From contig NZ_JARUBH010000009.1 of NCBI RefSeq assembly GCF_029626105.1, positions 2,418,001 to 2,482,000 on the forward strand: a stretch of 64,000 bases of DNA, in the 5' to 3' direction. The translations under genes were made by a program, and so were the position numbers. Shown one piece after another: positions 1-64,000 of this stretch. Source of the stretch: Solwaraspora sp. WMMD792. GTDB lineage: Bacteria > Actinomycetota > Actinomycetes > Mycobacteriales > Micromonosporaceae. The notes beneath the pieces are model-generated. The model worked only from the letters and a program-made list of their open reading frames with translations. It did no database searches and was not told the origin of the DNA. Position 1 is the first letter of the stretch; each line of letters begins with the position of its first letter.

Positions 1-1278
1 CCACTCCTGCGCCCACTGCCGGTCACCGACACGGTGCCGCTGCAGGCAGAGCGCCAGGATCTGCTGGGCGACGATGTGCCGGGGCTCCGGCGGCGCGACG
101 ATGTCCTCGACCCAGCCCTGACCCCACAGCCGGAGCAGTCCGGCGGCGTGCACCAGGCCCGGTGTGTCCAGCGCGAGGAACAGGCAGTTACGGGTGCCGC
201 CCGCCCGCCGCCCGGTGCGGCCGATGCGCTGCAGGAACGCGGCGACGGTCCGGGGAGCGTTGATCTGGATCACCCGGTCGAGGTCGCCGACGTCGATGCC
301 GAGTTCGAGGGTGCTGGTGGAGACGATGACGCAGTCGCGCCCTTCGGCGAAGGCCTGTTCGGCCCGTCGCCGGTCGTCCAACGCGAGCGAGGCGTGCGAC
401 AGGTACGTGGTGACGCCGGCCAGCCGCAGTTTCTGCCCGAGCTCTTCGACCAGCGCCCGCGAGTCGCAGAACACCAGCCGCTTCTCGCCGCCGTGCAACG
501 CCGCGATGATCCGGGCCGCGTTGTCCGCCGACCCGACGTAGTCCAGCTCCACCTTCCCGGGCGGCGGTCCCACTGAAGCAGCTCCAGCCGACACCGCTGG
601 CGCGATCGCGGCAGCGGGCAGGTCCGGAGCGACGACCCTGGCCGGACGTTCACGCCGGCCGGATCCCTGCAGCCAGCTCAGCAGCTCGTCAGGGTTGCCG
701 ACGGTGGCAGACAGGCCGACCCGTTGCACCGGCCGGCCGGCGACCCGGGTCAGCCGCTCCAACACCGCCAGCAGATGCCAGCCCCGGTCGTCACCGGCGA
801 AGGCGTGTACCTCGTCGATGACGACCGCACGGACCGACCGGAGAAACTCGTCGTGGTCGACGTTGCGGCTGACCAACATCGACTCCACCGACTCGGGGGT
901 GGTCAGCAGGACGTCGGGGCGATCCCGGAGAATCCGGCGGCGCTGCCCGGCGGTGACGTCGCCGTGCCACACCGCGGCCCGCCGACCGAGCCAGCCGGTG
1001 TACTGCTCCACCCGTGGCAGCAGGTTGTTCAGCAGCGCCTTCAGCGGGCAGAGATACAGCAGGCCGGGGCCGGACCAGTTCTCCTGAGCCATCCGCGACA
1101 GCAGCGGAAACAGTGCGGCTTCGGTCTTACCGGCGGCAGTGGGTGCCAGCAGCAGCGCGTCGTCGCCGGCGAGCAGCGGAGTGACCGCGCCGGACTGCAA
1201 CGGACGCAACGCCGGCCACTGCAACGAGTTGACGATGTGGTGCAGCAGTACCGGATGCAGCAGGTCGGCGGCGGCCAT
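1..1278 (-). CDS. brxHI: BREX-2 helicase BrxHI (partial, N-terminal 426 residues)
   Basis: Lhr-like superfamily 2 helicase, last gene of the pglYZ-brxD-brxHI operon. The frame is open from the ATG at 1278 to the window edge, so the C-terminus is missing. Visible motifs are Walker A APTAAGKT (about residues 45-52), a DEVH box (155-158), SAT (190-192) and QRIGRTGRR (350-358). The start overlaps the brxD stop as ATGA, which suggests translational coupling. In type 2 BREX, a helicase of this kind follows brxD, and position supports the name as much as sequence does. Its precise role in BREX is not known. The helicase assignment is firm; the BrxHI name rests on family and context. Confidence 0.88.
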   Translation of the reverse strand, partial: MAAADLLHPVLLHHIVNSLQWPALRPLQSGAVTPLLAGDDALLLAPTAAGKTEAALFPLLSRMAQENWSGPGLLYLCPLKALLNNLLPRVEQYTGWLGRRAAVWHGDVTAGQRRRILRDRPDVLLTTPESVESMLVSRNVDHDEFLRSVRAVVIDEVHAFAGDDRGWHLLAVLERLTRVAGRPVQRVGLSATVGNPDELLSWLQGSGRRERPARVVAPDLPAAAIAPAVSAGAASVGPPPGKVELDYVGSADNAARIIAALHGGEKRLVFCDSRALVEELGQKLRLAGVTTYLSHASLALDDRRRAEQAFAEGRDCVIVSTSTLELGIDVGDLDRVIQINAPRTVAAFLQRIGRTGRRAGGTRNCLFLALDTPGLVHAAGLLRLWGQGWVEDIVAPPEPRHIVAQQILALCLQRHRVGDRQWAQEW

Positions 1279-2612
1279 CACAAGTCGTCGAGGGCGATGT
1301 CGTCGGCCCGGGCCGCGTTGCGTTCGACATCGGTCAGCTCGGTGTCGTTGAGCGTGAGCGGGTAGTGCTCCCGGGGCCGGAAGTCAGGCACCTGGTCGAC
1401 CCGGTCGAGCACGTCGACCAGTTTTTTGAGGAACAGCCGGGGGGCCACCCCGACCCTGCCGCCCAGTCCGCCGGCGACGGCGCGGGCGAACTGGGCGACG
1501 AAATCGTCGTCGACGAGCCCGGCGATGCGGTCCGCGCCCGTGCCGGTGGCGCCGACGGCGTACAGGTCACGGACCCGGGTGCCCAGCTCGACCAGTGACT
1601 CGTGGGTGAAGCCGGGGAGCCGGATCTGCACCGCCCGAGGGTTGTCGAACCTCGGGTCGGCGGTGAAGTCGACCGCCAGCCGCTGGGCCAGCGGGGCGAG
1701 CCGCTGCACCCCCTGCGGTCCGTCGTAGAACGCCGGTGTGCCGGTGATCAGCAGATACAGCCCGGGGAACCGCCCGGAGTGCACTTCGTCGATGAGTTGC
1801 CGCAGCGCGTTGAGCGCCTTGTCCCTGGCGTCGGAGCGGACCCGTTGCAGGGTCTCCACCTCGTCGAGCACCAGCAGCAGGCCGGGGTGTCCGCTGTCGC
1901 GCAGCACCACCAGCAGGCCCTGCAGGAAACTCAACGCGGCGAAGTGGTCGAGGTCGCCGCGTACCCCGGCGGCCCGGCGGGCGGCGGCGGCCACGTGCGG
2001 CTGGCCGCCGAGCCAGGCGAGCACCGCGTCGGCGGTCGCGGTCTCACCGGCGAGGGTCGCCGTACGGTAGCCGCGCAGCGCGGCCGCGAACGCCGGCGCG
2101 GTTCGGCTGACCACGGCGAGGCGCTGTTCGAGGAGCAGACCGACGGCCGTATCGAGGACCGCCGGGTCGTCTGCGCTGACGTCGCCGCCGGCGAGGACGT
2201 CCTCTTCCAGGGCGTAGAACCAGCCGTCGACGACCGCCCGGAGCGCGCTGGGCGGGAAGGTGGCGGTGGCGAGCCGCTCAGTGAGCCGGCGGTAGACGGT
2301 TTCGAGCCGGTGCAGCGGGGTCTCGTTCTCGGATATCTGCACCTCGGCGACGGCCAGGTTGGCCCGCTTGGCGCGCTCGGCGATCCACCGGGTGGTGAAC
2401 GTCTTACCGGAGCCGTACTCGCCCCGGATCGCCTTGAACACCGCCCCGCCGGTGGTGACGGTCGTCAGGTCGTCACCGATCGCGGCGTTGATCCGGTCCA
2501 TGCCGACGGCGAACAGGTCAAGCCCGGCAGCGGGTACGGCACCGCGCCGCAAAGCGTCGATCACCTCGCGGCGGCGGGCCGGGCTGGCGGTGGGTTCGGC
2601 CGGCGACGTCAT
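1278..2612 (-). CDS. brxD: BREX-2 ATP-binding protein BrxD
   Basis: P-loop ATPase of the BrxD (DUF2791-type) family, 444 residues. Walker A is GEYGSGKT at residues 64-71 and Walker B is LLLVLDEVE near 245-253. The frame stays open about 1 kb further upstream, but that part is antisense to pglZ coding sequence and is Arg/Pro-rich shadow. The ATG at 2612 overlaps the pglZ stop (ATGA) and begins a protein-like N-terminus, so it is the chosen start. The gene sits between pglZ and brxHI, the standard type 2 BREX order. It is presumed to power some step of phage exclusion; the mechanism is not established. Confidence 0.9.
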   Translation of the reverse strand: MTSPAEPTASPARRREVIDALRRGAVPAAGLDLFAVGMDRINAAIGDDLTTVTTGGAVFKAIRGEYGSGKTFTTRWIAERAKRANLAVAEVQISENETPLHRLETVYRRLTERLATATFPPSALRAVVDGWFYALEEDVLAGGDVSADDPAVLDTAVGLLLEQRLAVVSRTAPAFAAALRGYRTATLAGETATADAVLAWLGGQPHVAAAARRAAGVRGDLDHFAALSFLQGLLVVLRDSGHPGLLLVLDEVETLQRVRSDARDKALNALRQLIDEVHSGRFPGLYLLITGTPAFYDGPQGVQRLAPLAQRLAVDFTADPRFDNPRAVQIRLPGFTHESLVELGTRVRDLYAVGATGTGADRIAGLVDDDFVAQFARAVAGGLGGRVGVAPRLFLKKLVDVLDRVDQVPDFRPREHYPLTLNDTELTDVERNAARADDIALDDL

Positions 2613-5407
2613 CGGCGCTCCCCGGCACCGGGCAGGCCGAACTGCTCGCGCAGCAGCTGCTGGTTGAGCCGCACCGTGCGGTCCTGGTCGGTCAGTGACA
2701 GCACCGGATAGCTGTCGACGTTGAGCACCCGCTGCAGGGTGGTGACGAACCCGGTGGCCCGCAGCGGGGCTTCGCCGGCCCGCTGGGCGAGCACCGCCAA
2801 CGGCAGTACGCCGCCGGCCTCGACGAGTGCCCGCAGGGCCGCTGCGACCTTGGCGTCGGCCGGTCGCCGGGGCATCGCGTCGCGCTGCTCGACGTACAGG
2901 TTGCTCGTCAGCAGCGCGTCCACCAGGTCCGCGCCGGTGGGTGCCGGCGCCGCCGGGGGCGCTGCGGTCGGCGTCGGTACGGCGAACAGCGGCTGCTCGC
3001 CTTCGACCGGCGCCGGTGCCCGACGTTGCCGACCTCCTGCCGGGCGGGGCGGCGCGGCCGGCGTGGGTGCCGCCACAGCTGGTACGGCGGTGCGGGCCGG
3101 CTGCCACCAGTCGGGGTGCTGTGGGCCGAGCGCCGCCCAGCCGGCGGGCGGGTTGGCCGCGTTGGGCGGCAGGAACGCCAGCAGCGGCACGGTGACCTCG
3201 GCCAGTGATGCGCCGCCGTGGTAGCCGGCCCGGGTGGGTCGGTAGCGCAGCGCCGGGTCCCACAGGGCAACGATGCGGTGCCCGGGTGCGACGACCCGGG
3301 GGCCGGCGAGCACCATCTCGCCGTCGGCGGGGGGCGTGTCGCCTCGACGGTGCCGGGCGGACAGTGCGTCGGTGGTCGCGCGGGCGGTGGCACCGTGGTC
3401 GAGTACGTGCCCGTGGTCGCTGGTGATGATCACGGCGCGGCCGGCGGACCGGGCCAGGTCGAGCAGGCTGCGCAGGAAGCCGATCTGCCCGAGCTGCCAG
3501 CCGGGTTCGTCGCCTTCCCGACCGTACGCGAGGGTGTCGTCGACGGTGTTGATCACGACGGCGACGAGCCGGGCCGGGTCGGCCACGGCGTCGCGCAGGT
3601 CGTCGGCGTACACCTCGCCGGCACCGCCGCGCGACGGACCCTTGTGGAAGATGACGGCCCGCTCGCCCCACCGGCCGGCGGTGAACATCTGCCGCTCGGT
3701 GACCTGGTTGCCCTCGCGCAGCTCACCGGCGAACAGCGAGGTCCGGCTGACCGCAGTGAGGGTGGGCAGGGCGGCGACCGCCGCCCGCCGCCGGGCTGGA
3801 CCGCCGCCGGCGACCGGGTCGTACTCGTCCCACTGGTGGCGTAGCTCGGCGGCGAGTTCGACGGCGACGGCGGCGCTCATGCCGTCGAGCACGATGAACA
3901 GGGTGGGCCGGCGGGCGGCGATCAGCGGATCGACCACCCGACGCCGCACCTGCTCGATGGCCAGCAGGTCACCGTCGTTTCCGGGCCCGGCTGTGGTCCA
4001 GGCCGCGAGGCGGCCGGCGAACGCCTCGTCGATCGCCCGCCGACGCCGCGTCGCCTGCTGGTGGATGTCCCGGTACGCGGCCTGCAGTCCGGCGTGCATG
4101 TCGTCACCGGCCCACACCTGTGCCAGCGCCCGGTCCACCCAGCCCAGGTCGCTGATCTGCTGGTGGATGCCGTCGGCGACGCTGTCGGCAGCGGCCGGGT
4201 GGCTGGCGAGCCAGCGCAGCAGTCGGCGGGCCATCCGTACCCGGGTCACCTTGGCGGCTTCGTCGACGGCGAGCACATGCTCGGCGACGGCGGCGACGGC
4301 ACTGTCCAGCTCGGCGTCCAGCGACGCGGACGCGGCGCCGGTGGCTGACGGCGCGCCGGTCGCCGACGCGGCGGCGCTCAGTGCTGCGGCGGCGCGGTCG
4401 AGGCGGTGAGCGAACCCGGTCCGCAAGATCCGGCTGTGCCCGGCGCAGCCGGTGGCGGCGAGCCCGGTCAGTAGCTCCTCTGCCCGGTCGAGGATTCCGT
4501 GGGCCTCCCGCCGCAGCTGGTCGTCACGGTCGGCGAGCATCCCGGTCACGGTTTCTACACAGGCCGCGGCGTACCGACGGATGGTGTCGTCGTCACCGCG
4601 TACCGCGCCGAGTAGCGGGTCGATCCGCCCCTGGGCCCGGGCCGCCTCCTGGTCGGCGCTGCTCCACACCGCGTCGCAGACCAGCCCGAGCGGCAGCGCG
4701 TCCGGCCCGTGGCCGGCGTCGATGAGGGCGATGACCGCCCGGGCGGGGTGGTGCAGGCGGCCGGTGAGCCAGCGGCCGAGTCCGGCCCGCTCCTCGGCCC
4801 GCAGGGTGGCGAACGCGTCGACCGCGCCGGGGCGGCGGGTCCACCGCAGCAGGGTCGGCACGTCGAGGTCTGCGGCGCGCGGGCCGGTCGGGTCGAGTCC
4901 GAATCGGGCGGCGGCCAGCCGGCCGAGCGCAACGTCGCGGCTTAGTACGCTGGCGGCGTCGAGCTTCGGCCAGCCGCCTGCGGGCATCGCTTCCAGCAGC
5001 GCGGACCCGGCCCAGCTTTCGGCCGCCAGCGCGGGTTCGACGTTGCGGGCGCCGAACGCGGCCAGCACCACGTCCCACGGTTCGATGGTGATGGCCCGCT
5101 GGCGGAATATCCGGCTGCGGATGCCGTCGCCGAGTTCGGTGGTGCGCAGCGGGGTGAGCAGGATCAGCACCTCGCCGTCCGGCCGGGTGACGAGGTGCTG
5201 CCAGATCGCCAACGGCGACGGGCAGGCGACGACGCGGGCCCGCCGGTCACCGGTCAGGACCAGCTGCGGTTCGTGCGGCCAGTCCGGTTCCGCGGTGACG
5301 ACGACGACCGGATCCGGCTCCCCTGCGGCAGCGCGGCGCAGCTGGTCGCCGATCTCCTGGGCGAGGACGGCCGGACTGACCCGGTTGGCTGGCGCGGCGA
5401 CGGTCAC
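2609..5407 (-). CDS. pglZ: BREX-2 alkaline-phosphatase-superfamily protein PglZ
   Basis: PglZ, the signature phosphatase-fold protein of BREX/Pgl systems, 932 residues. The phosphatase fold shows in the metal-site strand FIVLDGMSAAV (near residue 505) and the second metal site TSDHGHVLDHG (near 660). An Ala/Pro-rich linker follows at about 770-830, then a small C-terminal domain. The GTG start at 5407 overlaps the pglY stop by 4 bases. PglZ is required for BREX/Pgl protection in characterised systems and is thought to act with the methyltransferase PglX. Both metal-site signatures look intact, so the protein is probably functional. Confidence 0.93.
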   Translation of the reverse strand: MTVAAPANRVSPAVLAQEIGDQLRRAAAGEPDPVVVVTAEPDWPHEPQLVLTGDRRARVVACPSPLAIWQHLVTRPDGEVLILLTPLRTTELGDGIRSRIFRQRAITIEPWDVVLAAFGARNVEPALAAESWAGSALLEAMPAGGWPKLDAASVLSRDVALGRLAAARFGLDPTGPRAADLDVPTLLRWTRRPGAVDAFATLRAEERAGLGRWLTGRLHHPARAVIALIDAGHGPDALPLGLVCDAVWSSADQEAARAQGRIDPLLGAVRGDDDTIRRYAAACVETVTGMLADRDDQLRREAHGILDRAEELLTGLAATGCAGHSRILRTGFAHRLDRAAAALSAAASATGAPSATGAASASLDAELDSAVAAVAEHVLAVDEAAKVTRVRMARRLLRWLASHPAAADSVADGIHQQISDLGWVDRALAQVWAGDDMHAGLQAAYRDIHQQATRRRRAIDEAFAGRLAAWTTAGPGNDGDLLAIEQVRRRVVDPLIAARRPTLFIVLDGMSAAVAVELAAELRHQWDEYDPVAGGGPARRRAAVAALPTLTAVSRTSLFAGELREGNQVTERQMFTAGRWGERAVIFHKGPSRGGAGEVYADDLRDAVADPARLVAVVINTVDDTLAYGREGDEPGWQLGQIGFLRSLLDLARSAGRAVIITSDHGHVLDHGATARATTDALSARHRRGDTPPADGEMVLAGPRVVAPGHRIVALWDPALRYRPTRAGYHGGASLAEVTVPLLAFLPPNAANPPAGWAALGPQHPDWWQPARTAVPAVAAPTPAAPPRPAGGRQRRAPAPVEGEQPLFAVPTPTAAPPAAPAPTGADLVDALLTSNLYVEQRDAMPRRPADAKVAAALRALVEAGGVLPLAVLAQRAGEAPLRATGFVTTLQRVLNVDSYPVLSLTDQDRTVRLNQQLLREQFGLPGAGERR

Positions 5408-8400
5408 GGCACGACCCGCCAGCTGACTTCGACGTGCGCGTCGGGGTGAGCGGCGGCGAACGCCCGCAGCTGGGTCACCGCCTCGTCGAGCGCTGCGGCG
5501 GCGACGGTGGCCTGCCCGGTGGTGCTGGCGACCTGCCCGGCGGCGTCGGTGACCCGCTGCGACGGATCGGCCAGCGGCGGGCGCAGCTCGATCGCCGGGT
5601 TCGGCACCGACGGAACCGTCGGCGGTGGGGTCGCCGGCGGCGGGGTGGCCGGCGGCACCGCCACCGGCGTGACCTGCGACCCTGGCTGCGGCGGCGTGGG
5701 CGGTGCCGGCGTCCTTTCCCGCATCACCCGGGCGATGAGCTCGACGGCGTCGCGTTCGGCCCGGCGCAGCACCGGCACCAGCGGGGTGGTCAGCTCGTCC
5801 GCCTGGGCGGCGGCGTGCAGCTTGCCGAGGATCGCGGCCGCTTCGGCGGCGTACCGATCGGGCAGGTCGGCGATCAGACCAAGGTTGTCCCAGCGGGCGG
5901 CGACCAGGGCGCTGCGTACCTCGGCGGCGGCGGTGACGCTGCGGGCGACCTGGTCGACGCCGGCGGGTCCGCCGAGGTCGGCGCGGGCCAGCTGCTCGAT
6001 GGTCTCCACCGCCGGGGCCCGGCCGGCGAGGGTGGCGAGCAGGGTGGCGGCGGTACGGGCGGTGGCCAGCCGCCCGGTCGGTGCGTCCGGGTCCAGGTGG
6101 AGGTGCTGGGCGTACTGCTCCAGTTTGGCGACCAGGTCGTCGGCGTCGCCGCGCCGCCGCTGTGCCTCGGTGACCAGGTCACGGGCGAGCAGTCCGACGA
6201 TACGGCCCCGCCGCAGACCCGGTTTGTGCACCCCGAACAGCCGCGTCGCGCGGTCGCGGGCGGCGGTCCAGTCGGCTTCGCTGGGCAGCGGTTCGGACCG
6301 CAGGGTGTAGTCGGTGCTGATCCGGCCCGGTTCCGGGGCCGGGGAGACCGCCGCGCCGTGCAGGTAGAACATCCGGTCGGTCTGTTCGGCGAAAACGGCG
6401 ACGATCAGCTGGGCCACCAGCGGGTCCAGCCCTCGGGGCTGCGGGTGGTCGATCCAGCGCAGCAGGTCCCGTACGGCCAGTTCACCGTCGATGCCTTCGA
6501 CGGCGGCGCGTTGGGCGAAGTGCTGCACCCATTCGTTGCCGAGCACGAAGGCGGCCTCGTGCATCTGGCCGAGGCCGAGCGGGTTGGCCAGCCGCCGCAT
6601 GGTCTGCCGGTGGGCGCGTTCGACCTCGACCCGGCCCTCCGGGTTACCGATGGCCTGGTTCACCCGGTCGAGCACGATGCGTACGTCGGCCGGGCGGACC
6701 GGCTCGCCTTTGCGGTCCGGGTCGAGGTCCGGGTGGGCGGGGAACTGGTGGGTGAACATCTGGTCGCCGATGGTGCGCAGCGCGTCGGCGAAGCTGGTGC
6801 CGACCGGCAGGGTCGGGTGGAAGGGCCGGATCAGCGGCTCCAGGTGATCGTCGTATCCGACGCGGACGTCGGTGGGCTGTTTGGTGGCCAGCCCGTACGC
6901 CTCCCGCAGCACGTCGCGCAGCTTGCCGGTCAGATTGCTGCGCTGGTTGGTCAGGGTGCTCAGAGCGCGACGCCGGTCGTCGGGGTTGAGATGCTCGGCG
7001 TGGCTGTCGAAGCGGCGCCCTTCGAGGATCTTCTCCAGGATGGCGAGTTTGCCGAGGTCGTTGAGGCGCTCCAGGGTCAGCGACGCCGGGATCCAGCAGA
7101 CCGTACGGGGGTTGATCCGCTCCCGCAGTTGCTGCACCCGCTGCCGGTCGTCGGCCGGGGTGTGGGTGCCGCTGTCGAACGGGTAGTCGATGATCAGCCG
7201 CCAGCCGGCCGGGTCGGCCGGTTGGAAGGCGTCGTCGCGCAGGTCCCGGTCGTCGCGGACGTTGCCGTAGACGAGTTCGAGCCGTCGGCGGCTGCCGCGC
7301 CAGACCAGCTCCGCCTCGGCGTGGAAGGTGTCGGTCCACGGCACCCCGAGCTGGTCCCACAGCAGCCGCTGCACCAGGTTCTTGCGGGCACCGTCGTTGT
7401 CGTAGTGCTTGGCGGTGGCGAGCACGCTGTCGACGTCGACGCCGACCAGTTCGAGCGAGATGACCGGGTCGTCGCCGTCGCCGACGCGGATCTCACCGAA
7501 GACGCCGGCCCAGTCCTTGACTTTGCGCAGCACCTGGGCGACCTCGCCGCCGGGGATCGGGCTGACGATGGAGCCGTGGTTGAGCGCGGACAGCCGGCGG
7601 GCGGTCAGGTTGCGCAGCGCCGGCACGCTCGGCGCCAACGCCGCCAGCAGCAGGGTCTTCACCAGCCGGTCGTCTCCGGTGAATCCCCGGTGCCGGGCGG
7701 CGATCGGGCCGGGCAGCTCCTCGCCCCGGCGGGCCCGGTCGAGGTCCTCGTCGGTCAGGTCGTACTGGGCGAGCAGGTGGGGCCGCAGTTTGCCGGTGTA
7801 GATGCGTTGCGCGGTCTCGAACTCGTGCTTGAGTTTGTCGGTGAACGGCTGGTCGCCGCCGCCGCTGATCACGTCGTACAGGTCACCGAGGGGCACCAGT
7901 TGGCCGAGCCGCAGCGTTTCCCGCCGGTCGACCAGCAGTTGACGCATCAGCTTCAGCGCGGTGCGGGAGCGTTGCAGGGCGCTGGAGACGTGCACCAGGG
8001 TGGAGATGAACGCCGGGCTGAACGGGTAGGTGGCGCGGAACGCGTCCAGGTCGGCACCGGCGCCGGAGTCGACGCCGAGCAGGGCGTCCCAGACTTCGCG
8101 ACGTACCTTGGTGGTGGTGTCGAAGGCGGCGGTGATCGCCTCGGCCGCGCCGGGCACGTCTTTGCGGGGTTTGAGTAGCCGCTTGCGGGCGATCTCCGGC
8201 AGGTTGCGGTCTTCCAGGGTGATCGTGTCGAAACGGCCGCTAGCCAGGTTGAGGGTGTCCTGGAAGCTCAGCTCATGCGCACCGGTCGCCCCTTCGCCGA
8301 CAAGTTCCCGCAGGTCCCGCTGCCGGGCGATGAAGCTGATCACCGGGATCGGCCGGCGGGTGTCGCCGCCCTCGACGAAGTTGGTGATCTTCTGGATTTC

Positions 8401-9267
8401 CCTCGAGACGAACTGCTGATCGCCAATGGAGTTGGCCAGCCAGAGGATCAGCTCGTCGAGGAAAAGGATCAGGCCGTCGTAGCCGAGATCCTTGGCGTGC
8501 CGGCTGATCTCGGTGAGTCCCCGGTCCAGCGAGATGTACGCTTCGGCGTCCTCGCGGGCGTTGCTGAAGAAGCCTTTGTTCCAGCTGCTGAGCAGGTCGT
8601 TGACGAGCTTGCGCCGCTGCGGGTCCTCGGGGGCGGCGGCGAACGCGGCGTCGAGGCGCGGCCCGGTCCAGTACGCCTCGGAGTCGCCCCATTCGTCGTC
8701 GGGGTCGCCGCCGGGCAGATTGGCGATGAACTGGCCGTCGCCGATCGTCTTGCGCAGTTCGGCGGCTTGTTCCAGCAGCGCGTCGGTGCGGTGCACGGCC
8801 GGGATCGTCGCTCCCGGGTGCAATTGGCGGACCCGGTCGACGTAGCCGCCGAGGACCCGCTGCTCCAGCGACCGGGCGTCGAGCAGGTGGTACGGCACCA
8901 GCAGGAACTGCCGCCCGTCGAGCCAGACACTGTGTTTGGCGACCAGGCCGGAGAACTCCTCGCGGCCCCGGGCGGCCGGCTCACCGCGCAGCAGCGCGTG
9001 CAGTACGGCCATGAAGTGCGACTTGCCGGAACCGAACGATCCGTGCAGGTAGGCAGCCTTGGAGGTGTGGCCTTCGATCGCCGAGCGGATCAGCCCGAGT
9101 GCCTCGTCGAAGTTGCCGACCAGCCGGTCGGTTATCACGTATTCGGCCAGGGTCGCCTTGGCGTCGGTGACGCTGTCCGCCAGCTTGAGCACGAAGTCAC
9201 TGGTGCTGGTCCGCTCCGGGATGCTGATGTACTCCCGCAGCAGCTGAGGTGAGGTCGACGCAGGCAT
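5404..9267 (-). CDS. pglY: BREX-2 P-loop ATPase PglY
   Basis: Large ATPase of the PglY/BrxC group, 1287 residues from the chosen ATG. Walker A is GSFGSGKSH near residue 75 and Walker B is LILFLDELILWL near 262. The C-terminus carries a Pro/Thr-rich linker (about 1180-1230) and a short final domain. An in-frame extension to 9360 exists but lacks PglY-like character; MPASTSPQLLREYISIPERT looks like the true N-terminus. It is the first gene of the pglYZ-brxD-brxHI operon and is about the same length as known PglY proteins. In the Pgl system PglY is essential for resistance and is inferred to hydrolyse ATP. Confidence 0.93.
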   Translation of the reverse strand: MPASTSPQLLREYISIPERTSTSDFVLKLADSVTDAKATLAEYVITDRLVGNFDEALGLIRSAIEGHTSKAAYLHGSFGSGKSHFMAVLHALLRGEPAARGREEFSGLVAKHSVWLDGRQFLLVPYHLLDARSLEQRVLGGYVDRVRQLHPGATIPAVHRTDALLEQAAELRKTIGDGQFIANLPGGDPDDEWGDSEAYWTGPRLDAAFAAAPEDPQRRKLVNDLLSSWNKGFFSNAREDAEAYISLDRGLTEISRHAKDLGYDGLILFLDELILWLANSIGDQQFVSREIQKITNFVEGGDTRRPIPVISFIARQRDLRELVGEGATGAHELSFQDTLNLASGRFDTITLEDRNLPEIARKRLLKPRKDVPGAAEAITAAFDTTTKVRREVWDALLGVDSGAGADLDAFRATYPFSPAFISTLVHVSSALQRSRTALKLMRQLLVDRRETLRLGQLVPLGDLYDVISGGGDQPFTDKLKHEFETAQRIYTGKLRPHLLAQYDLTDEDLDRARRGEELPGPIAARHRGFTGDDRLVKTLLLAALAPSVPALRNLTARRLSALNHGSIVSPIPGGEVAQVLRKVKDWAGVFGEIRVGDGDDPVISLELVGVDVDSVLATAKHYDNDGARKNLVQRLLWDQLGVPWTDTFHAEAELVWRGSRRRLELVYGNVRDDRDLRDDAFQPADPAGWRLIIDYPFDSGTHTPADDRQRVQQLRERINPRTVCWIPASLTLERLNDLGKLAILEKILEGRRFDSHAEHLNPDDRRRALSTLTNQRSNLTGKLRDVLREAYGLATKQPTDVRVGYDDHLEPLIRPFHPTLPVGTSFADALRTIGDQMFTHQFPAHPDLDPDRKGEPVRPADVRIVLDRVNQAIGNPEGRVEVERAHRQTMRRLANPLGLGQMHEAAFVLGNEWVQHFAQRAAVEGIDGELAVRDLLRWIDHPQPRGLDPLVAQLIVAVFAEQTDRMFYLHGAAVSPAPEPGRISTDYTLRSEPLPSEADWTAARDRATRLFGVHKPGLRRGRIVGLLARDLVTEAQRRRGDADDLVAKLEQYAQHLHLDPDAPTGRLATARTAATLLATLAGRAPAVETIEQLARADLGGPAGVDQVARSVTAAAEVRSALVAARWDNLGLIADLPDRYAAEAAAILGKLHAAAQADELTTPLVPVLRRAERDAVELIARVMRERTPAPPTPPQPGSQVTPVAVPPATPPPATPPPTVPSVPNPAIELRPPLADPSQRVTDAAGQVASTTGQATVAAAALDEAVTQLRAFAAAHPDAHVEVSWRVVP

Positions 9268-9375
9268 GACGTTTACCGTACCGAGAGCGACGAAACGCAC
9301 ATCGACCGCGCGGACCGTTTCCGCCCACCGGACCGCCGCCACACTGCCCTCAGTTATCAATCCATCACATGTGGC

Positions 9376-9582
9376 TCATCTTTCACGTACGTACGCAGCG
9401 GCGAGGCCAGCCAGTGCGGCGACGATCCCGCCGATCGCGCTCACCGCAGCCGATCGCCCGGAGCCACCTGCCACAAGCATGATGACGACGATCGCCACGA
9501 CGCCGAACAGGCCCACGCCAAGTGTCCGATTGACGACAGCGACCCGGCGAAGGCCAGGTCGACCGTGATCCGAATGGTCCAC
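9376..9582 (-). CDS. Small two-helix membrane protein
   Basis: Protein of 68 residues with a polar N-terminus and two hydrophobic segments, GVGLFGVVAIVVIMLVAGG and AVSAIGGIVAALAGLAAAYV, joined by a short loop. This fits a membrane hairpin. A GAGGAG-type ribosome binding site lies about 9 bases before the GTG start. The gene is divergent from the regulator at 9756 and lies 108 bases upstream of pglY on the same strand. No function can be assigned. Small membrane proteins inside defence islands sometimes act as abortive-infection effectors, but nothing here proves that. Confidence 0.6.
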   Translation of the reverse strand: MDHSDHGRPGLRRVAVVNRTLGVGLFGVVAIVVIMLVAGGSGRSAAVSAIGGIVAALAGLAAAYVRER

Positions 9583-9685
9583 TGTCTGCGCTCCTCACCC
9601 GCCGTCCGGCGCCATCACCGCCGCCCTTGCAGAACAACAGAGACCAAGTAGCGCCGACACGCGCCGTTACCGGATACGCAAGCGC

Positions 9686-9713
9686 TTTGCACACGCTGGC
9701 ACCCGCGTTGCAC
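9686..9713. promoter_or_regulatory. Direct repeat TTGCACA, possible operator
   Basis: Two identical TTGCACA heptamers at 9686-9692 and 9707-9713 are 21 bp apart, two helical turns. They lie in the divergent gap between the small membrane protein (9582) and the HTH regulator (9756). The arrangement suits autoregulation by the regulator or an overlapping -35 region. This is inference from spacing only. Confidence 0.3.
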
Positions 9714-9755
9714 AGTGGAGGCAATACCGAGCGTGACCATGGGCGGGAGACTGCG

Positions 9756-11135
9756 ATGAGCGGCGACCGCCGGTGGCCCGGCCTTCCCGAGACGCGTCGG
9801 GCGGCGGCAGCCGGCGACTACGGCAGCCTGATCCGGCTGGCCCGCACGGCCGCCCGGCTGACCCTCGCGGAGGCCGGACGACGCTGCGGCTACTCTGCGG
9901 CGAGCCTGTCGCGGATCGAACGCGGCCGGCAGCGGTTGACCGACGTGTCCGCCCTCCGACGGCTCGCCGACGTGTTCGACATTCCACCGGAGCTGTTCGG
10001 CTTGACCAACTCTGGCACATCGGCCAGCCACCACGAGTCCACTTCGATCGTTAGGCTTCCCGGTAGCCGATCCTGGCCGCAGACGGGAGAGGACGTGATC
10101 CGACGGCGCGCGGTACTGGGCGGACTGGCCGGGCTGGCCGGTGCTGCCATCCCCACCGGTCCGGGCTCTGCCGGCCACGCCGCCAGCCGCCCACCACAGC
10201 TGGCGGCCGGGCTGTCGGGCCTGCTCCTCGACGCGGATCCGAGCACCACCCCACCTGTCGGCCCGGTCGAGCTGCGCGCCACGCTGGCCGCCGCGTCGGC
10301 AGACCTTCAGGCGTGTCGGTACGCCCGACTCGCCACCCGCCTACCGCAGCTGGTCACCGGTGCGGCGACGGTCACCGCGAACGTCGCCGACGACCAACGG
10401 TGTGCCGCCACCGCCCTGGCAACCCGGGCGTACCACCTCACCGCACAGGTGTTGATCAAACTGCACGAGGACGGCATGTCCTGGTCGATCATGGACCGGG
10501 CCGGTCAGACGGTGCGGGCCTGCGGGGACCCGCTGCTGCAGGCCGAACATGCCCGGATCACCGCGATCGTGCTCCGGCGGACCCGGCACCGCGGCACCGC
10601 GCAAGAGGTCGTGCTCACCGGCGCGGCGACGCTCGACACCACGACCGGGCTGCGGCGGCGCGATGACGTCACCGCGTACGGACGACTGCTCGCCACCGCC
10701 GCCTACACGGCCGCACTCGTCGACCAGCGGGACACCGCTCTGGATCTGCTCGCCGAGGCGGACGAGGCCGCCCGGAGAGCGGATCTGAAGCCCGCCTTCG
10801 GCAGCGTCGACGTCGCGCTGTACCGGATCGGTGTCTCCCGCGCACTGGGTGACTTCGGCGCGGCGGTCGAATGCGCCCACGCCATCACCCCGCAGCAGTT
10901 GGGCACCGTGGAGCGTCAGGCCCGCTACTGGCAGGACACCGCGCTGGCGTTGCACGGCCGAGGTGCCAACGCAGCGGCATACCGGGCGTTGCTCGCCGCT
11001 GAGCAGACCGCGCCGCAGGAGGTCCGCTATCGACCCTGGGCCCAGCGGTTGACCGCCGACCTGCTGGCGAGCGACCGCCACCGGTCTCTCCCGGACCTGC
11101 GCACCTTCGCCGCCCGCGTCGGCGTCGAAGCCTGA
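9756..11135 (+). CDS. XRE-family regulator with TPR-like C-terminal domain
   Basis: Protein of 459 residues. The N-terminal helix-turn-helix covers about residues 22-80, with the XRE pattern LTLAEAGRRCGYSAASLSRI. A hydrophobic linker RRRAVLGGLAGLAG follows, typical of a broad actinomycete regulator group, then an all-helical, Ala/Leu-rich region resembling tetratricopeptide repeats (about 170-455). The ATG at 9756 has a GGGAGA site upstream; an earlier in-frame ATG at 9627 lacks one and precedes the predicted promoter. Such proteins are presumed transcription factors with a ligand- or partner-sensing TPR part. Its targets are unknown, but the divergent membrane gene is a candidate. Confidence 0.85.
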   Translation: MSGDRRWPGLPETRRAAAAGDYGSLIRLARTAARLTLAEAGRRCGYSAASLSRIERGRQRLTDVSALRRLADVFDIPPELFGLTNSGTSASHHESTSIVRLPGSRSWPQTGEDVIRRRAVLGGLAGLAGAAIPTGPGSAGHAASRPPQLAAGLSGLLLDADPSTTPPVGPVELRATLAAASADLQACRYARLATRLPQLVTGAATVTANVADDQRCAATALATRAYHLTAQVLIKLHEDGMSWSIMDRAGQTVRACGDPLLQAEHARITAIVLRRTRHRGTAQEVVLTGAATLDTTTGLRRRDDVTAYGRLLATAAYTAALVDQRDTALDLLAEADEAARRADLKPAFGSVDVALYRIGVSRALGDFGAAVECAHAITPQQLGTVERQARYWQDTALALHGRGANAAAYRALLAAEQTAPQEVRYRPWAQRLTADLLASDRHRSLPDLRTFAARVGVEA

Positions 11136-11199
11136 TCCGACGCGGCAGGCCGACCGATCCGCCGATGGCGCGCTGTCTGCTTAGCGGCACGATGGACGG

Positions 11200-11592
11200 A
11201 TGCGTGTTGGTGACCCAGACTTCGACCGCGCTGTCGACCTTAGCATCGACGCACTTCGGGATCTTGCCCGGCAGGCGAGGCGCTTCGAGGATGCGCTGAT
11301 CACCTACCGCCAGCTCAGCGAGCGGCTCGCCGTTGACAATCTTCTGGTGCCCTACCACCAGGGGCCCCTGCCGCACATCCTTGAGCACGCGTCACGCCGC
11401 GAGCACGCCGAAGGCCGCGGGCTGATCTCCGCGCTGGTCGTGCAGCAGGGCTTCGACGGTCGGCCGTCGATGCCATCCGGCGGCTTCTTCGCCATGGCAC
11501 GGCGGGCACCCTTCAAGCGCTCCGGCAGCAATGAGGCGATCTGGATGACCGAGGTCCAGCGCGTGATCGACGAGTGCGCCGAGCGCAGCTGA
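11200..11592 (+). CDS. Small protein of unknown function
   Basis: A 130-residue protein that I cannot assign. The N-terminal half is helical and charged. The C-terminal half contains HASRREHAEGRGLISALVVQ, then a Gly-Gly-Phe-Phe segment and WMTEVQRVIDECAE. I have the impression of similar small actinobacterial proteins in accessory regions, with an ALVV core followed by GGFF, but this is memory of a pattern and not a search. It follows the regulator at 9756 by 64 bases on the same strand and may be co-transcribed. No good ribosome binding site precedes the ATG. Confidence 0.62.
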   Translation: MRVGDPDFDRAVDLSIDALRDLARQARRFEDALITYRQLSERLAVDNLLVPYHQGPLPHILEHASRREHAEGRGLISALVVQQGFDGRPSMPSGGFFAMARRAPFKRSGSNEAIWMTEVQRVIDECAERS

Positions 11593-11701
11593 GGCAGTCA
11601 GCCCACACATGATCCGATACGCCCCAGCAAACCCGCCACCGGCGTGTCGGTTCGATGACGCGCAGTGGATCAACCACCGCGAGGAGGTGGATCAGCGCCA
11701 G

Positions 11702-12625
11702 CTACACCAGCTTGCGTCCGATATAAGCAATCACGAGAGCTCTACGGCTACTGTCGAGCCGAAGGTGCAGCCGTCCCGGGCCGGGCGTGAACCGCGCATG
11801 CAGGTCAAACAGGCGGCGCTCGCCGTCCTCGTCGTCGGTGAACCAGCACAAAGGTTTACGACTGTCGCTGTCCGGTGTCACCTTGCTGCGCCAGCTCGGC
11901 AAGGGGCCGCCCGCAGCGCTCCATTCAGCCGCAGCCGACTCCAGCTCCGCCAGCCGGGCCTTCACCGCGTCGAGCGCTGTGGCGGGGAGCTTATGCAGGT
12001 CATCAGCGACGCGGGCGAGGAAACGTAGATGCGGAAACACGTCCTCCCGGGCGTCCCACAGATCACCCGGGCTGATCAGGCCGGTCAGGGCGGAAGTGCA
12101 CATCCACTCCCGATGACCATCGACGTGGCCTACCGAGAAGGCGTGGCGCACGGACGCCTCGCCGTCGGCGAGGACCACATCACCAGCAGCCGTCTCGCGA
12201 AGGGTCCGCTGCACGAGTGGCAGCACGCCGTGGTCCCACTTCGCCTCCAGCGGCAGGCTGAGCGCCAGTCCGCCCATCAGATGGGCAACGCCGAGGCCGT
12301 CTGCCGGAACACCGGCGTGGAAATACTCCGCCTCCGAATCAGCGCTTGTGGTCACCACCGCCCGGAACGGTGCCCGATTGCGCATGCTTCTGATGTACCG
12401 CAGCGCATCGGCGTTGCGTCCATCCGCAGCCCACTTTCGCAGCGAGAAGTCATCCGACATCGGAAGATCGATGAACTGACGCTCGGTTACCAGGGCGACG
12501 TCGGTGCGGTGCCGGCGGGCCTGTCGCAGCACCGATACCAGTTTGTGCAAGGCGTCAGAGAGATCATCGTAGCGCGCTTTGACCTCACGGTACGAAAGCT
12601 CGTTCAGGACCAACAGCAGCGGCAC
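11702..12625 (-). CDS. Unknown protein, third gene of DUF262-DUF3696 operon
   Basis: A 307-residue protein with no domain I can name. It starts 20 bases after the DUF3696 ATPase gene, with GGAG before the GTG, so it belongs to that operon. The N-terminus is MPLLLVLNELSYREVKARYD. An acidic segment with a conserved-looking WFTDDEDGERRLFDLHARFT lies near residues 260-280, and the C-terminus ends in a short beta-rich piece RALVIAYIGRKLV. Its size and position suggest an effector or accessory partner of the ATPase. No nuclease or protease motif is obvious. Confidence 0.75.
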   Translation of the reverse strand: MPLLLVLNELSYREVKARYDDLSDALHKLVSVLRQARRHRTDVALVTERQFIDLPMSDDFSLRKWAADGRNADALRYIRSMRNRAPFRAVVTTSADSEAEYFHAGVPADGLGVAHLMGGLALSLPLEAKWDHGVLPLVQRTLRETAAGDVVLADGEASVRHAFSVGHVDGHREWMCTSALTGLISPGDLWDAREDVFPHLRFLARVADDLHKLPATALDAVKARLAELESAAAEWSAAGGPLPSWRSKVTPDSDSRKPLCWFTDDEDGERRLFDLHARFTPGPGRLHLRLDSSRRALVIAYIGRKLV

Positions 12626-12645
12626 TGTGGACTCCGAGATCAGGG

Positions 12646-13794
12646 TCAGTCAAGCAGGCGATCGAGTGCTCTGTCCCATTCGTCAAAGAAGCCGATGGGC
12701 CACTGCGAGAGCATACCGTCCACATCGATCTGTGGCGAACTCGTCCTGATCTTACCGTGATCATCCCGATCGAAGTAGTGCAGTGCCACACTGTCCGGGC
12801 CAACGACCGACTCCTTGACCGCCAACCTGACCCCGTTGAGGATATGGTCGCTGTGGCTCTCGATGAGGACCTGGGCACCGGCCGCGACGGCCAGCGCGGC
12901 CAGTCGCGCCATCGCGGTCTGACCCCGAGGGTGCAGATGAGCTTCCGGATTCTCCAGCATGATCAGACTGCCGGGACCGGCGGAGATGCAGGCGACGATG
13001 ATCGGTAAGGCGTAGGTGAGTCCGAACCCGACGTTCGTCGGCCGGTACCGGATGTTCGACGATCCGATCCCGGCGGTTCCGCCGAATCCGTAGCTCAGCT
13101 TGACGAAATCTGTGCCGCGCACGTCCTCCGCCATCAGGTTAACTCCAGGGCACACCGTCTGCAGCCAGGCCTCGACTTGGTCCAGCAGACCAGTCGACTT
13201 CGCCCTGGGATGCCGCACCGGCAAGGCAGCCACCGGATCATCACGTCGTGCCCTGAGGAAGTTCACGGTGTGCTCACCTCGCGCACCCAGCGAACCTCTA
13301 CGAACAACCGCCTGATAGGACTTCGGGTAGTGCACGGCGGGAACGATACGGTCCGCCTTCAGGAACTGGAACCCGCTCCCCAGGAGCCCGCCAGCCCCGT
13401 CCTGTGCGCTGTCCGGCAAGGGCTGGCCCGCAGCGAACCGCAGCAGGTCCGCCTCACGATCCCGACTGGTTTCGTACTCGGCCCGCCACCAGAGGTCACG
13501 GGAGCCGACGGTGCAGCCAACCATGATCGGGATCGGCGTGTCGCCTCGACCATCCGCATAGTCCTCATGCAGTACGTCCTGTCCGACACCCAGCTCCACC
13601 AGGTCACCATTGAGCAGGAACCCACCACCGGCGTCGAGCATGCCTTCGTCGTAGCTCTGCCGCACCAGGGCAAGGCTCTGGATGATGGTGCTCTTACCGG
13701 CGGCGTTGACCCCGGTCAACAAGGTAAGGGGGCCGAGCCGGAGCTCGAGCTCCCGGAAGGCTTTGAAGTTCCGCAGCCGTACGCCGTCAATCAT
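12646..13794 (-). CDS. DUF3696-type AAA/ABC-like ATPase
   Basis: A 382-residue ATPase of the RecF/OLD-like class. The N-terminus reads RLRNFKAFRELELRLGPLT, typical of SMC/RecF-like ATPases. Walker A is GVNAAGKST (residues 28-36), Walker B is LIMLENPEAHLHP (near 275) and the histidine switch is IESHSDHILNGVR (near 307). No TOPRIM nuclease domain is present, so it is not a complete OLD nuclease. It overlaps the DUF262 gene by 4 bases. ATPases of this family pair with DUF262 proteins in bacterial defence islands; it is likely a sensor or motor for its partners. Confidence 0.88.
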   Translation of the reverse strand: MIDGVRLRNFKAFRELELRLGPLTLLTGVNAAGKSTIIQSLALVRQSYDEGMLDAGGGFLLNGDLVELGVGQDVLHEDYADGRGDTPIPIMVGCTVGSRDLWWRAEYETSRDREADLLRFAAGQPLPDSAQDGAGGLLGSGFQFLKADRIVPAVHYPKSYQAVVRRGSLGARGEHTVNFLRARRDDPVAALPVRHPRAKSTGLLDQVEAWLQTVCPGVNLMAEDVRGTDFVKLSYGFGGTAGIGSSNIRYRPTNVGFGLTYALPIIVACISAGPGSLIMLENPEAHLHPRGQTAMARLAALAVAAGAQVLIESHSDHILNGVRLAVKESVVGPDSVALHYFDRDDHGKIRTSSPQIDVDGMLSQWPIGFFDEWDRALDRLLD

Positions 13795-14879
13795 GAGTTG
13801 CCAACCGTGTGAAGAACCGCCCGGATCGCCACGAACCGTCGACGGACCCGCCCGGGGTCACCGGTTCCCTGACTGATTGACAGTTGAAAATCAACATCCC
13901 GCATCAGCTGGACGAAATTCTCTCCCACCGCCTTGCGGCGTTGCACCAGACGCTCCAGCTCATCATCTGACATGGCTGCGAGGTTTCCCGCCACCGATTC
14001 GAACAGCGCCTTGTTGATCGGGTGCTTCCGCTCACCACCCGAACGGTCACGCTTGCGAAAGGCGTGGACCCCAAAGATCTCGGCCGCCGCCACCATCGAC
14101 CGCTCAAACCTGACCCAAAGCGCTTCCAACTCCGCACGCGACAGGGCATTCAAGCGCTTCATAGAGCTGCGCAAGAAAGCGTCGAAGTCCTCCTCGCCGT
14201 ACCTGTACGGATCGGTGAGCTGAAACGCGACGAAACGCAGGACCATCTCACGGTCGGCCATCCGTTCGCTGCGTACGCTGTTACCGGTCGCCTGCCGGAA
14301 CGCTGCGGACCCAGCCCAGTCACGAAGGATGTCGCGGGCCTGCCCAGGGATCAGGGCGTGTCGCAACTCCTGACGGGAGAGCGGAAGTCCACCGGTGTTG
14401 ATACGGGCGAAGATGTTGAACTTGACCTCATCCGGCGTGCCACGCCGGATGAGGTGCACGATCAACTCGGTCTCTCGCAGCCGGGTCTGCAGCCGACCGG
14501 GGAGATCTGCGAACACGGCGTCGTTGTACTCGTTACCAAGATATTCCAGGTCACGCAACCGTAGCGGCTGCGCCCCGATCGACGTCGGCTCGATGAACTC
14601 CACGATGCTGGTCAACCGCTGGATCCCGTCGACCATCGCCCAGACCTCGTCGTCGCCTTCGGCGGCGTAGAAGGTCGGCAGCGGGATCCTCAGCAGCAAC
14701 GACTCGATGAGCCTGCTCTTGTTGCGGGCCTTCCAGATGCCTGCTCGCCGCTGAAAGTCAGGCTGGAGGTCGATCCGCTTACTCCGCACCCGGGACAACA
14801 GCAGGTCGACGGTCGTATTACGGGTCACCACGTCGATCTCTTCCGGATCGAACGGGGTGCGAATGCTCTCCCCGGACAC
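13791..14879 (-). CDS. DUF262 domain protein (ParB/Srx-like fold)
   Basis: First gene of a three-gene operon. DUF262 domains occur in GmrSD-type modification-dependent nucleases and other defence proteins. The N-terminal domain shows LQPDFQRRAGIWKARNKSRL, RIPLPTFY and the signature DGIQR (near residue 82), then FNIFARINTGG, all typical of the family. No C-terminal HNH (DUF1524) motif was found, so nuclease activity is doubtful. The GTG at 14879 is the only usual start codon in frame. Coding-like acidic sequence continues upstream to about 15000 without ATG, GTG or TTG, so the true start is uncertain. Confidence 0.85.
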   Translation of the reverse strand: MSGESIRTPFDPEEIDVVTRNTTVDLLLSRVRSKRIDLQPDFQRRAGIWKARNKSRLIESLLLRIPLPTFYAAEGDDEVWAMVDGIQRLTSIVEFIEPTSIGAQPLRLRDLEYLGNEYNDAVFADLPGRLQTRLRETELIVHLIRRGTPDEVKFNIFARINTGGLPLSRQELRHALIPGQARDILRDWAGSAAFRQATGNSVRSERMADREMVLRFVAFQLTDPYRYGEEDFDAFLRSSMKRLNALSRAELEALWVRFERSMVAAAEIFGVHAFRKRDRSGGERKHPINKALFESVAGNLAAMSDDELERLVQRRKAVGENFVQLMRDVDFQLSISQGTGDPGRVRRRFVAIRAVLHTVGNS

Positions 14880-15020
14880 GCTCTCGCCGGCGTCGGGATC
14901 CTCCTCGATCTCGACGCCCGTACGCAGGCCAAGGGAGTCGAGCTCCTCGATGACATCGTCGGTTATCGAAGAAAGGATCGCGCACCTCGATTCACAGCGG
15001 GACAGCTAGTACGCACACCG

Positions 15021-15038
15021 GGCTCACCGCTGTGAGCC
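15021..15038. terminator. Short inverted repeat, possible terminator
   Basis: GGCTCAC and GTGAGCC form a perfect 7-bp stem with a 4-base loop. It lies about 60 bases past the minus-strand stop at 15097 and upstream of the DUF262 gene. It could end transcription of the nuclease-like gene or be an operator. No U-tract follows. Confidence 0.3.
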
Positions 15039-15096
15039 TAGCCGACTGCCGGACCCGCCCCTTCGCCACCCACAGTCGGCTCAGCCTCACCAAGCC

Positions 15097-16257
15097 CTAC
15101 TGGGGCCGTCCCGGGAATCTGTCACCGTCCACGATCAGGGTCACGCCGTTGTTCCGGCAGATGTCGCGCCACACCTCGTCGACCGGAGCCGAGGTCAGCA
15201 GGATCGGGGTGACCACCCGGCTGGCGAGGGACAGCCGGTGGCGGTACTCGAGCACCTGCCCGAGACCGAGCCGCAACTGATCTTCCGGGCTGACCCCCAC
15301 GAGGCTCTTGACCTCCGCGATGTACTGCCGGCCGTCAGCGTCCTGCCAGGCCAGGTCCACTGGCACCTCGGCGAGCCCGGTGCCCACCGACGTGCCGGTG
15401 GCGGCCAGCGTGTCGATCAGCCAGCGGCTGAGCCGGTCGTGCTCGTCGCACCCGGCCGAGTACGCCTCCTTGTCAAAGGCCCGGGTATCGGCCAGCGCTG
15501 CCGGGTCCACGGCCGGAGACCGGTACGGCCGGTCGAACCCCGCCCCCGCCCCCGGCTGCGGAGAGTCGAAGTGCACTTGCGCGGCGGACCAGGCCCGAGC
15601 CAGCCGCTCCGGCCGGTGGAGCCGATCAAACGTGAAGCCACCGACGGCCAGACTCATGGCGTTGACCAGCCGCGCCGCAGCGAGGACCGGTGGCTGCCGC
15701 AGCGCCCACAGCGCGTCGTCAATGGTGCCGCACACGTACCCGGCCTTCTCGCCACGCAGCGTTGCATGCGGGTCGTGGTCATGTTTGGTGACCCGGGCGT
15801 CCCAGGCATCCTCGTCGATGACTCCGGCGTCGAAGGCCGCATCGAGGGCAGCCTTGTCCAGGTGGAAGTTGATCCCGTCGCCGTCCTCGAACAGCCACAG
15901 TGTCTCCAGCCGGCCGAGGGTCACCCGCAGCAGCGAACGCCCCCGTACCCGAAGCTGGTTCAGGAACCACAGCTTGCCGTCTGTCTCCACCGGCTTCGGC
16001 ACCGTCATCCGGATGTACCAGCCGGCGAGTGCCCATGAGGAACGCGCCGGCTCGTCAAGATCGGCACCGAGTGGACCCATGCTCGGTGCCGCCAACTCCC
16101 CGAGCGCTGGCAGCGCCGGATCGGCGAAGACCCAGTGGGCCATCTCCGCAGGGCTGGTGTAGCCCCACAGCCTGGCTCTGGGATGCCGGGCCAGGTCCTT
16201 CTCCACGTTGGCGACGTCTTCCGCTGTCCACCACGATTCAGTTGACACGAGCACCAC
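15097..16257 (-). CDS. Putative PD-(D/E)XK nuclease-like protein
   Basis: A 386-residue protein. The C-terminal third looks like a restriction-endonuclease fold: an acidic strand VPVDLAWQDADG, then IAEVKSL (near residues 300-315), then GLGQVLEYRHRL, a pattern seen in PD-(D/E)XK nucleases. The N-terminal 230 residues have no recognised motif. Two GTG starts are possible (16257 and 16248). The gene lies 88 bases past the helicase gene and on the same strand, so it may be the distal gene of the helicase operon and could supply nuclease activity to it. The active-site reading is inference by eye. Confidence 0.65.
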   Translation of the reverse strand: MVLVSTESWWTAEDVANVEKDLARHPRARLWGYTSPAEMAHWVFADPALPALGELAAPSMGPLGADLDEPARSSWALAGWYIRMTVPKPVETDGKLWFLNQLRVRGRSLLRVTLGRLETLWLFEDGDGINFHLDKAALDAAFDAGVIDEDAWDARVTKHDHDPHATLRGEKAGYVCGTIDDALWALRQPPVLAAARLVNAMSLAVGGFTFDRLHRPERLARAWSAAQVHFDSPQPGAGAGFDRPYRSPAVDPAALADTRAFDKEAYSAGCDEHDRLSRWLIDTLAATGTSVGTGLAEVPVDLAWQDADGRQYIAEVKSLVGVSPEDQLRLGLGQVLEYRHRLSLASRVVTPILLTSAPVDEVWRDICRNNGVTLIVDGDRFPGRPQ

Positions 16258-16344
16258 CCATCACCACCGATTGTGATCCGACATGCACGTTAGGCAACAT
16301 TCGGCGGCGTTGTGCGGCGACACGCGTACGGCGGCACACTCTGG

Positions 16345-19300
16345 TCAGAGCAGCGCGACGCCGATGAGGGTCAGGTCGTCGAGTCCGTCCAGCGGTTCGC
16401 CGACCAGCGGCTCGACCCCGGCACCGACGATGTCGCCGTTCTCGCTGTCGCGGCGCAGCCACAACCGACCCACGGCCGTCGCGTCAGTGGTCGACACGTC
16501 GGCAGGGGCGGCGGCCTGCCGGGCGAAGACGATCCGTCCCTCGTAGAGGTCGAGCTGACCGGATGTCACCGATTCGAACACCTCACCGGGTACGTCGCCG
16601 ATCAGGAACCTGCGGTCGGCGTTGACCGCGGCCGTGTACTCGGCGAGGGTGACCCGCAGCGCGCCGACCGGGGTCTGGTCGGCGCGGCCGAGCAGCCGAC
16701 CCAGCACGTCGGCGGCGACACCGCGACGCAGGTGCTCGTGGTATCGGTCGTTGCGGAACACCCGCAGGCACCGGTAGCAGCTGGTCTCCACCCCGCACTC
16801 GCAGTCGCGGACCCGCCGCAGCGCCTCGTCGAGGACGTCACGTACCCGCGCCGCGATCCGTTGCACGTGCCCGGCACCGCCCGGCACGGTGTCGTACAGC
16901 ATGATCACGCTGCGGTTGGCTTCGGTCCGGTAGACCGTGGCGTCGATGTCGTCGCGGGAGATCTCCAGGGCCAGCACTGCCCCTTCGACGACCGCGTACG
17001 CCAGGGACCGCCAACCGTTGTCGTCGATGCCGCCCAGCGCGGCGCTGTCGACACTGAGGTCGAGGACGTCGGTCTGGTACTTGTGGGCCAGCGACAGCAG
17101 TTCCAGCCGGCCCCGGCAGTCCCGGCCGGTGAGCGGGCTGGCATGCGAGCTCTGGCGCTGCTTTCTGCTGGTGTTGGACTGGGCGAACCCGCACCGATCG
17201 CAGATGAGGTAGCCGGCGCCGCCGGCACCGTCGCTGATGGCGATCAGTTCGCCGCGTGAGCCGGCCCGCACCGTCACGGAGCCGCCCGGCAGGTCGATCT
17301 TGTCTTCGAAGATCTCCGCGCCGGTGGAGACGACGTGGGTGGCGCCGTGCCAGGTGCGCCGGGGCGCGGTGCTGGGCCGCCGGCCCCCGGACCGGTCTGC
17401 GACGAACCCGAACACCGGCACCGTGTACTGCCGGGGGACGCCGGTGGCCGGTGCCCCGCAGGCCGGGCACTGCGGGTCGAGCCGTTCGATCGAGTCCCGG
17501 TAGTGGCCGCAGCCGGCGCAGACGGCGTAGTGGCGCCGTTCCAGGTCCCGGCCGGGCAGCCGGTACACCCCGGCCGACTGCCAGGTCTGTCCACCGGCGA
17601 CCACCTCGGTGCCGGGGGCGTACTCGTAGATCGCCGACGACAGGTCCCGGGACAGCTCCAGTTGGCGGGACATCTGGTCGTCGGCGAAGGTGAGCCGCAG
17701 CTCGACGGTGTCGACCGGGAAGCCGTACTTGGGTAGGACGTTGCGGTTGGCGAGCAGGCCGAGCAGTTCCCGGCCGGTGATGGTCCTCATGACCCGGCCG
17801 AACCGGGCGGCGCTGTCGTCCTTGCGGGCGGCGAACGCCTCGGCCCGTTTCTGCTCGTAGATGTCGACGTCGTTCTGCAGCTCGACGCGGACCGATTCCA
17901 GCAGGCCGACCAGGTGGGTGACCCAGTCGCCGGAGTCGACGCCGATCTCGTCGCGGACCTCGGCCGGCAGCACCCGGTGCAGTGATTCGACGATCTCCGC
18001 CGGCACCGGGTCGAGGAAACCGGCGACCAGCGTCACCGGCGCGACGCCGTCGTCGCCGGCGAGCAGGAACTCCCCCGCCGTACGCCAGATGGTGCCGTAG
18101 GTGCGGAAGTGGTGCCGGAAGAACGCGGCCAGGGCCACCGAGTGGGCGTGCCTGCGGTCGATCCGTACGTTGGTCAGCGGCACGTACGGCGCCCGGACCT
18201 CGCCTGCGATCATCCGGTCCGGTTCGGCGAACCGGGACAGGTCGTGTGACCGCCGCTGCGCGTAGGTCAGCACCAGGGCCGCCGAGTCGGTACGCCGGCC
18301 GGCCCGCCCGGCCCGCTGCACGTAGTTGGCGGTGGTGGGTGGCATGTTGCGCAACATGACGGCCTGCAGTTCACCGACGTCGACACCGAGCTCGAACGTG
18401 GTCGAGCAGGACAACGCGTTGACCTCGCCCCGGACGAACTGCTGCTGGATCAACGCGGCCTGCTCGCTGGTCCACTGGGCGGTGTGTTCGAGCACCCGCA
18501 TCGGCACCGGGTTCATCTCCCGGTACACCGACCGGTAGTGGTCGTGGTCGACGTCGGCCGGCGGCGGCACCCAGCGGGCCAGTTCACCGAGGCACTTCAT
18601 GGTGGGGCAGACCCCTCGGACGGTGTACGGGGTGATCCGCCGGCAGGTGCCGCACTGCCAGACCGGGTGGTCGTCGCCCGGGACCGTGCAGGTGACGAAT
18701 TCAGGGTCGAGCTGGTAGACCTGCCCGATGCCGGGTTCGAGGCTGTCGCGCAACAGTTCCCTCATCGGCCCGGCGGTCAGCAGCCGCCAGATACCGTCGA
18801 GCAGCTGGTGCGGGTCGGCGGTGACACCGAGGCGGGCGAGGACCCGCCGCAGGTAGTCGACCCGCCGGTTGGTGCCGCTGGTCGGCAGCCAGCTCAGCAC
18901 CTTGCGGCGGGCGTCGGAGCCGGTGCCGCGCAGGTAGATCGGCCCGACGCGGGGTGCGAACGCCTCGTCGCGCGGGTCGACCCCGTCGGGGGCGGCGACG
19001 GCTCCCTGCAGCCGTACGGAGCGCAGCAGCTCGTCGAGCAGCGCCCACACTTCCGTCTCGGTCAGGCCGAGACTGATCAGCGGTTGGGGTGCCTGCCAGG
19101 CGGGGTCGCGGGACATGCCCCATGCGAGCAGGCCGCGCCCTTCCAGCGAGTTGCGTTCGTCTACGCCGACGATCTCGGTCTGCGCCCAGAGGACGACCTG
19201 CCGGCGGCGGGCCTGGGCGGAGTCGCGGCGTTGGAAGATGCCGTACTGTTCGGCGGCGCGGGCCGTGTCGCGGACGACGTCGTCGAGCCGGATCTCGGCG

Positions 19301-21351
19301 TCGCCCCGGCCGGCGGCGGCGAGTGCGCCTTCGCGCAGCAGCCGGCGGCGCTGCACCCGCTGGTAGGAGTCTTCCAGGTACGGGGCGAAGTAGGCCGCCG
19401 ACTGGCGGCTGTCGCTGAACAGCAGCACCTTGCGGCCGCCGCCGGGCCGGGCCTGCTGCGCCGGCTCGGTGGCCTGCGGCAGTCGCTGGTACAGGGCGGT
19501 GGCGAGTACTGAGGCGGAGGCTTCGTTGCCGCTGGCGAACAACCGGATGAGCCCGTCGCCGCGTCCGCCGCAGCCCACACAGGCGGTGAGCGCTTCGGCG
19601 TTCTGCCGCACGAACCGCACCGTCCGCATCGGACTTGCGGGGCACTGCGGGCAGTTGCCGGCCGGCCCGACCTGGAACACGCCGCAGCGGGCGCAGAGCG
19701 CACCGGTTTCGCTGCCTCTGGCGACGCTGTTGGCCTGCAGGGTCTCCTCGTCCTCGTCGGTGGTCACGTCGTCGACGAGGGCCAGCCAGGTCTGTTGTTC
19801 GTCGCGGGAGCGGCGGGACCGGAAGACGGCGGTGGTGCCGACCCGTTCGACGGTGCCGGCTAGGTGTTCGGTGCCGCACCGGCGGCAGGTGCCGATCTCG
19901 AAGGCGGCGTCGCCGCAGTGGGTGCAGCGTTCGCGCCGGGTCAGGCTCACGTGCGGGCCGTTGGTGCCGAGGCAGGCGAAGGCACCTTCGGTGGCGCGGG
20001 CGAACAGGTGGTAGCGGGCGGACAGCACCGGGGTGCCGGTGCTGTCGTGTACGGCGTTGGCGAGTGCGACGAGGTCGGTGACGGCTGTCTGGTCGGCGTC
20101 GTCGGGGAACAGCGCCTTGGCGACCTCACGTAGCGGCATCGGCCCGTGGGAGAGGAGCCGTTTGAGGCGGCGTACCCGCTGCTCCTGCTCCAGCACCGCA
20201 GCGGCCGCATCATCGGCCGACCCGGCCGGCACCGCCGACATGGCGGGCACACCGTCGCGGCGGGCGTGCTCCAGCAGGGCGGCGGCCGGCGACGCGGCCT
20301 CGCGAAGCTGCCGGTACGCGGCGGCGGGCAGCGGACCCCATTCCGGCCCGGCCGGCACCTCGACCCGTTCGGCGGTGATGACGTCCTGCGACGCGGCGTC
20401 GGCCGGGTCATGCTGGAACGGCACCGGGAACAGGGAGCTGGCGAAGTCGGCGACGGCCGCCAGGTCGCCGCCGACGGTGGCGCTGGTGGCGATGCACTGC
20501 ACCGACCGGCCTTGGCCGACCCGGTCGACGAGGCGACGCAGCAGCATCGCCAGTTCGGCGCCGCGCGCCCCGTCGTAGACGTGGGCTTCGTCGACGACGA
20601 TGAACTGCCAGTGGCCGGCGTGGTCGCCTTCGAACAGGTCCATGTCCAGTGGCCGCAGCAGCAGGTATTCCAGCATGGCGTAGTTGGTCAGCAGCAGATG
20701 CGGCGGCGTGGCCTGCATCTGTTCGCGGCTGAGCAGTTCGTTGGGCAGCCGCTGCTCGCCGGGGTGCTGGTGGGCGAAGACCTCGGCGGCTTCACGCAGC
20801 GTGTGCCTGGTTTCGCCGGTGTAGCGGCCGAAGGTGATGTCGGGGGCTCCGGCGAGCAGGGTGCGTAGCCGTTTCATCTGGTCGTTGGCGAGGGCGTTCA
20901 TCGGGTAGAGCAGCAGCGCCCGGACGCCGGGGCCGAGGGTGCCGGCGGCGCGCTGCGCCATCAGCCGGTCCAGGATCGGCAGCAGGAAACTTTCGGTCTT
21001 GCCCGAGCCGGTGCCGGTGGCGACGACGACGTTGCGGCCGGCCCGTACCTTGCCGATCGCCCGTTCCTGGTGCCGGTACAGCGGCCGGTCCAGGGCCAGG
21101 CCGGCACCGAGCGCGGCGATCCCCGGGTGCAGCGCCCCGGCGTCGATGAGCTGACGCGGGGTGCGGCCGGTGCGGTACGGCGGGGTGGCTTCCAGCAGCG
21201 GCCCTTTGGTGATCTCCTGGCTGATCGCGTCGGCGATCGCGGTGTCGAGTGCGGCGGCGAGTCGGGGGTCTCTCGGCTCGACCAGGCTGCGCAGGTACCG
21301 CTGATAGGTGGCGACGATGTCGTCGCTGGTGGCCAGGGGATCCAGGATCAT
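16345..21351 (-). CDS. DUF1998 DEAD/DEAH-box helicase, DruE-like
   Basis: A 1668-residue superfamily 2 helicase. Walker A is ATGTGSGKT (residues 111-119), the Walker B box is VVDEAH (about 252-257), motif III is SATVGG and motif VI is QRAGRAGRRTD. Paired cysteine clusters (CTHCGDAAFEIGTCRRCG, CARCGVFQVGPAGNCPQC) lie mid-protein. The end has a DUF1998 cysteine group (CECGVETSCYRCLRVFRNDR). DUF1998 helicases drive DISARM (DrmA), Druantia (DruE), Dpd and the repair helicase MrfA. The ATG at 21351 overlaps the upstream gene by 4 bases. Pairing with a single protein of about 1100 residues best fits Druantia type III, but this is an architectural inference. Confidence 0.88.
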   Translation of the reverse strand: MILDPLATSDDIVATYQRYLRSLVEPRDPRLAAALDTAIADAISQEITKGPLLEATPPYRTGRTPRQLIDAGALHPGIAALGAGLALDRPLYRHQERAIGKVRAGRNVVVATGTGSGKTESFLLPILDRLMAQRAAGTLGPGVRALLLYPMNALANDQMKRLRTLLAGAPDITFGRYTGETRHTLREAAEVFAHQHPGEQRLPNELLSREQMQATPPHLLLTNYAMLEYLLLRPLDMDLFEGDHAGHWQFIVVDEAHVYDGARGAELAMLLRRLVDRVGQGRSVQCIATSATVGGDLAAVADFASSLFPVPFQHDPADAASQDVITAERVEVPAGPEWGPLPAAAYRQLREAASPAAALLEHARRDGVPAMSAVPAGSADDAAAAVLEQEQRVRRLKRLLSHGPMPLREVAKALFPDDADQTAVTDLVALANAVHDSTGTPVLSARYHLFARATEGAFACLGTNGPHVSLTRRERCTHCGDAAFEIGTCRRCGTEHLAGTVERVGTTAVFRSRRSRDEQQTWLALVDDVTTDEDEETLQANSVARGSETGALCARCGVFQVGPAGNCPQCPASPMRTVRFVRQNAEALTACVGCGGRGDGLIRLFASGNEASASVLATALYQRLPQATEPAQQARPGGGRKVLLFSDSRQSAAYFAPYLEDSYQRVQRRRLLREGALAAAGRGDAEIRLDDVVRDTARAAEQYGIFQRRDSAQARRRQVVLWAQTEIVGVDERNSLEGRGLLAWGMSRDPAWQAPQPLISLGLTETEVWALLDELLRSVRLQGAVAAPDGVDPRDEAFAPRVGPIYLRGTGSDARRKVLSWLPTSGTNRRVDYLRRVLARLGVTADPHQLLDGIWRLLTAGPMRELLRDSLEPGIGQVYQLDPEFVTCTVPGDDHPVWQCGTCRRITPYTVRGVCPTMKCLGELARWVPPPADVDHDHYRSVYREMNPVPMRVLEHTAQWTSEQAALIQQQFVRGEVNALSCSTTFELGVDVGELQAVMLRNMPPTTANYVQRAGRAGRRTDSAALVLTYAQRRSHDLSRFAEPDRMIAGEVRAPYVPLTNVRIDRRHAHSVALAAFFRHHFRTYGTIWRTAGEFLLAGDDGVAPVTLVAGFLDPVPAEIVESLHRVLPAEVRDEIGVDSGDWVTHLVGLLESVRVELQNDVDIYEQKRAEAFAARKDDSAARFGRVMRTITGRELLGLLANRNVLPKYGFPVDTVELRLTFADDQMSRQLELSRDLSSAIYEYAPGTEVVAGGQTWQSAGVYRLPGRDLERRHYAVCAGCGHYRDSIERLDPQCPACGAPATGVPRQYTVPVFGFVADRSGGRRPSTAPRRTWHGATHVVSTGAEIFEDKIDLPGGSVTVRAGSRGELIAISDGAGGAGYLICDRCGFAQSNTSRKQRQSSHASPLTGRDCRGRLELLSLAHKYQTDVLDLSVDSAALGGIDDNGWRSLAYAVVEGAVLALEISRDDIDATVYRTEANRSVIMLYDTVPGGAGHVQRIAARVRDVLDEALRRVRDCECGVETSCYRCLRVFRNDRYHEHLRRGVAADVLGRLLGRADQTPVGALRVTLAEYTAAVNADRRFLIGDVPGEVFESVTSGQLDLYEGRIVFARQAAAPADVSTTDATAVGRLWLRRDSENGDIVGAGVEPLVGEPLDGLDDLTLIGVALL

Positions 21352-24300
21352 TCGGCGTCTCCGGTGAGGGTGAGTTCGGCGAGGAAGATGTCGATGGTGG
21401 TCAGGTCGGGGGCGTGCCGGGCCAGGGTCGCGTGGTGCGGGGTGGTTCGGGTCAGCAGGGCGGCCGGCAGCCGGTCGCGGGCGATCAGCCGGGCGGTGAA
21501 GGCGAACGCCAGCGACAGCGCCGGCAGGTCCGGCCAGCCGGGTCCGCACTGCCGGGCCCTGACCGCCGCGTCGACGACCGGGCCGCCGGCGGCGGCCAGC
21601 GCCGGCCGCAGGGTGCGCAGCAGGTCAGCGCCGACGGCGGCGACCCGGGCCACGCCGGGTCGGTCCCGCACGTCGAACAGCCGGCGGGCGGCGGCGACCC
21701 GTTCGTCGGCGTCGAGGAGTCCACCGGGGACGATCCGCATCGCCCGCCAGAGCGCGTCGAGCTGCTCGGCCGGCAGCCGCGCCAACTGCTGCGCGGCCCG
21801 GTCGAAGCGGCCGACCGCCTGGTGCGGGTCGGGCTCACCGGCCAGGAGCACATCGAGGGAGTCGCCGCACGCCGTCGCCGCCCGTTCATACAGGTCGTCG
21901 CCGGCCGCGGTGACCCCGAGCCGGTACGCGGTGGCCAGCAGCGCCGCCAGTGGGCTGGTCTGCCACAGCCTCGCCTCGTCGGCGGTGCCGAGGTAGGCCA
22001 GCGGTGGCAGCGCCACCAGCCCGGAGTGCACCAGTGGGGCCACCAGTTCGGCTGCGGGTGACCGGGTGCGGGTGAGCGCGGTCAGCGCGGCGACCGGGTG
22101 TCGGCGCAGCACGGCGGCGGTGGCGCGGACGTCGACGGTGACGCCGTGGCGGCGCAGGTCCTCGGCGCGGCGGTACAGCGGGAGGATCAGTGGTGCGATG
22201 TCGGGGCGGTCCGGCGGGTCGGTCAGCCCGGCCAGGTGGCGGGACAGCGCCGTGTCGGGGGTGTCGGGCAGCGGCGGGTCCCAGTCACCGTCGACGGTGA
22301 AGCTGTTGTCCTGTCCGGGCCAGTCGGGCCAGGGTTCGGGCAGCCACGGGTCGTCGACGCGCAGCAGCACCGCGAGCGGCCCGGCCCGGGTCAGGTCGGC
22401 GGGCAGCGGTTCGCTGGCCAGGTCTGCGCCGATCGGGGTAACGTGCGGTGGCCGCCACGGGGCCAGCACCTGGTAGACGCCGGCGGTCAGTCCGTTGACC
22501 GGGCTGGCGTCGTCGAGGGCCAGCTGGTCGTCTTTGAGGTGGACGGTGCCGGCGAGTTGTCGGGGCAGGCAGCGGGCGACGGGGAACTGTTGGCCGCCCA
22601 GGCGGACCGCGAGCTGGGCGGAGCCGCAGACCCGGACGGTGTCGGCGATCGCGGCGAGCGGGAACCGGGCGAGCGGCTGGCCGTAGGTGGCGCGGGAGGC
22701 GACGGTCTGCCGTTGCTGGCCGCCGCTGGCCACGACAAGGTCGGCGTCGACCGCCGCCGGCAGCCGGACCAGCAGTTCGCCGTCGCCGACGGTTTCGGTG
22801 TCCAGGCGCAGCGGCTGCAGCGACCACCGGGTGGTGCGGCCGGCGCTGACCCATTGGGCGGCCATGTGCGGCGGGGTCACCCGTACCGTGGTGGTGTGTC
22901 CGGCGGCGGTGAGCTGCGCGTCGGCGCTGGTCTGGGTCGGGTCGAGTCGGGCCAGCGACGGGTCGACCCGCAGCGCCGGGTCGGTCACGCCGAGCCGGAC
23001 GGTCGCTGGCGCGAGGCCGTCGGGCCGCAACTCGCGCCACACCGGGTGGACGGTGACGGTCAGCCCTTCGGCGAGGTCGAGGGTGCGGGACAGGCCCCGG
23101 CCGAGCGGACCCCGGACGGTGATCTCGTAGCTGCCGACCAGTGGCCGGGGCACCTGCTCCCACGGGTCGGTGACGGTGTCGCCGGTGATCCGCACACTGG
23201 CGGCGGTGAGCAGGTCGGCGCTGCCGGGCCGGCGGACGCGGATCGACCATTCGGTGGCCACGCCCGCCTCGGTCGGCAGGAACAGTGCCGGGGCGGCACC
23301 GTACACGGGGGTGCCGGCGACGCTGACCACGTCGGGCAGCGGCGGGCTGAGGCGCAGCTGGGCCCGCCGGGCGGTGCCGACCCGCCGGGTCGGTCCGTCG
23401 CCGAGCCGCAGCCCGGTGACCTGTCCCAGGTCGACCCGGCGCAGCGTCCAGCCGAACCAGCCGTACGGCACCGGCAGGTCGCCGTCGGCCGCCGGGCCGC
23501 CGGGGCCGGCTTTGGTCGCGGCGGCGGCCCAGTCGATGTGCAGGGTGACCGGCTGGCCGGTGCTGTCACGACCGGGGTGCAGGATCCACACCGGCTCCGG
23601 TGGCAGGCTGGCGGTCAGCGGCACCCGCCGGCCTTCGTCGGTGAAGACCAGCAGCGGTTCGCGGGGGTCGATCAGGTCGACTTCGAACTCCCGCTCGATG
23701 GCGGCGAGTTCGACGGTGACCTGCCGCACCGGTCGGGAGATCGTCGCGACGGCCGGTGGCGCGGTGTCGACGTCACCGGGGATCCGGGAGCGGCTGACGA
23801 TCGTCTGGACGTCTTCGCCGGCCCGGACCCGCCATTCGACCCGGCCGCCGGGTGCGTCGGGCACCGCCGGCAGCCGCACCAGCAGGCCCCGGCCGTACGG
23901 CTCCAGCTCCACGTACGGTCGGGGTGTCGCCGCGCCGCCGCTGCCTCCGGCGGCGGTGCCGGTGCGGGTCGCGGTGCCGGCCCAGTCGAGCTGCCCGGCC
24001 TCGACGTAGCTGCGGGCCTGGTCGATCAGGTGCGGCGGCAGGCCGAGCCCGTCGGCGGTGAACGCCGGCGCGCGGAACCGGTCCAGCAGGTCGATGCAGC
24101 GGTCGACGAGGTCTTCGGCGTATTCGCCGCCATGCTGTAGCAGCCGCCGCACCGGCATGTCGAGGGTGTTCAGTCGCGATTCCCGGCCGGGTGTCAACGC
24201 CCAGGCGAAGAAGTCCGTGACGGTGGTGCCGGGTTCGCGGGACTGTCGTTGCAGCAGCAGGTTCAGCAGGTCCCCCAGGCAGTAGGCGGGAATCCCGCCG

Positions 24301-24689
24301 TGCATGAGGATTTCACCGACGTTGATCTGCGGCAGGCCGGGGAATCGGGCCAGGCCGAACTGGTCCAGGTTGGCCCGGAACGCCGCACCCCAGGCGGTCT
24401 CGTCGACCTGGTGGCGGGTGTGGTCCCGCACGGCTCCCCAGTAGTTGCCCTGCTCGTAGCGGGACGCTCCGATCCCGCTGAGGCCGACCAGCAGGCAGGC
24501 CGGGTAGCGGTAGTACAGGCATTGACGCTGCTCGTATTCGCTGCCGGCGCCGTACAGTTTTCCCAGCGCACTGACCGCTCGGCGGGCTTCAAGCTCGGGC
24601 ACCGCGATCTCGGCGACCAGCGATACCGCGCGCAGCGCGGGCCGCCACTCACGCTCCCGTTCATGGAGATAGTCGGACGCCCGCACCAC
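21348..24689 (-). CDS. Large helicase partner, DruH-like candidate
   Basis: A 1113-residue protein with no catalytic motif I recognise. Residues 1-200 are mostly helical and include GLSGIGASRYEQGNYWGAV and NVGEILMHGGIPAYCLGDLL. Residues about 250-760 are rich in short beta strands, with Pro/Arg/Val composition like stacked Ig-type domains. The C-terminal third is helical. It directly precedes the DUF1998 helicase with a 4-base overlap, so the two are made together. In Druantia type III the helicase DruE is paired with one large protein, DruH; size and order agree, but I could not compare sequences. AGGGGG precedes the GTG start. Confidence 0.8.
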   Translation of the reverse strand: MVRASDYLHEREREWRPALRAVSLVAEIAVPELEARRAVSALGKLYGAGSEYEQRQCLYYRYPACLLVGLSGIGASRYEQGNYWGAVRDHTRHQVDETAWGAAFRANLDQFGLARFPGLPQINVGEILMHGGIPAYCLGDLLNLLLQRQSREPGTTVTDFFAWALTPGRESRLNTLDMPVRRLLQHGGEYAEDLVDRCIDLLDRFRAPAFTADGLGLPPHLIDQARSYVEAGQLDWAGTATRTGTAAGGSGGAATPRPYVELEPYGRGLLVRLPAVPDAPGGRVEWRVRAGEDVQTIVSRSRIPGDVDTAPPAVATISRPVRQVTVELAAIEREFEVDLIDPREPLLVFTDEGRRVPLTASLPPEPVWILHPGRDSTGQPVTLHIDWAAAATKAGPGGPAADGDLPVPYGWFGWTLRRVDLGQVTGLRLGDGPTRRVGTARRAQLRLSPPLPDVVSVAGTPVYGAAPALFLPTEAGVATEWSIRVRRPGSADLLTAASVRITGDTVTDPWEQVPRPLVGSYEITVRGPLGRGLSRTLDLAEGLTVTVHPVWRELRPDGLAPATVRLGVTDPALRVDPSLARLDPTQTSADAQLTAAGHTTTVRVTPPHMAAQWVSAGRTTRWSLQPLRLDTETVGDGELLVRLPAAVDADLVVASGGQQRQTVASRATYGQPLARFPLAAIADTVRVCGSAQLAVRLGGQQFPVARCLPRQLAGTVHLKDDQLALDDASPVNGLTAGVYQVLAPWRPPHVTPIGADLASEPLPADLTRAGPLAVLLRVDDPWLPEPWPDWPGQDNSFTVDGDWDPPLPDTPDTALSRHLAGLTDPPDRPDIAPLILPLYRRAEDLRRHGVTVDVRATAAVLRRHPVAALTALTRTRSPAAELVAPLVHSGLVALPPLAYLGTADEARLWQTSPLAALLATAYRLGVTAAGDDLYERAATACGDSLDVLLAGEPDPHQAVGRFDRAAQQLARLPAEQLDALWRAMRIVPGGLLDADERVAAARRLFDVRDRPGVARVAAVGADLLRTLRPALAAAGGPVVDAAVRARQCGPGWPDLPALSLAFAFTARLIARDRLPAALLTRTTPHHATLARHAPDLTTIDIFLAELTLTGDAE

Positions 24690-24898
24690 GGTCCCCCTGA
24701 CGAATAGACGATCTGGGCCGTATCGCGACTATGCAGATGTATCGGCAGCAACTCAAGGAAACAGGTCCCTCCGGAACCTGACCGTGTCCGTTCGGTCAGC
24801 GCCGCCGGGCTGACAATCCCGCCACGCTCACCGACGCGGTCGGCGCGGCCGGCACCGATGACGGGTGCCAACGCCGCGCCGACCGCCGCCGGCTTCTA

Positions 24899-25168
24899 TC
24901 ACGGGTACGGGTCGGTGCCGTTGACGGCGCGCGGTGCTTCCCGCACCCCGGGGTGGGTCAGCGACCGCTTGTAGACGGCGATCGCCACCATCCGGCCGTC
25001 GCGTCCACCGCCGACGATCGTGGCGAGGATGCCGATCACCGGCGACTCGTCGTTGTCGTGGCCATAGCGGATATCGGAGACCCGTACCCGCATCGAACAG
25101 TCGCCGTACACCCAGTCGGCCTTGCCCAGGTGCAGCATCTCGCCGATCCGCAGCGGCTGGTCAGTCAT
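24899..25168 (-). CDS. Small protein of unknown function (89 aa)
   Basis: An 89-residue beta-rich protein with VRVSDIRYGHD and VIGILATIVGGGRDGRMVAI, read as a small barrel or sandwich. It overlaps the upstream gene by 8 bases and is separated from the DruH-like gene by 209 bases. It has no recognised family. Coupled translation with the 154-residue gene argues for a joint role. Confidence 0.65.
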   Translation of the reverse strand: MTDQPLRIGEMLHLGKADWVYGDCSMRVRVSDIRYGHDNDESPVIGILATIVGGGRDGRMVAIAVYKRSLTHPGVREAPRAVNGTDPYP

Positions 25169-25625
25169 CGGCGTCGTCCTTTCCGTGCGGGTAGCCGTCC
25201 CGCATCAGCCCGGACAGTTGCAGCACCGCCCGCACCCGCCGGGCCTTGCCCGGGTCCCAGCGGTCGAGGATGACCAGCGACCGCTGCAACGGCCGGCACG
25301 GCGCGGCGACGTCGCAGGTGCGGCATTCCCCGAACCGCGCCGACGGCAGATGCTCGGCGATGTCGAGCCGCGCCTGGTGCACCGCCTGCGCCACCACGGT
25401 GTCGCCGGGGTCGAGCGCGGCGTCGATCGCGCCGGTCAGAGCGGGGTCGACCGCGCGGGCGGCGGTCAGCCGGAAACGCGGGTCACGGCCGATGTCCGTC
25501 TCTCCCGGCGTGCGTCGCGGCAGCGGCGGCCGGTTCGGGGTCGCATCGGTACGCCGTGGCGTACCGATCGACGTGTAGCGGGCCAGCCGGGGCGTCCCGC
25601 CGATCCCGTCGTTCCTGTGCACCAC
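25161..25625 (-). CDS. Small Cys-containing protein of unknown function
   Basis: A 154-residue protein. The start is a GTG at 25625, chosen because GAGGAGGAG lies four bases upstream; longer in-frame starts would run antisense into the regulator gene. The N-terminal half is Arg/Pro/Thr-rich and looks disordered. The C-terminal half is helical with FGECRTCDVAAPC, a possible metal-binding or redox cysteine set. The stop overlaps the next gene by 8 bases. It is divergent from the Scr1-type regulator. No function is assigned. Confidence 0.62.
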   Translation of the reverse strand: MVHRNDGIGGTPRLARYTSIGTPRRTDATPNRPPLPRRTPGETDIGRDPRFRLTAARAVDPALTGAIDAALDPGDTVVAQAVHQARLDIAEHLPSARFGECRTCDVAAPCRPLQRSLVILDRWDPGKARRVRAVLQLSGLMRDGYPHGKDDADD

Positions 25626-25976
25626 CAGGCTCCTCCTCGAATAGCCAATGAGTCGAGACATCCACCCTGGACTCGCAGTCACGGTTCGCGGAACCCGGCT
25701 GGCTCCCCCGTGCACGCCGGGAGTCCCATGACGCGAACCCGCGACCACCACGAGGGAAACTGAGGGATATGAAAGCCTTGCGACGACAGGTGTGCATCTG
25801 ATAGCACGAAGATCAATTACTCCACCCGATCTCGAAGTTGTCCACAGCGCTGCAATCCATGCTGGACTCCTCGTCATTCGCGGAGGAACATGAATGGTGA
25901 CCACACGCATCGGGCCGCCCAGCGGCAGCGCCTCCGTTGCGTGTGCACGAGGGAATCCGAAGGATGCGAGGGGCTT
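25626..25976. other. Divergent intergenic region (351 bp)
   Basis: Holds the promoters for the gene pair at 25625 (minus) and the regulator at 25977 (plus). G+C is lower here than in the flanking genes. A GGAGG followed by an in-frame ATG at 25890 offers an alternative regulator start. A ten-codon frame at about 25770 follows GAGGG but is too short to call. No RNA gene or strong hairpin was seen. Confidence 0.5.
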
Positions 25977-26762
25977 GTGAGCGGCAGCGAGTATCTGATA
26001 TCGGAGTTGCGGCGAGTGCGCGAGTCGATGGGCCTCACCCAGGAGTCGTGGGGCGAGCGCGTCCACTTCTCGGCGAAACACGTCGGCTCCATCGAGCGCG
26101 GCGAACGCCCCGCCCTGCCCAACTACCTGGGCATGGTGGACAAGGTGTTCGGCACCGCGTTCATGAAGTTCTACCGCGAGTTCGTCATCGGCGAACACGC
26201 CCCGGTCTGGTTACGGCCTTTCATCGAACACGAGCAGCAGGCGAGCTTGCTCCGTGTCTTCCAACCGCTCGCAGTACCCGGCCTACTGCAAACCGAGGCG
26301 TACGCGAAAACCATCATCACCGCGTACGGCGCAAGGGAGGAAGACTTGGAAGCCGCGCTCGGCACGCGACTCGCCCGGCAGGAGATTCTGCGCCGCAAGC
26401 CGGACCCCTGCCAGCTCGTCGCGGTGATGGACGAGTGGATGCTCCATCGGGAGATCGGCGGGCCGGAGGTCATGCGGGAACAGATGCTCGCGATCCTCGC
26501 CGCGAGCGAGTTACCCAGCATCCGGGTGCACATCATCCCGACGAGCGCGGGTGCTTATTTGGGCCTCGACGGCCCGTTCACGCTCGCGACTGTCGACGGC
26601 AGATCAGTCGGCTACCTGGAAGGCCACCTCAAAGGTCGCGTCGTTGAAGGATCCGAAGACACCGCAGACCTTGAACGGACCTGGGAGGCCGTGCGGGAGT
26701 ACGCTCTGCCCGGAAACCAGAGCCGCGACGTGATCATGAGGATGGCGGAGAAGTGGACATGA
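25977..26762 (+). CDS. Scr1-family XRE regulator (DUF5753 type)
   Basis: Helix-turn-helix protein with the Scr1 architecture: XRE domain at the N-terminus (LISELRRVRESMGLTQESWG) and a long C-terminal domain containing QPLAVPGLLQTEAYAK and HIIPTSAGAY, both hallmarks of the Scr1/DUF5753 family. I chose the GTG at 25977, preceded by GAGGGG, because family members begin just before the helix-turn-helix. An ATG at 25890 with GGAGG would add 29 residues containing three cysteines and cannot be excluded. It overlaps the DUF397 gene (ATGA). These pairs act as a repressor-like protein and small partner; some are reported as toxin-antitoxin-like or developmental regulators. Confidence 0.87.
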   Translation: MSGSEYLISELRRVRESMGLTQESWGERVHFSAKHVGSIERGERPALPNYLGMVDKVFGTAFMKFYREFVIGEHAPVWLRPFIEHEQQASLLRVFQPLAVPGLLQTEAYAKTIITAYGAREEDLEAALGTRLARQEILRRKPDPCQLVAVMDEWMLHREIGGPEVMREQMLAILAASELPSIRVHIIPTSAGAYLGLDGPFTLATVDGRSVGYLEGHLKGRVVEGSEDTADLERTWEAVREYALPGNQSRDVIMRMAEKWT

Positions 26763-26938
26763 CCGCTGCACGTTGGCACAAGAGCACCCACAGTGACACG
26801 AGCGGGTGTGTCGAAGTAGCCGAGAACCTTCCTGGTCGGGTGTACGTCCGGGACACCAAGGACCGCGACGGTGGCACCCTCGCCTTCGCGCCGGCCTCGT
26901 GGCGCGCGTTCGTCGCGGCAGTGAGCACCGACCGCTGA
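26759..26938 (+). CDS. DUF397 small protein
   Basis: A 59-residue protein of the DUF397 family, with the typical opening WHKSTHSDTSGCVEVAE, a central VRDTKDRDGGTLAF and the closing WRAFVAAV. The ATG at 26759 overlaps the regulator stop; a GTG at 26753 is an alternative. DUF397 proteins are nearly always encoded beside Scr1-type regulators and are thought to bind or modulate them. Confidence 0.9.
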   Translation: MTAARWHKSTHSDTSGCVEVAENLPGRVYVRDTKDRDGGTLAFAPASWRAFVAAVSTDR

Positions 26939-26975
26939 GCCTGTACCGGTTCACCAAGCAGCACCAACGCTGACC

Positions 26976-27017
26976 GAGCCCGGCCACTGCCCGCGACTGC
27001 GGGAGTGAGCCGGGCTC
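26976..27017. terminator. Bidirectional terminator hairpin
   Basis: A 9-bp perfect outer stem (GAGCCCGGC / GCCGGGCTC) continues into a nearly perfect inner stem, CACTGCCCGC against GCGGGAGTG with one bulge. It sits between the convergent DUF397 and pglX genes and could serve both strands. Confidence 0.65.
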
Positions 27018-27047
27018 TGCCAACGCCTCGCCCTACCGGCTGCTACG

Positions 27048-30000
27048 TCACGCCTTCGCTTTGCGGCCCCGGGTCGCCTTCGGCGGACGCCACGAGGTCA
27101 ACGCCTCGTCGGTCAGGTGCAGCCGGTTGGTGGTCTCGTCGAGGAAGCCGGCGTAGATGTCGGCCGGCGACGCGCTCCACTCTGCGTCGAACTCGCTGTG
27201 CCACTGCTTCACCCACGGCAGCACCTCACGCAGACCGGCGACCAGCGGCAGCAGCCGGTCGGCGTCCCAGCCGTCCTCCTGCTCCCGGGCCACGATCAGC
27301 GTGGCGAGGGCCTGCGCCTGCTCCCGGTGGTCCCAGCCGGCCCAGCCGAGCAGCAGCGTCGGATCACCGTCGCGGCTCGACCCCGGGTACGAGATGAACC
27401 GCTCCTTTGGCACATCCAGCTTGCCCCGGTGCCGCCAGTAGCTGTTCTTGACGAAGTCCGCCGACGTGTACTTCGGCGGCACCGGGATCCGCTCCCGCAC
27501 CCGCTTCTTCGCCGGCTCGTCCGGCTGGGCGTCCTCCTCGCGCTGCAGCTGCCACACCTGCTCCCAGTCGGCGCGCTTCACCAAACCGGACGGCTTGTAG
27601 CGCAGCGCCGCCAGGTGCGGTACGTGCTCGTCGGCGACCAGGTCAACGATGACCTTGCCGAGATCCTGGCCCGGCGCGTACAGCTGGGCGACCGCCAACA
27701 CATCGGCGTCGCGGCGCAGCTCGTCGGCCAGCTCGGCGGCGGTCAACGGACGCGGCTGCTCCATCCCGTCGACGGTGTGGAACCACAACTCGCGCGCCTC
27801 GCACCGGTCCAGCAGCCAGTCCCGCAACGCGGCCTGCTCCATCTTGTCCCAGCCATCGGTGGACCAGCGCCGCTTACACTCCGGCCGCTCGATCAGCCCG
27901 ATGTTGCGGTTGCTCTCGATGACGTCGATCCGCCGCTGCACCACCGCCCGATACTCCTGCGGCCAGTGCGCCGGGATCTCGGTGATCGGCGTCGAACCGT
28001 GCCGGTCGAACCACTGCGTTTCCGCCTCGCCGGCCGCGACCTTGCGGGCCAGCACGATCTCGAACGCCCGCTCCCCCAGCCGCAGCTCCGGCACCGATCC
28101 GGCCGGCGCGGTGAACTCCTCGTCGAGCAGCCCGTAGAGCTGGTACACCTGCCAGTCCAGCTCCTCCTGCAACGCGATCATCCGCGCCCGCGTCGAATGC
28201 CACTCGTCGCGCGCCGCCGCCAACCGGTCCCGGGTAGGCACGCTCTCGGCGGCGACCACCGCCGGGCTCACCGCCGCGAGCCGCTGCGCCAGCGAGTCGA
28301 CCTGCTGAGCCACCCCCAACGGGTACGCCGCCGGCAACGGAAACTCCTGCAGCTTGGTCCCCGTGAACTCGTAGAAGTGCTCCCAGTCGTCACTGGTGAA
28401 GCCACCGCCCTCGCCACGGATCCCCTTGTCGTGGCTGACCTGCTTGAGCCAGAAGCACGCCGTCGAGCTGTTGAGTACGCCGAGCAACCGCAGGTGATCC
28501 TCCTCCGACGCCCCCTCCCCCAACTTAATCACCGGCGCCGAACGGTTAAAGACCTTCCCACCCCGGTCCAACACAAAATGATTATGCGTAGCCACAAAAG
28601 CGAACGCAATCGACAACGGCACCCGGTAACGTCGCCCGAAGAACATGGAGTACTCGAACCACTTTAGGCCGCGGTCAATTTGACTGGAACCATACGCAAC
28701 TCGATCTTGCAAAATGCGCCGGAAAGGCCAAAGAAGAGCACTCGCGGGACCGTCTACTGCGGCGGAAAGGTCTTGCTCACGGTACGGCCATATCGAATCA
28801 ATCGGGCTCGACACAGCCCAATCACGAGTAACGTCACCCTCCACCAGGGGGCGCCTGTGACTACGATCCACCGCTTTCCTACGCAGGACTCCTTCGCCGA
28901 GCATATATGCGCCGTCTTCGCGCGTCACGGCACCGAACCCTATCTCCTGGATCGCACTGGTCAAGCGCGCATCTCCGGCCCCTTCAAGTGCAACCTGGAG
29001 GCCAGGAGCTCCACCACCAGCAAGGCTCCATGGGTGTTTGGCGAAGAATTGTCGCGGCACGTCATCGACACTAACCCACACAGACTCAGATTTTGGACTA
29101 TCAACCTGAGAAACAATTGCATTCCAGACAAACCCATCAGCCGGATTCTCCGGTGCATTGGGCTCCCCACGGATGCCAAGTACAGCACGCACGGTATTCA
29201 ACCGATACAAGTTTGTATTCCGGCCCACCAGAATGACCGTCGGCGTGCCATGGCCAGGAATATACGCACCGGAGGTGTCGATCACATGAGTCAGGTTTAC
29301 ATTCAACGCAAAAAGATCCGCAACCAGCCGTTTCCCAAACTCACGCTTCATAAATGAATTCGCGGTGATCTGACCTACGTAGCCGGCGCCCTTACCGTCA
29401 CTGCCGGCCGACCTGGCCAGGTTGAAGAAGCGCTGTGCGAACGGCACCGACAGGGCGTACTCCCGATAACAGGCAGAGTACATCTCCCGGTACGCCTCGT
29501 TGAGGCCCTTGTCCTTGACGGTGATGTAGGGCGGGTTACCGACCACGACGTGGTAGCGGCCGACCTCGCGGATGCCGGGGTGCTCGTCGATGTCCTCGGT
29601 GGCGTAGGTGAACTCGACAATCTTCTCGGCCTCGGGATCCGTACCCGGGATGGTGTTTGCCCGGTGTTTGATCAGGGCGTCGCCTACTGCCAGGTGCATG
29701 GGGAAGGTGTAGCCTGCGACGTCGGCGAGGGACTTGAAGCCGCACGCTTGGATCGCGGCGATCAGCAGCCGGAAACGGGCGATCGACACAGCGAACGGGT
29801 TGATGTCGATGCCGTGCACGGCGTCCAGGGCGAGCCGGACCCGTTCCTGCGGATCCCGGTTCGGGGCGTGCTCCTCCCACTGCTTCAGCAGCCGGTCGAA
29901 CGCGCCGAGCACGAAGTGCCCGGAGCCGCAGGTCGGGTCGATCATCTTGACCACGTCGTGGCCGAACTCGTCGATCGCCGGGGTCAACGTCAGGTCGAGG

Positions 30001-30632
30001 ATGAACTCCTCGACGAAGTCCGGGGTCTGCAGCAACGCATACGTCTTGCGGGCCGCCTCGGACAGGTCCTGGTAGAGGTCACCGAGGAACCGCGTACCCC
30101 ACTCGGGGTCGGTGAAGTCGTGCACCAGCGCCCCGTCCGCGCCCCGCGTCCGCCAGAACGCGACCAGCGACTTCGCCGCGTCATGCGAGAGCGGGATCTG
30201 GTAGAGCGGGTTGTGCCGCTGGTCGAACAGTGACCGGCCGGCCTGGCTAGCGGCGATCGCGTCGAACGCGGTCAGCAGCCAGCCACGCAACGTCTCATGT
30301 GGCTGGTCGCGGAAGAACTGCGCCTCGGCCTCCTCGGCGATCACCATCCGCTCCCCCGGCCCGGCCAGGTACGGATCGGTCAGCAGCGAATTGTCCTCAC
30401 AGAAACGGACGAACACGCTGCCGAGCACCCAGGCCACCGCCGCCTGCGTCACCCGCTCATCGCGCCACGAGGTCCAGGTCGCCGCGGTACGCCCGATCTT
30501 GAAGGCCCGGTCGTATTCGCCGCGCAGCCGGCCGCGCACCTCCTCGACCGCGTCGACCTGCCCTCGCAGGTCGTTTTCCAGCGATTTCACCTGGTTCTTC
30601 AGGTCAACAAGTAGCAGTTTTCGGTCGATCAC
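27048..30632 (-). CDS. pglX: BREX-2 adenine-specific DNA methyltransferase PglX
   Basis: N6-adenine methyltransferase of type 2 BREX, 1194 residues. The S-adenosylmethionine motif is DPTCGSGHFVLGAFD (near residue 230) and the catalytic motif is NPPY (about 364-367). The target-recognition part follows, then a long C-terminal domain. PglX marks host DNA and is part of the exclusion mechanism in Pgl/BREX systems. Residues about 424-700 (28540-29360) are encoded by DNA near 50% G+C, against about 75% in a sampled line of the same gene, which suggests an exchanged recognition domain. A G5-A-G5 tract lies at 28511-28521. The start is a GTG at 30632 with no strong ribosome site. The frame is intact. 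Confidence 0.95.
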   Translation of the reverse strand: MIDRKLLLVDLKNQVKSLENDLRGQVDAVEEVRGRLRGEYDRAFKIGRTAATWTSWRDERVTQAAVAWVLGSVFVRFCEDNSLLTDPYLAGPGERMVIAEEAEAQFFRDQPHETLRGWLLTAFDAIAASQAGRSLFDQRHNPLYQIPLSHDAAKSLVAFWRTRGADGALVHDFTDPEWGTRFLGDLYQDLSEAARKTYALLQTPDFVEEFILDLTLTPAIDEFGHDVVKMIDPTCGSGHFVLGAFDRLLKQWEEHAPNRDPQERVRLALDAVHGIDINPFAVSIARFRLLIAAIQACGFKSLADVAGYTFPMHLAVGDALIKHRANTIPGTDPEAEKIVEFTYATEDIDEHPGIREVGRYHVVVGNPPYITVKDKGLNEAYREMYSACYREYALSVPFAQRFFNLARSAGSDGKGAGYVGQITANSFMKREFGKRLVADLFALNVNLTHVIDTSGAYIPGHGTPTVILVGRNTNLYRLNTVRAVLGIRGEPNAPENPADGFVWNAIVSQVDSPKSESVWVSVDDVPRQFFAKHPWSLAGGGAPGLQVALEGAGDARLTSAIQEIGFGAVTREDGAYMLGEGVLRRKAVDRSHRRPLVEGDVTRDWAVSSPIDSIWPYREQDLSAAVDGPASALLWPFRRILQDRVAYGSSQIDRGLKWFEYSMFFGRRYRVPLSIAFAFVATHNHFVLDRGGKVFNRSAPVIKLGEGASEEDHLRLLGVLNSSTACFWLKQVSHDKGIRGEGGGFTSDDWEHFYEFTGTKLQEFPLPAAYPLGVAQQVDSLAQRLAAVSPAVVAAESVPTRDRLAAARDEWHSTRARMIALQEELDWQVYQLYGLLDEEFTAPAGSVPELRLGERAFEIVLARKVAAGEAETQWFDRHGSTPITEIPAHWPQEYRAVVQRRIDVIESNRNIGLIERPECKRRWSTDGWDKMEQAALRDWLLDRCEARELWFHTVDGMEQPRPLTAAELADELRRDADVLAVAQLYAPGQDLGKVIVDLVADEHVPHLAALRYKPSGLVKRADWEQVWQLQREEDAQPDEPAKKRVRERIPVPPKYTSADFVKNSYWRHRGKLDVPKERFISYPGSSRDGDPTLLLGWAGWDHREQAQALATLIVAREQEDGWDADRLLPLVAGLREVLPWVKQWHSEFDAEWSASPADIYAGFLDETTNRLHLTDEALTSWRPPKATRGRKAKA

Positions 30633-30729
30633 AGCACGACTCTAGTGCCCCCGCCACCCCACCCGGCACCGCCCAGCCGGGTGGCGACACCCCCAACAAC
30701 CGGCCATCCCTCGACGGCACAGCACCGAC

Positions 30730-31767
30730 TCACGCCAGAAGCTCCTCCACCCGTCGGCGCTTCTCCCCCGGAATCTGTTGCAAAATCGACTCGGCATGCT
30801 CCTGCGTGACCAGGGCGAGCAATACCGCAATCCGCCCTTCCCACAAGCCCATAAGGGCGTGGGCCGCCCGGTCGGCCGGCAGCCCGGCCACCACGTGACA
30901 CGCCCGCCGTGCCGGCATTCGACGAAACAGCCTGGTGAGACTTATGTCTTCTACTTCTGCCAGTAGATCCGAAGCCCGCTCGACCAGCACATCATCGGAC
31001 ATCCCGCCGAGCAATTCGCTGAAGTTTGATAAGTCTGATACGGCAATAACCCGCGCGGCTTTACCCGCCGAGATCGCGGTCAGCCACTTAGCAGCATACG
31101 ATGAAGGAAAAAAAGAGATCAGGTTCTCGACGGTCTCGGCCGACATGGCCTCCAACAGCTCCACCCACGAGCTGAACTCTAGCTCAACCATGAACCGAAT
31201 CAATCGATCTGCGGGGATCGCCGCGAACATAGCCGCCGCATTCCAACGCCCCGTGCCTCTGCGCGACAAATCCACTGCAAGTCTCGCAGCAGCTACATCC
31301 GCGAAAGTCATGAGGATCTGGGCTGTCCTTTGGGGCTCCATCTCCGACAGCAGCCGCAGCTTCGACTCCTGCGAGTGCTGTACTACCAGCTCGGCGGCCG
31401 GTTCGGCAGGCATATGGCTCAGGATGGCGGCGGCCTGGGTATCGGGAATCCTTACCAGTCGTTCGTAGGCCAACTGGTGGTCCATCCGGGCCAGAATCTG
31501 CCCGGCCGACTCCGGTGGCATCGCCTGCAGACGGAGGCGGGCTACCTCCGGGTCCATGTCGGCGACGATCACCACTGCCTCGTCACGGGTGTCGGCACTG
31601 GCCGCCATCTCGGTCAGGACCTGCGCCGCCGCCGCGACGTTCAGCACCGTCAGCTTGCGGGCGTTCGCGTGCGGCTCACCGGAGATCACGATGTCCCGCC
31701 CAGCCTGAAACACCTGCCCCTGCCCATCCGCCGAGGCGTTCATGCTGGTGTCACCGGCTGACGGCAC
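30730..31767 (-). CDS. MgtE-N/FliG-like helical-repeat protein, paralogue 1
   Basis: A 345-residue protein. The start is a GTG at 31767 with GGGAGGG five bases upstream. It opens with an element containing GQVFQAGRDIVISG, a short beta motif found at the N-terminus of many actinobacterial conflict-system proteins. The rest is made of roughly 30-residue helical repeats with an M-x-P-E-x-A-x-x-I-L-A-x-M pattern, resembling the MgtE N-terminal or FliG armadillo-like domain. No membrane segment or enzyme motif is present, so it is not a magnesium transporter. It lies about 100 bases upstream of pglX on the same strand, beside a paralogue. It may be a scaffold or adaptor; the function is unknown. 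Confidence 0.8.
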   Translation of the reverse strand: MPSAGDTSMNASADGQGQVFQAGRDIVISGEPHANARKLTVLNVAAAAQVLTEMAASADTRDEAVVIVADMDPEVARLRLQAMPPESAGQILARMDHQLAYERLVRIPDTQAAAILSHMPAEPAAELVVQHSQESKLRLLSEMEPQRTAQILMTFADVAAARLAVDLSRRGTGRWNAAAMFAAIPADRLIRFMVELEFSSWVELLEAMSAETVENLISFFPSSYAAKWLTAISAGKAARVIAVSDLSNFSELLGGMSDDVLVERASDLLAEVEDISLTRLFRRMPARRACHVVAGLPADRAAHALMGLWEGRIAVLLALVTQEHAESILQQIPGEKRRRVEELLA

Positions 31768-31791
31768 GTCGACCCTCCCGCCCAATCATCG

Positions 31792-31815
31792 GTCGCTGGT
31801 GGTGACCACCATAGA
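31792..31815. promoter_or_regulatory. Conserved upstream palindrome, copy 1
   Basis: On the minus strand this reads GTCTATGGTGGTCACCACC followed by AGCGA, containing the palindrome GTGGTCACCAC. The same element lies at the matching position upstream of the second paralogue. It starts 24 bases before the GTG at 31767 and may be an operator or promoter remnant kept after duplication. Confidence 0.4.
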
Positions 31816-31838
31816 CACCAGCGTCACCAACGCGCCGC

Positions 31839-32777
31839 CTACCACAGGTGAGGCTTGACGACCTGCTGCTTCGCCTCCGGCATCTGCCGCACGATCTCGG
31901 CGGCCCGTTCCTCGGGAACCTGAGCGAGCAGCACGGCGCACCGCGTCTCCGGCACGCCCGCGAGGGCAGCGGCCACCCGATCATCCGTCAGACCGTTCAG
32001 CAGCGTGCCAGCCCGCCAGACCGGCTTGAGGAGAGTGAACACCGTTCTCAGGTAATCCTCATCCACCTTAGACAGCAGCGAGCCACTGCGCGCGGTGAGT
32101 GCTTCGCTTGACATGTTGGCGAATGCCACGACCGTCGCCTCGGCAGATGCAGCAGCCACCACCCGCGCGGCTTCGGCACTCGACAGCCACGCCAACCAGT
32201 ATGCGCCGTGCGCAATCGTAAACGGAATAAGCGCCATCAGGACCGGAAAAGACCAATTGATCTCAAGCCGTGCAGGGAACTCGATCAGTAGCTCTGCTAC
32301 CAGTGAATCCGGCATCTGGGCCAGGATCGCCGTCACCTCTTCTGGTTCCATCCTGGCCAGCTGCTGCACCGTGCGTTCCGGCGGAAGCTCGGCGGCGAGC
32401 ATGGCTGCGGACCAGACCGGCATGCACCTCAGGATGGCTGCACCCGCGCCATTCGGGATCTTCGTGAACCGCTGGAGGACCAACTGGTGGTCCATCCGGG
32501 CCAGGATCTGCGCGGCCCACTCTGGCTGCATTGCACCGAGTCGACTCGCCGCCACCTCCGAATCCATGTCGGCGACAATCACCACAGCCTCGTCACGGGT
32601 CTCGGCACTGGCCGCCATCTCGGTCAGGACCTGCGCCGCCGCCGCGACGTTCAGCACCGTCAGCTTGCGGACATTTGCGTGCGGCTGACCGGAGATCACG
32701 ATGTCCCGCCCAGCCTGAAACACCTGCCCCTGCCCATCCGCTGAGGCGTTCATGCTGGTGTCACCCGCTGACGGCAC
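31839..32777 (-). CDS. MgtE-N/FliG-like helical-repeat protein, paralogue 2
   Basis: A 312-residue paralogue of the gene at 31767. The start is a GTG at 32777 with AGGAG seven bases upstream. The first 60 or so residues, including QAGRDIVISG and LTEMAASAETRDEAVVIVADM, are almost identical to paralogue 1 at DNA level. The middle diverges and carries a hydrophobic stretch (NWSFPVLMALIPFTIAHGAY) that could be buried or weakly membrane-associated. The C-terminal repeats (LAGVPETRCAVLLAQVPEERA) return to the MgtE-N/FliG-like pattern. The gap to paralogue 1 is 71 bases. A dispersed 66-bp element lies 61 bases upstream of the start. Confidence 0.8.
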   Translation of the reverse strand: MPSAGDTSMNASADGQGQVFQAGRDIVISGQPHANVRKLTVLNVAAAAQVLTEMAASAETRDEAVVIVADMDSEVAASRLGAMQPEWAAQILARMDHQLVLQRFTKIPNGAGAAILRCMPVWSAAMLAAELPPERTVQQLARMEPEEVTAILAQMPDSLVAELLIEFPARLEINWSFPVLMALIPFTIAHGAYWLAWLSSAEAARVVAAASAEATVVAFANMSSEALTARSGSLLSKVDEDYLRTVFTLLKPVWRAGTLLNGLTDDRVAAALAGVPETRCAVLLAQVPEERAAEIVRQMPEAKQQVVKPHLW

Positions 32778-32801
32778 TCGGCACTCCTGGTCTGTTGTTC
32801 G

Positions 32802-32825
32802 TCGCCAGTGGTGACCACGATAGAC
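32802..32825. promoter_or_regulatory. Conserved upstream palindrome, copy 2
   Basis: Matches copy 1 at 31792-31815. The minus strand reads GTCTATCGTGGTCACCACT followed by GGCGA, with the palindrome GTGGTCACCAC. It lies between the dispersed 66-bp element and the GTG at 32777. Confidence 0.4.
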
Positions 32826-32838
32826 GCGGAGTCTTCAC

Positions 32839-32902
32839 GATCGGATGCGGGTGATCGGAGGGGGTGCCGGCGTGGCGGGTCGACCAGGCGAAGTGGATCA
32901 AC
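32839..32902 (-). repeat. Dispersed 66-bp element, copy A
   Basis: The minus strand contains CGCCTGGTCGACCCGCCACG and ends CACCCGCATCCGATC. It is clearly related to copies at 34908-34973 and 39862-39928, with roughly ten differences. It lies 61 bases upstream of the start of paralogue 2 (32777). Confidence 0.85.
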
Positions 32903-33036
32903 GGTGGTTCCGCGGTAGTGGATCACAAGTTGAGCCGCAGTGCTGGGCCACGGTGGTGCCGGGCTGCCCCTGAGCGCGGAGCGCGCCAGCGACTCGGCCA
33001 CAATGATCTGCGACGGGCCGGACACAGGAAGTGATC

Positions 33037-33771
33037 ATGGGGCATGTTGACAGCGGGTCGGGCACCCCTCCACCGGCACCGGGCGGCCTGCCGTCGCTGC
33101 CCGAGGTGTTCGGTGTCATCGTGCCCATCGTGATCGCGGCGGGCACACTCATCGGCTTCGCCGCTGGCGGCGTCGACGGGGTGGCCATCATCGGTCCGAT
33201 CTCCGCGGTCCTCGCCCCCGTTGCGGCCTGGGGGTGGTACGCGGCGCAGCAGACACAGGTCCGGCAGGGCCGGGCGGTCGTACCGCTGCCGTGGTCCCTG
33301 CTGATCCTGGTGCTGGTGCTGCCCGTCGCGCTGGTGGTGTGGCTGCCCTCGGCGAGTGGCCAGCTCCGCCCCGAGGACGAGGAGTCACCGACGCCCATCT
33401 GGTCAACCACGCCGTCGCCGACCCCGACGCCCACCGGGTCACCCGCACCGACACCGACGCCCACCCCGACTCCGTCGCCGACCCCGGCACCCAGCCCCAC
33501 CGAGGATCCGGTGCTCGGCTGGCCGACCGACGCCAACGACGGGCCGCCGAAGCTCTGGGCCTACTTCGGCTCGGAGTTCTTCTTCCCCGACTGGGTCTCC
33601 TGTCACGACAATGACTGCCTGGTCGGCGAAGGCACCCAGGTGCACGTCTACACGCTCGACCCGTTGGGCCGCGACCGGACGTTCCGTGGTGACGTCGCCG
33701 ACCCGGTCACCACGCTGATCAGTGAGGGCTTCACCCCGACGCAGGCGTACGCGCTGCTCGAAGACCACTAG
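33037..33771 (+). CDS. Membrane protein with Pro/Thr linker
   Basis: A 244-residue protein. AGGAA lies about 7 bases before the ATG at 33037. There are three likely transmembrane segments: FGVIVPIVIAAGTLIGFAAG, a second weak one around AIIGPISAVLAPVAAW, and SLLILVLVLPVALVVWL. A low-complexity Pro/Thr/Ser linker (about residues 125-165) follows, then a C-terminal domain of about 80 residues with two cysteines (SCHDNDC). The final segment, DPVTTLISEGFTPTQAYALL, resembles a UBA-like helix pair, but weakly. It faces the AbiEi/DUF559 gene convergently. No function is assigned. Confidence 0.72.
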   Translation: MGHVDSGSGTPPPAPGGLPSLPEVFGVIVPIVIAAGTLIGFAAGGVDGVAIIGPISAVLAPVAAWGWYAAQQTQVRQGRAVVPLPWSLLILVLVLPVALVVWLPSASGQLRPEDEESPTPIWSTTPSPTPTPTGSPAPTPTPTPTPSPTPAPSPTEDPVLGWPTDANDGPPKLWAYFGSEFFFPDWVSCHDNDCLVGEGTQVHVYTLDPLGRDRTFRGDVADPVTTLISEGFTPTQAYALLEDH

Positions 33772-33783
33772 TGACGCGGGCCG

Positions 33784-33806
33784 GCTGACCGGGGTGGCCG
33801 GTCAGC
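33784..33806. terminator. Bidirectional terminator hairpin
   Basis: A perfect 9-bp stem GCTGACCGG / CCGGTCAGC has a 5-base loop. It sits between the convergent genes ending at 33771 and 33802, and the minus-strand stop codon lies inside the stem. Confidence 0.6.
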
Positions 33807-34818
33807 GGCGGGCGGCCAGCACGGCGAGGATCTCCCGGCGCACCTCGGCGGTGTCGTGCACCAGCCGCCGGTGGCTGAACCGCACCACCTGGATGCCCAG
33901 CGTGGCCAGCCAGGCGTCCCGACGCAGATCCACCTCCCGCTGACCGGGCGCGCCGTGCACGCTCGCGCCGTCCAGCTCGAACGCGACCCGTTGCGCCTCG
34001 GCGTACACGTCGAGGTAGCAGGTGCGCCGCCCGTCGCTGACCCGCACCTGCCGGCGCAGCGGCGGCATCCGGGCACCGGTGAAGACGTGGTCGTGACCCC
34101 AGATCTCCAACGGGCTGTGGCAGCCGGCCGCCAGCTTGCCCAGCAGCTCCCGTAGCTGCGCCCGGCCGGGCAGCTTCGGCGCGCCGGCCAGCGCCGCGCC
34201 GATGCGCCCCGGGGTGCTGTGCCGCCCCGCCACCGCCTGGATCACCGGGCCGCGCCGCTCGCCGGCCGGCAGCAGCGGCCACGAGTCGACCAGGGCCCGG
34301 TCCAGCCGGGTCACCGGCACCCCGTGGCGGGTCAGCGTGTCCGGCGCGTCGAGGCTGAACCCGCGTACGTGGTGCACCACCAGCCCGGGGTGGCTGCTCA
34401 GCCGTACCGTCGCCGGGACCGTCAGGTGCACCGGCTCGCCAGCGGTCGGCTGCCACAGCCCCCACAGGTGCAGCGCGGTCAGGTGGCTGAACGCGCCCCG
34501 CCCGTCGGCGTAGCCCAGCGCCGCCCGCCGGGCCCGTGCCGGGTCGAGCCCGCCCAGCCCGGCGGCCGGATACCGGCCGGGGTCGCCGGTGCCGGTCACG
34601 TCAACGGTGCCGACACCGACCACGCCACCGGCACCGGTGCCGGTGCCGGTGGCGGTGGCGAGCAGCGTGGTGTCGGCGTACACGCCGGGCAGGATTCGGC
34701 GCACCCGCCCTTCGCGGCGGGCCACGTCGATCGCCCAGGACGGGACCACTTCGGCGGCGTCGCGCCGGCAGAGTACGCCGTGGTTGCGGTCGAGCAGGGT
34801 ACGCAGCTGCGGGTCCAT
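33802..34818 (-). CDS. AbiEi-like HTH plus DUF559 endonuclease-like protein
   Basis: A 338-residue protein. Residues 1-45 (LLDRNHGVLCRRDAAEVVPS, then a pattern ending GVY) match the AbiEi-type N-terminal helix-turn-helix. The C-terminal 100 residues fit DUF559, a Vsr-like endonuclease-fold domain, with RVAFELDGASVHG, DLRRDAWLATLGIQVVRF and a closing helix. This architecture is common in actinobacteria, often near mobile or defence genes, and is annotated either as antitoxin-like or as nuclease-like. Its role is not established. A low-complexity Gly/Thr/Val segment (about 55-85) interrupts the middle. A dispersed 66-bp element lies 89 bases upstream. Confidence 0.8.
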   Translation of the reverse strand: MDPQLRTLLDRNHGVLCRRDAAEVVPSWAIDVARREGRVRRILPGVYADTTLLATATGTGTGAGGVVGVGTVDVTGTGDPGRYPAAGLGGLDPARARRAALGYADGRGAFSHLTALHLWGLWQPTAGEPVHLTVPATVRLSSHPGLVVHHVRGFSLDAPDTLTRHGVPVTRLDRALVDSWPLLPAGERRGPVIQAVAGRHSTPGRIGAALAGAPKLPGRAQLRELLGKLAAGCHSPLEIWGHDHVFTGARMPPLRRQVRVSDGRRTCYLDVYAEAQRVAFELDGASVHGAPGQREVDLRRDAWLATLGIQVVRFSHRRLVHDTAEVRREILAVLAARR

Positions 34819-34907
34819 GCCGCCGAGGGTGCCCGCCCAGCCGCGCTGGCGCTGCCGTCACCAGGGTGGTCTGTGGACAACCGGGCGGCTGTGGACGGGG
34901 TTGCGGC

Positions 34908-34973
34908 GATCGGATGCTGGTGATCTGACGGGGTGTCGGCGTGGCGAGTCGACCAGGCGAGGTGGATCACGAG
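34908..34973 (-). repeat. Dispersed 66-bp element, copy B
   Basis: The minus strand contains CGCCTGGTCGACTCGCCACG and ends CACCAGCATCCGATC. It lies 89 bases upstream of the AbiEi/DUF559 gene and 50 bases past the pglW stop. Confidence 0.85.
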
Positions 34974-35022
34974 CGACGCGAGGCGAAACGAGGCAGGAGG
35001 AGGCGTCACGAGGCAGGGCGGG

Positions 35023-38000
35023 TCAGGCCGCCACGCTGCGGTGGGCGTTGGCCACCCATGCGTCCGGCAGCGGAATCCACTCGTTCTCGCTGACCCGCAC
35101 CACCTCACCGTCGAGTTTCGGCAGCGCCTGCGGATCCTCGGCCGGGCAGAGCAGCCACAGGGTGCCCGCACCGGAGCGGGCCGCCTCCGCGAGGGTGTCC
35201 AGCCGGGGCATCGACCGCCAGCGGGCCAACGGTGCCGCGTCGTGCAGCAGCAGCGGCCCAGCGGACCCGCCGGGTGCAGCGGATGCGCCGGACACAGCGG
35301 GTGAGCCGGGGTCAGCCGGTGGGGTCGTCGCGCCCAGCTCGGCCAGCAGTTCGGGCAGGGCCCGCTGCCACGCCTCGTCGACGTACTCGCCGAACTTCAG
35401 TGCCGCCCGCGAACCCGGCTCGGCCAGGTCCGCGCCGAGCACCGTGGCCCAGGTCGGCTTCGGACGCGAGTCGACCAGGGCCCGCAGGTGCCGCAGGAAC
35501 CGGTCGGCCACACTCACCGGCCGGGCACCGAAGCGGCGGACCAGCTCGTCGGCGGCGGCCGGGTAGCGGCTCAGCCGCACCGTCAACGCCCGGAAACCGT
35601 CACCGGGGGCGGACAGCCGCTCCTCGGCACGCAGCGCCGCCGCCAACTCCGGTGAGTCGGCCAGCCAGGACGTCGTCGGCGTCGACGCCGACGACCGACG
35701 CCGGATGATCGACATCGACGACGACAGTGGACGGGGCGGGGCCACCCACACGTCGCCGACCATCCGCAGGTCGAAGCCGGCCTGGGCGAGCAGTTTGTCC
35801 AGTTGCGCCGGTGGCGGCAGGGGGTCCAGCTCCGGGAACCGGCCACGGACCCGGGCGGCGATCTGCTCGGCGGTCAGCGTCGCCTGCCGGTGCACCGCAC
35901 CGGGGACACCTGACGTCGCGCCCGACCCGTCAGTCGACGGCGTGGACGGTGCGGTCCTCGACGCGGTCGGCTGGCCCGGGCCGGCCGCCGGCAGCACACC
36001 GGCCTGCGACAGCCGCAACGCCCGCACCGGCGACAGATCCTTCGGGTAGATCTCCAGCCGGGCGTTGGCCGCCGCCCGCTGGGCGGCGGCGGCGGCCAGG
36101 GTCACCCGGCGGCGTTCGTCGACCACCTCGGCCGCGCCGCCCGGGGCGCTCACCCCGGCGAGGGTACGCAGCACCGTCGCCGGGCTGGGCAGCACCTCAC
36201 TGTCGGCGAGCCGGTCAGCGGCCCGACCGAGCGCGTCGGCGTAGTCCAGCAGCGCCGGGGCGGTCGGAGTGTCCGGCGGGTCGTCGTCACCGGCTTCCAA
36301 CGCCACCAGCAACCGGTCCGCCACCGGCTCCCGTACCGTGGGCTGCGGACCTGCGGCGGTGCCGCCGTCGCCGGCCGACCCGGGGTGGGTGTCGCTGTGC
36401 CGGCGCAGCAGCAGCCGCTGATCCTCCTCCAACGCGTCGATCTCGATCGCCGCCCGCACCGCCGCCCGGGCCACCGCCATCCGCACCTGCTCGCCGGTGC
36501 GCACCGAACCCCGGCTGGCCAGCAACGCGGCCGCCAACTCGTCGACCGACATCACCCGGCCGCTGTCGGCCAGCAACCCGATCACCTGGGTACGCAGACT
36601 GCGTACCACCGGCAGGCCGCGCCACCGGCGACGCTGCTTGCCGAGGATCTGCGCGATCCGGCCCGGGGTGACCGAGACCGCCTTGGCGACCAGTGGCTGC
36701 CGGGGCCACGGCGGCAGGTCCGGCAGCACGCCACGGGCATCGGGCAGGGCCAGCAGCAGCCGGGTGGCCTGCGCCTCGGTCGGGTTACGGGTGTTCGGCG
36801 CGGGCACCAGCAGCGCGGCGACTGCGTCGAGGCCGACCCGCAGCAGCTCCACGTCGCCTTCGGCGCCAGCAGCGACCGGGGTCGCTTCGGCGGAGGCGGC
36901 GCGGCGTTCCGCCTGGCTGGCCGCCACCGGCTCCCGTTCGCCGAGCCGGGCCCGCCACTCCTTCACCCGGCGCTGCAGCTCCTGGCGGGTACGGGCACCG
37001 AGCCCGCGCAGGTGTGCCAGCCGGGGCGCCACCGTGAGCAGGTCACCGACGGTGTTGGCGTCCAGCCGATGGGCGGCGGAGATCGCCCGGGGAGTCAGCC
37101 CGGCGGACTCCAACGCCGTCGCCCGGGTCGCCCGGGTCGCCGCCTCGTCGCGGGCCGCCGCGGCGGCGTCGGCGTCGATCTCGTCGTCGAGCGGCTCCGG
37201 ATGGTCGGTGCCGGCCGGGGCGCTCGCGTCGGATTGGCGGAACAGCCGCTGCCAGGCGTCGCGCATGTCCTTGAGCGAGCCGAACCGGCGACGCGCGTCG
37301 CGGTGCAGCGCCTCCTCGAAGAAGGCGATCAGGCCGTCACGGATCGCCGGGTCGAACGCCTCGGCCGCCAGCAGCGGCGGGCCGTCGGTCAACTGCGGCT
37401 CGGTGGCCCCGTCACCCCAGACCGGCAGCTCACCGGAGGCCATCTCGTGCAGGGTGACCGCCAGGGCGTACCACTCGGCCGACCGGTCGAACACCGGCCG
37501 CTCGGCAGTGCCGAGGAACGGGTCGAGGTAGCGCGGCGTACCGGCGGTGATCTCCTTGACCGACACGGCGGCCAACGAGAAGTCGAACAGCACCAGCTGC
37601 CGGGTGCGGTTGGTACGAATGCGGATGGCGATGTTGTCCGGCTTGATGTCGCGGTGGTAGACGCCTTCGCCTTCGAGGTAGTCCAGCGCGCCGAACAGGT
37701 AGTCGCTGTAGTTTTCCAACTCGTCGACGGTGAGCCGGCCCTCGTCGCGCAGCTGCCGGGCCAGGGTCCGCTCGCCGGCGTGTTCGAGCACGATCAGCGT
37801 ACGGTTGCCGATCTGCAGCGGATCGGGTCGGGCCAGCCGGATCACCCGGGAGTCGGTCAGCGGCCCGAGCACCTCGGCCTCGCGGGCCAGTCGGGTTGCC
37901 TTCTCGTCGGAGAGACCGACCTTGAGCACCTCGTCACGGCCGGTCCGGTCGTTGTGGGCCAGGAAGGCCCGGCAGGTCGACCCGGTGCCGAGCCGCTTGG

Positions 38001-39795
38001 TGATCGTCCACTCGCCGACGGTGTCGCCCGGCCGCGCCTCCAGCGGATCGACCTGGACCAGCTCCTGGACCAGCTCCGGTTCCGGTCGGCTCGGATCCGG
38101 CGCGGCGCCGGTCACGGGATCCGTCGCAGAGCCGGTCGCCCGGTCCGTGGTGTCCGCAGGCGCCGTCGTCGAGGTGACCGCCGGCGGCGATGGTGGGGCG
38201 GTCAGCTCGTCCTCGACCACCTCCAGCATCTCCACGAACTCGGCGACCGTGGTCAGCCGCTGGGTCGGCACCGGTGCGGTCGCCGCCTGGATCAGCTCGT
38301 CGGCGAACTGCGAGGCGGTGTCGGTCACCGCCGACGCCCGCAGCCCGTTCTCCTTGGCGAGCCGGGCGAGCAGTTCGGTGCGTTTGCCGGCCGGCGGCTG
38401 CCCGGTCAGGATCAGGTACGCCACCGCGCCGAGCCCGAAGACGTCCATCGCCACCGGGTCCGGCGCCGGGGAGCTCAACTCGGGGGCGAGGTACGCCTCG
38501 GCGGAGCGTTCCAGATGGTCGGCGGCGTGGCTGGAGGCGAGGATCGGCTCGTCGGATCCGGTGCCGGCGGTGCCGACCGTGGCGCTGCCCGCGCCGTCGG
38601 CGGCCCGGGTCGCCGCCTGCCAGTCGCTGACCAGCAGCTGCGGATAGAGCCAGCCGACCTCGTCGTTGCCGCGCCGCCGGCCCGGTGCCGGGGTGACGAA
38701 GATGCTGCGCGCCGACAACGCCCGGTGGTGCAGGTGCCGGCCGTGGGCGTACGCCAGGGTCTCAGCCAGTTGCCGGATCATGGTGACCCGACTGGCCGGT
38801 TCGAGCCGGTCGCCGTACTGCGCGAGGTAGTGGTCCAGCCGCAGCCAGCGAGGGTCGTGGCGGAACACCAGCGCCGGGCCGGCCTCGTGCGGCTCCATCG
38901 CGTCGACCTGGACGATGTTGGGGTGGCTGATGCCGTGCAGCACCCGCATCTCCCGGCGGGCGGCCCGCTCGATGCTGGCCCGCTGTGCCTGCACCGCGTT
39001 GCGTTCCACCAGGTAGATCCGCACCCGGCGGCGCTCCCGGGGCAGTTCCCGGTGGGTGGCGTGGTGGTCCTGCCAGGTGGGCCCGACGTCGAACGGGCGG
39101 GGCTGCAACTCCCAGGAGCCGATCTGCAGGTGCCGGCGGCTACGGGCGATGCCGACCTTCTCCAGCAGGCCCGGCAGGGCGCGGGACAGCTCCGGGGTGA
39201 CCCGGTGGCGTTCATCGGTGGGTGGACGTAGTAGCAGGCCGGTGCCGATCGGCGGCAGGTCGCCGCTGCTGCCGCCACCAACGGCAGGCTCGCGGCCAGC
39301 GGTCTCCCGGTCGGCGGGCGGCTGTGGGCCGTACACGTTGTGCCGGTGGTGGTCGGACAGGGCCACCTTCAGGCCAGGTTTGCTGAGGAAGACCGCCGCC
39401 TGGATGAACGGCACCCGGATCCGGTTGCCGCGCCCGCCGCCGCTGGCCGCCGCAGCCGCCTGCAGGAGTGATTTGAGGCGTTTCGCCTTAGCGTCGGCCA
39501 GGTGCAGCGGGTTGTCGAGGGTGTGCACACCGCCACCGGACTGCTGGTGAATCCAGTTGGACCCGCTGGAGATCAGCCGGCCGGTGAAGCTCTTGATCTC
39601 GATCAGGTGCAGCCCGCCGGGCGTGGCGACCAGCAGGTCGACCTCGTACGGATGCCCGGTGTCGGCGGTGAAGGTGAGGTTGGACCAGGCCCGGAACGGC
39701 TCGGTGTCGGGCAGCAGCTCCTGCAGGTGTGCCAGCGCTTCGCGTTCGTGTGCGAACTGCGACGGCGTGATCGACGTCCACCGGCCCTCCTGCAT
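35023..39795 (-). CDS. pglW: BREX-2 protein kinase PglW (NERD plus two kinase domains)
   Basis: A 1590-residue protein. The N-terminus is a NERD domain (about 12-130) with nuclease-like residues in YEVDLLVATPGGLHLIEIKS. A first kinase-like domain (about 230-420) looks inactive: HHRALSARSIF replaces the HRD loop and SDWQAA replaces DFG. A second kinase domain (about 570-830) keeps the Lys (EVLKVGL), YHRDIKPDNIAI (near 710) and LFDFSLA. A downstream TVGDLLTVAPRLAHLRGLG segment resembles the RpoA C-terminal helix-hairpin fold. PglW phosphorylates in the Pgl system and is essential for resistance. I chose the ATG at 39795, just before the NERD domain; an ATG at 39861 abuts repeat copy C. Confidence 0.92.
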   Translation of the reverse strand: MQEGRWTSITPSQFAHEREALAHLQELLPDTEPFRAWSNLTFTADTGHPYEVDLLVATPGGLHLIEIKSFTGRLISSGSNWIHQQSGGGVHTLDNPLHLADAKAKRLKSLLQAAAAASGGGRGNRIRVPFIQAAVFLSKPGLKVALSDHHRHNVYGPQPPADRETAGREPAVGGGSSGDLPPIGTGLLLRPPTDERHRVTPELSRALPGLLEKVGIARSRRHLQIGSWELQPRPFDVGPTWQDHHATHRELPRERRRVRIYLVERNAVQAQRASIERAARREMRVLHGISHPNIVQVDAMEPHEAGPALVFRHDPRWLRLDHYLAQYGDRLEPASRVTMIRQLAETLAYAHGRHLHHRALSARSIFVTPAPGRRRGNDEVGWLYPQLLVSDWQAATRAADGAGSATVGTAGTGSDEPILASSHAADHLERSAEAYLAPELSSPAPDPVAMDVFGLGAVAYLILTGQPPAGKRTELLARLAKENGLRASAVTDTASQFADELIQAATAPVPTQRLTTVAEFVEMLEVVEDELTAPPSPPAVTSTTAPADTTDRATGSATDPVTGAAPDPSRPEPELVQELVQVDPLEARPGDTVGEWTITKRLGTGSTCRAFLAHNDRTGRDEVLKVGLSDEKATRLAREAEVLGPLTDSRVIRLARPDPLQIGNRTLIVLEHAGERTLARQLRDEGRLTVDELENYSDYLFGALDYLEGEGVYHRDIKPDNIAIRIRTNRTRQLVLFDFSLAAVSVKEITAGTPRYLDPFLGTAERPVFDRSAEWYALAVTLHEMASGELPVWGDGATEPQLTDGPPLLAAEAFDPAIRDGLIAFFEEALHRDARRRFGSLKDMRDAWQRLFRQSDASAPAGTDHPEPLDDEIDADAAAAARDEAATRATRATALESAGLTPRAISAAHRLDANTVGDLLTVAPRLAHLRGLGARTRQELQRRVKEWRARLGEREPVAASQAERRAASAEATPVAAGAEGDVELLRVGLDAVAALLVPAPNTRNPTEAQATRLLLALPDARGVLPDLPPWPRQPLVAKAVSVTPGRIAQILGKQRRRWRGLPVVRSLRTQVIGLLADSGRVMSVDELAAALLASRGSVRTGEQVRMAVARAAVRAAIEIDALEEDQRLLLRRHSDTHPGSAGDGGTAAGPQPTVREPVADRLLVALEAGDDDPPDTPTAPALLDYADALGRAADRLADSEVLPSPATVLRTLAGVSAPGGAAEVVDERRRVTLAAAAAQRAAANARLEIYPKDLSPVRALRLSQAGVLPAAGPGQPTASRTAPSTPSTDGSGATSGVPGAVHRQATLTAEQIAARVRGRFPELDPLPPPAQLDKLLAQAGFDLRMVGDVWVAPPRPLSSSMSIIRRRSSASTPTTSWLADSPELAAALRAEERLSAPGDGFRALTVRLSRYPAAADELVRRFGARPVSVADRFLRHLRALVDSRPKPTWATVLGADLAEPGSRAALKFGEYVDEAWQRALPELLAELGATTPPADPGSPAVSGASAAPGGSAGPLLLHDAAPLARWRSMPRLDTLAEAARSGAGTLWLLCPAEDPQALPKLDGEVVRVSENEWIPLPDAWVANAHRSVAA

Positions 39796-39861
39796 GCCTG
39801 CGATCCTATGGGCCGGGGCAACCTGAGGCGGCAGGCCGTCCCCGCTGGCCGGGTTGGTCAT

Positions 39862-39928
39862 GATCGGATGCGGGTGATCTGACGAGGTGTCGGCGTGTCG
39901 AGTCGACCAGGCGAAGTCGATCAACGAG
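39862..39928 (-). repeat. Dispersed 66-bp element, copy C
   Basis: The minus strand contains CGCCTGGTCGACTCGACACG and ends CACCCGCATCCGATC. It lies 66 bases upstream of the pglW start and marks the right edge of the defence island. Confidence 0.85.
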
Positions 39929-39951
39929 CTGGGGGTGGCTAGAGGCGACGC

Positions 39952-40000
39952 GGGCCTTGGTGGCCGTGACCCGGGTACCGGGTCACGGCCACCAAGGCCC
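39952..40000. terminator. Perfect long hairpin terminator
   Basis: Two 22-base arms, the first beginning GGGCCTTGGTGGCC, are exact inverted repeats around a 5-base loop. The hairpin lies 19 bases past the stop of the subtilisin-like protease gene at 40019 and upstream of pglW. It is a strong candidate terminator for the protease gene and insulates the two regions. Confidence 0.75.
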
Positions 40001-40018
40001 TTCGGGGAGTGCGTGACG

Positions 40019-43000
40019 TCAGTCGGCGGCGGCCAGCCGGTAGGCGTGGAGCACCGTCTGGGTGAACGTGTTGCCCTGGCGGTCCTCGGCACCGAACCGC
40101 AGCGACACGTACCCGTCGCTGTCGGGGTGCTGCACCGTGGCCACCCAGTTGCGGCCGTCGGCACGGACCGGGGCCGGCAGCCAGGTGGTGCCGCCGTCGT
40201 AGGAGACGTCGACCGACAGCGCGTCCAGATTGACCGTGACGCCGGTCTGCCGGCGGACCGTCACCGGGATGTCGACCTGCTCTCCGGCCGGGGCGGTGCC
40301 GGCCTCGTCGACCGGCGGCGCGGGGCGGGCCACCATCACCGGCAGCCGGCGCCACTCGTCGCCGTTGACCCGCCCGGACTGGAAGGTCCAGGCCATGTCG
40401 ACCTCGGTGGCCAGATCACCGGCGTCGCGGGTGGCGGAGGTCTCCAGCCGGTAGCCGGCCTGACCGGGCGGGACGACGAAGTAGCCGAACCCGCCGACCT
40501 CCCACTCGTCTACGAGTTCGCCGTCGCGGTAGAGGGCGGTGCGTGCGGTGACTGTCTGCGAGTCGCCGGCGTGCCCGGCGGCGTCGCCGAACAGCGGGAC
40601 CTCCGCCACGATCTCGTCGCCGATCCGGCTGACCCAGCCGCGCGGTACGGTCGTCGCCGGCATGGCCGGACCGAACGGCGGCAGGTTCCAGGTGTCGGTG
40701 TGCCGGCCCTCGGGGGCGTACGCGCGGGCCGGGTCGAACAGGAACGACACCGGTTCCAGCCAACCGTCCTCGCCGAGGTGGTTGGAGAAGTACAGGTCGG
40801 AGAACCAGGCCACCTGGTCGGTGCTGAACCATTCGATCCGTTCACCGGGGACGGGCACCACGGTGACCTCGCTGAGCGCGCCCAGCGCCGGGTCGTCGAA
40901 CTCGGCGACGAGCAGCCGGTCAGAGACGTCACCGGTCGGGGTGCCCCGGAAGTCCTGCCGGACCCGGGCCAGGTCGTCGGTGGCGTAGTCGCGCTGGTAA
41001 CCGGTCGGCAGCCGGCCGTCGAAGACCTCGCTCAGCGCGTACGCGAACGGGCTGTTCGCGTACCCGCCGTCGGGGTCCGGCTTGAACCACTGGTGGGAGA
41101 TGGCGGAGCTGAACCCAGGTGCCGGCTCGTCGCCGCCGATCTGCCTGGTCGACAACCCGTCGAATCCGGGGTACGCGGAGCCGATGCCCACCGGGCCGTC
41201 GACGGTGTCGAAGCCGACCGTGACGTCGACGATCGCCGCTCGGGCAGCCGGTTGCGGCACGGTGGCCTGCACCGGTGCGGCCTGCCGGGCGTCCAGGGTG
41301 ACCGTGGTTTCCCCGGTGACGATTATCCGGGGCTGGGCAAGGATCGCGCTGCCGGTCTGCCGGCCCTCCGTATCGAATGCGTCGATGGCGGCGAACAGGC
41401 CGTACGCACCCTTGGGCAGCCGCGTGACGACGGTGCCGTCCTCGTCGTACGGGTAGTCGAAGTACGGGAGGTTCAGGCCGGCCAGCACGGTCCAGTACGA
41501 CTCCGACGGATCGCCGTCGGCGCCGATGTGCGACAGGGTCACGTCGTAGCTCTCGACCTCGCGGTGCACCCCGACGGGCGTGACGACGCGGGTCTGCCCG
41601 GCGGTGGCGACCAGTTGGCCGCTGTAATAGCCGTCGGCGGCGTCGACCCTGGTGTCGGCGGTGGCGTCGACGCTGGCCGTACCCCCGGCGGGCACCTCGA
41701 CCTGAGCGGCGCTGGTGGTGAACATGCCAGCCGGGACGGAGGCACCTGCCGGTCCGGTGATCTCCCAGGTCAGGTCGAGGGTGACCGGCTCGGTGCCGGT
41801 GTTGCGGTAGGTGACGGACCGGGTGATCGGCTCGTCGTCCTGGTGCGGCCAGGCCGCGCGGCCGTAGGAGATGCTGGCCGGTGCGGCGGTCACCGTCTGG
41901 GTGACGGCGCGGGCCACGTCGACCAGGCCGGCACCCTGCTGGTACGCGCCGGTGCCGGGGTGCGGCGCGGCGGACCCCATCAAAGTGGACTTGAACTGAT
42001 CCGCGGTCCACTCCTGCTGCTGTTGGGCGAGCAGCGCGACGGCGCCGGTGACGTGCGGCGCGGACATCGACGTGCCCGGCGCGGAGACGTAGTGTTCGTC
42101 GATCGGAATGTCGAGGGTGGTGCCCTCGGCGCGGGCGGCGACGATGTCGACACCGGGTGCGGTGATGTCGGGTTTGACGGCGTCGTCGCCGACCCGGGGG
42201 CCGCGGCTGGAGAAGTCGGCCAGCGTACCGTCGCGGTCGACCGCGCCGACGGTCAGCGCCGCGTCGGCGCTGCCGGGTGAGCCGACGGTACGCTCGGCGC
42301 CGGAGTTGCCGGCGGCGATGACGAACAGGGTGCCGGTCTGCTCGGTGAGGGTGTTGACCGCCTCCTCGAGAGGGTCGATCTCGGGTCCGTCGCCACCACC
42401 GATGCTGATGTTGACCACCGGGACCTGCTTGTCCACGGCGAACCAGTGCATCGCGTCGATCATCGCCGAGTCGTCGCACCAGGCGGCCGGGCAGACCTTC
42501 GCGGAGATGATCTTCGCGTCCGGGGCGACGCCCTGGTACTTACCACCGGAGGCGGCACCGCTGCCGGCGATGATTGAGGCGACGTGGGTGCCGTGGCCGG
42601 TGGTGTCGCCCTCCTCCGGCGCGTCGGTGAAGTTACGCGTCTCGATGACGACGTCGGTCAGGTCGGGGTGTCCGGTATCGACGCCGCTGTCCATCACACC
42701 GACGGTGACGCCGGCGCCGGTGAATCCGGCCTGGTGGGCGGCGGGCGCGCCGATCTGCGCGACGCTGCGGTCCAGCAGCATCTGCCGTTTGCCGTCCAGC
42801 CAGATCCGCTCGACGCCGGTGTCGGCGCCCCGGGCGGCCGGGCCGCCGGACACCGTGGACCACAGGTCGGTAATGGTGGACTTGTCGGCGGTCACCGCCG
42901 CACCGTCGATCGCCGGCAGGTCACGTTGGACGTCGAGACCGTCGGCCGCGAGTGCCGCGACGCTACGGGTGGCGGTGTCTCCCGGCGCGGCGGTGACGAT

Positions 43001-43387
43001 CAGCGGCAGGTTGTTCCGTGCGGCATCGTGGTAGCCCCACTCGATCAACTTGGTGACGTTGAACAGCCGACTGTCCAGCGTGCCGCGTTGGACCAGCTCA
43101 GCGGCGTCACTCGGGACGACGTGCAGGTCACCGTCGATGCGGTAGGTGCGGAACTGCATGCCGTCGCGGCCCTCGCCCGGGCGCAGTGCCGCAGCACCGT
43201 TACCGGTGACGGTGACCTGGTCGCCGGTGATGAGGGTGACCGTGGTGCGTTGCCCGGCCGGCTGCTGTCCGACGGATGTCCGACCGGCGCTCGCACCGTC
43301 GGTCGGCGCGGCCCGGCCGGGTTGCCCCGGCCCGATCACGAGTACGGCGGCCAGGCCGGCCGCCGCGAGTCTTTTCGAACGTGTCAC
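40019..43387 (-). CDS. Secreted S8 (subtilisin-like) serine protease
   Basis: A 1122-residue exported protease. The GTG at 43387 follows GGGGAGG and opens a signal peptide, MTRSKRLAAAGLAAVLVIG, with cleavage likely after an Ala-rich site. A propeptide-like region precedes the catalytic domain. The triad is intact: Asp in VMDSGVDTGHPDL (near 225), His in GHGTHVASI (near 264) and Ser in GTSMSAPHV (near 436), with the oxyanion Asn in AAGNSG. About 600 residues of beta-rich C-terminal domains follow, likely adhesion or substrate-binding. The gene ends at a perfect hairpin. Such large proteases act outside the cell on proteins; the substrate is unknown. Confidence 0.92.
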   Translation of the reverse strand: MTRSKRLAAAGLAAVLVIGPGQPGRAAPTDGASAGRTSVGQQPAGQRTTVTLITGDQVTVTGNGAAALRPGEGRDGMQFRTYRIDGDLHVVPSDAAELVQRGTLDSRLFNVTKLIEWGYHDAARNNLPLIVTAAPGDTATRSVAALAADGLDVQRDLPAIDGAAVTADKSTITDLWSTVSGGPAARGADTGVERIWLDGKRQMLLDRSVAQIGAPAAHQAGFTGAGVTVGVMDSGVDTGHPDLTDVVIETRNFTDAPEEGDTTGHGTHVASIIAGSGAASGGKYQGVAPDAKIISAKVCPAAWCDDSAMIDAMHWFAVDKQVPVVNISIGGGDGPEIDPLEEAVNTLTEQTGTLFVIAAGNSGAERTVGSPGSADAALTVGAVDRDGTLADFSSRGPRVGDDAVKPDITAPGVDIVAARAEGTTLDIPIDEHYVSAPGTSMSAPHVTGAVALLAQQQQEWTADQFKSTLMGSAAPHPGTGAYQQGAGLVDVARAVTQTVTAAPASISYGRAAWPHQDDEPITRSVTYRNTGTEPVTLDLTWEITGPAGASVPAGMFTTSAAQVEVPAGGTASVDATADTRVDAADGYYSGQLVATAGQTRVVTPVGVHREVESYDVTLSHIGADGDPSESYWTVLAGLNLPYFDYPYDEDGTVVTRLPKGAYGLFAAIDAFDTEGRQTGSAILAQPRIIVTGETTVTLDARQAAPVQATVPQPAARAAIVDVTVGFDTVDGPVGIGSAYPGFDGLSTRQIGGDEPAPGFSSAISHQWFKPDPDGGYANSPFAYALSEVFDGRLPTGYQRDYATDDLARVRQDFRGTPTGDVSDRLLVAEFDDPALGALSEVTVVPVPGERIEWFSTDQVAWFSDLYFSNHLGEDGWLEPVSFLFDPARAYAPEGRHTDTWNLPPFGPAMPATTVPRGWVSRIGDEIVAEVPLFGDAAGHAGDSQTVTARTALYRDGELVDEWEVGGFGYFVVPPGQAGYRLETSATRDAGDLATEVDMAWTFQSGRVNGDEWRRLPVMVARPAPPVDEAGTAPAGEQVDIPVTVRRQTGVTVNLDALSVDVSYDGGTTWLPAPVRADGRNWVATVQHPDSDGYVSLRFGAEDRQGNTFTQTVLHAYRLAAAD

Positions 43388-43653
43388 CAATACCTCCCCA
43401 TTGGACGTCTCACAGGACGTCGGGCAGACGCGAAACTTCAGCGTTACACAGCCGACCACCGGAGGAAAGGGTTGAAGTCGGCTTACTGTGACAATGCCGG
43501 GCAATAAGTAGGTAATGCAACGGATTCGGCGTCAGCCGGTCTGCGCGCCGCCCGGCACCGGACCGGGCGTCGCCGCAGTCCTCGTCCCTGATCTGAACCT
43601 CGCCGGCCGGCTGATCGTCCTTGCCGTGGAGCAGCCACCGACGAGGAGTCATC

Positions 43654-45285
43654 GTGAAACTGACGACCGGTACCCGCCGGGCGATCGCCGGCGCGGTCTT
43701 GTCCGCTGCAGCGCTGTGCACCACGGCGGCCTCGGTGGAGTTCACCCCGGCCACCGCCGCCGGGATGCTGCGCGGCGCCGACGTGCCGGCCGACGATCAA
43801 CGGACGGTCGTGGCCGCAGCCGGGTCCTGCCCGGCGCTGACCCCGGCCCGGTTGGCCGGTCAGCTGATGACGGCGTCGCAGTTCAGGTCCGAGCCGGTGC
43901 AGGCGGTCAGCGCCAGCGGCGGTAGGGGTGTCGCCGGGCTGACCGACCCGGTGTGGCGCCGCTGGGCACCCTGGCCGCAGGCGCAACCCACCGACCGCAG
44001 CGCCAGCATCCACGCACTCGCCCGCCACATGTGCCAGCTGGTCGGAGCGCTGCGGGTCGCGCAGGTGCCCGGCGAACCGTGGCGGCTGGCGCTCGCCGCA
44101 CACCAGCTGGGTGTGCCCGAAGTACGCGCCGCCGCCGGGGTGCCGACCGCCGCCGCCGACTACGTCGACACCGTCGAGGGGTACACCCGGTGGTACGCCC
44201 TCTACCCCGCCTTCGGCGGCACCGGCACTCCCGATCCCACCCCGCCGGCGTTACCGGCGACTCAGACGACGGTCAGCCGGGCCACGCCGATCGACGTACC
44301 GGACGAGTACCTCGCGGCCGTGCGCACCGCAGGTGGCGTCTGTCCGACGGTGACACCGGCTCGAATCGCCGCCCAGGTCATGGCCCAGTCCGGTTTCGAC
44401 CCGAACCTGCTCGGACCGACCGGCGGCCAGGGCATCGCACAGTTCCTGCCGCAGATGTGGGTGCAGTACGTCCAGGCAGCCGGCGACGCGACACCGTGGG
44501 ACCCGCAGGTGGCCATCCCGGCGCTGGGCCGCACCATGTGCCGCCTCGTCGAGGAGATGACGCCGCTCAGCGACGACCCGTACCCGCTGGCCCTGGCCGC
44601 GTACCACTGGGGGGCCGGCGCCATCCAGGCGGCCGGTGACGTCGACAGTTCCTCCACCCTCGCCGCCTTCACCGCAATGGTGCACGGCCACGAGAAGTTC
44701 TACGCGGCGGACCCACGGCTCGGCACCGGGGCGGCACCGTCACCGCCGGTTCGCCCGGACCCCACCCCGACGACCGCCGCCGGCACGCCGCCCGCCGACG
44801 CACCCACCCCGGCCGGTACGCCGACCCCCGCGCCCGCCCCGTCCAGCGCCGCACCGAAGGCGACCACCCCGGCGCCGACGGCCCGGTGGCAACTGGTCAG
44901 CCACGCCTCCGACAAGTGCCTGACGCAGCACCACGGGCCGCAGACCGAACGGTCCACCCCGCTGACGATCTCCACCTGCACCGGGGCTGCCAACCAGCTG
45001 TGGGAGTTCCTACCCGACGACACGATCCGCTCCCAGGGCATGTGCATGGATCTGACCAACGGCCGGACCGTCGACCTCACCGTCATCGGCAGCACCCGCT
45101 GCAACGGCACCGCCGCTCAACGGTTCCGCCTCAACGGGGCCGACGACCTGACCTCGCTCAAGGCCTCCGACGCTCGCGGCAAGCTGATGTGCGTCGACGT
45201 GTACGACGGGCGTACGGCCGACGGCAGCCAGGTCATCCTCTGGCCCTGCACCGGTCAGGCGAACGCGAGCTGGAGCCGCCGCTGA
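43654..45285 (+). CDS. Secreted protein: degenerate lytic-transglycosylase-like domains plus ricin-type lectin
   Basis: A 543-residue exported protein. The GTG at 43654 has a GAGGAG site upstream and begins an N-terminal signal (TRRAIAGAVLSAAALCTTAA). Two related domains follow. In each, a CP-x-x-TPARxAxQxM helix resembles soluble lytic transglycosylases (second copy QSGFDPNLLGPTGGQGIAQF), but Gln stands where the catalytic Glu is expected. Copy 1 (near residues 60-170) is more degenerate. A Pro/Thr linker (about 355-410) leads to a C-terminal beta-trefoil of ricin type with Q-x-W-like motifs (ANQLWEF, AAQRFRL, ANASWSRR). It may bind peptidoglycan or glycans without cutting. Confidence 0.8.
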   Translation: MKLTTGTRRAIAGAVLSAAALCTTAASVEFTPATAAGMLRGADVPADDQRTVVAAAGSCPALTPARLAGQLMTASQFRSEPVQAVSASGGRGVAGLTDPVWRRWAPWPQAQPTDRSASIHALARHMCQLVGALRVAQVPGEPWRLALAAHQLGVPEVRAAAGVPTAAADYVDTVEGYTRWYALYPAFGGTGTPDPTPPALPATQTTVSRATPIDVPDEYLAAVRTAGGVCPTVTPARIAAQVMAQSGFDPNLLGPTGGQGIAQFLPQMWVQYVQAAGDATPWDPQVAIPALGRTMCRLVEEMTPLSDDPYPLALAAYHWGAGAIQAAGDVDSSSTLAAFTAMVHGHEKFYAADPRLGTGAAPSPPVRPDPTPTTAAGTPPADAPTPAGTPTPAPAPSSAAPKATTPAPTARWQLVSHASDKCLTQHHGPQTERSTPLTISTCTGAANQLWEFLPDDTIRSQGMCMDLTNGRTVDLTVIGSTRCNGTAAQRFRLNGADDLTSLKASDARGKLMCVDVYDGRTADGSQVILWPCTGQANASWSRR

Positions 45286-45295
45286 CCGGCTGACG

Positions 45296-47158
45296 TCAAG
45301 TCGCAGGCGGCTTCGCGCCGGGCGCCGGGCGACCCGCCGACAGGTCGAGGACCGTGGTGACCCGGGTGTCCGCCGACGTCGTCGCCGTCGTCGGTCCGCC
45401 GCCGTCGACGTCGGCGGCACCGCCGGGCGACGCCGTACCCGACCGATCGGACCCGGCTCCGGGCGTCTGGTCGTCCTCGGCCGTGGCGGAGTTCGCGGAC
45501 CGGACGGCGGACTCGCTGCCGCCCCAGGCACCGGCCCTGGTGTCCGCCGCCTCGGCGGCGGCCGCCTCCACCGGTGCGCCGAGTCGGCGCCGGGCCCAGA
45601 ACAGAGCACCGAGAATGACCAGCACCACCGACGCCACCGCCAGCGGCCAACCGGCCGCCGCGCCGGATCCGCCGTCGCCGTCGTCGACAGGACCACCCGG
45701 ACGGGCACCGCCGGCACCGACCGCCGCTACCGGGTCGACACCGCCCCAGCCGATCTCGTCGTCCCGGTCGGCCGCAGCCGCGAGTTCCGCAGTCTCGGTG
45801 AGCCGTTGCACGACCTCGGCGGCGGTGAGATCCGGTTGCGCGGACCTCAGCAGCGCGGCGACGCCCGCCACATAGGCCGCCGCGTAGACCGTGGCGTCGC
45901 GCGGTTCGGTATCGGACACCGCCGGTGCCACCACGTCGACCTCGCCGGCCGGGTGCTCGGCCACTGGCGTGCCCTGCTCGTCGACTGCGGCGACCCGCAG
46001 TACCGCGTCGGGTGGGCCGGGCGCCGGGTCCAGGTCCGCACCGGACCTGGCCGGCACGACCACAACGCTGTCGTGCTCGGCGACGCCGGCGAGAGCCTGC
46101 ACCACCTGCGGGTCGGACAGATCGACGTAGCCGCCGATCATCAGGACCTCGGCCCCGGTGGACAGTGCCACCTCGATCGCGGTCACCTGATCGGTGACCC
46201 GGGCCCGCGCGTCGGTTTCCACCAGACGCACCGGCAGTACGGTCGCCTCCGGCGCCACTCCGTGGCGGGACCCGGCGCTGTGGTCGGCGGCGACGATCCC
46301 AGCGATGGCGGTGCCGGTGCCGAGACAGTCGGTGCCGGCCCGCCCGGCCCCGGTCACGATGTCCGCCCCCGCGGTCACCCGGCCGGTCAACTCCGGCAGC
46401 GTCGCGTCGACCCCCGAGTCGACGATCGCGACGGTCACCCCGGCTCCCCGGCTACGCGACCAGACCTGGTTCAGCGCCGACCACGGCTGCCCCCAGTCGG
46501 CCAAGCTCGCCTGACAGCCGGAAGTCAGCCAGGGCAGGGCGCCGGAGGCCGTACCCGGTGGCCGGCTCGCCCCCGCCGAGGGCTTCGCTGTCGGTGTCGG
46601 CGAGGCGGACGGCGAGGCGGGGGTCGGGCCCGGCGGGGAACCGGACGGCTGCCCGCCTCCCGGTTGGCCGTTGCCGGTGCCCCCGGGGCGGGGAGTAGAC
46701 GTCGCGTCCGGAGCCGGCGGCTGGGGTGACGGTGCCGGGCTGGTCGGGGCGCTCACCGGGCTGAGATGGCCGTACCGCACGCCCTCCCCGACCGCGTCCC
46801 ACGGCAGCACCAGCTCCCAGCCCGCCCGCAGCACACTCGGATCGACCAGAGCGCCGCCGGTCGGCTGCGGCCGACCGGCGTTGAGGTCGAAGATCTCGGT
46901 GGCCCGGTCGGCGTCGCCGAGCAGCCGGCTGGCGATCAGCCAGAGGTTCTCCGGTCGGCCGTCGACGCTCGCGGCGACAACGTAGTAGAGCTGGTAGCTG
47001 CCGGACGGCCCGGGGTCCGGGGCGGACCGGTGCACCGGTACCGCTGCGACGGCACCGCCCGCCGCTCCGGCCGGCGCGGTGACGCCGAGCGGGCCAGCGG
47101 CGATGACCGCGAGGAGCAGGCCGAAGGCGACCGGTACGCGGCCGCCGCGCATCCTCAT
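45296..47158 (-). CDS. Mycosin-like S8 pseudoprotease with LysM-like domain
   Basis: A 620-residue protein related to MycP, the subtilisin-like protease of type VII secretion. The ATG at 47158 follows AAGGAGG and starts a signal peptide. A LysM-like domain follows (YYVVAASVDG to ELVLPW, about 45-115), then a Pro/Ser linker and the S8 domain. The Asp motif IVDSGVD is kept. The His motif reads CLGTGTAIAG (Thr for His), and the Ser motif reads ATVYAAAYVAG (Val for Ser). The oxyanion Asn is not apparent either. A transmembrane helix (PLAVASVVLVILGALFW) and a cytoplasmic Ala/Thr tail end the protein. It is probably a structural or binding component and not an active protease. Confidence 0.85.
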   Translation of the reverse strand: MRMRGGRVPVAFGLLLAVIAAGPLGVTAPAGAAGGAVAAVPVHRSAPDPGPSGSYQLYYVVAASVDGRPENLWLIASRLLGDADRATEIFDLNAGRPQPTGGALVDPSVLRAGWELVLPWDAVGEGVRYGHLSPVSAPTSPAPSPQPPAPDATSTPRPGGTGNGQPGGGQPSGSPPGPTPASPSASPTPTAKPSAGASRPPGTASGALPWLTSGCQASLADWGQPWSALNQVWSRSRGAGVTVAIVDSGVDATLPELTGRVTAGADIVTGAGRAGTDCLGTGTAIAGIVAADHSAGSRHGVAPEATVLPVRLVETDARARVTDQVTAIEVALSTGAEVLMIGGYVDLSDPQVVQALAGVAEHDSVVVVPARSGADLDPAPGPPDAVLRVAAVDEQGTPVAEHPAGEVDVVAPAVSDTEPRDATVYAAAYVAGVAALLRSAQPDLTAAEVVQRLTETAELAAAADRDDEIGWGGVDPVAAVGAGGARPGGPVDDGDGGSGAAAGWPLAVASVVLVILGALFWARRRLGAPVEAAAAEAADTRAGAWGGSESAVRSANSATAEDDQTPGAGSDRSGTASPGGAADVDGGGPTTATTSADTRVTTVLDLSAGRPAPGAKPPAT

Positions 47159-47231
47159 CAGATCGTTCCTCCTTGATCGGGTGCCGGTGATCCGGCGGTC
47201 CGCTACGGCATGGACGACGGCGCGATGTCCT

Positions 47232-47267
47232 AGGTTCACCACCACTAGGGAAGTACATCGTGAACCT
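47232..47267. promoter_or_regulatory. Inverted repeat AGGTTCAC-N20-GTGAACCT
   Basis: A perfect 8-bp inverted repeat with a 20-base spacer lies in the gap between divergent genes starting at 47158 (minus) and 47347 (plus). Half-site centres are 28 bp apart. It is a candidate operator for shared control of the two LysM-like domain genes. Confidence 0.4.
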
Positions 47268-47346
47268 TTGCATATGCTGCTTCGTCCCAGCGTTGGCAGA
47301 GCTTTGATGGCTGGCGGGGCCGTCCCGCGCAGCGGCAGGAGTGGGC

Positions 47347-48627
47347 ATGCGGCACCGATCGGAGATCCGCCACGGCCTGGTGAGGCGGGCGGGCCGGATC
47401 GTCGCCGTCGCGGTGTGCGCGACGGCGGTCAGCGTACCGACCGGGTGGGCCGATGCCCGACCGGCCGGCGCTGGTCCGGCACCCGACGTCAGCTCCACCC
47501 AGGATGCCGCGACCACGGGCAACGTGCGGTACTACGTCGTCGGTCAGCAGCCGGGCGGTGAGCGGGACTTCCTGTTCGCTATCGCCGCTCGCACGCTCGG
47601 CGATGGCCGACGGTACCCAGAGATCTTCGATCTGAACGTGGGGCGGACGCAGCCCGACGGTGGACGGTTGACCGATCCGACCGTCCTGGAGCCGGGCTGG
47701 GTGCTACGGCTGCCCGACGACGCGCGCGGTCCGGGCGTCCGGTACGGGCCGTTGCCGGCAGCCGACGGTGTGTCGACCGGGCCGCAGCTGCCGACCGTCG
47801 GCGGTGCGCGGCAGCCGGACCCGGGATCCGAACTGCTGTTGCGGGGCGGGGCGGCGATGGTCGCGGTAGGGCTGTTCGCTCTCGCGGTGGTAGTGCTGCG
47901 CCGAGGCGGCGGACGTCGACCGGCTACCAAGGCGGTCCGGCCGGCGTCCAGGGCGGTCCGGCCGGCATCCGCGCTGGTGCCGGCTCCGGCGACCGGACCG
48001 GCTCCGGCAGCCGACCTGACCGCCCGGCCGGCCCCGACCTCCGACCCGATGCCGACGACCGGGCCACCGGAGAGTTCGGCCGAGGACGACCGTCGGCTCG
48101 CCCACCTCGAGGTGCGGCTGCGGGTGGGTGACGATCCGGCGGTACTGCGGCTGACCGGCCTACGGCGGCCACGCGGCGACACGCCGTACGGCTGGCGGTC
48201 GGCGGAAGCGGACACCGACCAGCCGGGATCGGAAACGACGCTCGACGTCGGCACCGGCATCGGAGGGCAGTTCTGGATCGAGCTGCGGCAGGCGCCCGAC
48301 GTACTCGCCGTGACCGGGCCGGCCGACGCCCGCGAACGGGTCGCCCGGCTGCTCGCCACCCGGCTGCTGGCCGCCGGGGCCGCCGTCACCGTCGTCGGCG
48401 ACGGGCTCACCACGCTGCCGCCGGGCTGCCGGCGCTACCCCGCCGACCTGGCTGCACTCGCCGACGACGACGCGGCACGGACAGTGGTCACCCTGGTCAC
48501 CGACCCCGCACCGAGTCAGTTGGCGGCACTGGCGGCGCTGGTCGAACGGCCCACCCCGGCCACCGTGCCGATAGTGGTCACCGCAGGGCCGCCGGCCCGC
48601 TGGACCTTGCAGATAGTCGATGGTTGA
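47347..48627 (+). CDS. Membrane protein with extracytoplasmic LysM-like domain
   Basis: A 426-residue protein. The ATG at 47347 has GGAG five bases upstream. A signal peptide is followed by a LysM-like domain (RYYVVGQQPGGERDFLFAIA to WVLRLPDD) closely matching that of the divergent mycosin-like protein, including EIFDLNVGRTQPDGG. A transmembrane helix (GGAAMVAVGLFALAVVVLRR, near residue 170) and a Pro/Ala linker follow. The cytoplasmic domain of about 180 residues is alpha/beta in character and has DVLAVTGPADARERVARLLA. The 3' end overlaps the convergent sigma factor gene by 50 bases. It is probably part of the type VII-associated envelope apparatus. Confidence 0.78.
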   Translation: MRHRSEIRHGLVRRAGRIVAVAVCATAVSVPTGWADARPAGAGPAPDVSSTQDAATTGNVRYYVVGQQPGGERDFLFAIAARTLGDGRRYPEIFDLNVGRTQPDGGRLTDPTVLEPGWVLRLPDDARGPGVRYGPLPAADGVSTGPQLPTVGGARQPDPGSELLLRGGAAMVAVGLFALAVVVLRRGGGRRPATKAVRPASRAVRPASALVPAPATGPAPAADLTARPAPTSDPMPTTGPPESSAEDDRRLAHLEVRLRVGDDPAVLRLTGLRRPRGDTPYGWRSAEADTDQPGSETTLDVGTGIGGQFWIELRQAPDVLAVTGPADARERVARLLATRLLAAGAAVTVVGDGLTTLPPGCRRYPADLAALADDDAARTVVTLVTDPAPSQLAALAALVERPTPATVPIVVTAGPPARWTLQIVDG

Positions 48628-49159
48628 CCGGGGCGGCAACGGGGTCGAGCAGCTCCCGCAATGCCTGCAGAGCGTAGAACGTGCGCGATTTGACGGTACC
48701 AACGGGCACCCCGAGCCGCTGCGCGGCCTCCTGGCCGGATCGTTCGTGCAGATAGACCTCGACGAGTACGGTGCGCTGCCGCTCCGGCAGCGCGTCCAGC
48801 GCGGCGTGCACCACTCCCGCATCGATCGCCCGCTCGACCGGGTCGTTGTCGTCCGGATGGTCGTCGAGCAGGTCCCCGACGAGCTCGACCGGACGGGTGG
48901 TCCGCAGGTCGTCGATGGCGACGTTGCGGGCGACGGTGTAGAGCCAGGACCGTCGCCACTCACCGGTCTCGGTGCGCGACTCCGGGTGCCGCCACGCCCG
49001 CACCAGGGTCTCCTGCAGCAGGTCCTCGGCCCGGTACCGGTCCCCGTTGGTGAGCCGGACCAGGTAGCGCAACAGGCCCGGCGCCGGGCCGTCGTAGAGC
49101 GCACGCAGCTGCGCGTCGAGGCCGGCTGATGCCGACGCAGCGCCGGGGTGCACGGTCAT
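48578..49159 (-). CDS. ECF RNA polymerase sigma factor
   Basis: A 193-residue extracytoplasmic-function sigma factor. Region 2 reads RYRAEDLLQETLVRAWRHPE and WLYTVARNVAIDDLR. Region 4 reads LPERQRTVLVEVYLHERSGQ followed by GVPVGTVKSRTF. The ATG at 49159 is the start. No zinc-finger anti-sigma gene is adjacent; the convergent membrane protein at 47347 is the nearest candidate partner but has no such motif. It probably drives genes of this locus, for example the divergent gene at 49339. Confidence 0.93.
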   Translation of the reverse strand: MTVHPGAASASAGLDAQLRALYDGPAPGLLRYLVRLTNGDRYRAEDLLQETLVRAWRHPESRTETGEWRRSWLYTVARNVAIDDLRTTRPVELVGDLLDDHPDDNDPVERAIDAGVVHAALDALPERQRTVLVEVYLHERSGQEAAQRLGVPVGTVKSRTFYALQALRELLDPVAAPVNHRLSARSSGPAALR

Positions 49160-49338
49160 CTTCGTTGTCGTCCTCGTACGGGTGGCTGGCTCTACGCGAC
49201 GGTATGGAGGTCGACGATGATGCGGCAAGGCAAAGTGTCCGATCCCCCAGCCAACGCCTGGAGGATCCCATCTCGACACGGATTGTTAACCGACGGCGTC
49301 TCCCTGGCACCAGGCCACCATGGTAGGGATTGAGCGAC

Positions 49339-51903
49339 ATGACCCTGGTACCTCACACCTCCAAGCCTGCGCACGATGTCGCCCCGCATCGCATCACCCT
49401 GACGACCACCGTCGGAGGCGGACTGGCCGAACCGGACAGGCCGCAGACCGCGCTCACCGCCGGAGAGCTCGCCAGGATGGTCGTCCGGGCCGGCGGCGGA
49501 GGCCGTGACGTGCAGGTGCTGGTCCCGGACGGTGCCCGGCACACCGCGGTGCTGCTGGCGCTCGCCGATCTACTCGGCCGGGACGTGCTGATCGTCCCGG
49601 CGGGCGCGGTTGCGAGCCGGCCGGCCGCGGACGCGGACGAACCGACCCCGGTGGACCGGACGACCGGTGCCGTGGTCGACTGGCTGCACGTCCAGCCGCC
49701 GTCGATGTCGACCAGCCTGCCCGGTTGGTACGACCTCGACGGTGGTCGGGTCCGGCCCCGTCGAGGCTGGGCCACCCTGCCGCTGCCCCGGGGTCTGTCC
49801 TTCACCACCCGTGAGGCGTTCCCGGTCGCCCGGGCCGCCGCAGCGCGGCTCGCCGGTGGTCATCCCGGGCTGGCCACCGTCGCGTTCAGCGTCGACGGCG
49901 ACACACCGCTGCTGAGCGGATACGACGGCGTACGCACCGCTGCGTCCGGAACCGACCTGGCGGCTGCGCTGGCCGCCGTTCCGCTGTACGGCGGCGACCT
50001 GCGAGTCTGGCCGCAGGTGCCTGACCACCAACCGGCTTCCGGCCAGGGCTGCGCCAGCGGCGACCACAACGCTCCGGCGGACCCGAGCGGTCACCCGGCG
50101 GATCCGCGCGTCGACCCAGCGGACCGGGTCCTGTTCCCCGGCCTCGGCGCCGAGGTCACCGCCGGCCTCGCGGCATACCTGGCCGAACTGGCGGGACGCG
50201 TCGGTGCCACGGTCTGGGCACCGCCGACCGGTAGCCGGGTGGTGCTCCTCGACGGGGTCCGTGACCTCGCCGTTCGCGACCGCGACGGCCACCAGCGCGG
50301 CTGGCAGGCCTTCCGGCCGCCCGGCCCGGACCATCCGGACCGGTTCTGGTCCGACCGCGACGGACGGCTGGCGCCGGTCGGCGGAACCATGGACGCGGGC
50401 CTGTCGACCGCCGAGATCCGGCTCCAGCACCTGGGCGAGACCGGCGACGACGCGGCTGAAGAGACCGGCGAGGATGCTCCGCACGCACCGGCGGCCAGCG
50501 GTGTCGAACTGGTCAGCGTGGCCACCGAGGCCCGGCCGGCGGCGTTGCGCCGCTGGGCGACGGTCCGGCGACGCGACGGGCAGTTCCGGGTCGAGCTGGC
50601 GGTGCTGGACGACGGACGGTTGGCAGCCCGCCACGGCGACGGCGGGCTGCTCGCCCTCGGGCCACGGGAGCTACCGGCGCTGCTGCGCAGGGCCGGTTGG
50701 GCCGGCCAGGACCTGGCCCTGTTGATCTCGGTTCCACCGGAGGGTTTCGGGCAATTGCGGGCCCACGTGACAGCACTCGCCGACCAGATTCCCGCCGAGA
50801 TCTGGGTGCCGGAGCCGGGGGCGCGACTGGCCGTGGTGCAGGGGCAGCCGCGGTCGTTGCGGGCCGCCGGTGAGCCGGCCCGGTGGTGCCGGCTGGCACC
50901 GTCCGCACCCGGCGCCACCGACCTGGTCACCGTGTCCGGGCGGTGGCGCAGCCACGACGGCTGGCTGGTACCGACGTCGGCGTCGCCCGGCCAGGGCCGG
51001 CTCACCACCGATCCACCGGCGACCGATCCACCGCCAACCGGCCGGCGACCGTCGATGGTCCCGGCCGCCCGGGGCAGCCGCGGGCACGGCGTGACCTGGT
51101 TGCCGGAGCGGCCCATGGTGAACGCCGAGCCGGTCGAGCTGTACGTCCCGGTCGGGCAGCCCGCTGCCCGGATCGCGGCCGAGGGACTGCCCACGGCGGA
51201 GCTGTTCGTCGTCGGTCAACTCGACGCGGACCGGCTCCGGACGGCACACCCCGACGCGGTGGCGCTGCGGGTGTCGGTGGCCCCAGGCGGGGCGGTGGTG
51301 ACGACGGGGCTCGACGAGACCGCGCCCGCCGAGGTCCGCCACCTGCTGCGCGGTGTGGACAGCTACCTGCTGCCGGCCGGATGGTTGGACCGGGTCCAGG
51401 TGACCCAGGGCTGGACACCGGCGGGCCCCGGCGAGTGGCGGGCACAGCCGGACCTCGCTCCGACCTCGTTGTTCCTGCGTTGCACCGGCGCGCGGCACGG
51501 TGCTGACGGCCTGCCCAACGACGTGGTCCGCTGGCCGGCGGGGCGGCGCGCCGCGACCGCGTACGCCGTGCTGCCGGCCGCCGGCGGGCCTGACGGCGAC
51601 CAGCTGGTGGTTTCCGACTCCCGACCGGCGACACCTGCCGACGGGGTGCGGTTGGTGCGGTTACGGATCGAGCCGGGCCAGGCGATCGACGTCGCGGCCA
51701 GCGCCGGCCGAATCGCGCCGCTGGCTGCGGTACGGTCCCGGCTGGTGGCGCTCAACGCCGCCGGTGTCGAGGTGCTGTTGCCGCCGCGCAACTACGACCG
51801 GGTCACCGTGACCCGGGTGTACGGCGCCGAGGGCGGCCACTGGGTCCTTCGTGCCCGGCGGGTCGAGCTGCCGTTGGCGACGCTGCTCACCCAGCCCGGC
51901 TGA
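49339..51903 (+). CDS. Multi-module protein sharing a domain with the giant protein
   Basis: A protein of about 854 residues of unknown function. It contains at least three related alpha/beta modules: GELARMVVRAGGGG to GRDVLIVPAG; EVTAGLAAYLAELAGRVGAT leading to a GWQAFRP end; and LPALLRRAGWAGQDLALLIS to AEIWVPEPG. The same module closes the 3056-residue giant protein encoded convergently (GQLARMTAPLAG to a WQLFSP end). Similar domains occur at the ends of giant actinobacterial toxin-like proteins. There is no signal peptide or membrane segment. The ATG at 49339 is preferred over a TTG at 49330. It may be a partner or chaperone of the giant protein. Confidence 0.78.
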   Translation: MTLVPHTSKPAHDVAPHRITLTTTVGGGLAEPDRPQTALTAGELARMVVRAGGGGRDVQVLVPDGARHTAVLLALADLLGRDVLIVPAGAVASRPAADADEPTPVDRTTGAVVDWLHVQPPSMSTSLPGWYDLDGGRVRPRRGWATLPLPRGLSFTTREAFPVARAAAARLAGGHPGLATVAFSVDGDTPLLSGYDGVRTAASGTDLAAALAAVPLYGGDLRVWPQVPDHQPASGQGCASGDHNAPADPSGHPADPRVDPADRVLFPGLGAEVTAGLAAYLAELAGRVGATVWAPPTGSRVVLLDGVRDLAVRDRDGHQRGWQAFRPPGPDHPDRFWSDRDGRLAPVGGTMDAGLSTAEIRLQHLGETGDDAAEETGEDAPHAPAASGVELVSVATEARPAALRRWATVRRRDGQFRVELAVLDDGRLAARHGDGGLLALGPRELPALLRRAGWAGQDLALLISVPPEGFGQLRAHVTALADQIPAEIWVPEPGARLAVVQGQPRSLRAAGEPARWCRLAPSAPGATDLVTVSGRWRSHDGWLVPTSASPGQGRLTTDPPATDPPPTGRRPSMVPAARGSRGHGVTWLPERPMVNAEPVELYVPVGQPAARIAAEGLPTAELFVVGQLDADRLRTAHPDAVALRVSVAPGGAVVTTGLDETAPAEVRHLLRGVDSYLLPAGWLDRVQVTQGWTPAGPGEWRAQPDLAPTSLFLRCTGARHGADGLPNDVVRWPAGRRAATAYAVLPAAGGPDGDQLVVSDSRPATPADGVRLVRLRIEPGQAIDVAASAGRIAPLAAVRSRLVALNAAGVEVLLPPRNYDRVTVTRVYGAEGGHWVLRARRVELPLATLLTQPG

Positions 51904-54900
51904 CCGGGCTGAACAGCTGCCACGGCGAGTCGTCTGCCGACTGCTCCGGCGGCACCGGCACCCGCGGCGGCGAGGCCGGCGAGCCGACGCGCGGCGCGAC
52001 TGACAGCACCAGGACGTCGACACCCATGGCGCTCGCGTAGGCCGAGACGAAACCGCCGTCGACGGTGCCGACGTCACCGATGATCAACGCCACCGTGCCG
52101 GACAGACCGGCCAGGGGGGCGGTCATCCTGGCCAGCTGGCCCGGCGTCACCGGCACCTGCCGGGTCCGGCCGTCCGCGTCCAGCACCGGCACGAGAATCC
52201 GGTCGCCGGCAGCGCGCACGACCACCACCGGCATCTCGCCCGGGGGCAGGAGGTCGGCCGGCGACATCCGCTCCAGATCCGCGTCGTCGAGCAGCGCGAG
52301 CCCCGTCCGGTCGCCGGTCAACCGCTCGCCCAGCACCTGCTGCCCGTCGAGGTACCAGCGCCGGTCCGGCCTCCTGGTCAGGTCCGCCTCTCCGGCAGTC
52401 GGCTGCGCGGTCCCGGCGGGCGTCGCCGGGGCCGATGCCGTGCCCGCAACGGACGACGGGGTCAGCGCGGCGAAGATCGGATCGTGCTCCGGTTCCGTGG
52501 CAGCCGCCGTCGGCGGGCGGGCGGATGACGCCGGCTGGGTCCTGCTGCCGACCGCGGCCGGCCCCGCCCGCCGCGGCACGACGGTGACGTCGGACTCCTC
52601 AGCTGAGTCGGACTCGGACGAAGACTCCGCCTCGGATGAGTCGACCTCAGCCGGTGGGCCCGACGCTGCGCTCGCCCGGCGGTCACCCACCGGCGCGGTA
52701 CGGCCGACTGGCGGTGCCCCGGCGGTGGGAGTTGCCGCAGGCACGGGATGGTCCGCCCCGGACCCGTCGTCAGAGTCGGAGTCAGACTCCTCATCCGACT
52801 CCGACTCCAGATCCGGCTCCGGATCCGGCTCCAGATCCGAGTCTTCGTCCGAGTCGGATTCGGAGTCGCTGCCGGAATCAGCCTCGTACCCGGCCTCTGC
52901 CGTGCCCGAGCTGTGGCTCGACTCCACGCCCGTCGTGATGCCGCTGCCCGGCGGCAGCGGGATGGGCGCGGGAAGGCGCGCCGGCGGGTTTGCCGACATG
53001 GCGAGGAAGCCGTCCGTGACGTCGATGACCAGCGTGCCGGCCCGGCCGGATATGTAGACGGTGACGTCGTAGCGGTACTGGTAGTAGCTACGTAACGACT
53101 CGACGTTGCGCTCGGAGACGTCCCCGATCGACAGCTCACCACCGGTTTCCCGGGACCGCTCGACGGTGAACGGGGCGTCCGTGCCAAGCCGTACCCCCTT
53201 CGCGACGTCACCCCGGCCGGACGGCCCCAGGGTCACCGTGGTCCGGGACCCGCTGGTGTTCCCGGCACTCGGGGACGCTTCCTTCTGCCCGTATCTGCGG
53301 CCCTTCTTCCGGACGGTGAGCGGCTCCCCGGTCGACGACTCGTAGTACTGGACAGCCCGAACGTCGATACCGACGGTGATGTCCGTTCCGGGGATTCGGT
53401 ACCCGTTGTCGAGCAGATCCCACACCCGGGACCGCATCGTCGATCCGTCGGCGTGGTCGCCGAGCGCCAGGGTGACGACGCTGTGCCACGGCAGGCCGGG
53501 CACCCGGCCCTCGACCACCGACGTCGGCGGCAGCTGTGCCGACAGGGTGGTCAGACCGGCGAACGCGCGCACCAGCTGGGCGACCTTGTCCAACGTCCAG
53601 GGATGCAGGGACTGGTCCGTGAGCAGATCCCGGTTGGCCTGCGGACGACTCGCCGATCTGGTGCCCCAGCGCACCGGCGGCGCGGCGGGAAACCCGGCGG
53701 GCCGCTGCGCGGTCGAGGAGACCCACCGCCCCCGCTGGTCGGCGGTCTCGGCGAGGTACGTCGGCACCAGCAGCTTCACCGTGCCGGTCAGCGGCGTCGC
53801 GGTGGCGCTCTCCCAGTCCCATTCCGTCAGCCGGTTGTCGAACCAGATCTGCCGGGCCCACTGCTCGCCGCCGTCGCGCAGCGAGCTGGCGAGGAAGAAC
53901 GTCTCGCGTAGCGTCGCGGAGATCAGCTGCATCCAGTACGGTTTGTGGTTGGTCAGTCCGATCCGTACCTCGAACTCCATCGGCTGGATGAACTGGGTGG
54001 CCCCGCCCTTGACACCGACCCGGAAGATGTCCTTGTCGTCCTGGGTGACCCCGAGGTCCGACTCGTGCTCGCGGGAGTAGGCCAGCCCACCGGAAGCACC
54101 GGCGTCGGTGGCGTCGGTGGGCTTGCCGTAACCCTTGATCTTGACGACCGTCCAGGACCACTCGTTGCCCTGGGTCTCGGACCGGGACGACCCGTCCAAC
54201 GCCTCGCCGCGCAACAACAGGTCCACGTCGCTCCGACTGCCGCTGGCCGTCGGCGCACCGGTGAACCGACCGGTCACCTCGATCAGCATCAACCGCAGAT
54301 TGCGCAACGGACTCGGCACGACGAACAGCCCCCGTACGCCGGAGCCGACGAGCGCGGTCCACTGGTTCTCCAACGGCATGGACGCGAACTGGGCACGCAC
54401 CGCGCGGCGCAGCAGGGTGTGCCGGTCGCCCGCCGGGATCAGCCCCTTCGTGCGCATGGTGTCTTCGATGAACGTCAGAACCGGGCCGGCCTGCAGTCGT
54501 TCCGGGTGGCCGAGGGCCTGCGCGAGATCCGGATCCGAGTAGATCGCGACGGGCGCCGCGGGTACCGCCGCCGGATCGGTGCCGGTCTCGGAATCCGCTG
54601 GATCGGTGCCCGTCTCGGAATCGGCCGGATCGGCTGGCGGCGCCGGCAGTGGCAGGCTGAGCTCGTCGGCGATCTCGACCGGCATCATGAAGTCGAGTCC
54701 GCCCGGCACCTTGAGGTAACCGGTCCGGGTGGTGCTCGTCGGCTGATCCGGCCGGTCGGGCTGGAAAAGGTCCTTCAGGTCGTTCCACTCCACGATCGAG
54801 GCTTCGATCAACACGTCGCCCTGGAAGATCCCTTTGTCCCCGCCGTACGTGGCGCGGCTGATGTCGGCGCTTCCGGCGCTCTCGGCGTTCTCCTCACCGA

Positions 54901-57900
54901 CGGACCACTTCCGGCCTACGCCGGCGATCTCGACATCAACCCGGCCGATCGCGGCTTCGTCGTCACCGCTGGGGTTGGGGGCCAGGTAGCTGCCGCTCGG
55001 CGCGAACCCCAGCTTGGTGTCGGAACTCTGTTCGGCGCCGAGCTCGTGCTTGCCCGCGCGCTTGAGGTAATGCTCGATCTCGACCGTCCCGGAGACGCGG
55101 CCGGTGCCCGGCGGCACCACCCGGGCCCGGATGATCAGCACCATGTGAGAGGTGATGCCGCTTTCCAGCGAAATGATCCAGCCACGGCCGTCGGTCAACT
55201 CGCCGAAGTGGGCATTGAGGTGGTTCGGGATACCGATCTGCCACAGTTCGCGTGGCCAGTTCAGCGGATCGCTGAACCACTCCTGGGTCTGGCCGGTGGT
55301 CTGCCGGTAGAGGTCGGCGGCCAGCGCGACCAGCTCCGGCATCGTCACGAACGCGGTCTCGACGGCATTGACACCGTACAGGTCGAACCGGACGAAATCG
55401 AGAGAGTCGACGTCCTCCCGCATCGCCGACCACTGTGTCTCGACAGCGGCACCGGAGGTCAGGGTGTTCGCCTGGCGGACCTGGTCGAGGGTCAGCGGTG
55501 TCTCCGGGACGTGCTCGACCGGGGTGACGATGCCGGCCTGCGAGCCGAAGACCCAGGTGCGGCGTTGCCCGCCGACCTTCGACTCGCGGATCACGAACAC
55601 GTAGGCCACACCGTAACCGTTGTCGACGACGTCGCCGGTGGTCTCGGTCCGGCGGTACGACTCGACCGAGACCGACCGGTCGTCGCTGTGCCCCGCCGAG
55701 TGACCCTTCTCCGCGCTGAACGGCAGCGCGACCCGGGCCTCCGTGGCGACCGGGATCACCGGACCTCCGCTGAACGCGACGGTCACGCTCGCGTCGTCGG
55801 CGATCGACCCGGAGTGGCCCTGCGCGACGATCGTCCGGGTGTTGACGCTCATCCCGTACCGGCTGCTGTCGCGATGCTCCTCCAGGTAGACCGTCAGCAT
55901 GATGTCGTAGTCCTTGCCGCCGACGGTGACCGTGAACGGGTCGCCGACCAGCTGACGGTTGAGGTCGGCCTCCAACGCCGGACGGCCCAGTCGCTGGACG
56001 ATCGTCTGGGAGGTGTCCCGGTCCAGCCGCGGCACCCCGGCGATCAGCCGCAGAGCCCGCTCGATGGTCTGCACCACGACTTCGGACCTCGGTAGCGACA
56101 CCGGCACCCCCCAGCCGGTGCCGCGCCGGGTGGCCAGCGCGAGCGGCTCGCCCGCCGTCGGGGTGGCGATCCTCCGACCCCGGTGGTGCGGCATCGGCAC
56201 CACCGGCTGGGTACGCGGCTGCGACGGCGGCGGCGCCGGCTGCCGCGGGTTGCCCGGCTGCGAGACGCCGAGCAGCCGGTCCAGGATCTGCCGGGGGTGG
56301 TACTGGACCATGTCCAGCGGCCCCGGTGGAGTCCGCGTCCACCGGGTGACACCCGGGGTCAGCACGGCACCGGCGATCGCCCGCTCGAAGCTCACCCGGT
56401 CGGGTTCGGCCACCCCGAGCTCGGCCGGCACGTCACTGAGCGACACCGAACCGAGCCGCTGGCCGTCCAGGTCGGTGTGCAGCGCGACCCGGTAGCGGAC
56501 GAGGTAACGCGCCTGATCGGAGCGGCGGACCAGCACGACATGGTTGGACACGTCGCTGCTGAGATCCAGGGCCAGGCTCTCCCCGCCGGAGACCTTCAGC
56601 TCGACACCGAGCGTCCCGGTGGCCCGTTGGCCGGTTTGCCCGATCGTGTCGGTGCTCGGGTCGGCCATTCCGATCGCCGTGAACGACGGGTCGAACGCCA
56701 GTCCGCTGGTGACGGTCGCCCCGTCGCTCTGGCTGAGCACGACACTCATGTCGTCGCGCACCTCGACACCAGGTGCCGAGCCGATGTACTGGATCTTGGT
56801 GGGCGTCACGGTGAGGTTCAGACTGCCGTTGAGTCCGCCGACGGACAGCGAATCGGTGCGTACCCCGTTGGACAGCAGATGTGTGCTGCGGTTGATCAGA
56901 CTGCGTTCGTTGAGCAGTTGGCGGGTACCGGCTGCGGCGACGGCGACCCGCTGCTGCGGTGTCAACCGGCTCCTGGCGAGCTGCTGGTGCCACTGGACGA
57001 CGAGTGTGGTCAGGCCGATGGCGTTGAGCACCGGCCTGGCCCGGGTGATTCGCTGCTGCTCCTGCCGCTGCGGCGCCGGGGGTGTCTCGTGCCCCGGCCA
57101 CCCGTTGTCCCGGTTGGCGTACTGCTCGGGCACCACGACCGTCAGTCCGCTCCGGTCCGGCGGAGCGGTGCCGGTGGAGCCGAACCGCCGGCCGTCGGCG
57201 TACACCTCGAAGCGCAGGCCGACGTCGAACATCTGCCGGTTCTTGACGAACATCTGCCGGCCGGCGACCAGGGTCCGGTTCTCCGACCGGGGATTGTCGA
57301 AACCTCCTTCGAGCTTGAACGGGAAGTTGAACATCAGCCGGCTGACCCGCTTGGCGAAACCAGTGAGGCCGACCAGCATCAGATCCATCGGCGCGGGAAC
57401 CCCTCGGTCGACCCCGCCGCCGCGCGAGGTGTTCGTCGACCCCGAACCGAAGACGACCTTGTACGGAGCCGGGCCGGTCCGGGTCCGCTGGTGTGGCCGG
57501 CCGTTGTCGAGGACCGGATGAATCCAGACAAGACGATCACCGGCCAGTACGGTGATCCCCTGCACGAGGACGCGGTCCCACTTCTCCAGGAACTCGCTGT
57601 ACCGCTCGTCGATGAACGGGTCCGGGGTGTTGTCCGCCGGCGCACCCGCCGGTGCGGGCGGCAACGGTGGCGCGGTGTAGAGGTCGATCAGCGCGTCGCG
57701 TACCGCCCGGCGGATCGCGTCCCGCTGCCCGGCCGGGAAGATGGCGGATATCGGACCAGCCATGAGATCCCTCAGCAGCTCACCGACGAGGTCCTCCGCC
57801 CGCTGTCCTGGTCGGGGGCCTGCCTGGTAGGCGTACATCTGGCCGAGCGCACCGTCGAACTGGGTGTACCAGGGCAGAGCAGGTGGCTCCGCGAACATCT

Positions 57901-60900
57901 CCGGCAGATCCAGATCGTCCGGAAAGTCGTCCGACCGCCCCGCGAACAACCCCGGCAGATCCAAATCATCCGGAAAGTCGTCCGACCGCCCGGCGAACAA
58001 CCCCGGCAAATCCAAATCATCCGGAAAGTCATCCGACCGCCCCGCGAACAACCCCGGCAAATCCAAATCATCCGGAAAGTCATCCGACCGCCCCGCGAAC
58101 AACCCCGGCAAATCCAAATCATCCGGAAAGTCATTGACCGGGAGAGCGCCCGACATGACCGGTGGCCGGCGTACCTGCGGACGGACCGCGTCGCCGTCGT
58201 CGCTTATCTCGCGGTCGGGGTCGTCGTCCTCGCTGGTCTCACCATCCGAGTCGGTCGCGGACTCCGGTTCGCCGGTCGTCGTGGTCCGCCGGTCCACTGG
58301 TCCGGCGATCGGACCGGACTCGGTGGTCACCGCAGACAACACCGGCGGCTCCGGGCGCGGACGATCGGCCAGATCATCGAGCTCGGTCCCGGGCTGTCCG
58401 TCGGCGGTCGGGCGGTCGACCGGGGTGGAAGCCTGCGACGTAGTCGGCGGACGGTTCGCAGCGGCTGGCGGCTGCTTCGGCGCACGTGGTGCGTACTCAT
58501 CGGCGGTTGGCCGGACGGGCCGGTCCACGCCGTGATAGCCGCCGTCCTCACCGACCGGCCCGATGAGGACGTCCAGCAGATCCAGATGGCGCTGCCGCAG
58601 GCCGCCGTCGCGCCAGAGGTGCCACCTGTCCGCCGGCGTCGCCACGTCGTCGCCGGTGGGCTTGGGCACGGTGAAGTCGCCGAGCAGGCTACCGGGGACC
58701 GACCCGCTGCCGGACCTGTCGTCGCGCAGGCCCAGTTGGTGAGCGATTTCGTGCGTGTAGTACTCAGCCGCCGCGTCGGCCCACCATGAGTACTGGTGCA
58801 TCTCCTGGTCCCGGTCGACCAGGTTCACCGTCAGGTGTGCGCTGTCCGGCGAATCGGCACGCAGCACGGTGACATGCAGGCGATCGCCGTTGCCCAGCTG
58901 ATAGCCGGGACTGTTCAGGTGCTCGCGCACACCGGAGGCGAGTCGGTCGTGGACAGCGTCGACGCCGGCGGGTCCCACTCCGGTGTTGTCGTCGATCCAC
59001 ACCCGGACTTCGAGGTCGGTAAACCATTGACCGTCGTGGAACACCCGCCGCGCGTCGAAGCCGGACCGTACGACCAGCTGCTGCTCGCCGTCGGGGCCGA
59101 ACCGGTGAACCGGATCGCCCCAGGCGTGCGTGCGAACTCCGACGCTCGCGTTTTCCCTGGCCGACGTCCAGGCGGCGTCGCTGGGCAGTGGCGGCGGCGG
59201 GACCGGGGTGACCACCGGCGATGGCGGCGGCTCCGGCGGGGTGTGCGTCCGCTGGTCGGCGACGTCGGCTCCTTGCCGGACCGGGTCGGCTCCTGCCGGG
59301 GCCTGGGCCGCCTGCTCTCCGTCCGGTTGGTCCGAGCCGCGATAAGGTGCCGCAGACTCCTCGACCAGATCTCCGTCGCCCGGCGCAGGGGACAGGAGTG
59401 GTGTCGGAACAGATTCCGTCGCGGGCGGACCAGCCGTCGCGGGCGGACCAGCCGTCACGGGCGGACCAGCCATCGGGGGCGGCGCCACCGTACCGCTCGG
59501 CACACTCGGCTCGGCAGTGACGACCGGCGCTGCCGGTGGTGCCGGGTAGGAGGGCGGCGGCGCGGTCGGCACCAGGGGATCCGGGTTCGGTGTGGTGCCG
59601 ACCACTGGTGGTCGGAACACCCCCTCCGACGCGGAGGGGCCCGCCTCTGTGCGGTGTTCTGATCCGTCGATCAGGCCCGGGCGGTCTGGCCGGTCCGGTG
59701 TCCGCTCCCCCACCGGGCCGGGGCGGGGCGCGTCGCCCGCACCCTTCTCGTCGGCCACCGGGCTTTGGCCGGGCGGGGGCGGGGGCGTCGTAGGCGGCTG
59801 CGACGTCCCGCCGGACGGCGGGCCGGCGGTGCTGCCCCCGACGACCGGCACCGGGCCGAAGGTCAACCGGCCGAGCCAGTTGCCGAGCGGCTGCGCAACC
59901 TTGATTTCGGTGATGCTCTGCAGGACCGCGGCGGTGGCCGCGAGCCCGGGCATTCCCGGGTCGATGTCGACCTTGCCGTAGACAGCCGCCCCGGAGATCA
60001 CCTCGCCGAGGGTCTCGCCGATCGCCGTTCCGACGGCCACTGACGTCAGGATGATCGGTAGACGCAGGTGACGTACGGGTGACGGTCCCCCGCCGGTACG
60101 CGGGCCCGGACCCGGTCCGACGTTCGGCCCCGGTCCGGGTCTTGGACCTGCGCCATCAGGGCCGCTGGCCCCGTCCCGCTTCACCGGGGGCGGGACCTTC
60201 TCGCTGAGTCCGCCGATACCCGGTCGCGGCCCGCCCGGCGGGTCGAGGTCGAATCCGCCCGGCCCGTCACGGCCCAGTCGCGGCGGCGGCAGAAACTTGC
60301 GCAGCAGGCTGTCGGTGATGACGTGCTGGAACAGGCCGGAGAAGTAGCCGCTGACGAACGACGATGCGCCGTGCTTGTCGTTGAAGCCGTCGCGGTTGCC
60401 CTTCTTGATCTGGTAGTCCTGTACACCGTACGACATGCCGGTCTCGATGACCCCGTCGATCGGGCCGTAGATGAAGACTCCCTGGCCGACTGTCTTGAAC
60501 CAGGGCGAGTTGATGAAGGACTTGAACCAGGGGGTGTTGACGACGGTCTTGAACAGCGGCGACGAGGTGATCCGCAGGATCAGCCGCTGGATCCCCAGGC
60601 GGATCAGCATCCGGGTGATGGCGAACTTGACCGGCAGCAGCGCGGTCGACAACCCGAAGCTGAAGTAGGACATCGCCACGGCGATCGCGATCTCAACGAG
60701 CAGCACGATCAACTCGGCGATGATCATGAGCTTCATGTACTCGGCTTCGGTGGCGACCTCGCCAGCGAATGCCGCCAGCGCACGTGCCTGCTCGGCCGCG
60801 CCCTCCAGCACGGATATGTCGCCGGAGACAAACTGTTCCATGTGCAGGGCGAAGGCCTCGGCGGCCTGCCCGTCAAAGGACCGGCGGACGCCGGCCACCA

Positions 60901-61057
60901 GGTACTCGACGTGACCCTGCAGCTCACCGAGATCGCCGGAGACCGCGAGGTACAGGTCCTCAACGGTCCGCAGGATGTCCTCGTTGATGTCCGGCATCCG
61001 GGAGCCGGTGAGGACCATGTAGAGGTTGTTGACCTCGTCCGAGGGCTGGATCGCCAC
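51887..61057 (-). CDS. Giant type VII-associated polymorphic-toxin-like protein
   Basis: A 3056-residue protein. The GTG start at 61057 follows GGAG. Residues 1-100 form a WXG100-like, CpnT-type N-terminal domain (DLYLAVSGDLGELQGHVEYL). Hydrophobic segments follow (about 108-165, LMIIAELIVLLVEIAIAVAM). A Pro-rich region (about 420-620) precedes a metalloprotease-like domain with HEIAHQLGL near 764. Five 17-residue repeats, DFPDDLDLPGLFAGRSD, occupy about 974-1050. Large beta-rich domains fill about 1100-2650, then a Ser/Asp/Glu-rich stretch (about 2720-2815), and a C-terminal module shared with the 857-codon gene. It closes an operon with WXG100 genes. It is probably a secreted or surface-displayed effector; the active part is not proven. 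Confidence 0.85.
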   Translation of the reverse strand: MAIQPSDEVNNLYMVLTGSRMPDINEDILRTVEDLYLAVSGDLGELQGHVEYLVAGVRRSFDGQAAEAFALHMEQFVSGDISVLEGAAEQARALAAFAGEVATEAEYMKLMIIAELIVLLVEIAIAVAMSYFSFGLSTALLPVKFAITRMLIRLGIQRLILRITSSPLFKTVVNTPWFKSFINSPWFKTVGQGVFIYGPIDGVIETGMSYGVQDYQIKKGNRDGFNDKHGASSFVSGYFSGLFQHVITDSLLRKFLPPPRLGRDGPGGFDLDPPGGPRPGIGGLSEKVPPPVKRDGASGPDGAGPRPGPGPNVGPGPGPRTGGGPSPVRHLRLPIILTSVAVGTAIGETLGEVISGAAVYGKVDIDPGMPGLAATAAVLQSITEIKVAQPLGNWLGRLTFGPVPVVGGSTAGPPSGGTSQPPTTPPPPPGQSPVADEKGAGDAPRPGPVGERTPDRPDRPGLIDGSEHRTEAGPSASEGVFRPPVVGTTPNPDPLVPTAPPPSYPAPPAAPVVTAEPSVPSGTVAPPPMAGPPVTAGPPATAGPPATESVPTPLLSPAPGDGDLVEESAAPYRGSDQPDGEQAAQAPAGADPVRQGADVADQRTHTPPEPPPSPVVTPVPPPPLPSDAAWTSARENASVGVRTHAWGDPVHRFGPDGEQQLVVRSGFDARRVFHDGQWFTDLEVRVWIDDNTGVGPAGVDAVHDRLASGVREHLNSPGYQLGNGDRLHVTVLRADSPDSAHLTVNLVDRDQEMHQYSWWADAAAEYYTHEIAHQLGLRDDRSGSGSVPGSLLGDFTVPKPTGDDVATPADRWHLWRDGGLRQRHLDLLDVLIGPVGEDGGYHGVDRPVRPTADEYAPRAPKQPPAAANRPPTTSQASTPVDRPTADGQPGTELDDLADRPRPEPPVLSAVTTESGPIAGPVDRRTTTTGEPESATDSDGETSEDDDPDREISDDGDAVRPQVRRPPVMSGALPVNDFPDDLDLPGLFAGRSDDFPDDLDLPGLFAGRSDDFPDDLDLPGLFAGRSDDFPDDLDLPGLFAGRSDDFPDDLDLPEMFAEPPALPWYTQFDGALGQMYAYQAGPRPGQRAEDLVGELLRDLMAGPISAIFPAGQRDAIRRAVRDALIDLYTAPPLPPAPAGAPADNTPDPFIDERYSEFLEKWDRVLVQGITVLAGDRLVWIHPVLDNGRPHQRTRTGPAPYKVVFGSGSTNTSRGGGVDRGVPAPMDLMLVGLTGFAKRVSRLMFNFPFKLEGGFDNPRSENRTLVAGRQMFVKNRQMFDVGLRFEVYADGRRFGSTGTAPPDRSGLTVVVPEQYANRDNGWPGHETPPAPQRQEQQRITRARPVLNAIGLTTLVVQWHQQLARSRLTPQQRVAVAAAGTRQLLNERSLINRSTHLLSNGVRTDSLSVGGLNGSLNLTVTPTKIQYIGSAPGVEVRDDMSVVLSQSDGATVTSGLAFDPSFTAIGMADPSTDTIGQTGQRATGTLGVELKVSGGESLALDLSSDVSNHVVLVRRSDQARYLVRYRVALHTDLDGQRLGSVSLSDVPAELGVAEPDRVSFERAIAGAVLTPGVTRWTRTPPGPLDMVQYHPRQILDRLLGVSQPGNPRQPAPPPSQPRTQPVVPMPHHRGRRIATPTAGEPLALATRRGTGWGVPVSLPRSEVVVQTIERALRLIAGVPRLDRDTSQTIVQRLGRPALEADLNRQLVGDPFTVTVGGKDYDIMLTVYLEEHRDSSRYGMSVNTRTIVAQGHSGSIADDASVTVAFSGGPVIPVATEARVALPFSAEKGHSAGHSDDRSVSVESYRRTETTGDVVDNGYGVAYVFVIRESKVGGQRRTWVFGSQAGIVTPVEHVPETPLTLDQVRQANTLTSGAAVETQWSAMREDVDSLDFVRFDLYGVNAVETAFVTMPELVALAADLYRQTTGQTQEWFSDPLNWPRELWQIGIPNHLNAHFGELTDGRGWIISLESGITSHMVLIIRARVVPPGTGRVSGTVEIEHYLKRAGKHELGAEQSSDTKLGFAPSGSYLAPNPSGDDEAAIGRVDVEIAGVGRKWSVGEENAESAGSADISRATYGGDKGIFQGDVLIEASIVEWNDLKDLFQPDRPDQPTSTTRTGYLKVPGGLDFMMPVEIADELSLPLPAPPADPADSETGTDPADSETGTDPAAVPAAPVAIYSDPDLAQALGHPERLQAGPVLTFIEDTMRTKGLIPAGDRHTLLRRAVRAQFASMPLENQWTALVGSGVRGLFVVPSPLRNLRLMLIEVTGRFTGAPTASGSRSDVDLLLRGEALDGSSRSETQGNEWSWTVVKIKGYGKPTDATDAGASGGLAYSREHESDLGVTQDDKDIFRVGVKGGATQFIQPMEFEVRIGLTNHKPYWMQLISATLRETFFLASSLRDGGEQWARQIWFDNRLTEWDWESATATPLTGTVKLLVPTYLAETADQRGRWVSSTAQRPAGFPAAPPVRWGTRSASRPQANRDLLTDQSLHPWTLDKVAQLVRAFAGLTTLSAQLPPTSVVEGRVPGLPWHSVVTLALGDHADGSTMRSRVWDLLDNGYRIPGTDITVGIDVRAVQYYESSTGEPLTVRKKGRRYGQKEASPSAGNTSGSRTTVTLGPSGRGDVAKGVRLGTDAPFTVERSRETGGELSIGDVSERNVESLRSYYQYRYDVTVYISGRAGTLVIDVTDGFLAMSANPPARLPAPIPLPPGSGITTGVESSHSSGTAEAGYEADSGSDSESDSDEDSDLEPDPEPDLESESDEESDSDSDDGSGADHPVPAATPTAGAPPVGRTAPVGDRRASAASGPPAEVDSSEAESSSESDSAEESDVTVVPRRAGPAAVGSRTQPASSARPPTAAATEPEHDPIFAALTPSSVAGTASAPATPAGTAQPTAGEADLTRRPDRRWYLDGQQVLGERLTGDRTGLALLDDADLERMSPADLLPPGEMPVVVVRAAGDRILVPVLDADGRTRQVPVTPGQLARMTAPLAGLSGTVALIIGDVGTVDGGFVSAYASAMGVDVLVLSVAPRVGSPASPPRVPVPPEQSADDSPWQLFSPVSRAG
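57901..58134 (-). repeat. 51-bp tandem repeat inside the giant gene
   Basis: Period 51 bp, about 4.6 copies, starting at 57901, 57952, 58003, 58054 and 58105. It encodes DFPDDLDLPGLFAGRSD units; the copy nearest 57901 degenerates to PEMFAEPP. The period is a multiple of three, so copy-number change keeps the frame. Units at 58003 onward are almost identical, suggesting recent expansion. Confidence 0.95.
59418..59471 (-). repeat. 18-bp tandem repeat in Pro-rich region
   Basis: Three near-identical 18-base units (GTCGCGGGCGGACCAGCC on the plus strand) encode an Ala-Gly-Pro-Pro-x-Thr repeat within the Pro-rich linker of the giant protein. This is a low-complexity spacer. Confidence 0.85.
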
Positions 61058-61083
61058 CGGTCACTCCGCCGACGGTGGTGAAC

Positions 61084-61395
61084 TCACCACCGTCGGCCTG
61101 CGCCGCCGGCGTCCACCTCGCCCTGGTCGAAGATGTTGCTCACCTGCTGGCCATTCTCGTCGGTCATCAGCAGCACGCCACGAACTTGTTCGACGAGTAC
61201 CTTCAGATTGTCGGTCGGTCCATCGACCTTGGAGCGGTAGGTCTGGGCGATCTCGTCGCCGGTGTTGCCCGCGCCGGCGAGATTGAGCTCGTGGATCTGC
61301 TCGATCGTGTCGCCGAGCCGCGCCAGGACCTGCTCAGCCTGGCCGAACCGCGCGAACCGGTTTCGCAGGTCCGAAGGAACCATCAGCTCAGACAC
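61084..61395 (-). CDS. ESX/WXG100-like type VII secretion target
   Basis: A 103-residue helical protein. GGGGGAG lies just before the GTG at 61395. The region GNTGDEIAQTYRSKVDGPTD resembles the ESX-1 target family, where small helical proteins of about 100 residues form coiled hairpins for secretion. It lies 26 bases upstream of the giant gene on the same strand and is likely exported with it or acts as its partner. Confidence 0.75.
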   Translation of the reverse strand: MSELMVPSDLRNRFARFGQAEQVLARLGDTIEQIHELNLAGAGNTGDEIAQTYRSKVDGPTDNLKVLVEQVRGVLLMTDENGQQVSNIFDQGEVDAGGAGRRW

Positions 61396-61506
61396 GAGAC
61401 TCCCCCGACCGACATCGGGCCACCGGGCGCCCGGCCGGCAGCGCTGCGGCAACTCTGCACGGTCAACGTGTCAGATCACCTCCCACCGGCACCAGTGGGC
61501 ATCTCC

Positions 61507-61929
61507 CTAGTTCCGTCCCCGGGGGTCGGCGTCGAGTCCGCCGGCGGCGCGGGCGGCGCGGCGGATCGGGCCGAGCAGCTCCTCCAGCGGGTTGTCACCG
61601 ACCATCGTGTCCCGGATGCCGGTTCCGCGTTCGACGAACGATCGCACCACCTGGTCGGTTTCCGCCGCCATCTTCTGCCGGGCCTGCTGGTACGCCCCGA
61701 CGACGGCCTTGGCCAGATCGGTGCCGGCCATCGACCGGTACGCGCCACCGTGAAACTCGATGTCCGTCAAATCGCCCTGCGCACCCACCACAACGGTGAT
61801 CGCCCGGTCGGCAGTGGTGACCGACGCGCTGCGCTCCAGCAACGACCGCTGCATCCGGGCCAGGTCCTCCTGGTAGCGGCGGACCTCGGCCATGCCCTGT
61901 TCGATCCGGGCCTCCCAGGCGGAGGTCAT
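61507..61929 (-). CDS. YbaB/EbfC family protein
   Basis: A 140-residue protein with an N-terminal coiled-coil helix (RIEQGMAEVRRYQEDLARMQ) and the YbaB core (ITVVVGAQGDLTDIEFHGGA), then a second helix and a polar tail. Bacterial YbaB/EbfC proteins bind DNA as dimers, but divergent copies are frequent in actinobacterial type VII-associated loci, where their role is unclear. The ATG at 61929 overlaps the stop of the WXG100 gene, so the two are probably translated together. Confidence 0.85.
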   Translation of the reverse strand: MTSAWEARIEQGMAEVRRYQEDLARMQRSLLERSASVTTADRAITVVVGAQGDLTDIEFHGGAYRSMAGTDLAKAVVGAYQQARQKMAAETDQVVRSFVERGTGIRDTMVGDNPLEELLGPIRRAARAAGGLDADPRGRN

Positions 61930-62222
61930 CAGCCGCCCAGGATGTTTGTGCCGCGACGATCCGAGTCGATGTGGATGTTCTGCATGTCGCTCAGCGCGAG
62001 CGCACCCTTGCCGAACGAGTTCTGCATCTGAGCGTCGGCCTGGGAGACGGCGACTTTGAACGCGTCCCACTGGGGACGGGATCCGTCGGCCGCGAAGGTC
62101 TGCTCGAACGGGGTCAGACCCTGCATGAGCTGCTGCATGGCGTTACGCATCTGGGTCGTCGCCTGCACCATGTCATCGATGGCCTGACTGAGGCCCGGGT
62201 GGTTCAGATGGATGTCGGCCAT
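61929..62222 (-). CDS. WXG100 family protein
   Basis: A 97-residue helical-hairpin protein. GGAG lies five bases before the ATG at 62222; a GTG at 62228 is an alternative. The turn between the two helices reads ADGSRPQWDAFKVAV. The Trp is followed by Asp-Ala instead of the usual x-Gly, a divergent WXG motif. First gene of the operon that ends with the giant protein, so it probably marks the unit as a type VII secretion substrate set. Confidence 0.82.
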   Translation of the reverse strand: MADIHLNHPGLSQAIDDMVQATTQMRNAMQQLMQGLTPFEQTFAADGSRPQWDAFKVAVSQADAQMQNSFGKGALALSDMQNIHIDSDRRGTNILGG

Positions 62223-62479
62223 GGCCACTCCTTCGGTGAACAGACCAGCTGGTCGCCTCAGGCCCGGACACTACGGCGTACCCGGGCGGCGGGGCCAGAG
62301 TGGGACGGCACCGGACCGCGAACTCTAGTAACCACCCCAGGCTTGTGCCCGCCGCCGTGGAGCCCGCCACACCCGCCGGTACTCTGGTGCGCGAAACGAT
62401 ATTCCAGGTACGGTCCGCGGCGTCGGGGCCACCATATGGCGTCCGGTCCACGACAACGTGACGGGACGGCGATGCCCGC

Positions 62480-64000
62480 GTGACGCGCCAGGTGTTGACG
62501 GTCGACCCGTCCCGCCCCGGGGGCCACCGCACGATCACCGACGCTCTGCGCGCCGCCCACGCCGGCGCGTTGATCACGGTCGCCGCGGGTCAGTACGACG
62601 AGCGGCTGACCATCACCACCGTGGTCACCATCGTCGCCGCCGACGGTCGTGGTTCGGCGCGGATCACCACCCGCACCGGCCCGGTGGTCCGGGTGCTCGG
62701 CGAGGCCGTCAAACTGTCCGGCCTGATCCTGCAGGGCCAGGACGCCGAGAGCGCCACTTTGGAGATCCTGCGCGGTCAGGTGGAGACAGACGACTGCGAG
62801 GTCGTCGGCGCCGGCTGGACCGCAGTGCTGGCCGCCAATCAGGGCGCGGTGGCGATGCGCGGCTGCCGGGTGGTCAACCCGGAAGGCGCTGGGGTGGTCG
62901 ACACCTCCGGCGCCGGCAGCGTGCTGGAGGACTGCGTCGTCGAGCACGTCGGAACGTCCGCACTGGTGATCGCCGAACGCGGCGATCCGGTGGTCCGTCG
63001 GTGCGTGCTGCGCGACGCCCGCGGCAACGGCATCTGCGTCAACGGGCAGGGTCGGGGGTTGATCGAGGACTGCGAGGTGTCGGCGACCGACAAACCGGCG
63101 ATCGCCCTCGAACAGCAGTGCACCACCCGAATCCAGCGGACCGCCGTCCGGGACACCGACATCGGCGTCTACGTGACGAGCAAGTCCCGGGTCACGCTGA
63201 CCGACTGCCAGATCAGCGACACCCGTAGCCACGGCATGGTTCTCGGCGACGTCTCCGATCCGGTCGTCGAGGGGCTACGGATGGACCGCCCCGGCGGTCA
63301 CGGCATCTGCGTGGTCGAGCAGGCCCGCGGCACCTTCAACCGGTGTGAGGTCACCGAGGCCCGACTGGACGGGCTGTTCGTGAAGGGCGCCGCCGGGCCG
63401 GTGCTGACCGACCTGACCGTCCGGCGGTCCGGCGGCTGCGGCGTCGCGGTGCTCGAGCGGGCCAACCCGCAGTTACACCGGTTGACCGTCGACCACGGCA
63501 CCGGGGCGGCGGTACGGGTCGACGACTCGGCGACCCCGCTGCTGCGCGACTGTCGACTGACCGGAACCGACGGTCCGGGTCTGCTGATCGAGGGCGGCGG
63601 TCAGGGCCGGATCGAGGGCGGTGAGATCGCCGACACCGGGGACGACGGCGTACGGGTCACCGGCTCGGCACACCCCCGGCTGACCGCAGTGACCGTCCGC
63701 AACGCGGCCCACAACGGCGTGTCCGTCGCGGGACGGGCCCGGGTGACCGTGACCGACTGCGAGTCCACCGGAGCCGGCGGGCACGGGATGCTCGCCGACG
63801 AGCAGGGGCAACTGGTCGCTGACCGGAGTCGCAGCCTGCGTAACCGTCGGCACGGCGTACAGGTCGCCGGCGCCGCCCGGGTCTCACTCACCGGCTGCAC
63901 GGTGAGTGAGAACAGCGGCGACGGTGTCCGGGTCGACAGCGCCGAGCCGGTGACGTTGACCGACTGCCAGCTGACCGGCAACCGGGGTGTCGGCCTGCGC
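62480..64000 (+). CDS. Right-handed parallel beta-helix protein (partial)
   Basis: An open frame from the GTG at 62480 to the window edge, 507 codons without a stop, so the C-terminus is missing. The N-terminal part (VDPSRPGGHRTITDALRAAH, then TVAAGQYDERLTI) is the usual opening of pectate-lyase-like beta-helices. The remainder is a series of coils of about 23 residues, with repeated patterns such as GSVLEDCVVEHVGTSAL and ARVTVTDCESTGAGGHG. Related actinobacterial proteins often sit beside type VII genes, sometimes fused to an AAA ATPase; whether that holds here lies outside the window. It is divergent from the WXG100 operon. Confidence 0.82.
   Translation, partial: MTRQVLTVDPSRPGGHRTITDALRAAHAGALITVAAGQYDERLTITTVVTIVAADGRGSARITTRTGPVVRVLGEAVKLSGLILQGQDAESATLEILRGQVETDDCEVVGAGWTAVLAANQGAVAMRGCRVVNPEGAGVVDTSGAGSVLEDCVVEHVGTSALVIAERGDPVVRRCVLRDARGNGICVNGQGRGLIEDCEVSATDKPAIALEQQCTTRIQRTAVRDTDIGVYVTSKSRVTLTDCQISDTRSHGMVLGDVSDPVVEGLRMDRPGGHGICVVEQARGTFNRCEVTEARLDGLFVKGAAGPVLTDLTVRRSGGCGVAVLERANPQLHRLTVDHGTGAAVRVDDSATPLLRDCRLTGTDGPGLLIEGGGQGRIEGGEIADTGDDGVRVTGSAHPRLTAVTVRNAAHNGVSVAGRARVTVTDCESTGAGGHGMLADEQGQLVADRSRSLRNRRHGVQVAGAARVSLTGCTVSENSGDGVRVDSAEPVTLTDCQLTGNRGVGLR

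What the first reader, a model, noticed from the sequence alone, without database searches (positions are those of the whole stretch)
30730..32777. Tandem MgtE-N/FliG-like repeat proteins with a QAGRDI N-terminus inside a BREX-2 locus
Two paralogues sit between pglW and pglX. Seen: a shared N-terminal GQVFQAGRDIVISG element and helical repeats with the M-x-P-E-x-A-x-x-I-L-A-x-M pattern, with no enzyme motif. Known: the MgtE N-domain and FliG share such armadillo-like repeats, and QAGRD-type N-termini occur in actinobacterial conflict proteins. Inference: these are adaptor or sensor proteins of an undescribed defence module, or accessory BREX factors.
Basis: partly seen in the sequence, partly recalled or inferred. 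Interest (0 to 1): 0.75.

Follow-up and report, generated by a model that had tools for sequence, protein, structure and literature searches.

The report
Amyloid-motif sensor pair in BREX-2
Two neighbouring genes inside a bacterial anti-phage (BREX) locus encode repeat proteins that begin with a short tag resembling those of bacterial amyloid ('prion-like') death signalling, which suggests that such signalling may also be run by sensors quite unlike the immune receptors (NLRs) it was described with.

Summary
Window 30730-32777 (minus strand) encodes two tandem paralogues, each with a GQVFQAGRDIVIS N-terminus and MgtE_N/FliG-type helical repeats, between pglX and pglW of a BREX-2 locus that also has pglZ and pglY. 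The N-terminus is the informative part. In five relatives (four genomes) found through the repeats, the repeat gene sits beside (4) or is fused to (1) a small gene whose C-terminus carries the same kind of motif: the layout described for BASS/BELL amyloid signalosomes, but with a P-loop-free repeat protein instead of an NLR. The same unit lies on a Streptomyces plasmid. The window pair has no BELL gene beside it. Its genome encodes V[FY]QA[GA]RD at exactly three places: the pair, and the C-terminus of a BELL-like protein about 220 kb away that overlaps an NLR-like gene. AlphaFold2 predicts a beta-hairpin on the motif, then an array of short helices. Central repeats diverge far faster than neighbouring genes. 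Best explanation: NTPase-free, diversifying sensors that pass a templated beta signal to a BELL effector; BREX is a landing site (the pglW-pglX cargo slot), not the partner. Amyloid formation and in-trans signalling are untested.

The parts
30730..31785 (-). Repeat protein copy a: motif plus 25 short predicted helices (likely start GTG at 31767)
31839..32777 (-). Repeat protein copy b, paralogue (312 aa)
31681..31716 (-). Copy a BASS-like motif QVFQAGRDIVIS, predicted beta-hairpin (strands 25-28 and 31-34)
32691..32726 (-). Copy b BASS-like motif QVFQAGRDIVIS
31799..31814 (-). Box CTATGGTGGTCACCAC upstream of copy a (palindromic core), possible operator or promoter element
32808..32823 (-). 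Same box upstream of copy b (CTATCGTGGTCACCAC)
27048..30632 (-). pglX, BREX-2 methyltransferase: context
35023..40164 (-). pglW, NERD-kinase: context; the pglW-pglX gap is a variable cargo slot
33802..34818 (-). DUF559/AbiEi-like gene in the same slot: context
2609..5407 (-). pglZ: context
5404..9360 (-). pglY (BrxC): context

Best explanation
The pair are sensors of a BELL-type amyloid-signalling pathway in which a MgtE-N/FliG-like repeat rod replaces the NLR. Shown by sequence: the motif, the repeats, the absence of a P-loop, the BELL-like neighbour or fusion in relatives, and the matched motifs. Predicted: the motif is a beta-hairpin (beta-arch-like) and the repeats are an array of short helices whose central units diverge fast. 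Inferred: the array is a superhelical rod; ligand binding along it (phage or stress cue unknown) clusters the proteins, their N-terminal motifs stack into a cross-beta seed, and the seed templates the C-terminal tail of a BELL protein, whose helical bundle then attacks the membrane and stops or kills the cell. In the window genome the effector would act in trans: the BELL-like protein encoded beside the NLR-like (P-loop, TPR) gene. The pglW-pglX interval is a landing slot that puts this suicidal layer beside BREX.
For: Motif-bearing repeat proteins outside the window's genus that were found through the repeat sequence, without reference to BELL: 5 of 5 beside (G172, G050, G706 twice) or fused in one ORF to (G726) a BELL-like domain. 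A sixth, on a Streptomyces plasmid, was found through BELL. BELL C-termini resemble their own neighbour's N-terminus more than other neighbours' (21 pairs, permutation p 1e-5; 13 representatives p 3e-5). Pattern V[FY]QA[GA]RD: exactly 3 places in each of the window genome and G002, reversed-pattern control 0; the third place is a BELL C-terminus in both. That BELL overlaps a gene with P-loop, TPRs and a like motif. AlphaFold2: hairpin on the motif plus helix array, pLDDT 86.8; BELL five helices with a disordered motif tail. Central repeats 38-49% identical between orthologues against 85-96% for six other genes of the island. BELL genes lie within 10 kb of pglX for 4 of 28 places against 0.083 expected.
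Against: No BELL gene was found in the window or beside the G002 pair, so the in-trans link is inferred; the own-genome BELL tail ranks only 11th of 21 against the window motif (score 44, best 64). The published BASS and BELL profiles could not be run and the founding paper is not held. Motif blocks 21-40 have only moderate pLDDT (62 and 71), from a 4-row alignment; the BELL model is weaker (69.3, 2 rows). The nSTAND match of the NLR-like gene is under the curated cut-off (30.1 of 34 bits). The most hydrophobic 19-residue stretch of two BELLs averages only 1.37 and 1.62, weak for a membrane helix. There is no evidence here of fibrils, membrane activity or phage defence.
Confidence: 0.6

Rival explanations
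1. The motif is an ordinary beta-hairpin docking tag, not an amyloid seed. The repeat protein binds and restrains the BELL-like protein as antitoxin or chaperone, and a phage trigger releases it.
For: Two-gene, often overlapping units with cognate motifs on both proteins. The hairpin is predicted without any fibril context. The repeat gene can also come first (second G706 locus).
Against: In G726 BELL and repeats are fused and keep one motif, which needs no docking pair. In 17 of the 21 pairs the partner has a P-loop, the setting in which BASS motifs were reported to behave as prions or form foci when tested (passages of PMC7889193, and PMC9815663).
Confidence: 0.2
2. The window pair are orphans or decoys: the BELL gene was lost, and the proteins now dampen the genome's BELL/NLR-like pathway or do nothing.
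For: No BELL beside the pair in the window or in G002. Two copies with the same motif but diverging repeats. The own BELL is not the best motif match.
Against: Both copies are open and syntenic in two species, the first 20 columns with the motif are 95-100% identical in all six comparisons, and an upstream box recurs, with 1-2 mismatches in G002.
Confidence: 0.15
3. They are true accessory BREX-2 factors that bind PglW or PglX.
For: Located in the pglW-pglX slot in three genomes representing two BREX-2 clades (PglX 84% and 55% identical to the window's).
Against: Half of the proteins found are not at a detected BREX locus. No relative was found in the 40 other pglX stretches fetched, of which L150, L156 and L159 did not reach pglW. 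No other gene of the window encodes V[FY]QA[GA]RD; a much looser pattern hits NsnA (residue 335 of 362), the helicase and DUF559, read as chance.
Confidence: 0.1
4. Magnesium- or motor-related proteins (MgtE or FliG relatives in function).
For: MgtE_N and FliG profile hits, FlbB below cut-off.
Against: No CBS or membrane domain was matched in either protein. Similar repeats sit on kinase and HTH-like proteins, so they look like a generic solenoid.
Confidence: 0.03

Closest known systems
BASS/BELL-NLR amyloid signalosomes (Dyrka et al. 2020, known here only through passages of PMC7889193, PMC8086366, PMC12261475, PMC9815663)
   Same: Short shared motif at the N-terminus of the sensor and the C-terminus of a small helical BELL protein encoded by the adjacent or overlapping gene; actinobacterial hosts.
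   Different: Sensor is a MgtE-N/FliG-like repeat protein with no P-loop; the window copies are tandem, without adjacent BELL, in a BREX locus.
Fungal HET-S/NWD2 and mammalian RHIM signalling
   Same: Proposed logic: receptor-side motif templates effector-side motif (review passages).
   Different: No homology tested; receptors are NLRs or kinases.
MgtE transporter N-domain and FliG
   Same: Helical repeat unit by profile.
   Different: No CBS, membrane or complete FliG domains; N-terminal motif instead.
BREX-2 (Pgl)
   Same: Genomic setting with pglW, pglX, pglY, pglZ.
   Different: The pair is cargo, not found in the 40 other pglX stretches fetched.

Membership tests
BASS/BELL-NLR signalosome | Motif at sensor N-terminus | tested here: met
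   Motif of this kind present; kinship to a named BASS family not tested
BASS/BELL-NLR signalosome | Adjacent gene for BELL with cognate C-terminal motif | tested here: not met
   Not met in window or G002; met in 4 of 5 relatives found through the repeats and fused in the fifth
BASS/BELL-NLR signalosome | Sensor is an NLR with NTPase domain | tested here: not met
   No P-loop in 9 of 9 proteins scanned; Pfam shows the repeats and no NTPase
BASS/BELL-NLR signalosome | Match to published BASS1-10 and BELL profiles | not tested
   Profiles not held; founding paper not held
BASS/BELL-NLR signalosome | Motif forms fibrils and seeds partner | not testable with these tools
   needs bench work
MgtE Mg2+ transporter | CBS and membrane domains after the N domain | tested here: not met
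FliG | FliG_N, FliG_M and FliG_C in order | tested here: not met
   FliG_M over cut-off in both, FliG_N only in copy b, FliG_C in neither; short, overlapping matches
BREX-2 | Locus holds pglW, pglX, pglY, pglZ | tested here: met
BREX-2 | The pair is a conserved BREX-2 component | tested here: not met
   0 of 40 other pglX stretches fetched; motif-type proteins in 3 of 86 genomes with PglX

The most novel reading that the evidence does not exclude
A class of NTPase-free amyloid signalosomes: fast-diversifying 12-residue-repeat rods, not NLRs, sense infection and nucleate a cross-beta signal read by BELL effectors, one effector serving several sensors in trans (BREX-embedded tandem rods and an NLR-like receptor), with other NTPase-less sensors (TPR-only, membrane-anchored, unknown 390-aa) plugging into the same kind of BELL tail.
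Probability: 0.35. Interest if true: 0.85.

Novelty: new variant of a known kind. Interest (0 to 1): 0.7.

Why it matters
[quoted passage not shown] This family is a concrete NLR-free candidate, some members of which sit in an anti-phage locus, so both questions become testable in one system.

Tried and rejected
A single-protein scan of genome contigs gave no relative; the alignment scan gave 2 loci. Viral contigs, plasmids with the window protein and phages with the plasmid relative gave none. A class-wide profile search (394 genomes) matched 79 genomes at E <= 1e-8; apart from G000 and G050 the best match had E 2.4e-12 and none reaches the start of the motif columns. I looked inside only two of these (L034, L058: kinase plus MgtE repeats) and take the rest to be mainly transporters, unverified. 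In the family search 13 of 354 genomes matched at E <= 1e-10: 6 have the motif type, the other 7 HTH-like or similar N-termini without it, read by eye. For three of these seven (G028, G058, G077) 19-kb stretches were searched and held no BELL (0 of 3). Considered and rejected: Mg2+ transport, flagellar role, BREX core component. Co-occurrence of the motif type with pglX by genome is unremarkable (3 of 6 against 86 of 354; binomial about 0.16, my own arithmetic, no call); only the position between pglW and pglX is notable. Faster divergence of surface-like repeat positions is not proof of positive selection. In the cognate test 21 of the 32 BELL places were used; 11 without a recognisable motif-bearing neighbour were left out, so the test says that matched pairs match, not that all BELLs have one.

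Full report
What is there. Two minus-strand genes lie at 30730-31785 and 31839-32777. Both carry MgtE_N and FliG_M matches over the curated cut-offs and no P-loop. AlphaFold2 on a four-row alignment (window pair plus L062 and L063) models copy a at mean pLDDT 86.8: a beta-hairpin at residues 25-28 and 31-34, exactly on VFQA-GR-DIVI, then 25 short helices, 20 of the 24 start-to-start spacings being 12 residues. Foldseek's best PDB matches are armadillo proteins at E 4e-4 with TM-scores of 0.13-0.29 in the 13 rows at E <= 0.001, so the match is to a repeat class, not to one fold. By sequence profile MgtE is the best PDB match (2yvy, E 5e-4), followed by fibroin-modulator-binding protein (5d23, 0.0011); FliG (5tdy) is at 0.031.

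Setting. The island holds PglZ and PglY, Menshen-like NsnA, NsnB and NsnC, a DruE-like helicase, PglX, the pair, an AbiEi/DUF559-like gene and PglW. It is thus BREX-2 with extra defence cargo; separate BrxHI and BrxD genes were not looked for. Forty other pglX stretches were fetched, from 40 of the 86 matching genomes. In three (L150, L156, L159) no pglW was seen; in the others the pglW-pglX gap runs from about 40 bp or less (L170-L173, L176) to more than 7 kb. Cargo in that gap includes Shedu (L163) and GmrSD/AAA_15 (L166) genes. None of the 40 stretches has a relative of the pair.

The motif is the clue. The small protein ends RGRVFQIAQGHMTITES and the repeat protein has HGHVYQIAHGNMYI near its start. 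G050 and one G706 locus (M. maritima by the same reasoning) repeat this layout; a second G706 locus has it in reverse gene order; in G726 both parts form one ORF with a single motif. A Streptomyces sp. NBC_01220 plasmid has the same unit, both genes annotated as hypothetical. A review describes this layout as BASS motifs in BELL and NLR proteins (PMC7889193, passages). The name BELL-like is given here by layout and description; the published profile was not run. Its model is five helices with a disordered C-terminal tail that bears the motif (mean pLDDT 69.3), which agrees with the review's 'alpha-helical bundle'; a strongly hydrophobic helix was not seen.

Matching of motifs. Twenty-one BELL tails score 51.8 on average against their own neighbour and 32.3 against others (permutation p 1e-5; 13 representatives p 3e-5). 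Of the 32 BELL places, 17 have a neighbour with a P-loop that also shares a motif, 4 precede another P-loop gene that I read as thymidine-kinase-like (recall, no call), 8 show no P-loop and 3 have no next ORF. NTPase-less motif-bearing partners seen, here and among 28 further loci, are the MgtE type, a TPR-only protein (L188), a protein with one membrane-like stretch by eye (L186) and a 390-aa protein (L147, L156).

The window genome. It has one BELL-like gene at E 1e-10 or better, about 220 kb away, overlapping by 4 bases a 1098-aa gene with P-loop, TPRs, a sub-cut-off nSTAND match (30.1 of 34 bits) and GQVFQAAGDQHITI near its start. V[FY]QA[GA]RD is encoded at three places in each of two genomes, with zero for the reversed pattern. 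Five of the seven genomes of the genus have this BELL; the pair occurs in two of seven. So the pair could feed a shared effector in trans. This is inference: the own BELL tail ranks 11th of 21 against the window motif.

Diversification. Between the two species copy b is 95-100% identical over the first 62 columns, 38-49% in central repeats and 68-81% near the end, while PglW, DUF559 and the helicase are 96%, the 246-aa gene 91%, the 386-aa gene 88% and PglX 85% identical. Three of the hydrophobic register positions (0, 5, 8) hold better than most others between orthologues, as any folded repeat would show. The picture is of a fixed tag on a fast-changing rod.

BREX link. Among the 300 genomes, 22 have both BELL and PglX; 4 of their 28 BELL places lie within 10 kb of pglX (0.083 expected; P 2e-6; leaving out G172, 3 seen, P 7e-5; also counting G206 and G222 as one event, 2 seen, P 0.003). 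Three of the four (G172, G222, G206) are between pglW and pglX; the fourth (G120) lies beyond the 3' end of pglX and its neighbour shows no motif. Defence-island clustering alone could cause this.

Literature. No paper joining MgtE repeats to amyloid signalling or to BREX came up in the listings of searches (open-licence PMC papers only); the one paper holding both 'MgtE' and 'BREX' in one search is a poplar-endophyte genome study, seen only as a listing. A 2026 BREX survey (PMC12839542, passages; supplements not seen) has no mention of MgtE, amyloid or NLR in its main text. The founding BASS paper is not held, so whether it notes non-NLR sensors is unknown; the review mentions CHAT and TIR domains on BASS proteins besides BELL.

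Noticed in passing
L147:11717-13325 (G222) and L156:2688-3119 with its neighbour (G206): A second BELL-like gene plus a 390-aa gene (no Pfam match for the G222 copy) sharing a GRDxYxAGRDL-like motif, also between pglW and pglX.
   Followed up: partly
L186:341-1492 and L188:11-1495: BELL neighbours without P-loop: a protein with a membrane-like stretch (GWILQAGRDLIIHL) and a TPR-only protein (QSYQAARDLHITY).
   Followed up: partly
L034:349-2118, L058:1249-2889, L068-L070: MgtE-type repeats fused to Ser/Thr kinase or HTH-like domains: the solenoid seems a general plug-in module.
   Followed up: partly
31799-31814 and 32808-32823: CTATNGTGGTCACCAC box 31 and 30 bases before the GTG of the two copies, without mismatch; two further window matches have 2 mismatches (12343, 48569), 0.08 expected in all; like boxes in G002 with 1-2 mismatches.
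   Followed up: partly
11702-14879: NsnABC (Menshen-like) genes inside the BREX-2 island.
   Followed up: no
16345-24689: DruE-like DEAD/MZB helicase ORF overlapping by 202 bp a 1113-aa ORF with no family above cut-off.
   Followed up: no
51887-61057: 3056-aa protein with an N-terminal WXG100-like domain (Pfam E 5e-13); possibly a secreted polymorphic toxin (guess).
   Followed up: no
33031-33771: Opposite-strand 246-aa proline-rich, membrane-type (by eye) protein beside the pair, 91% identical in G002, no Pfam family.
   Followed up: no
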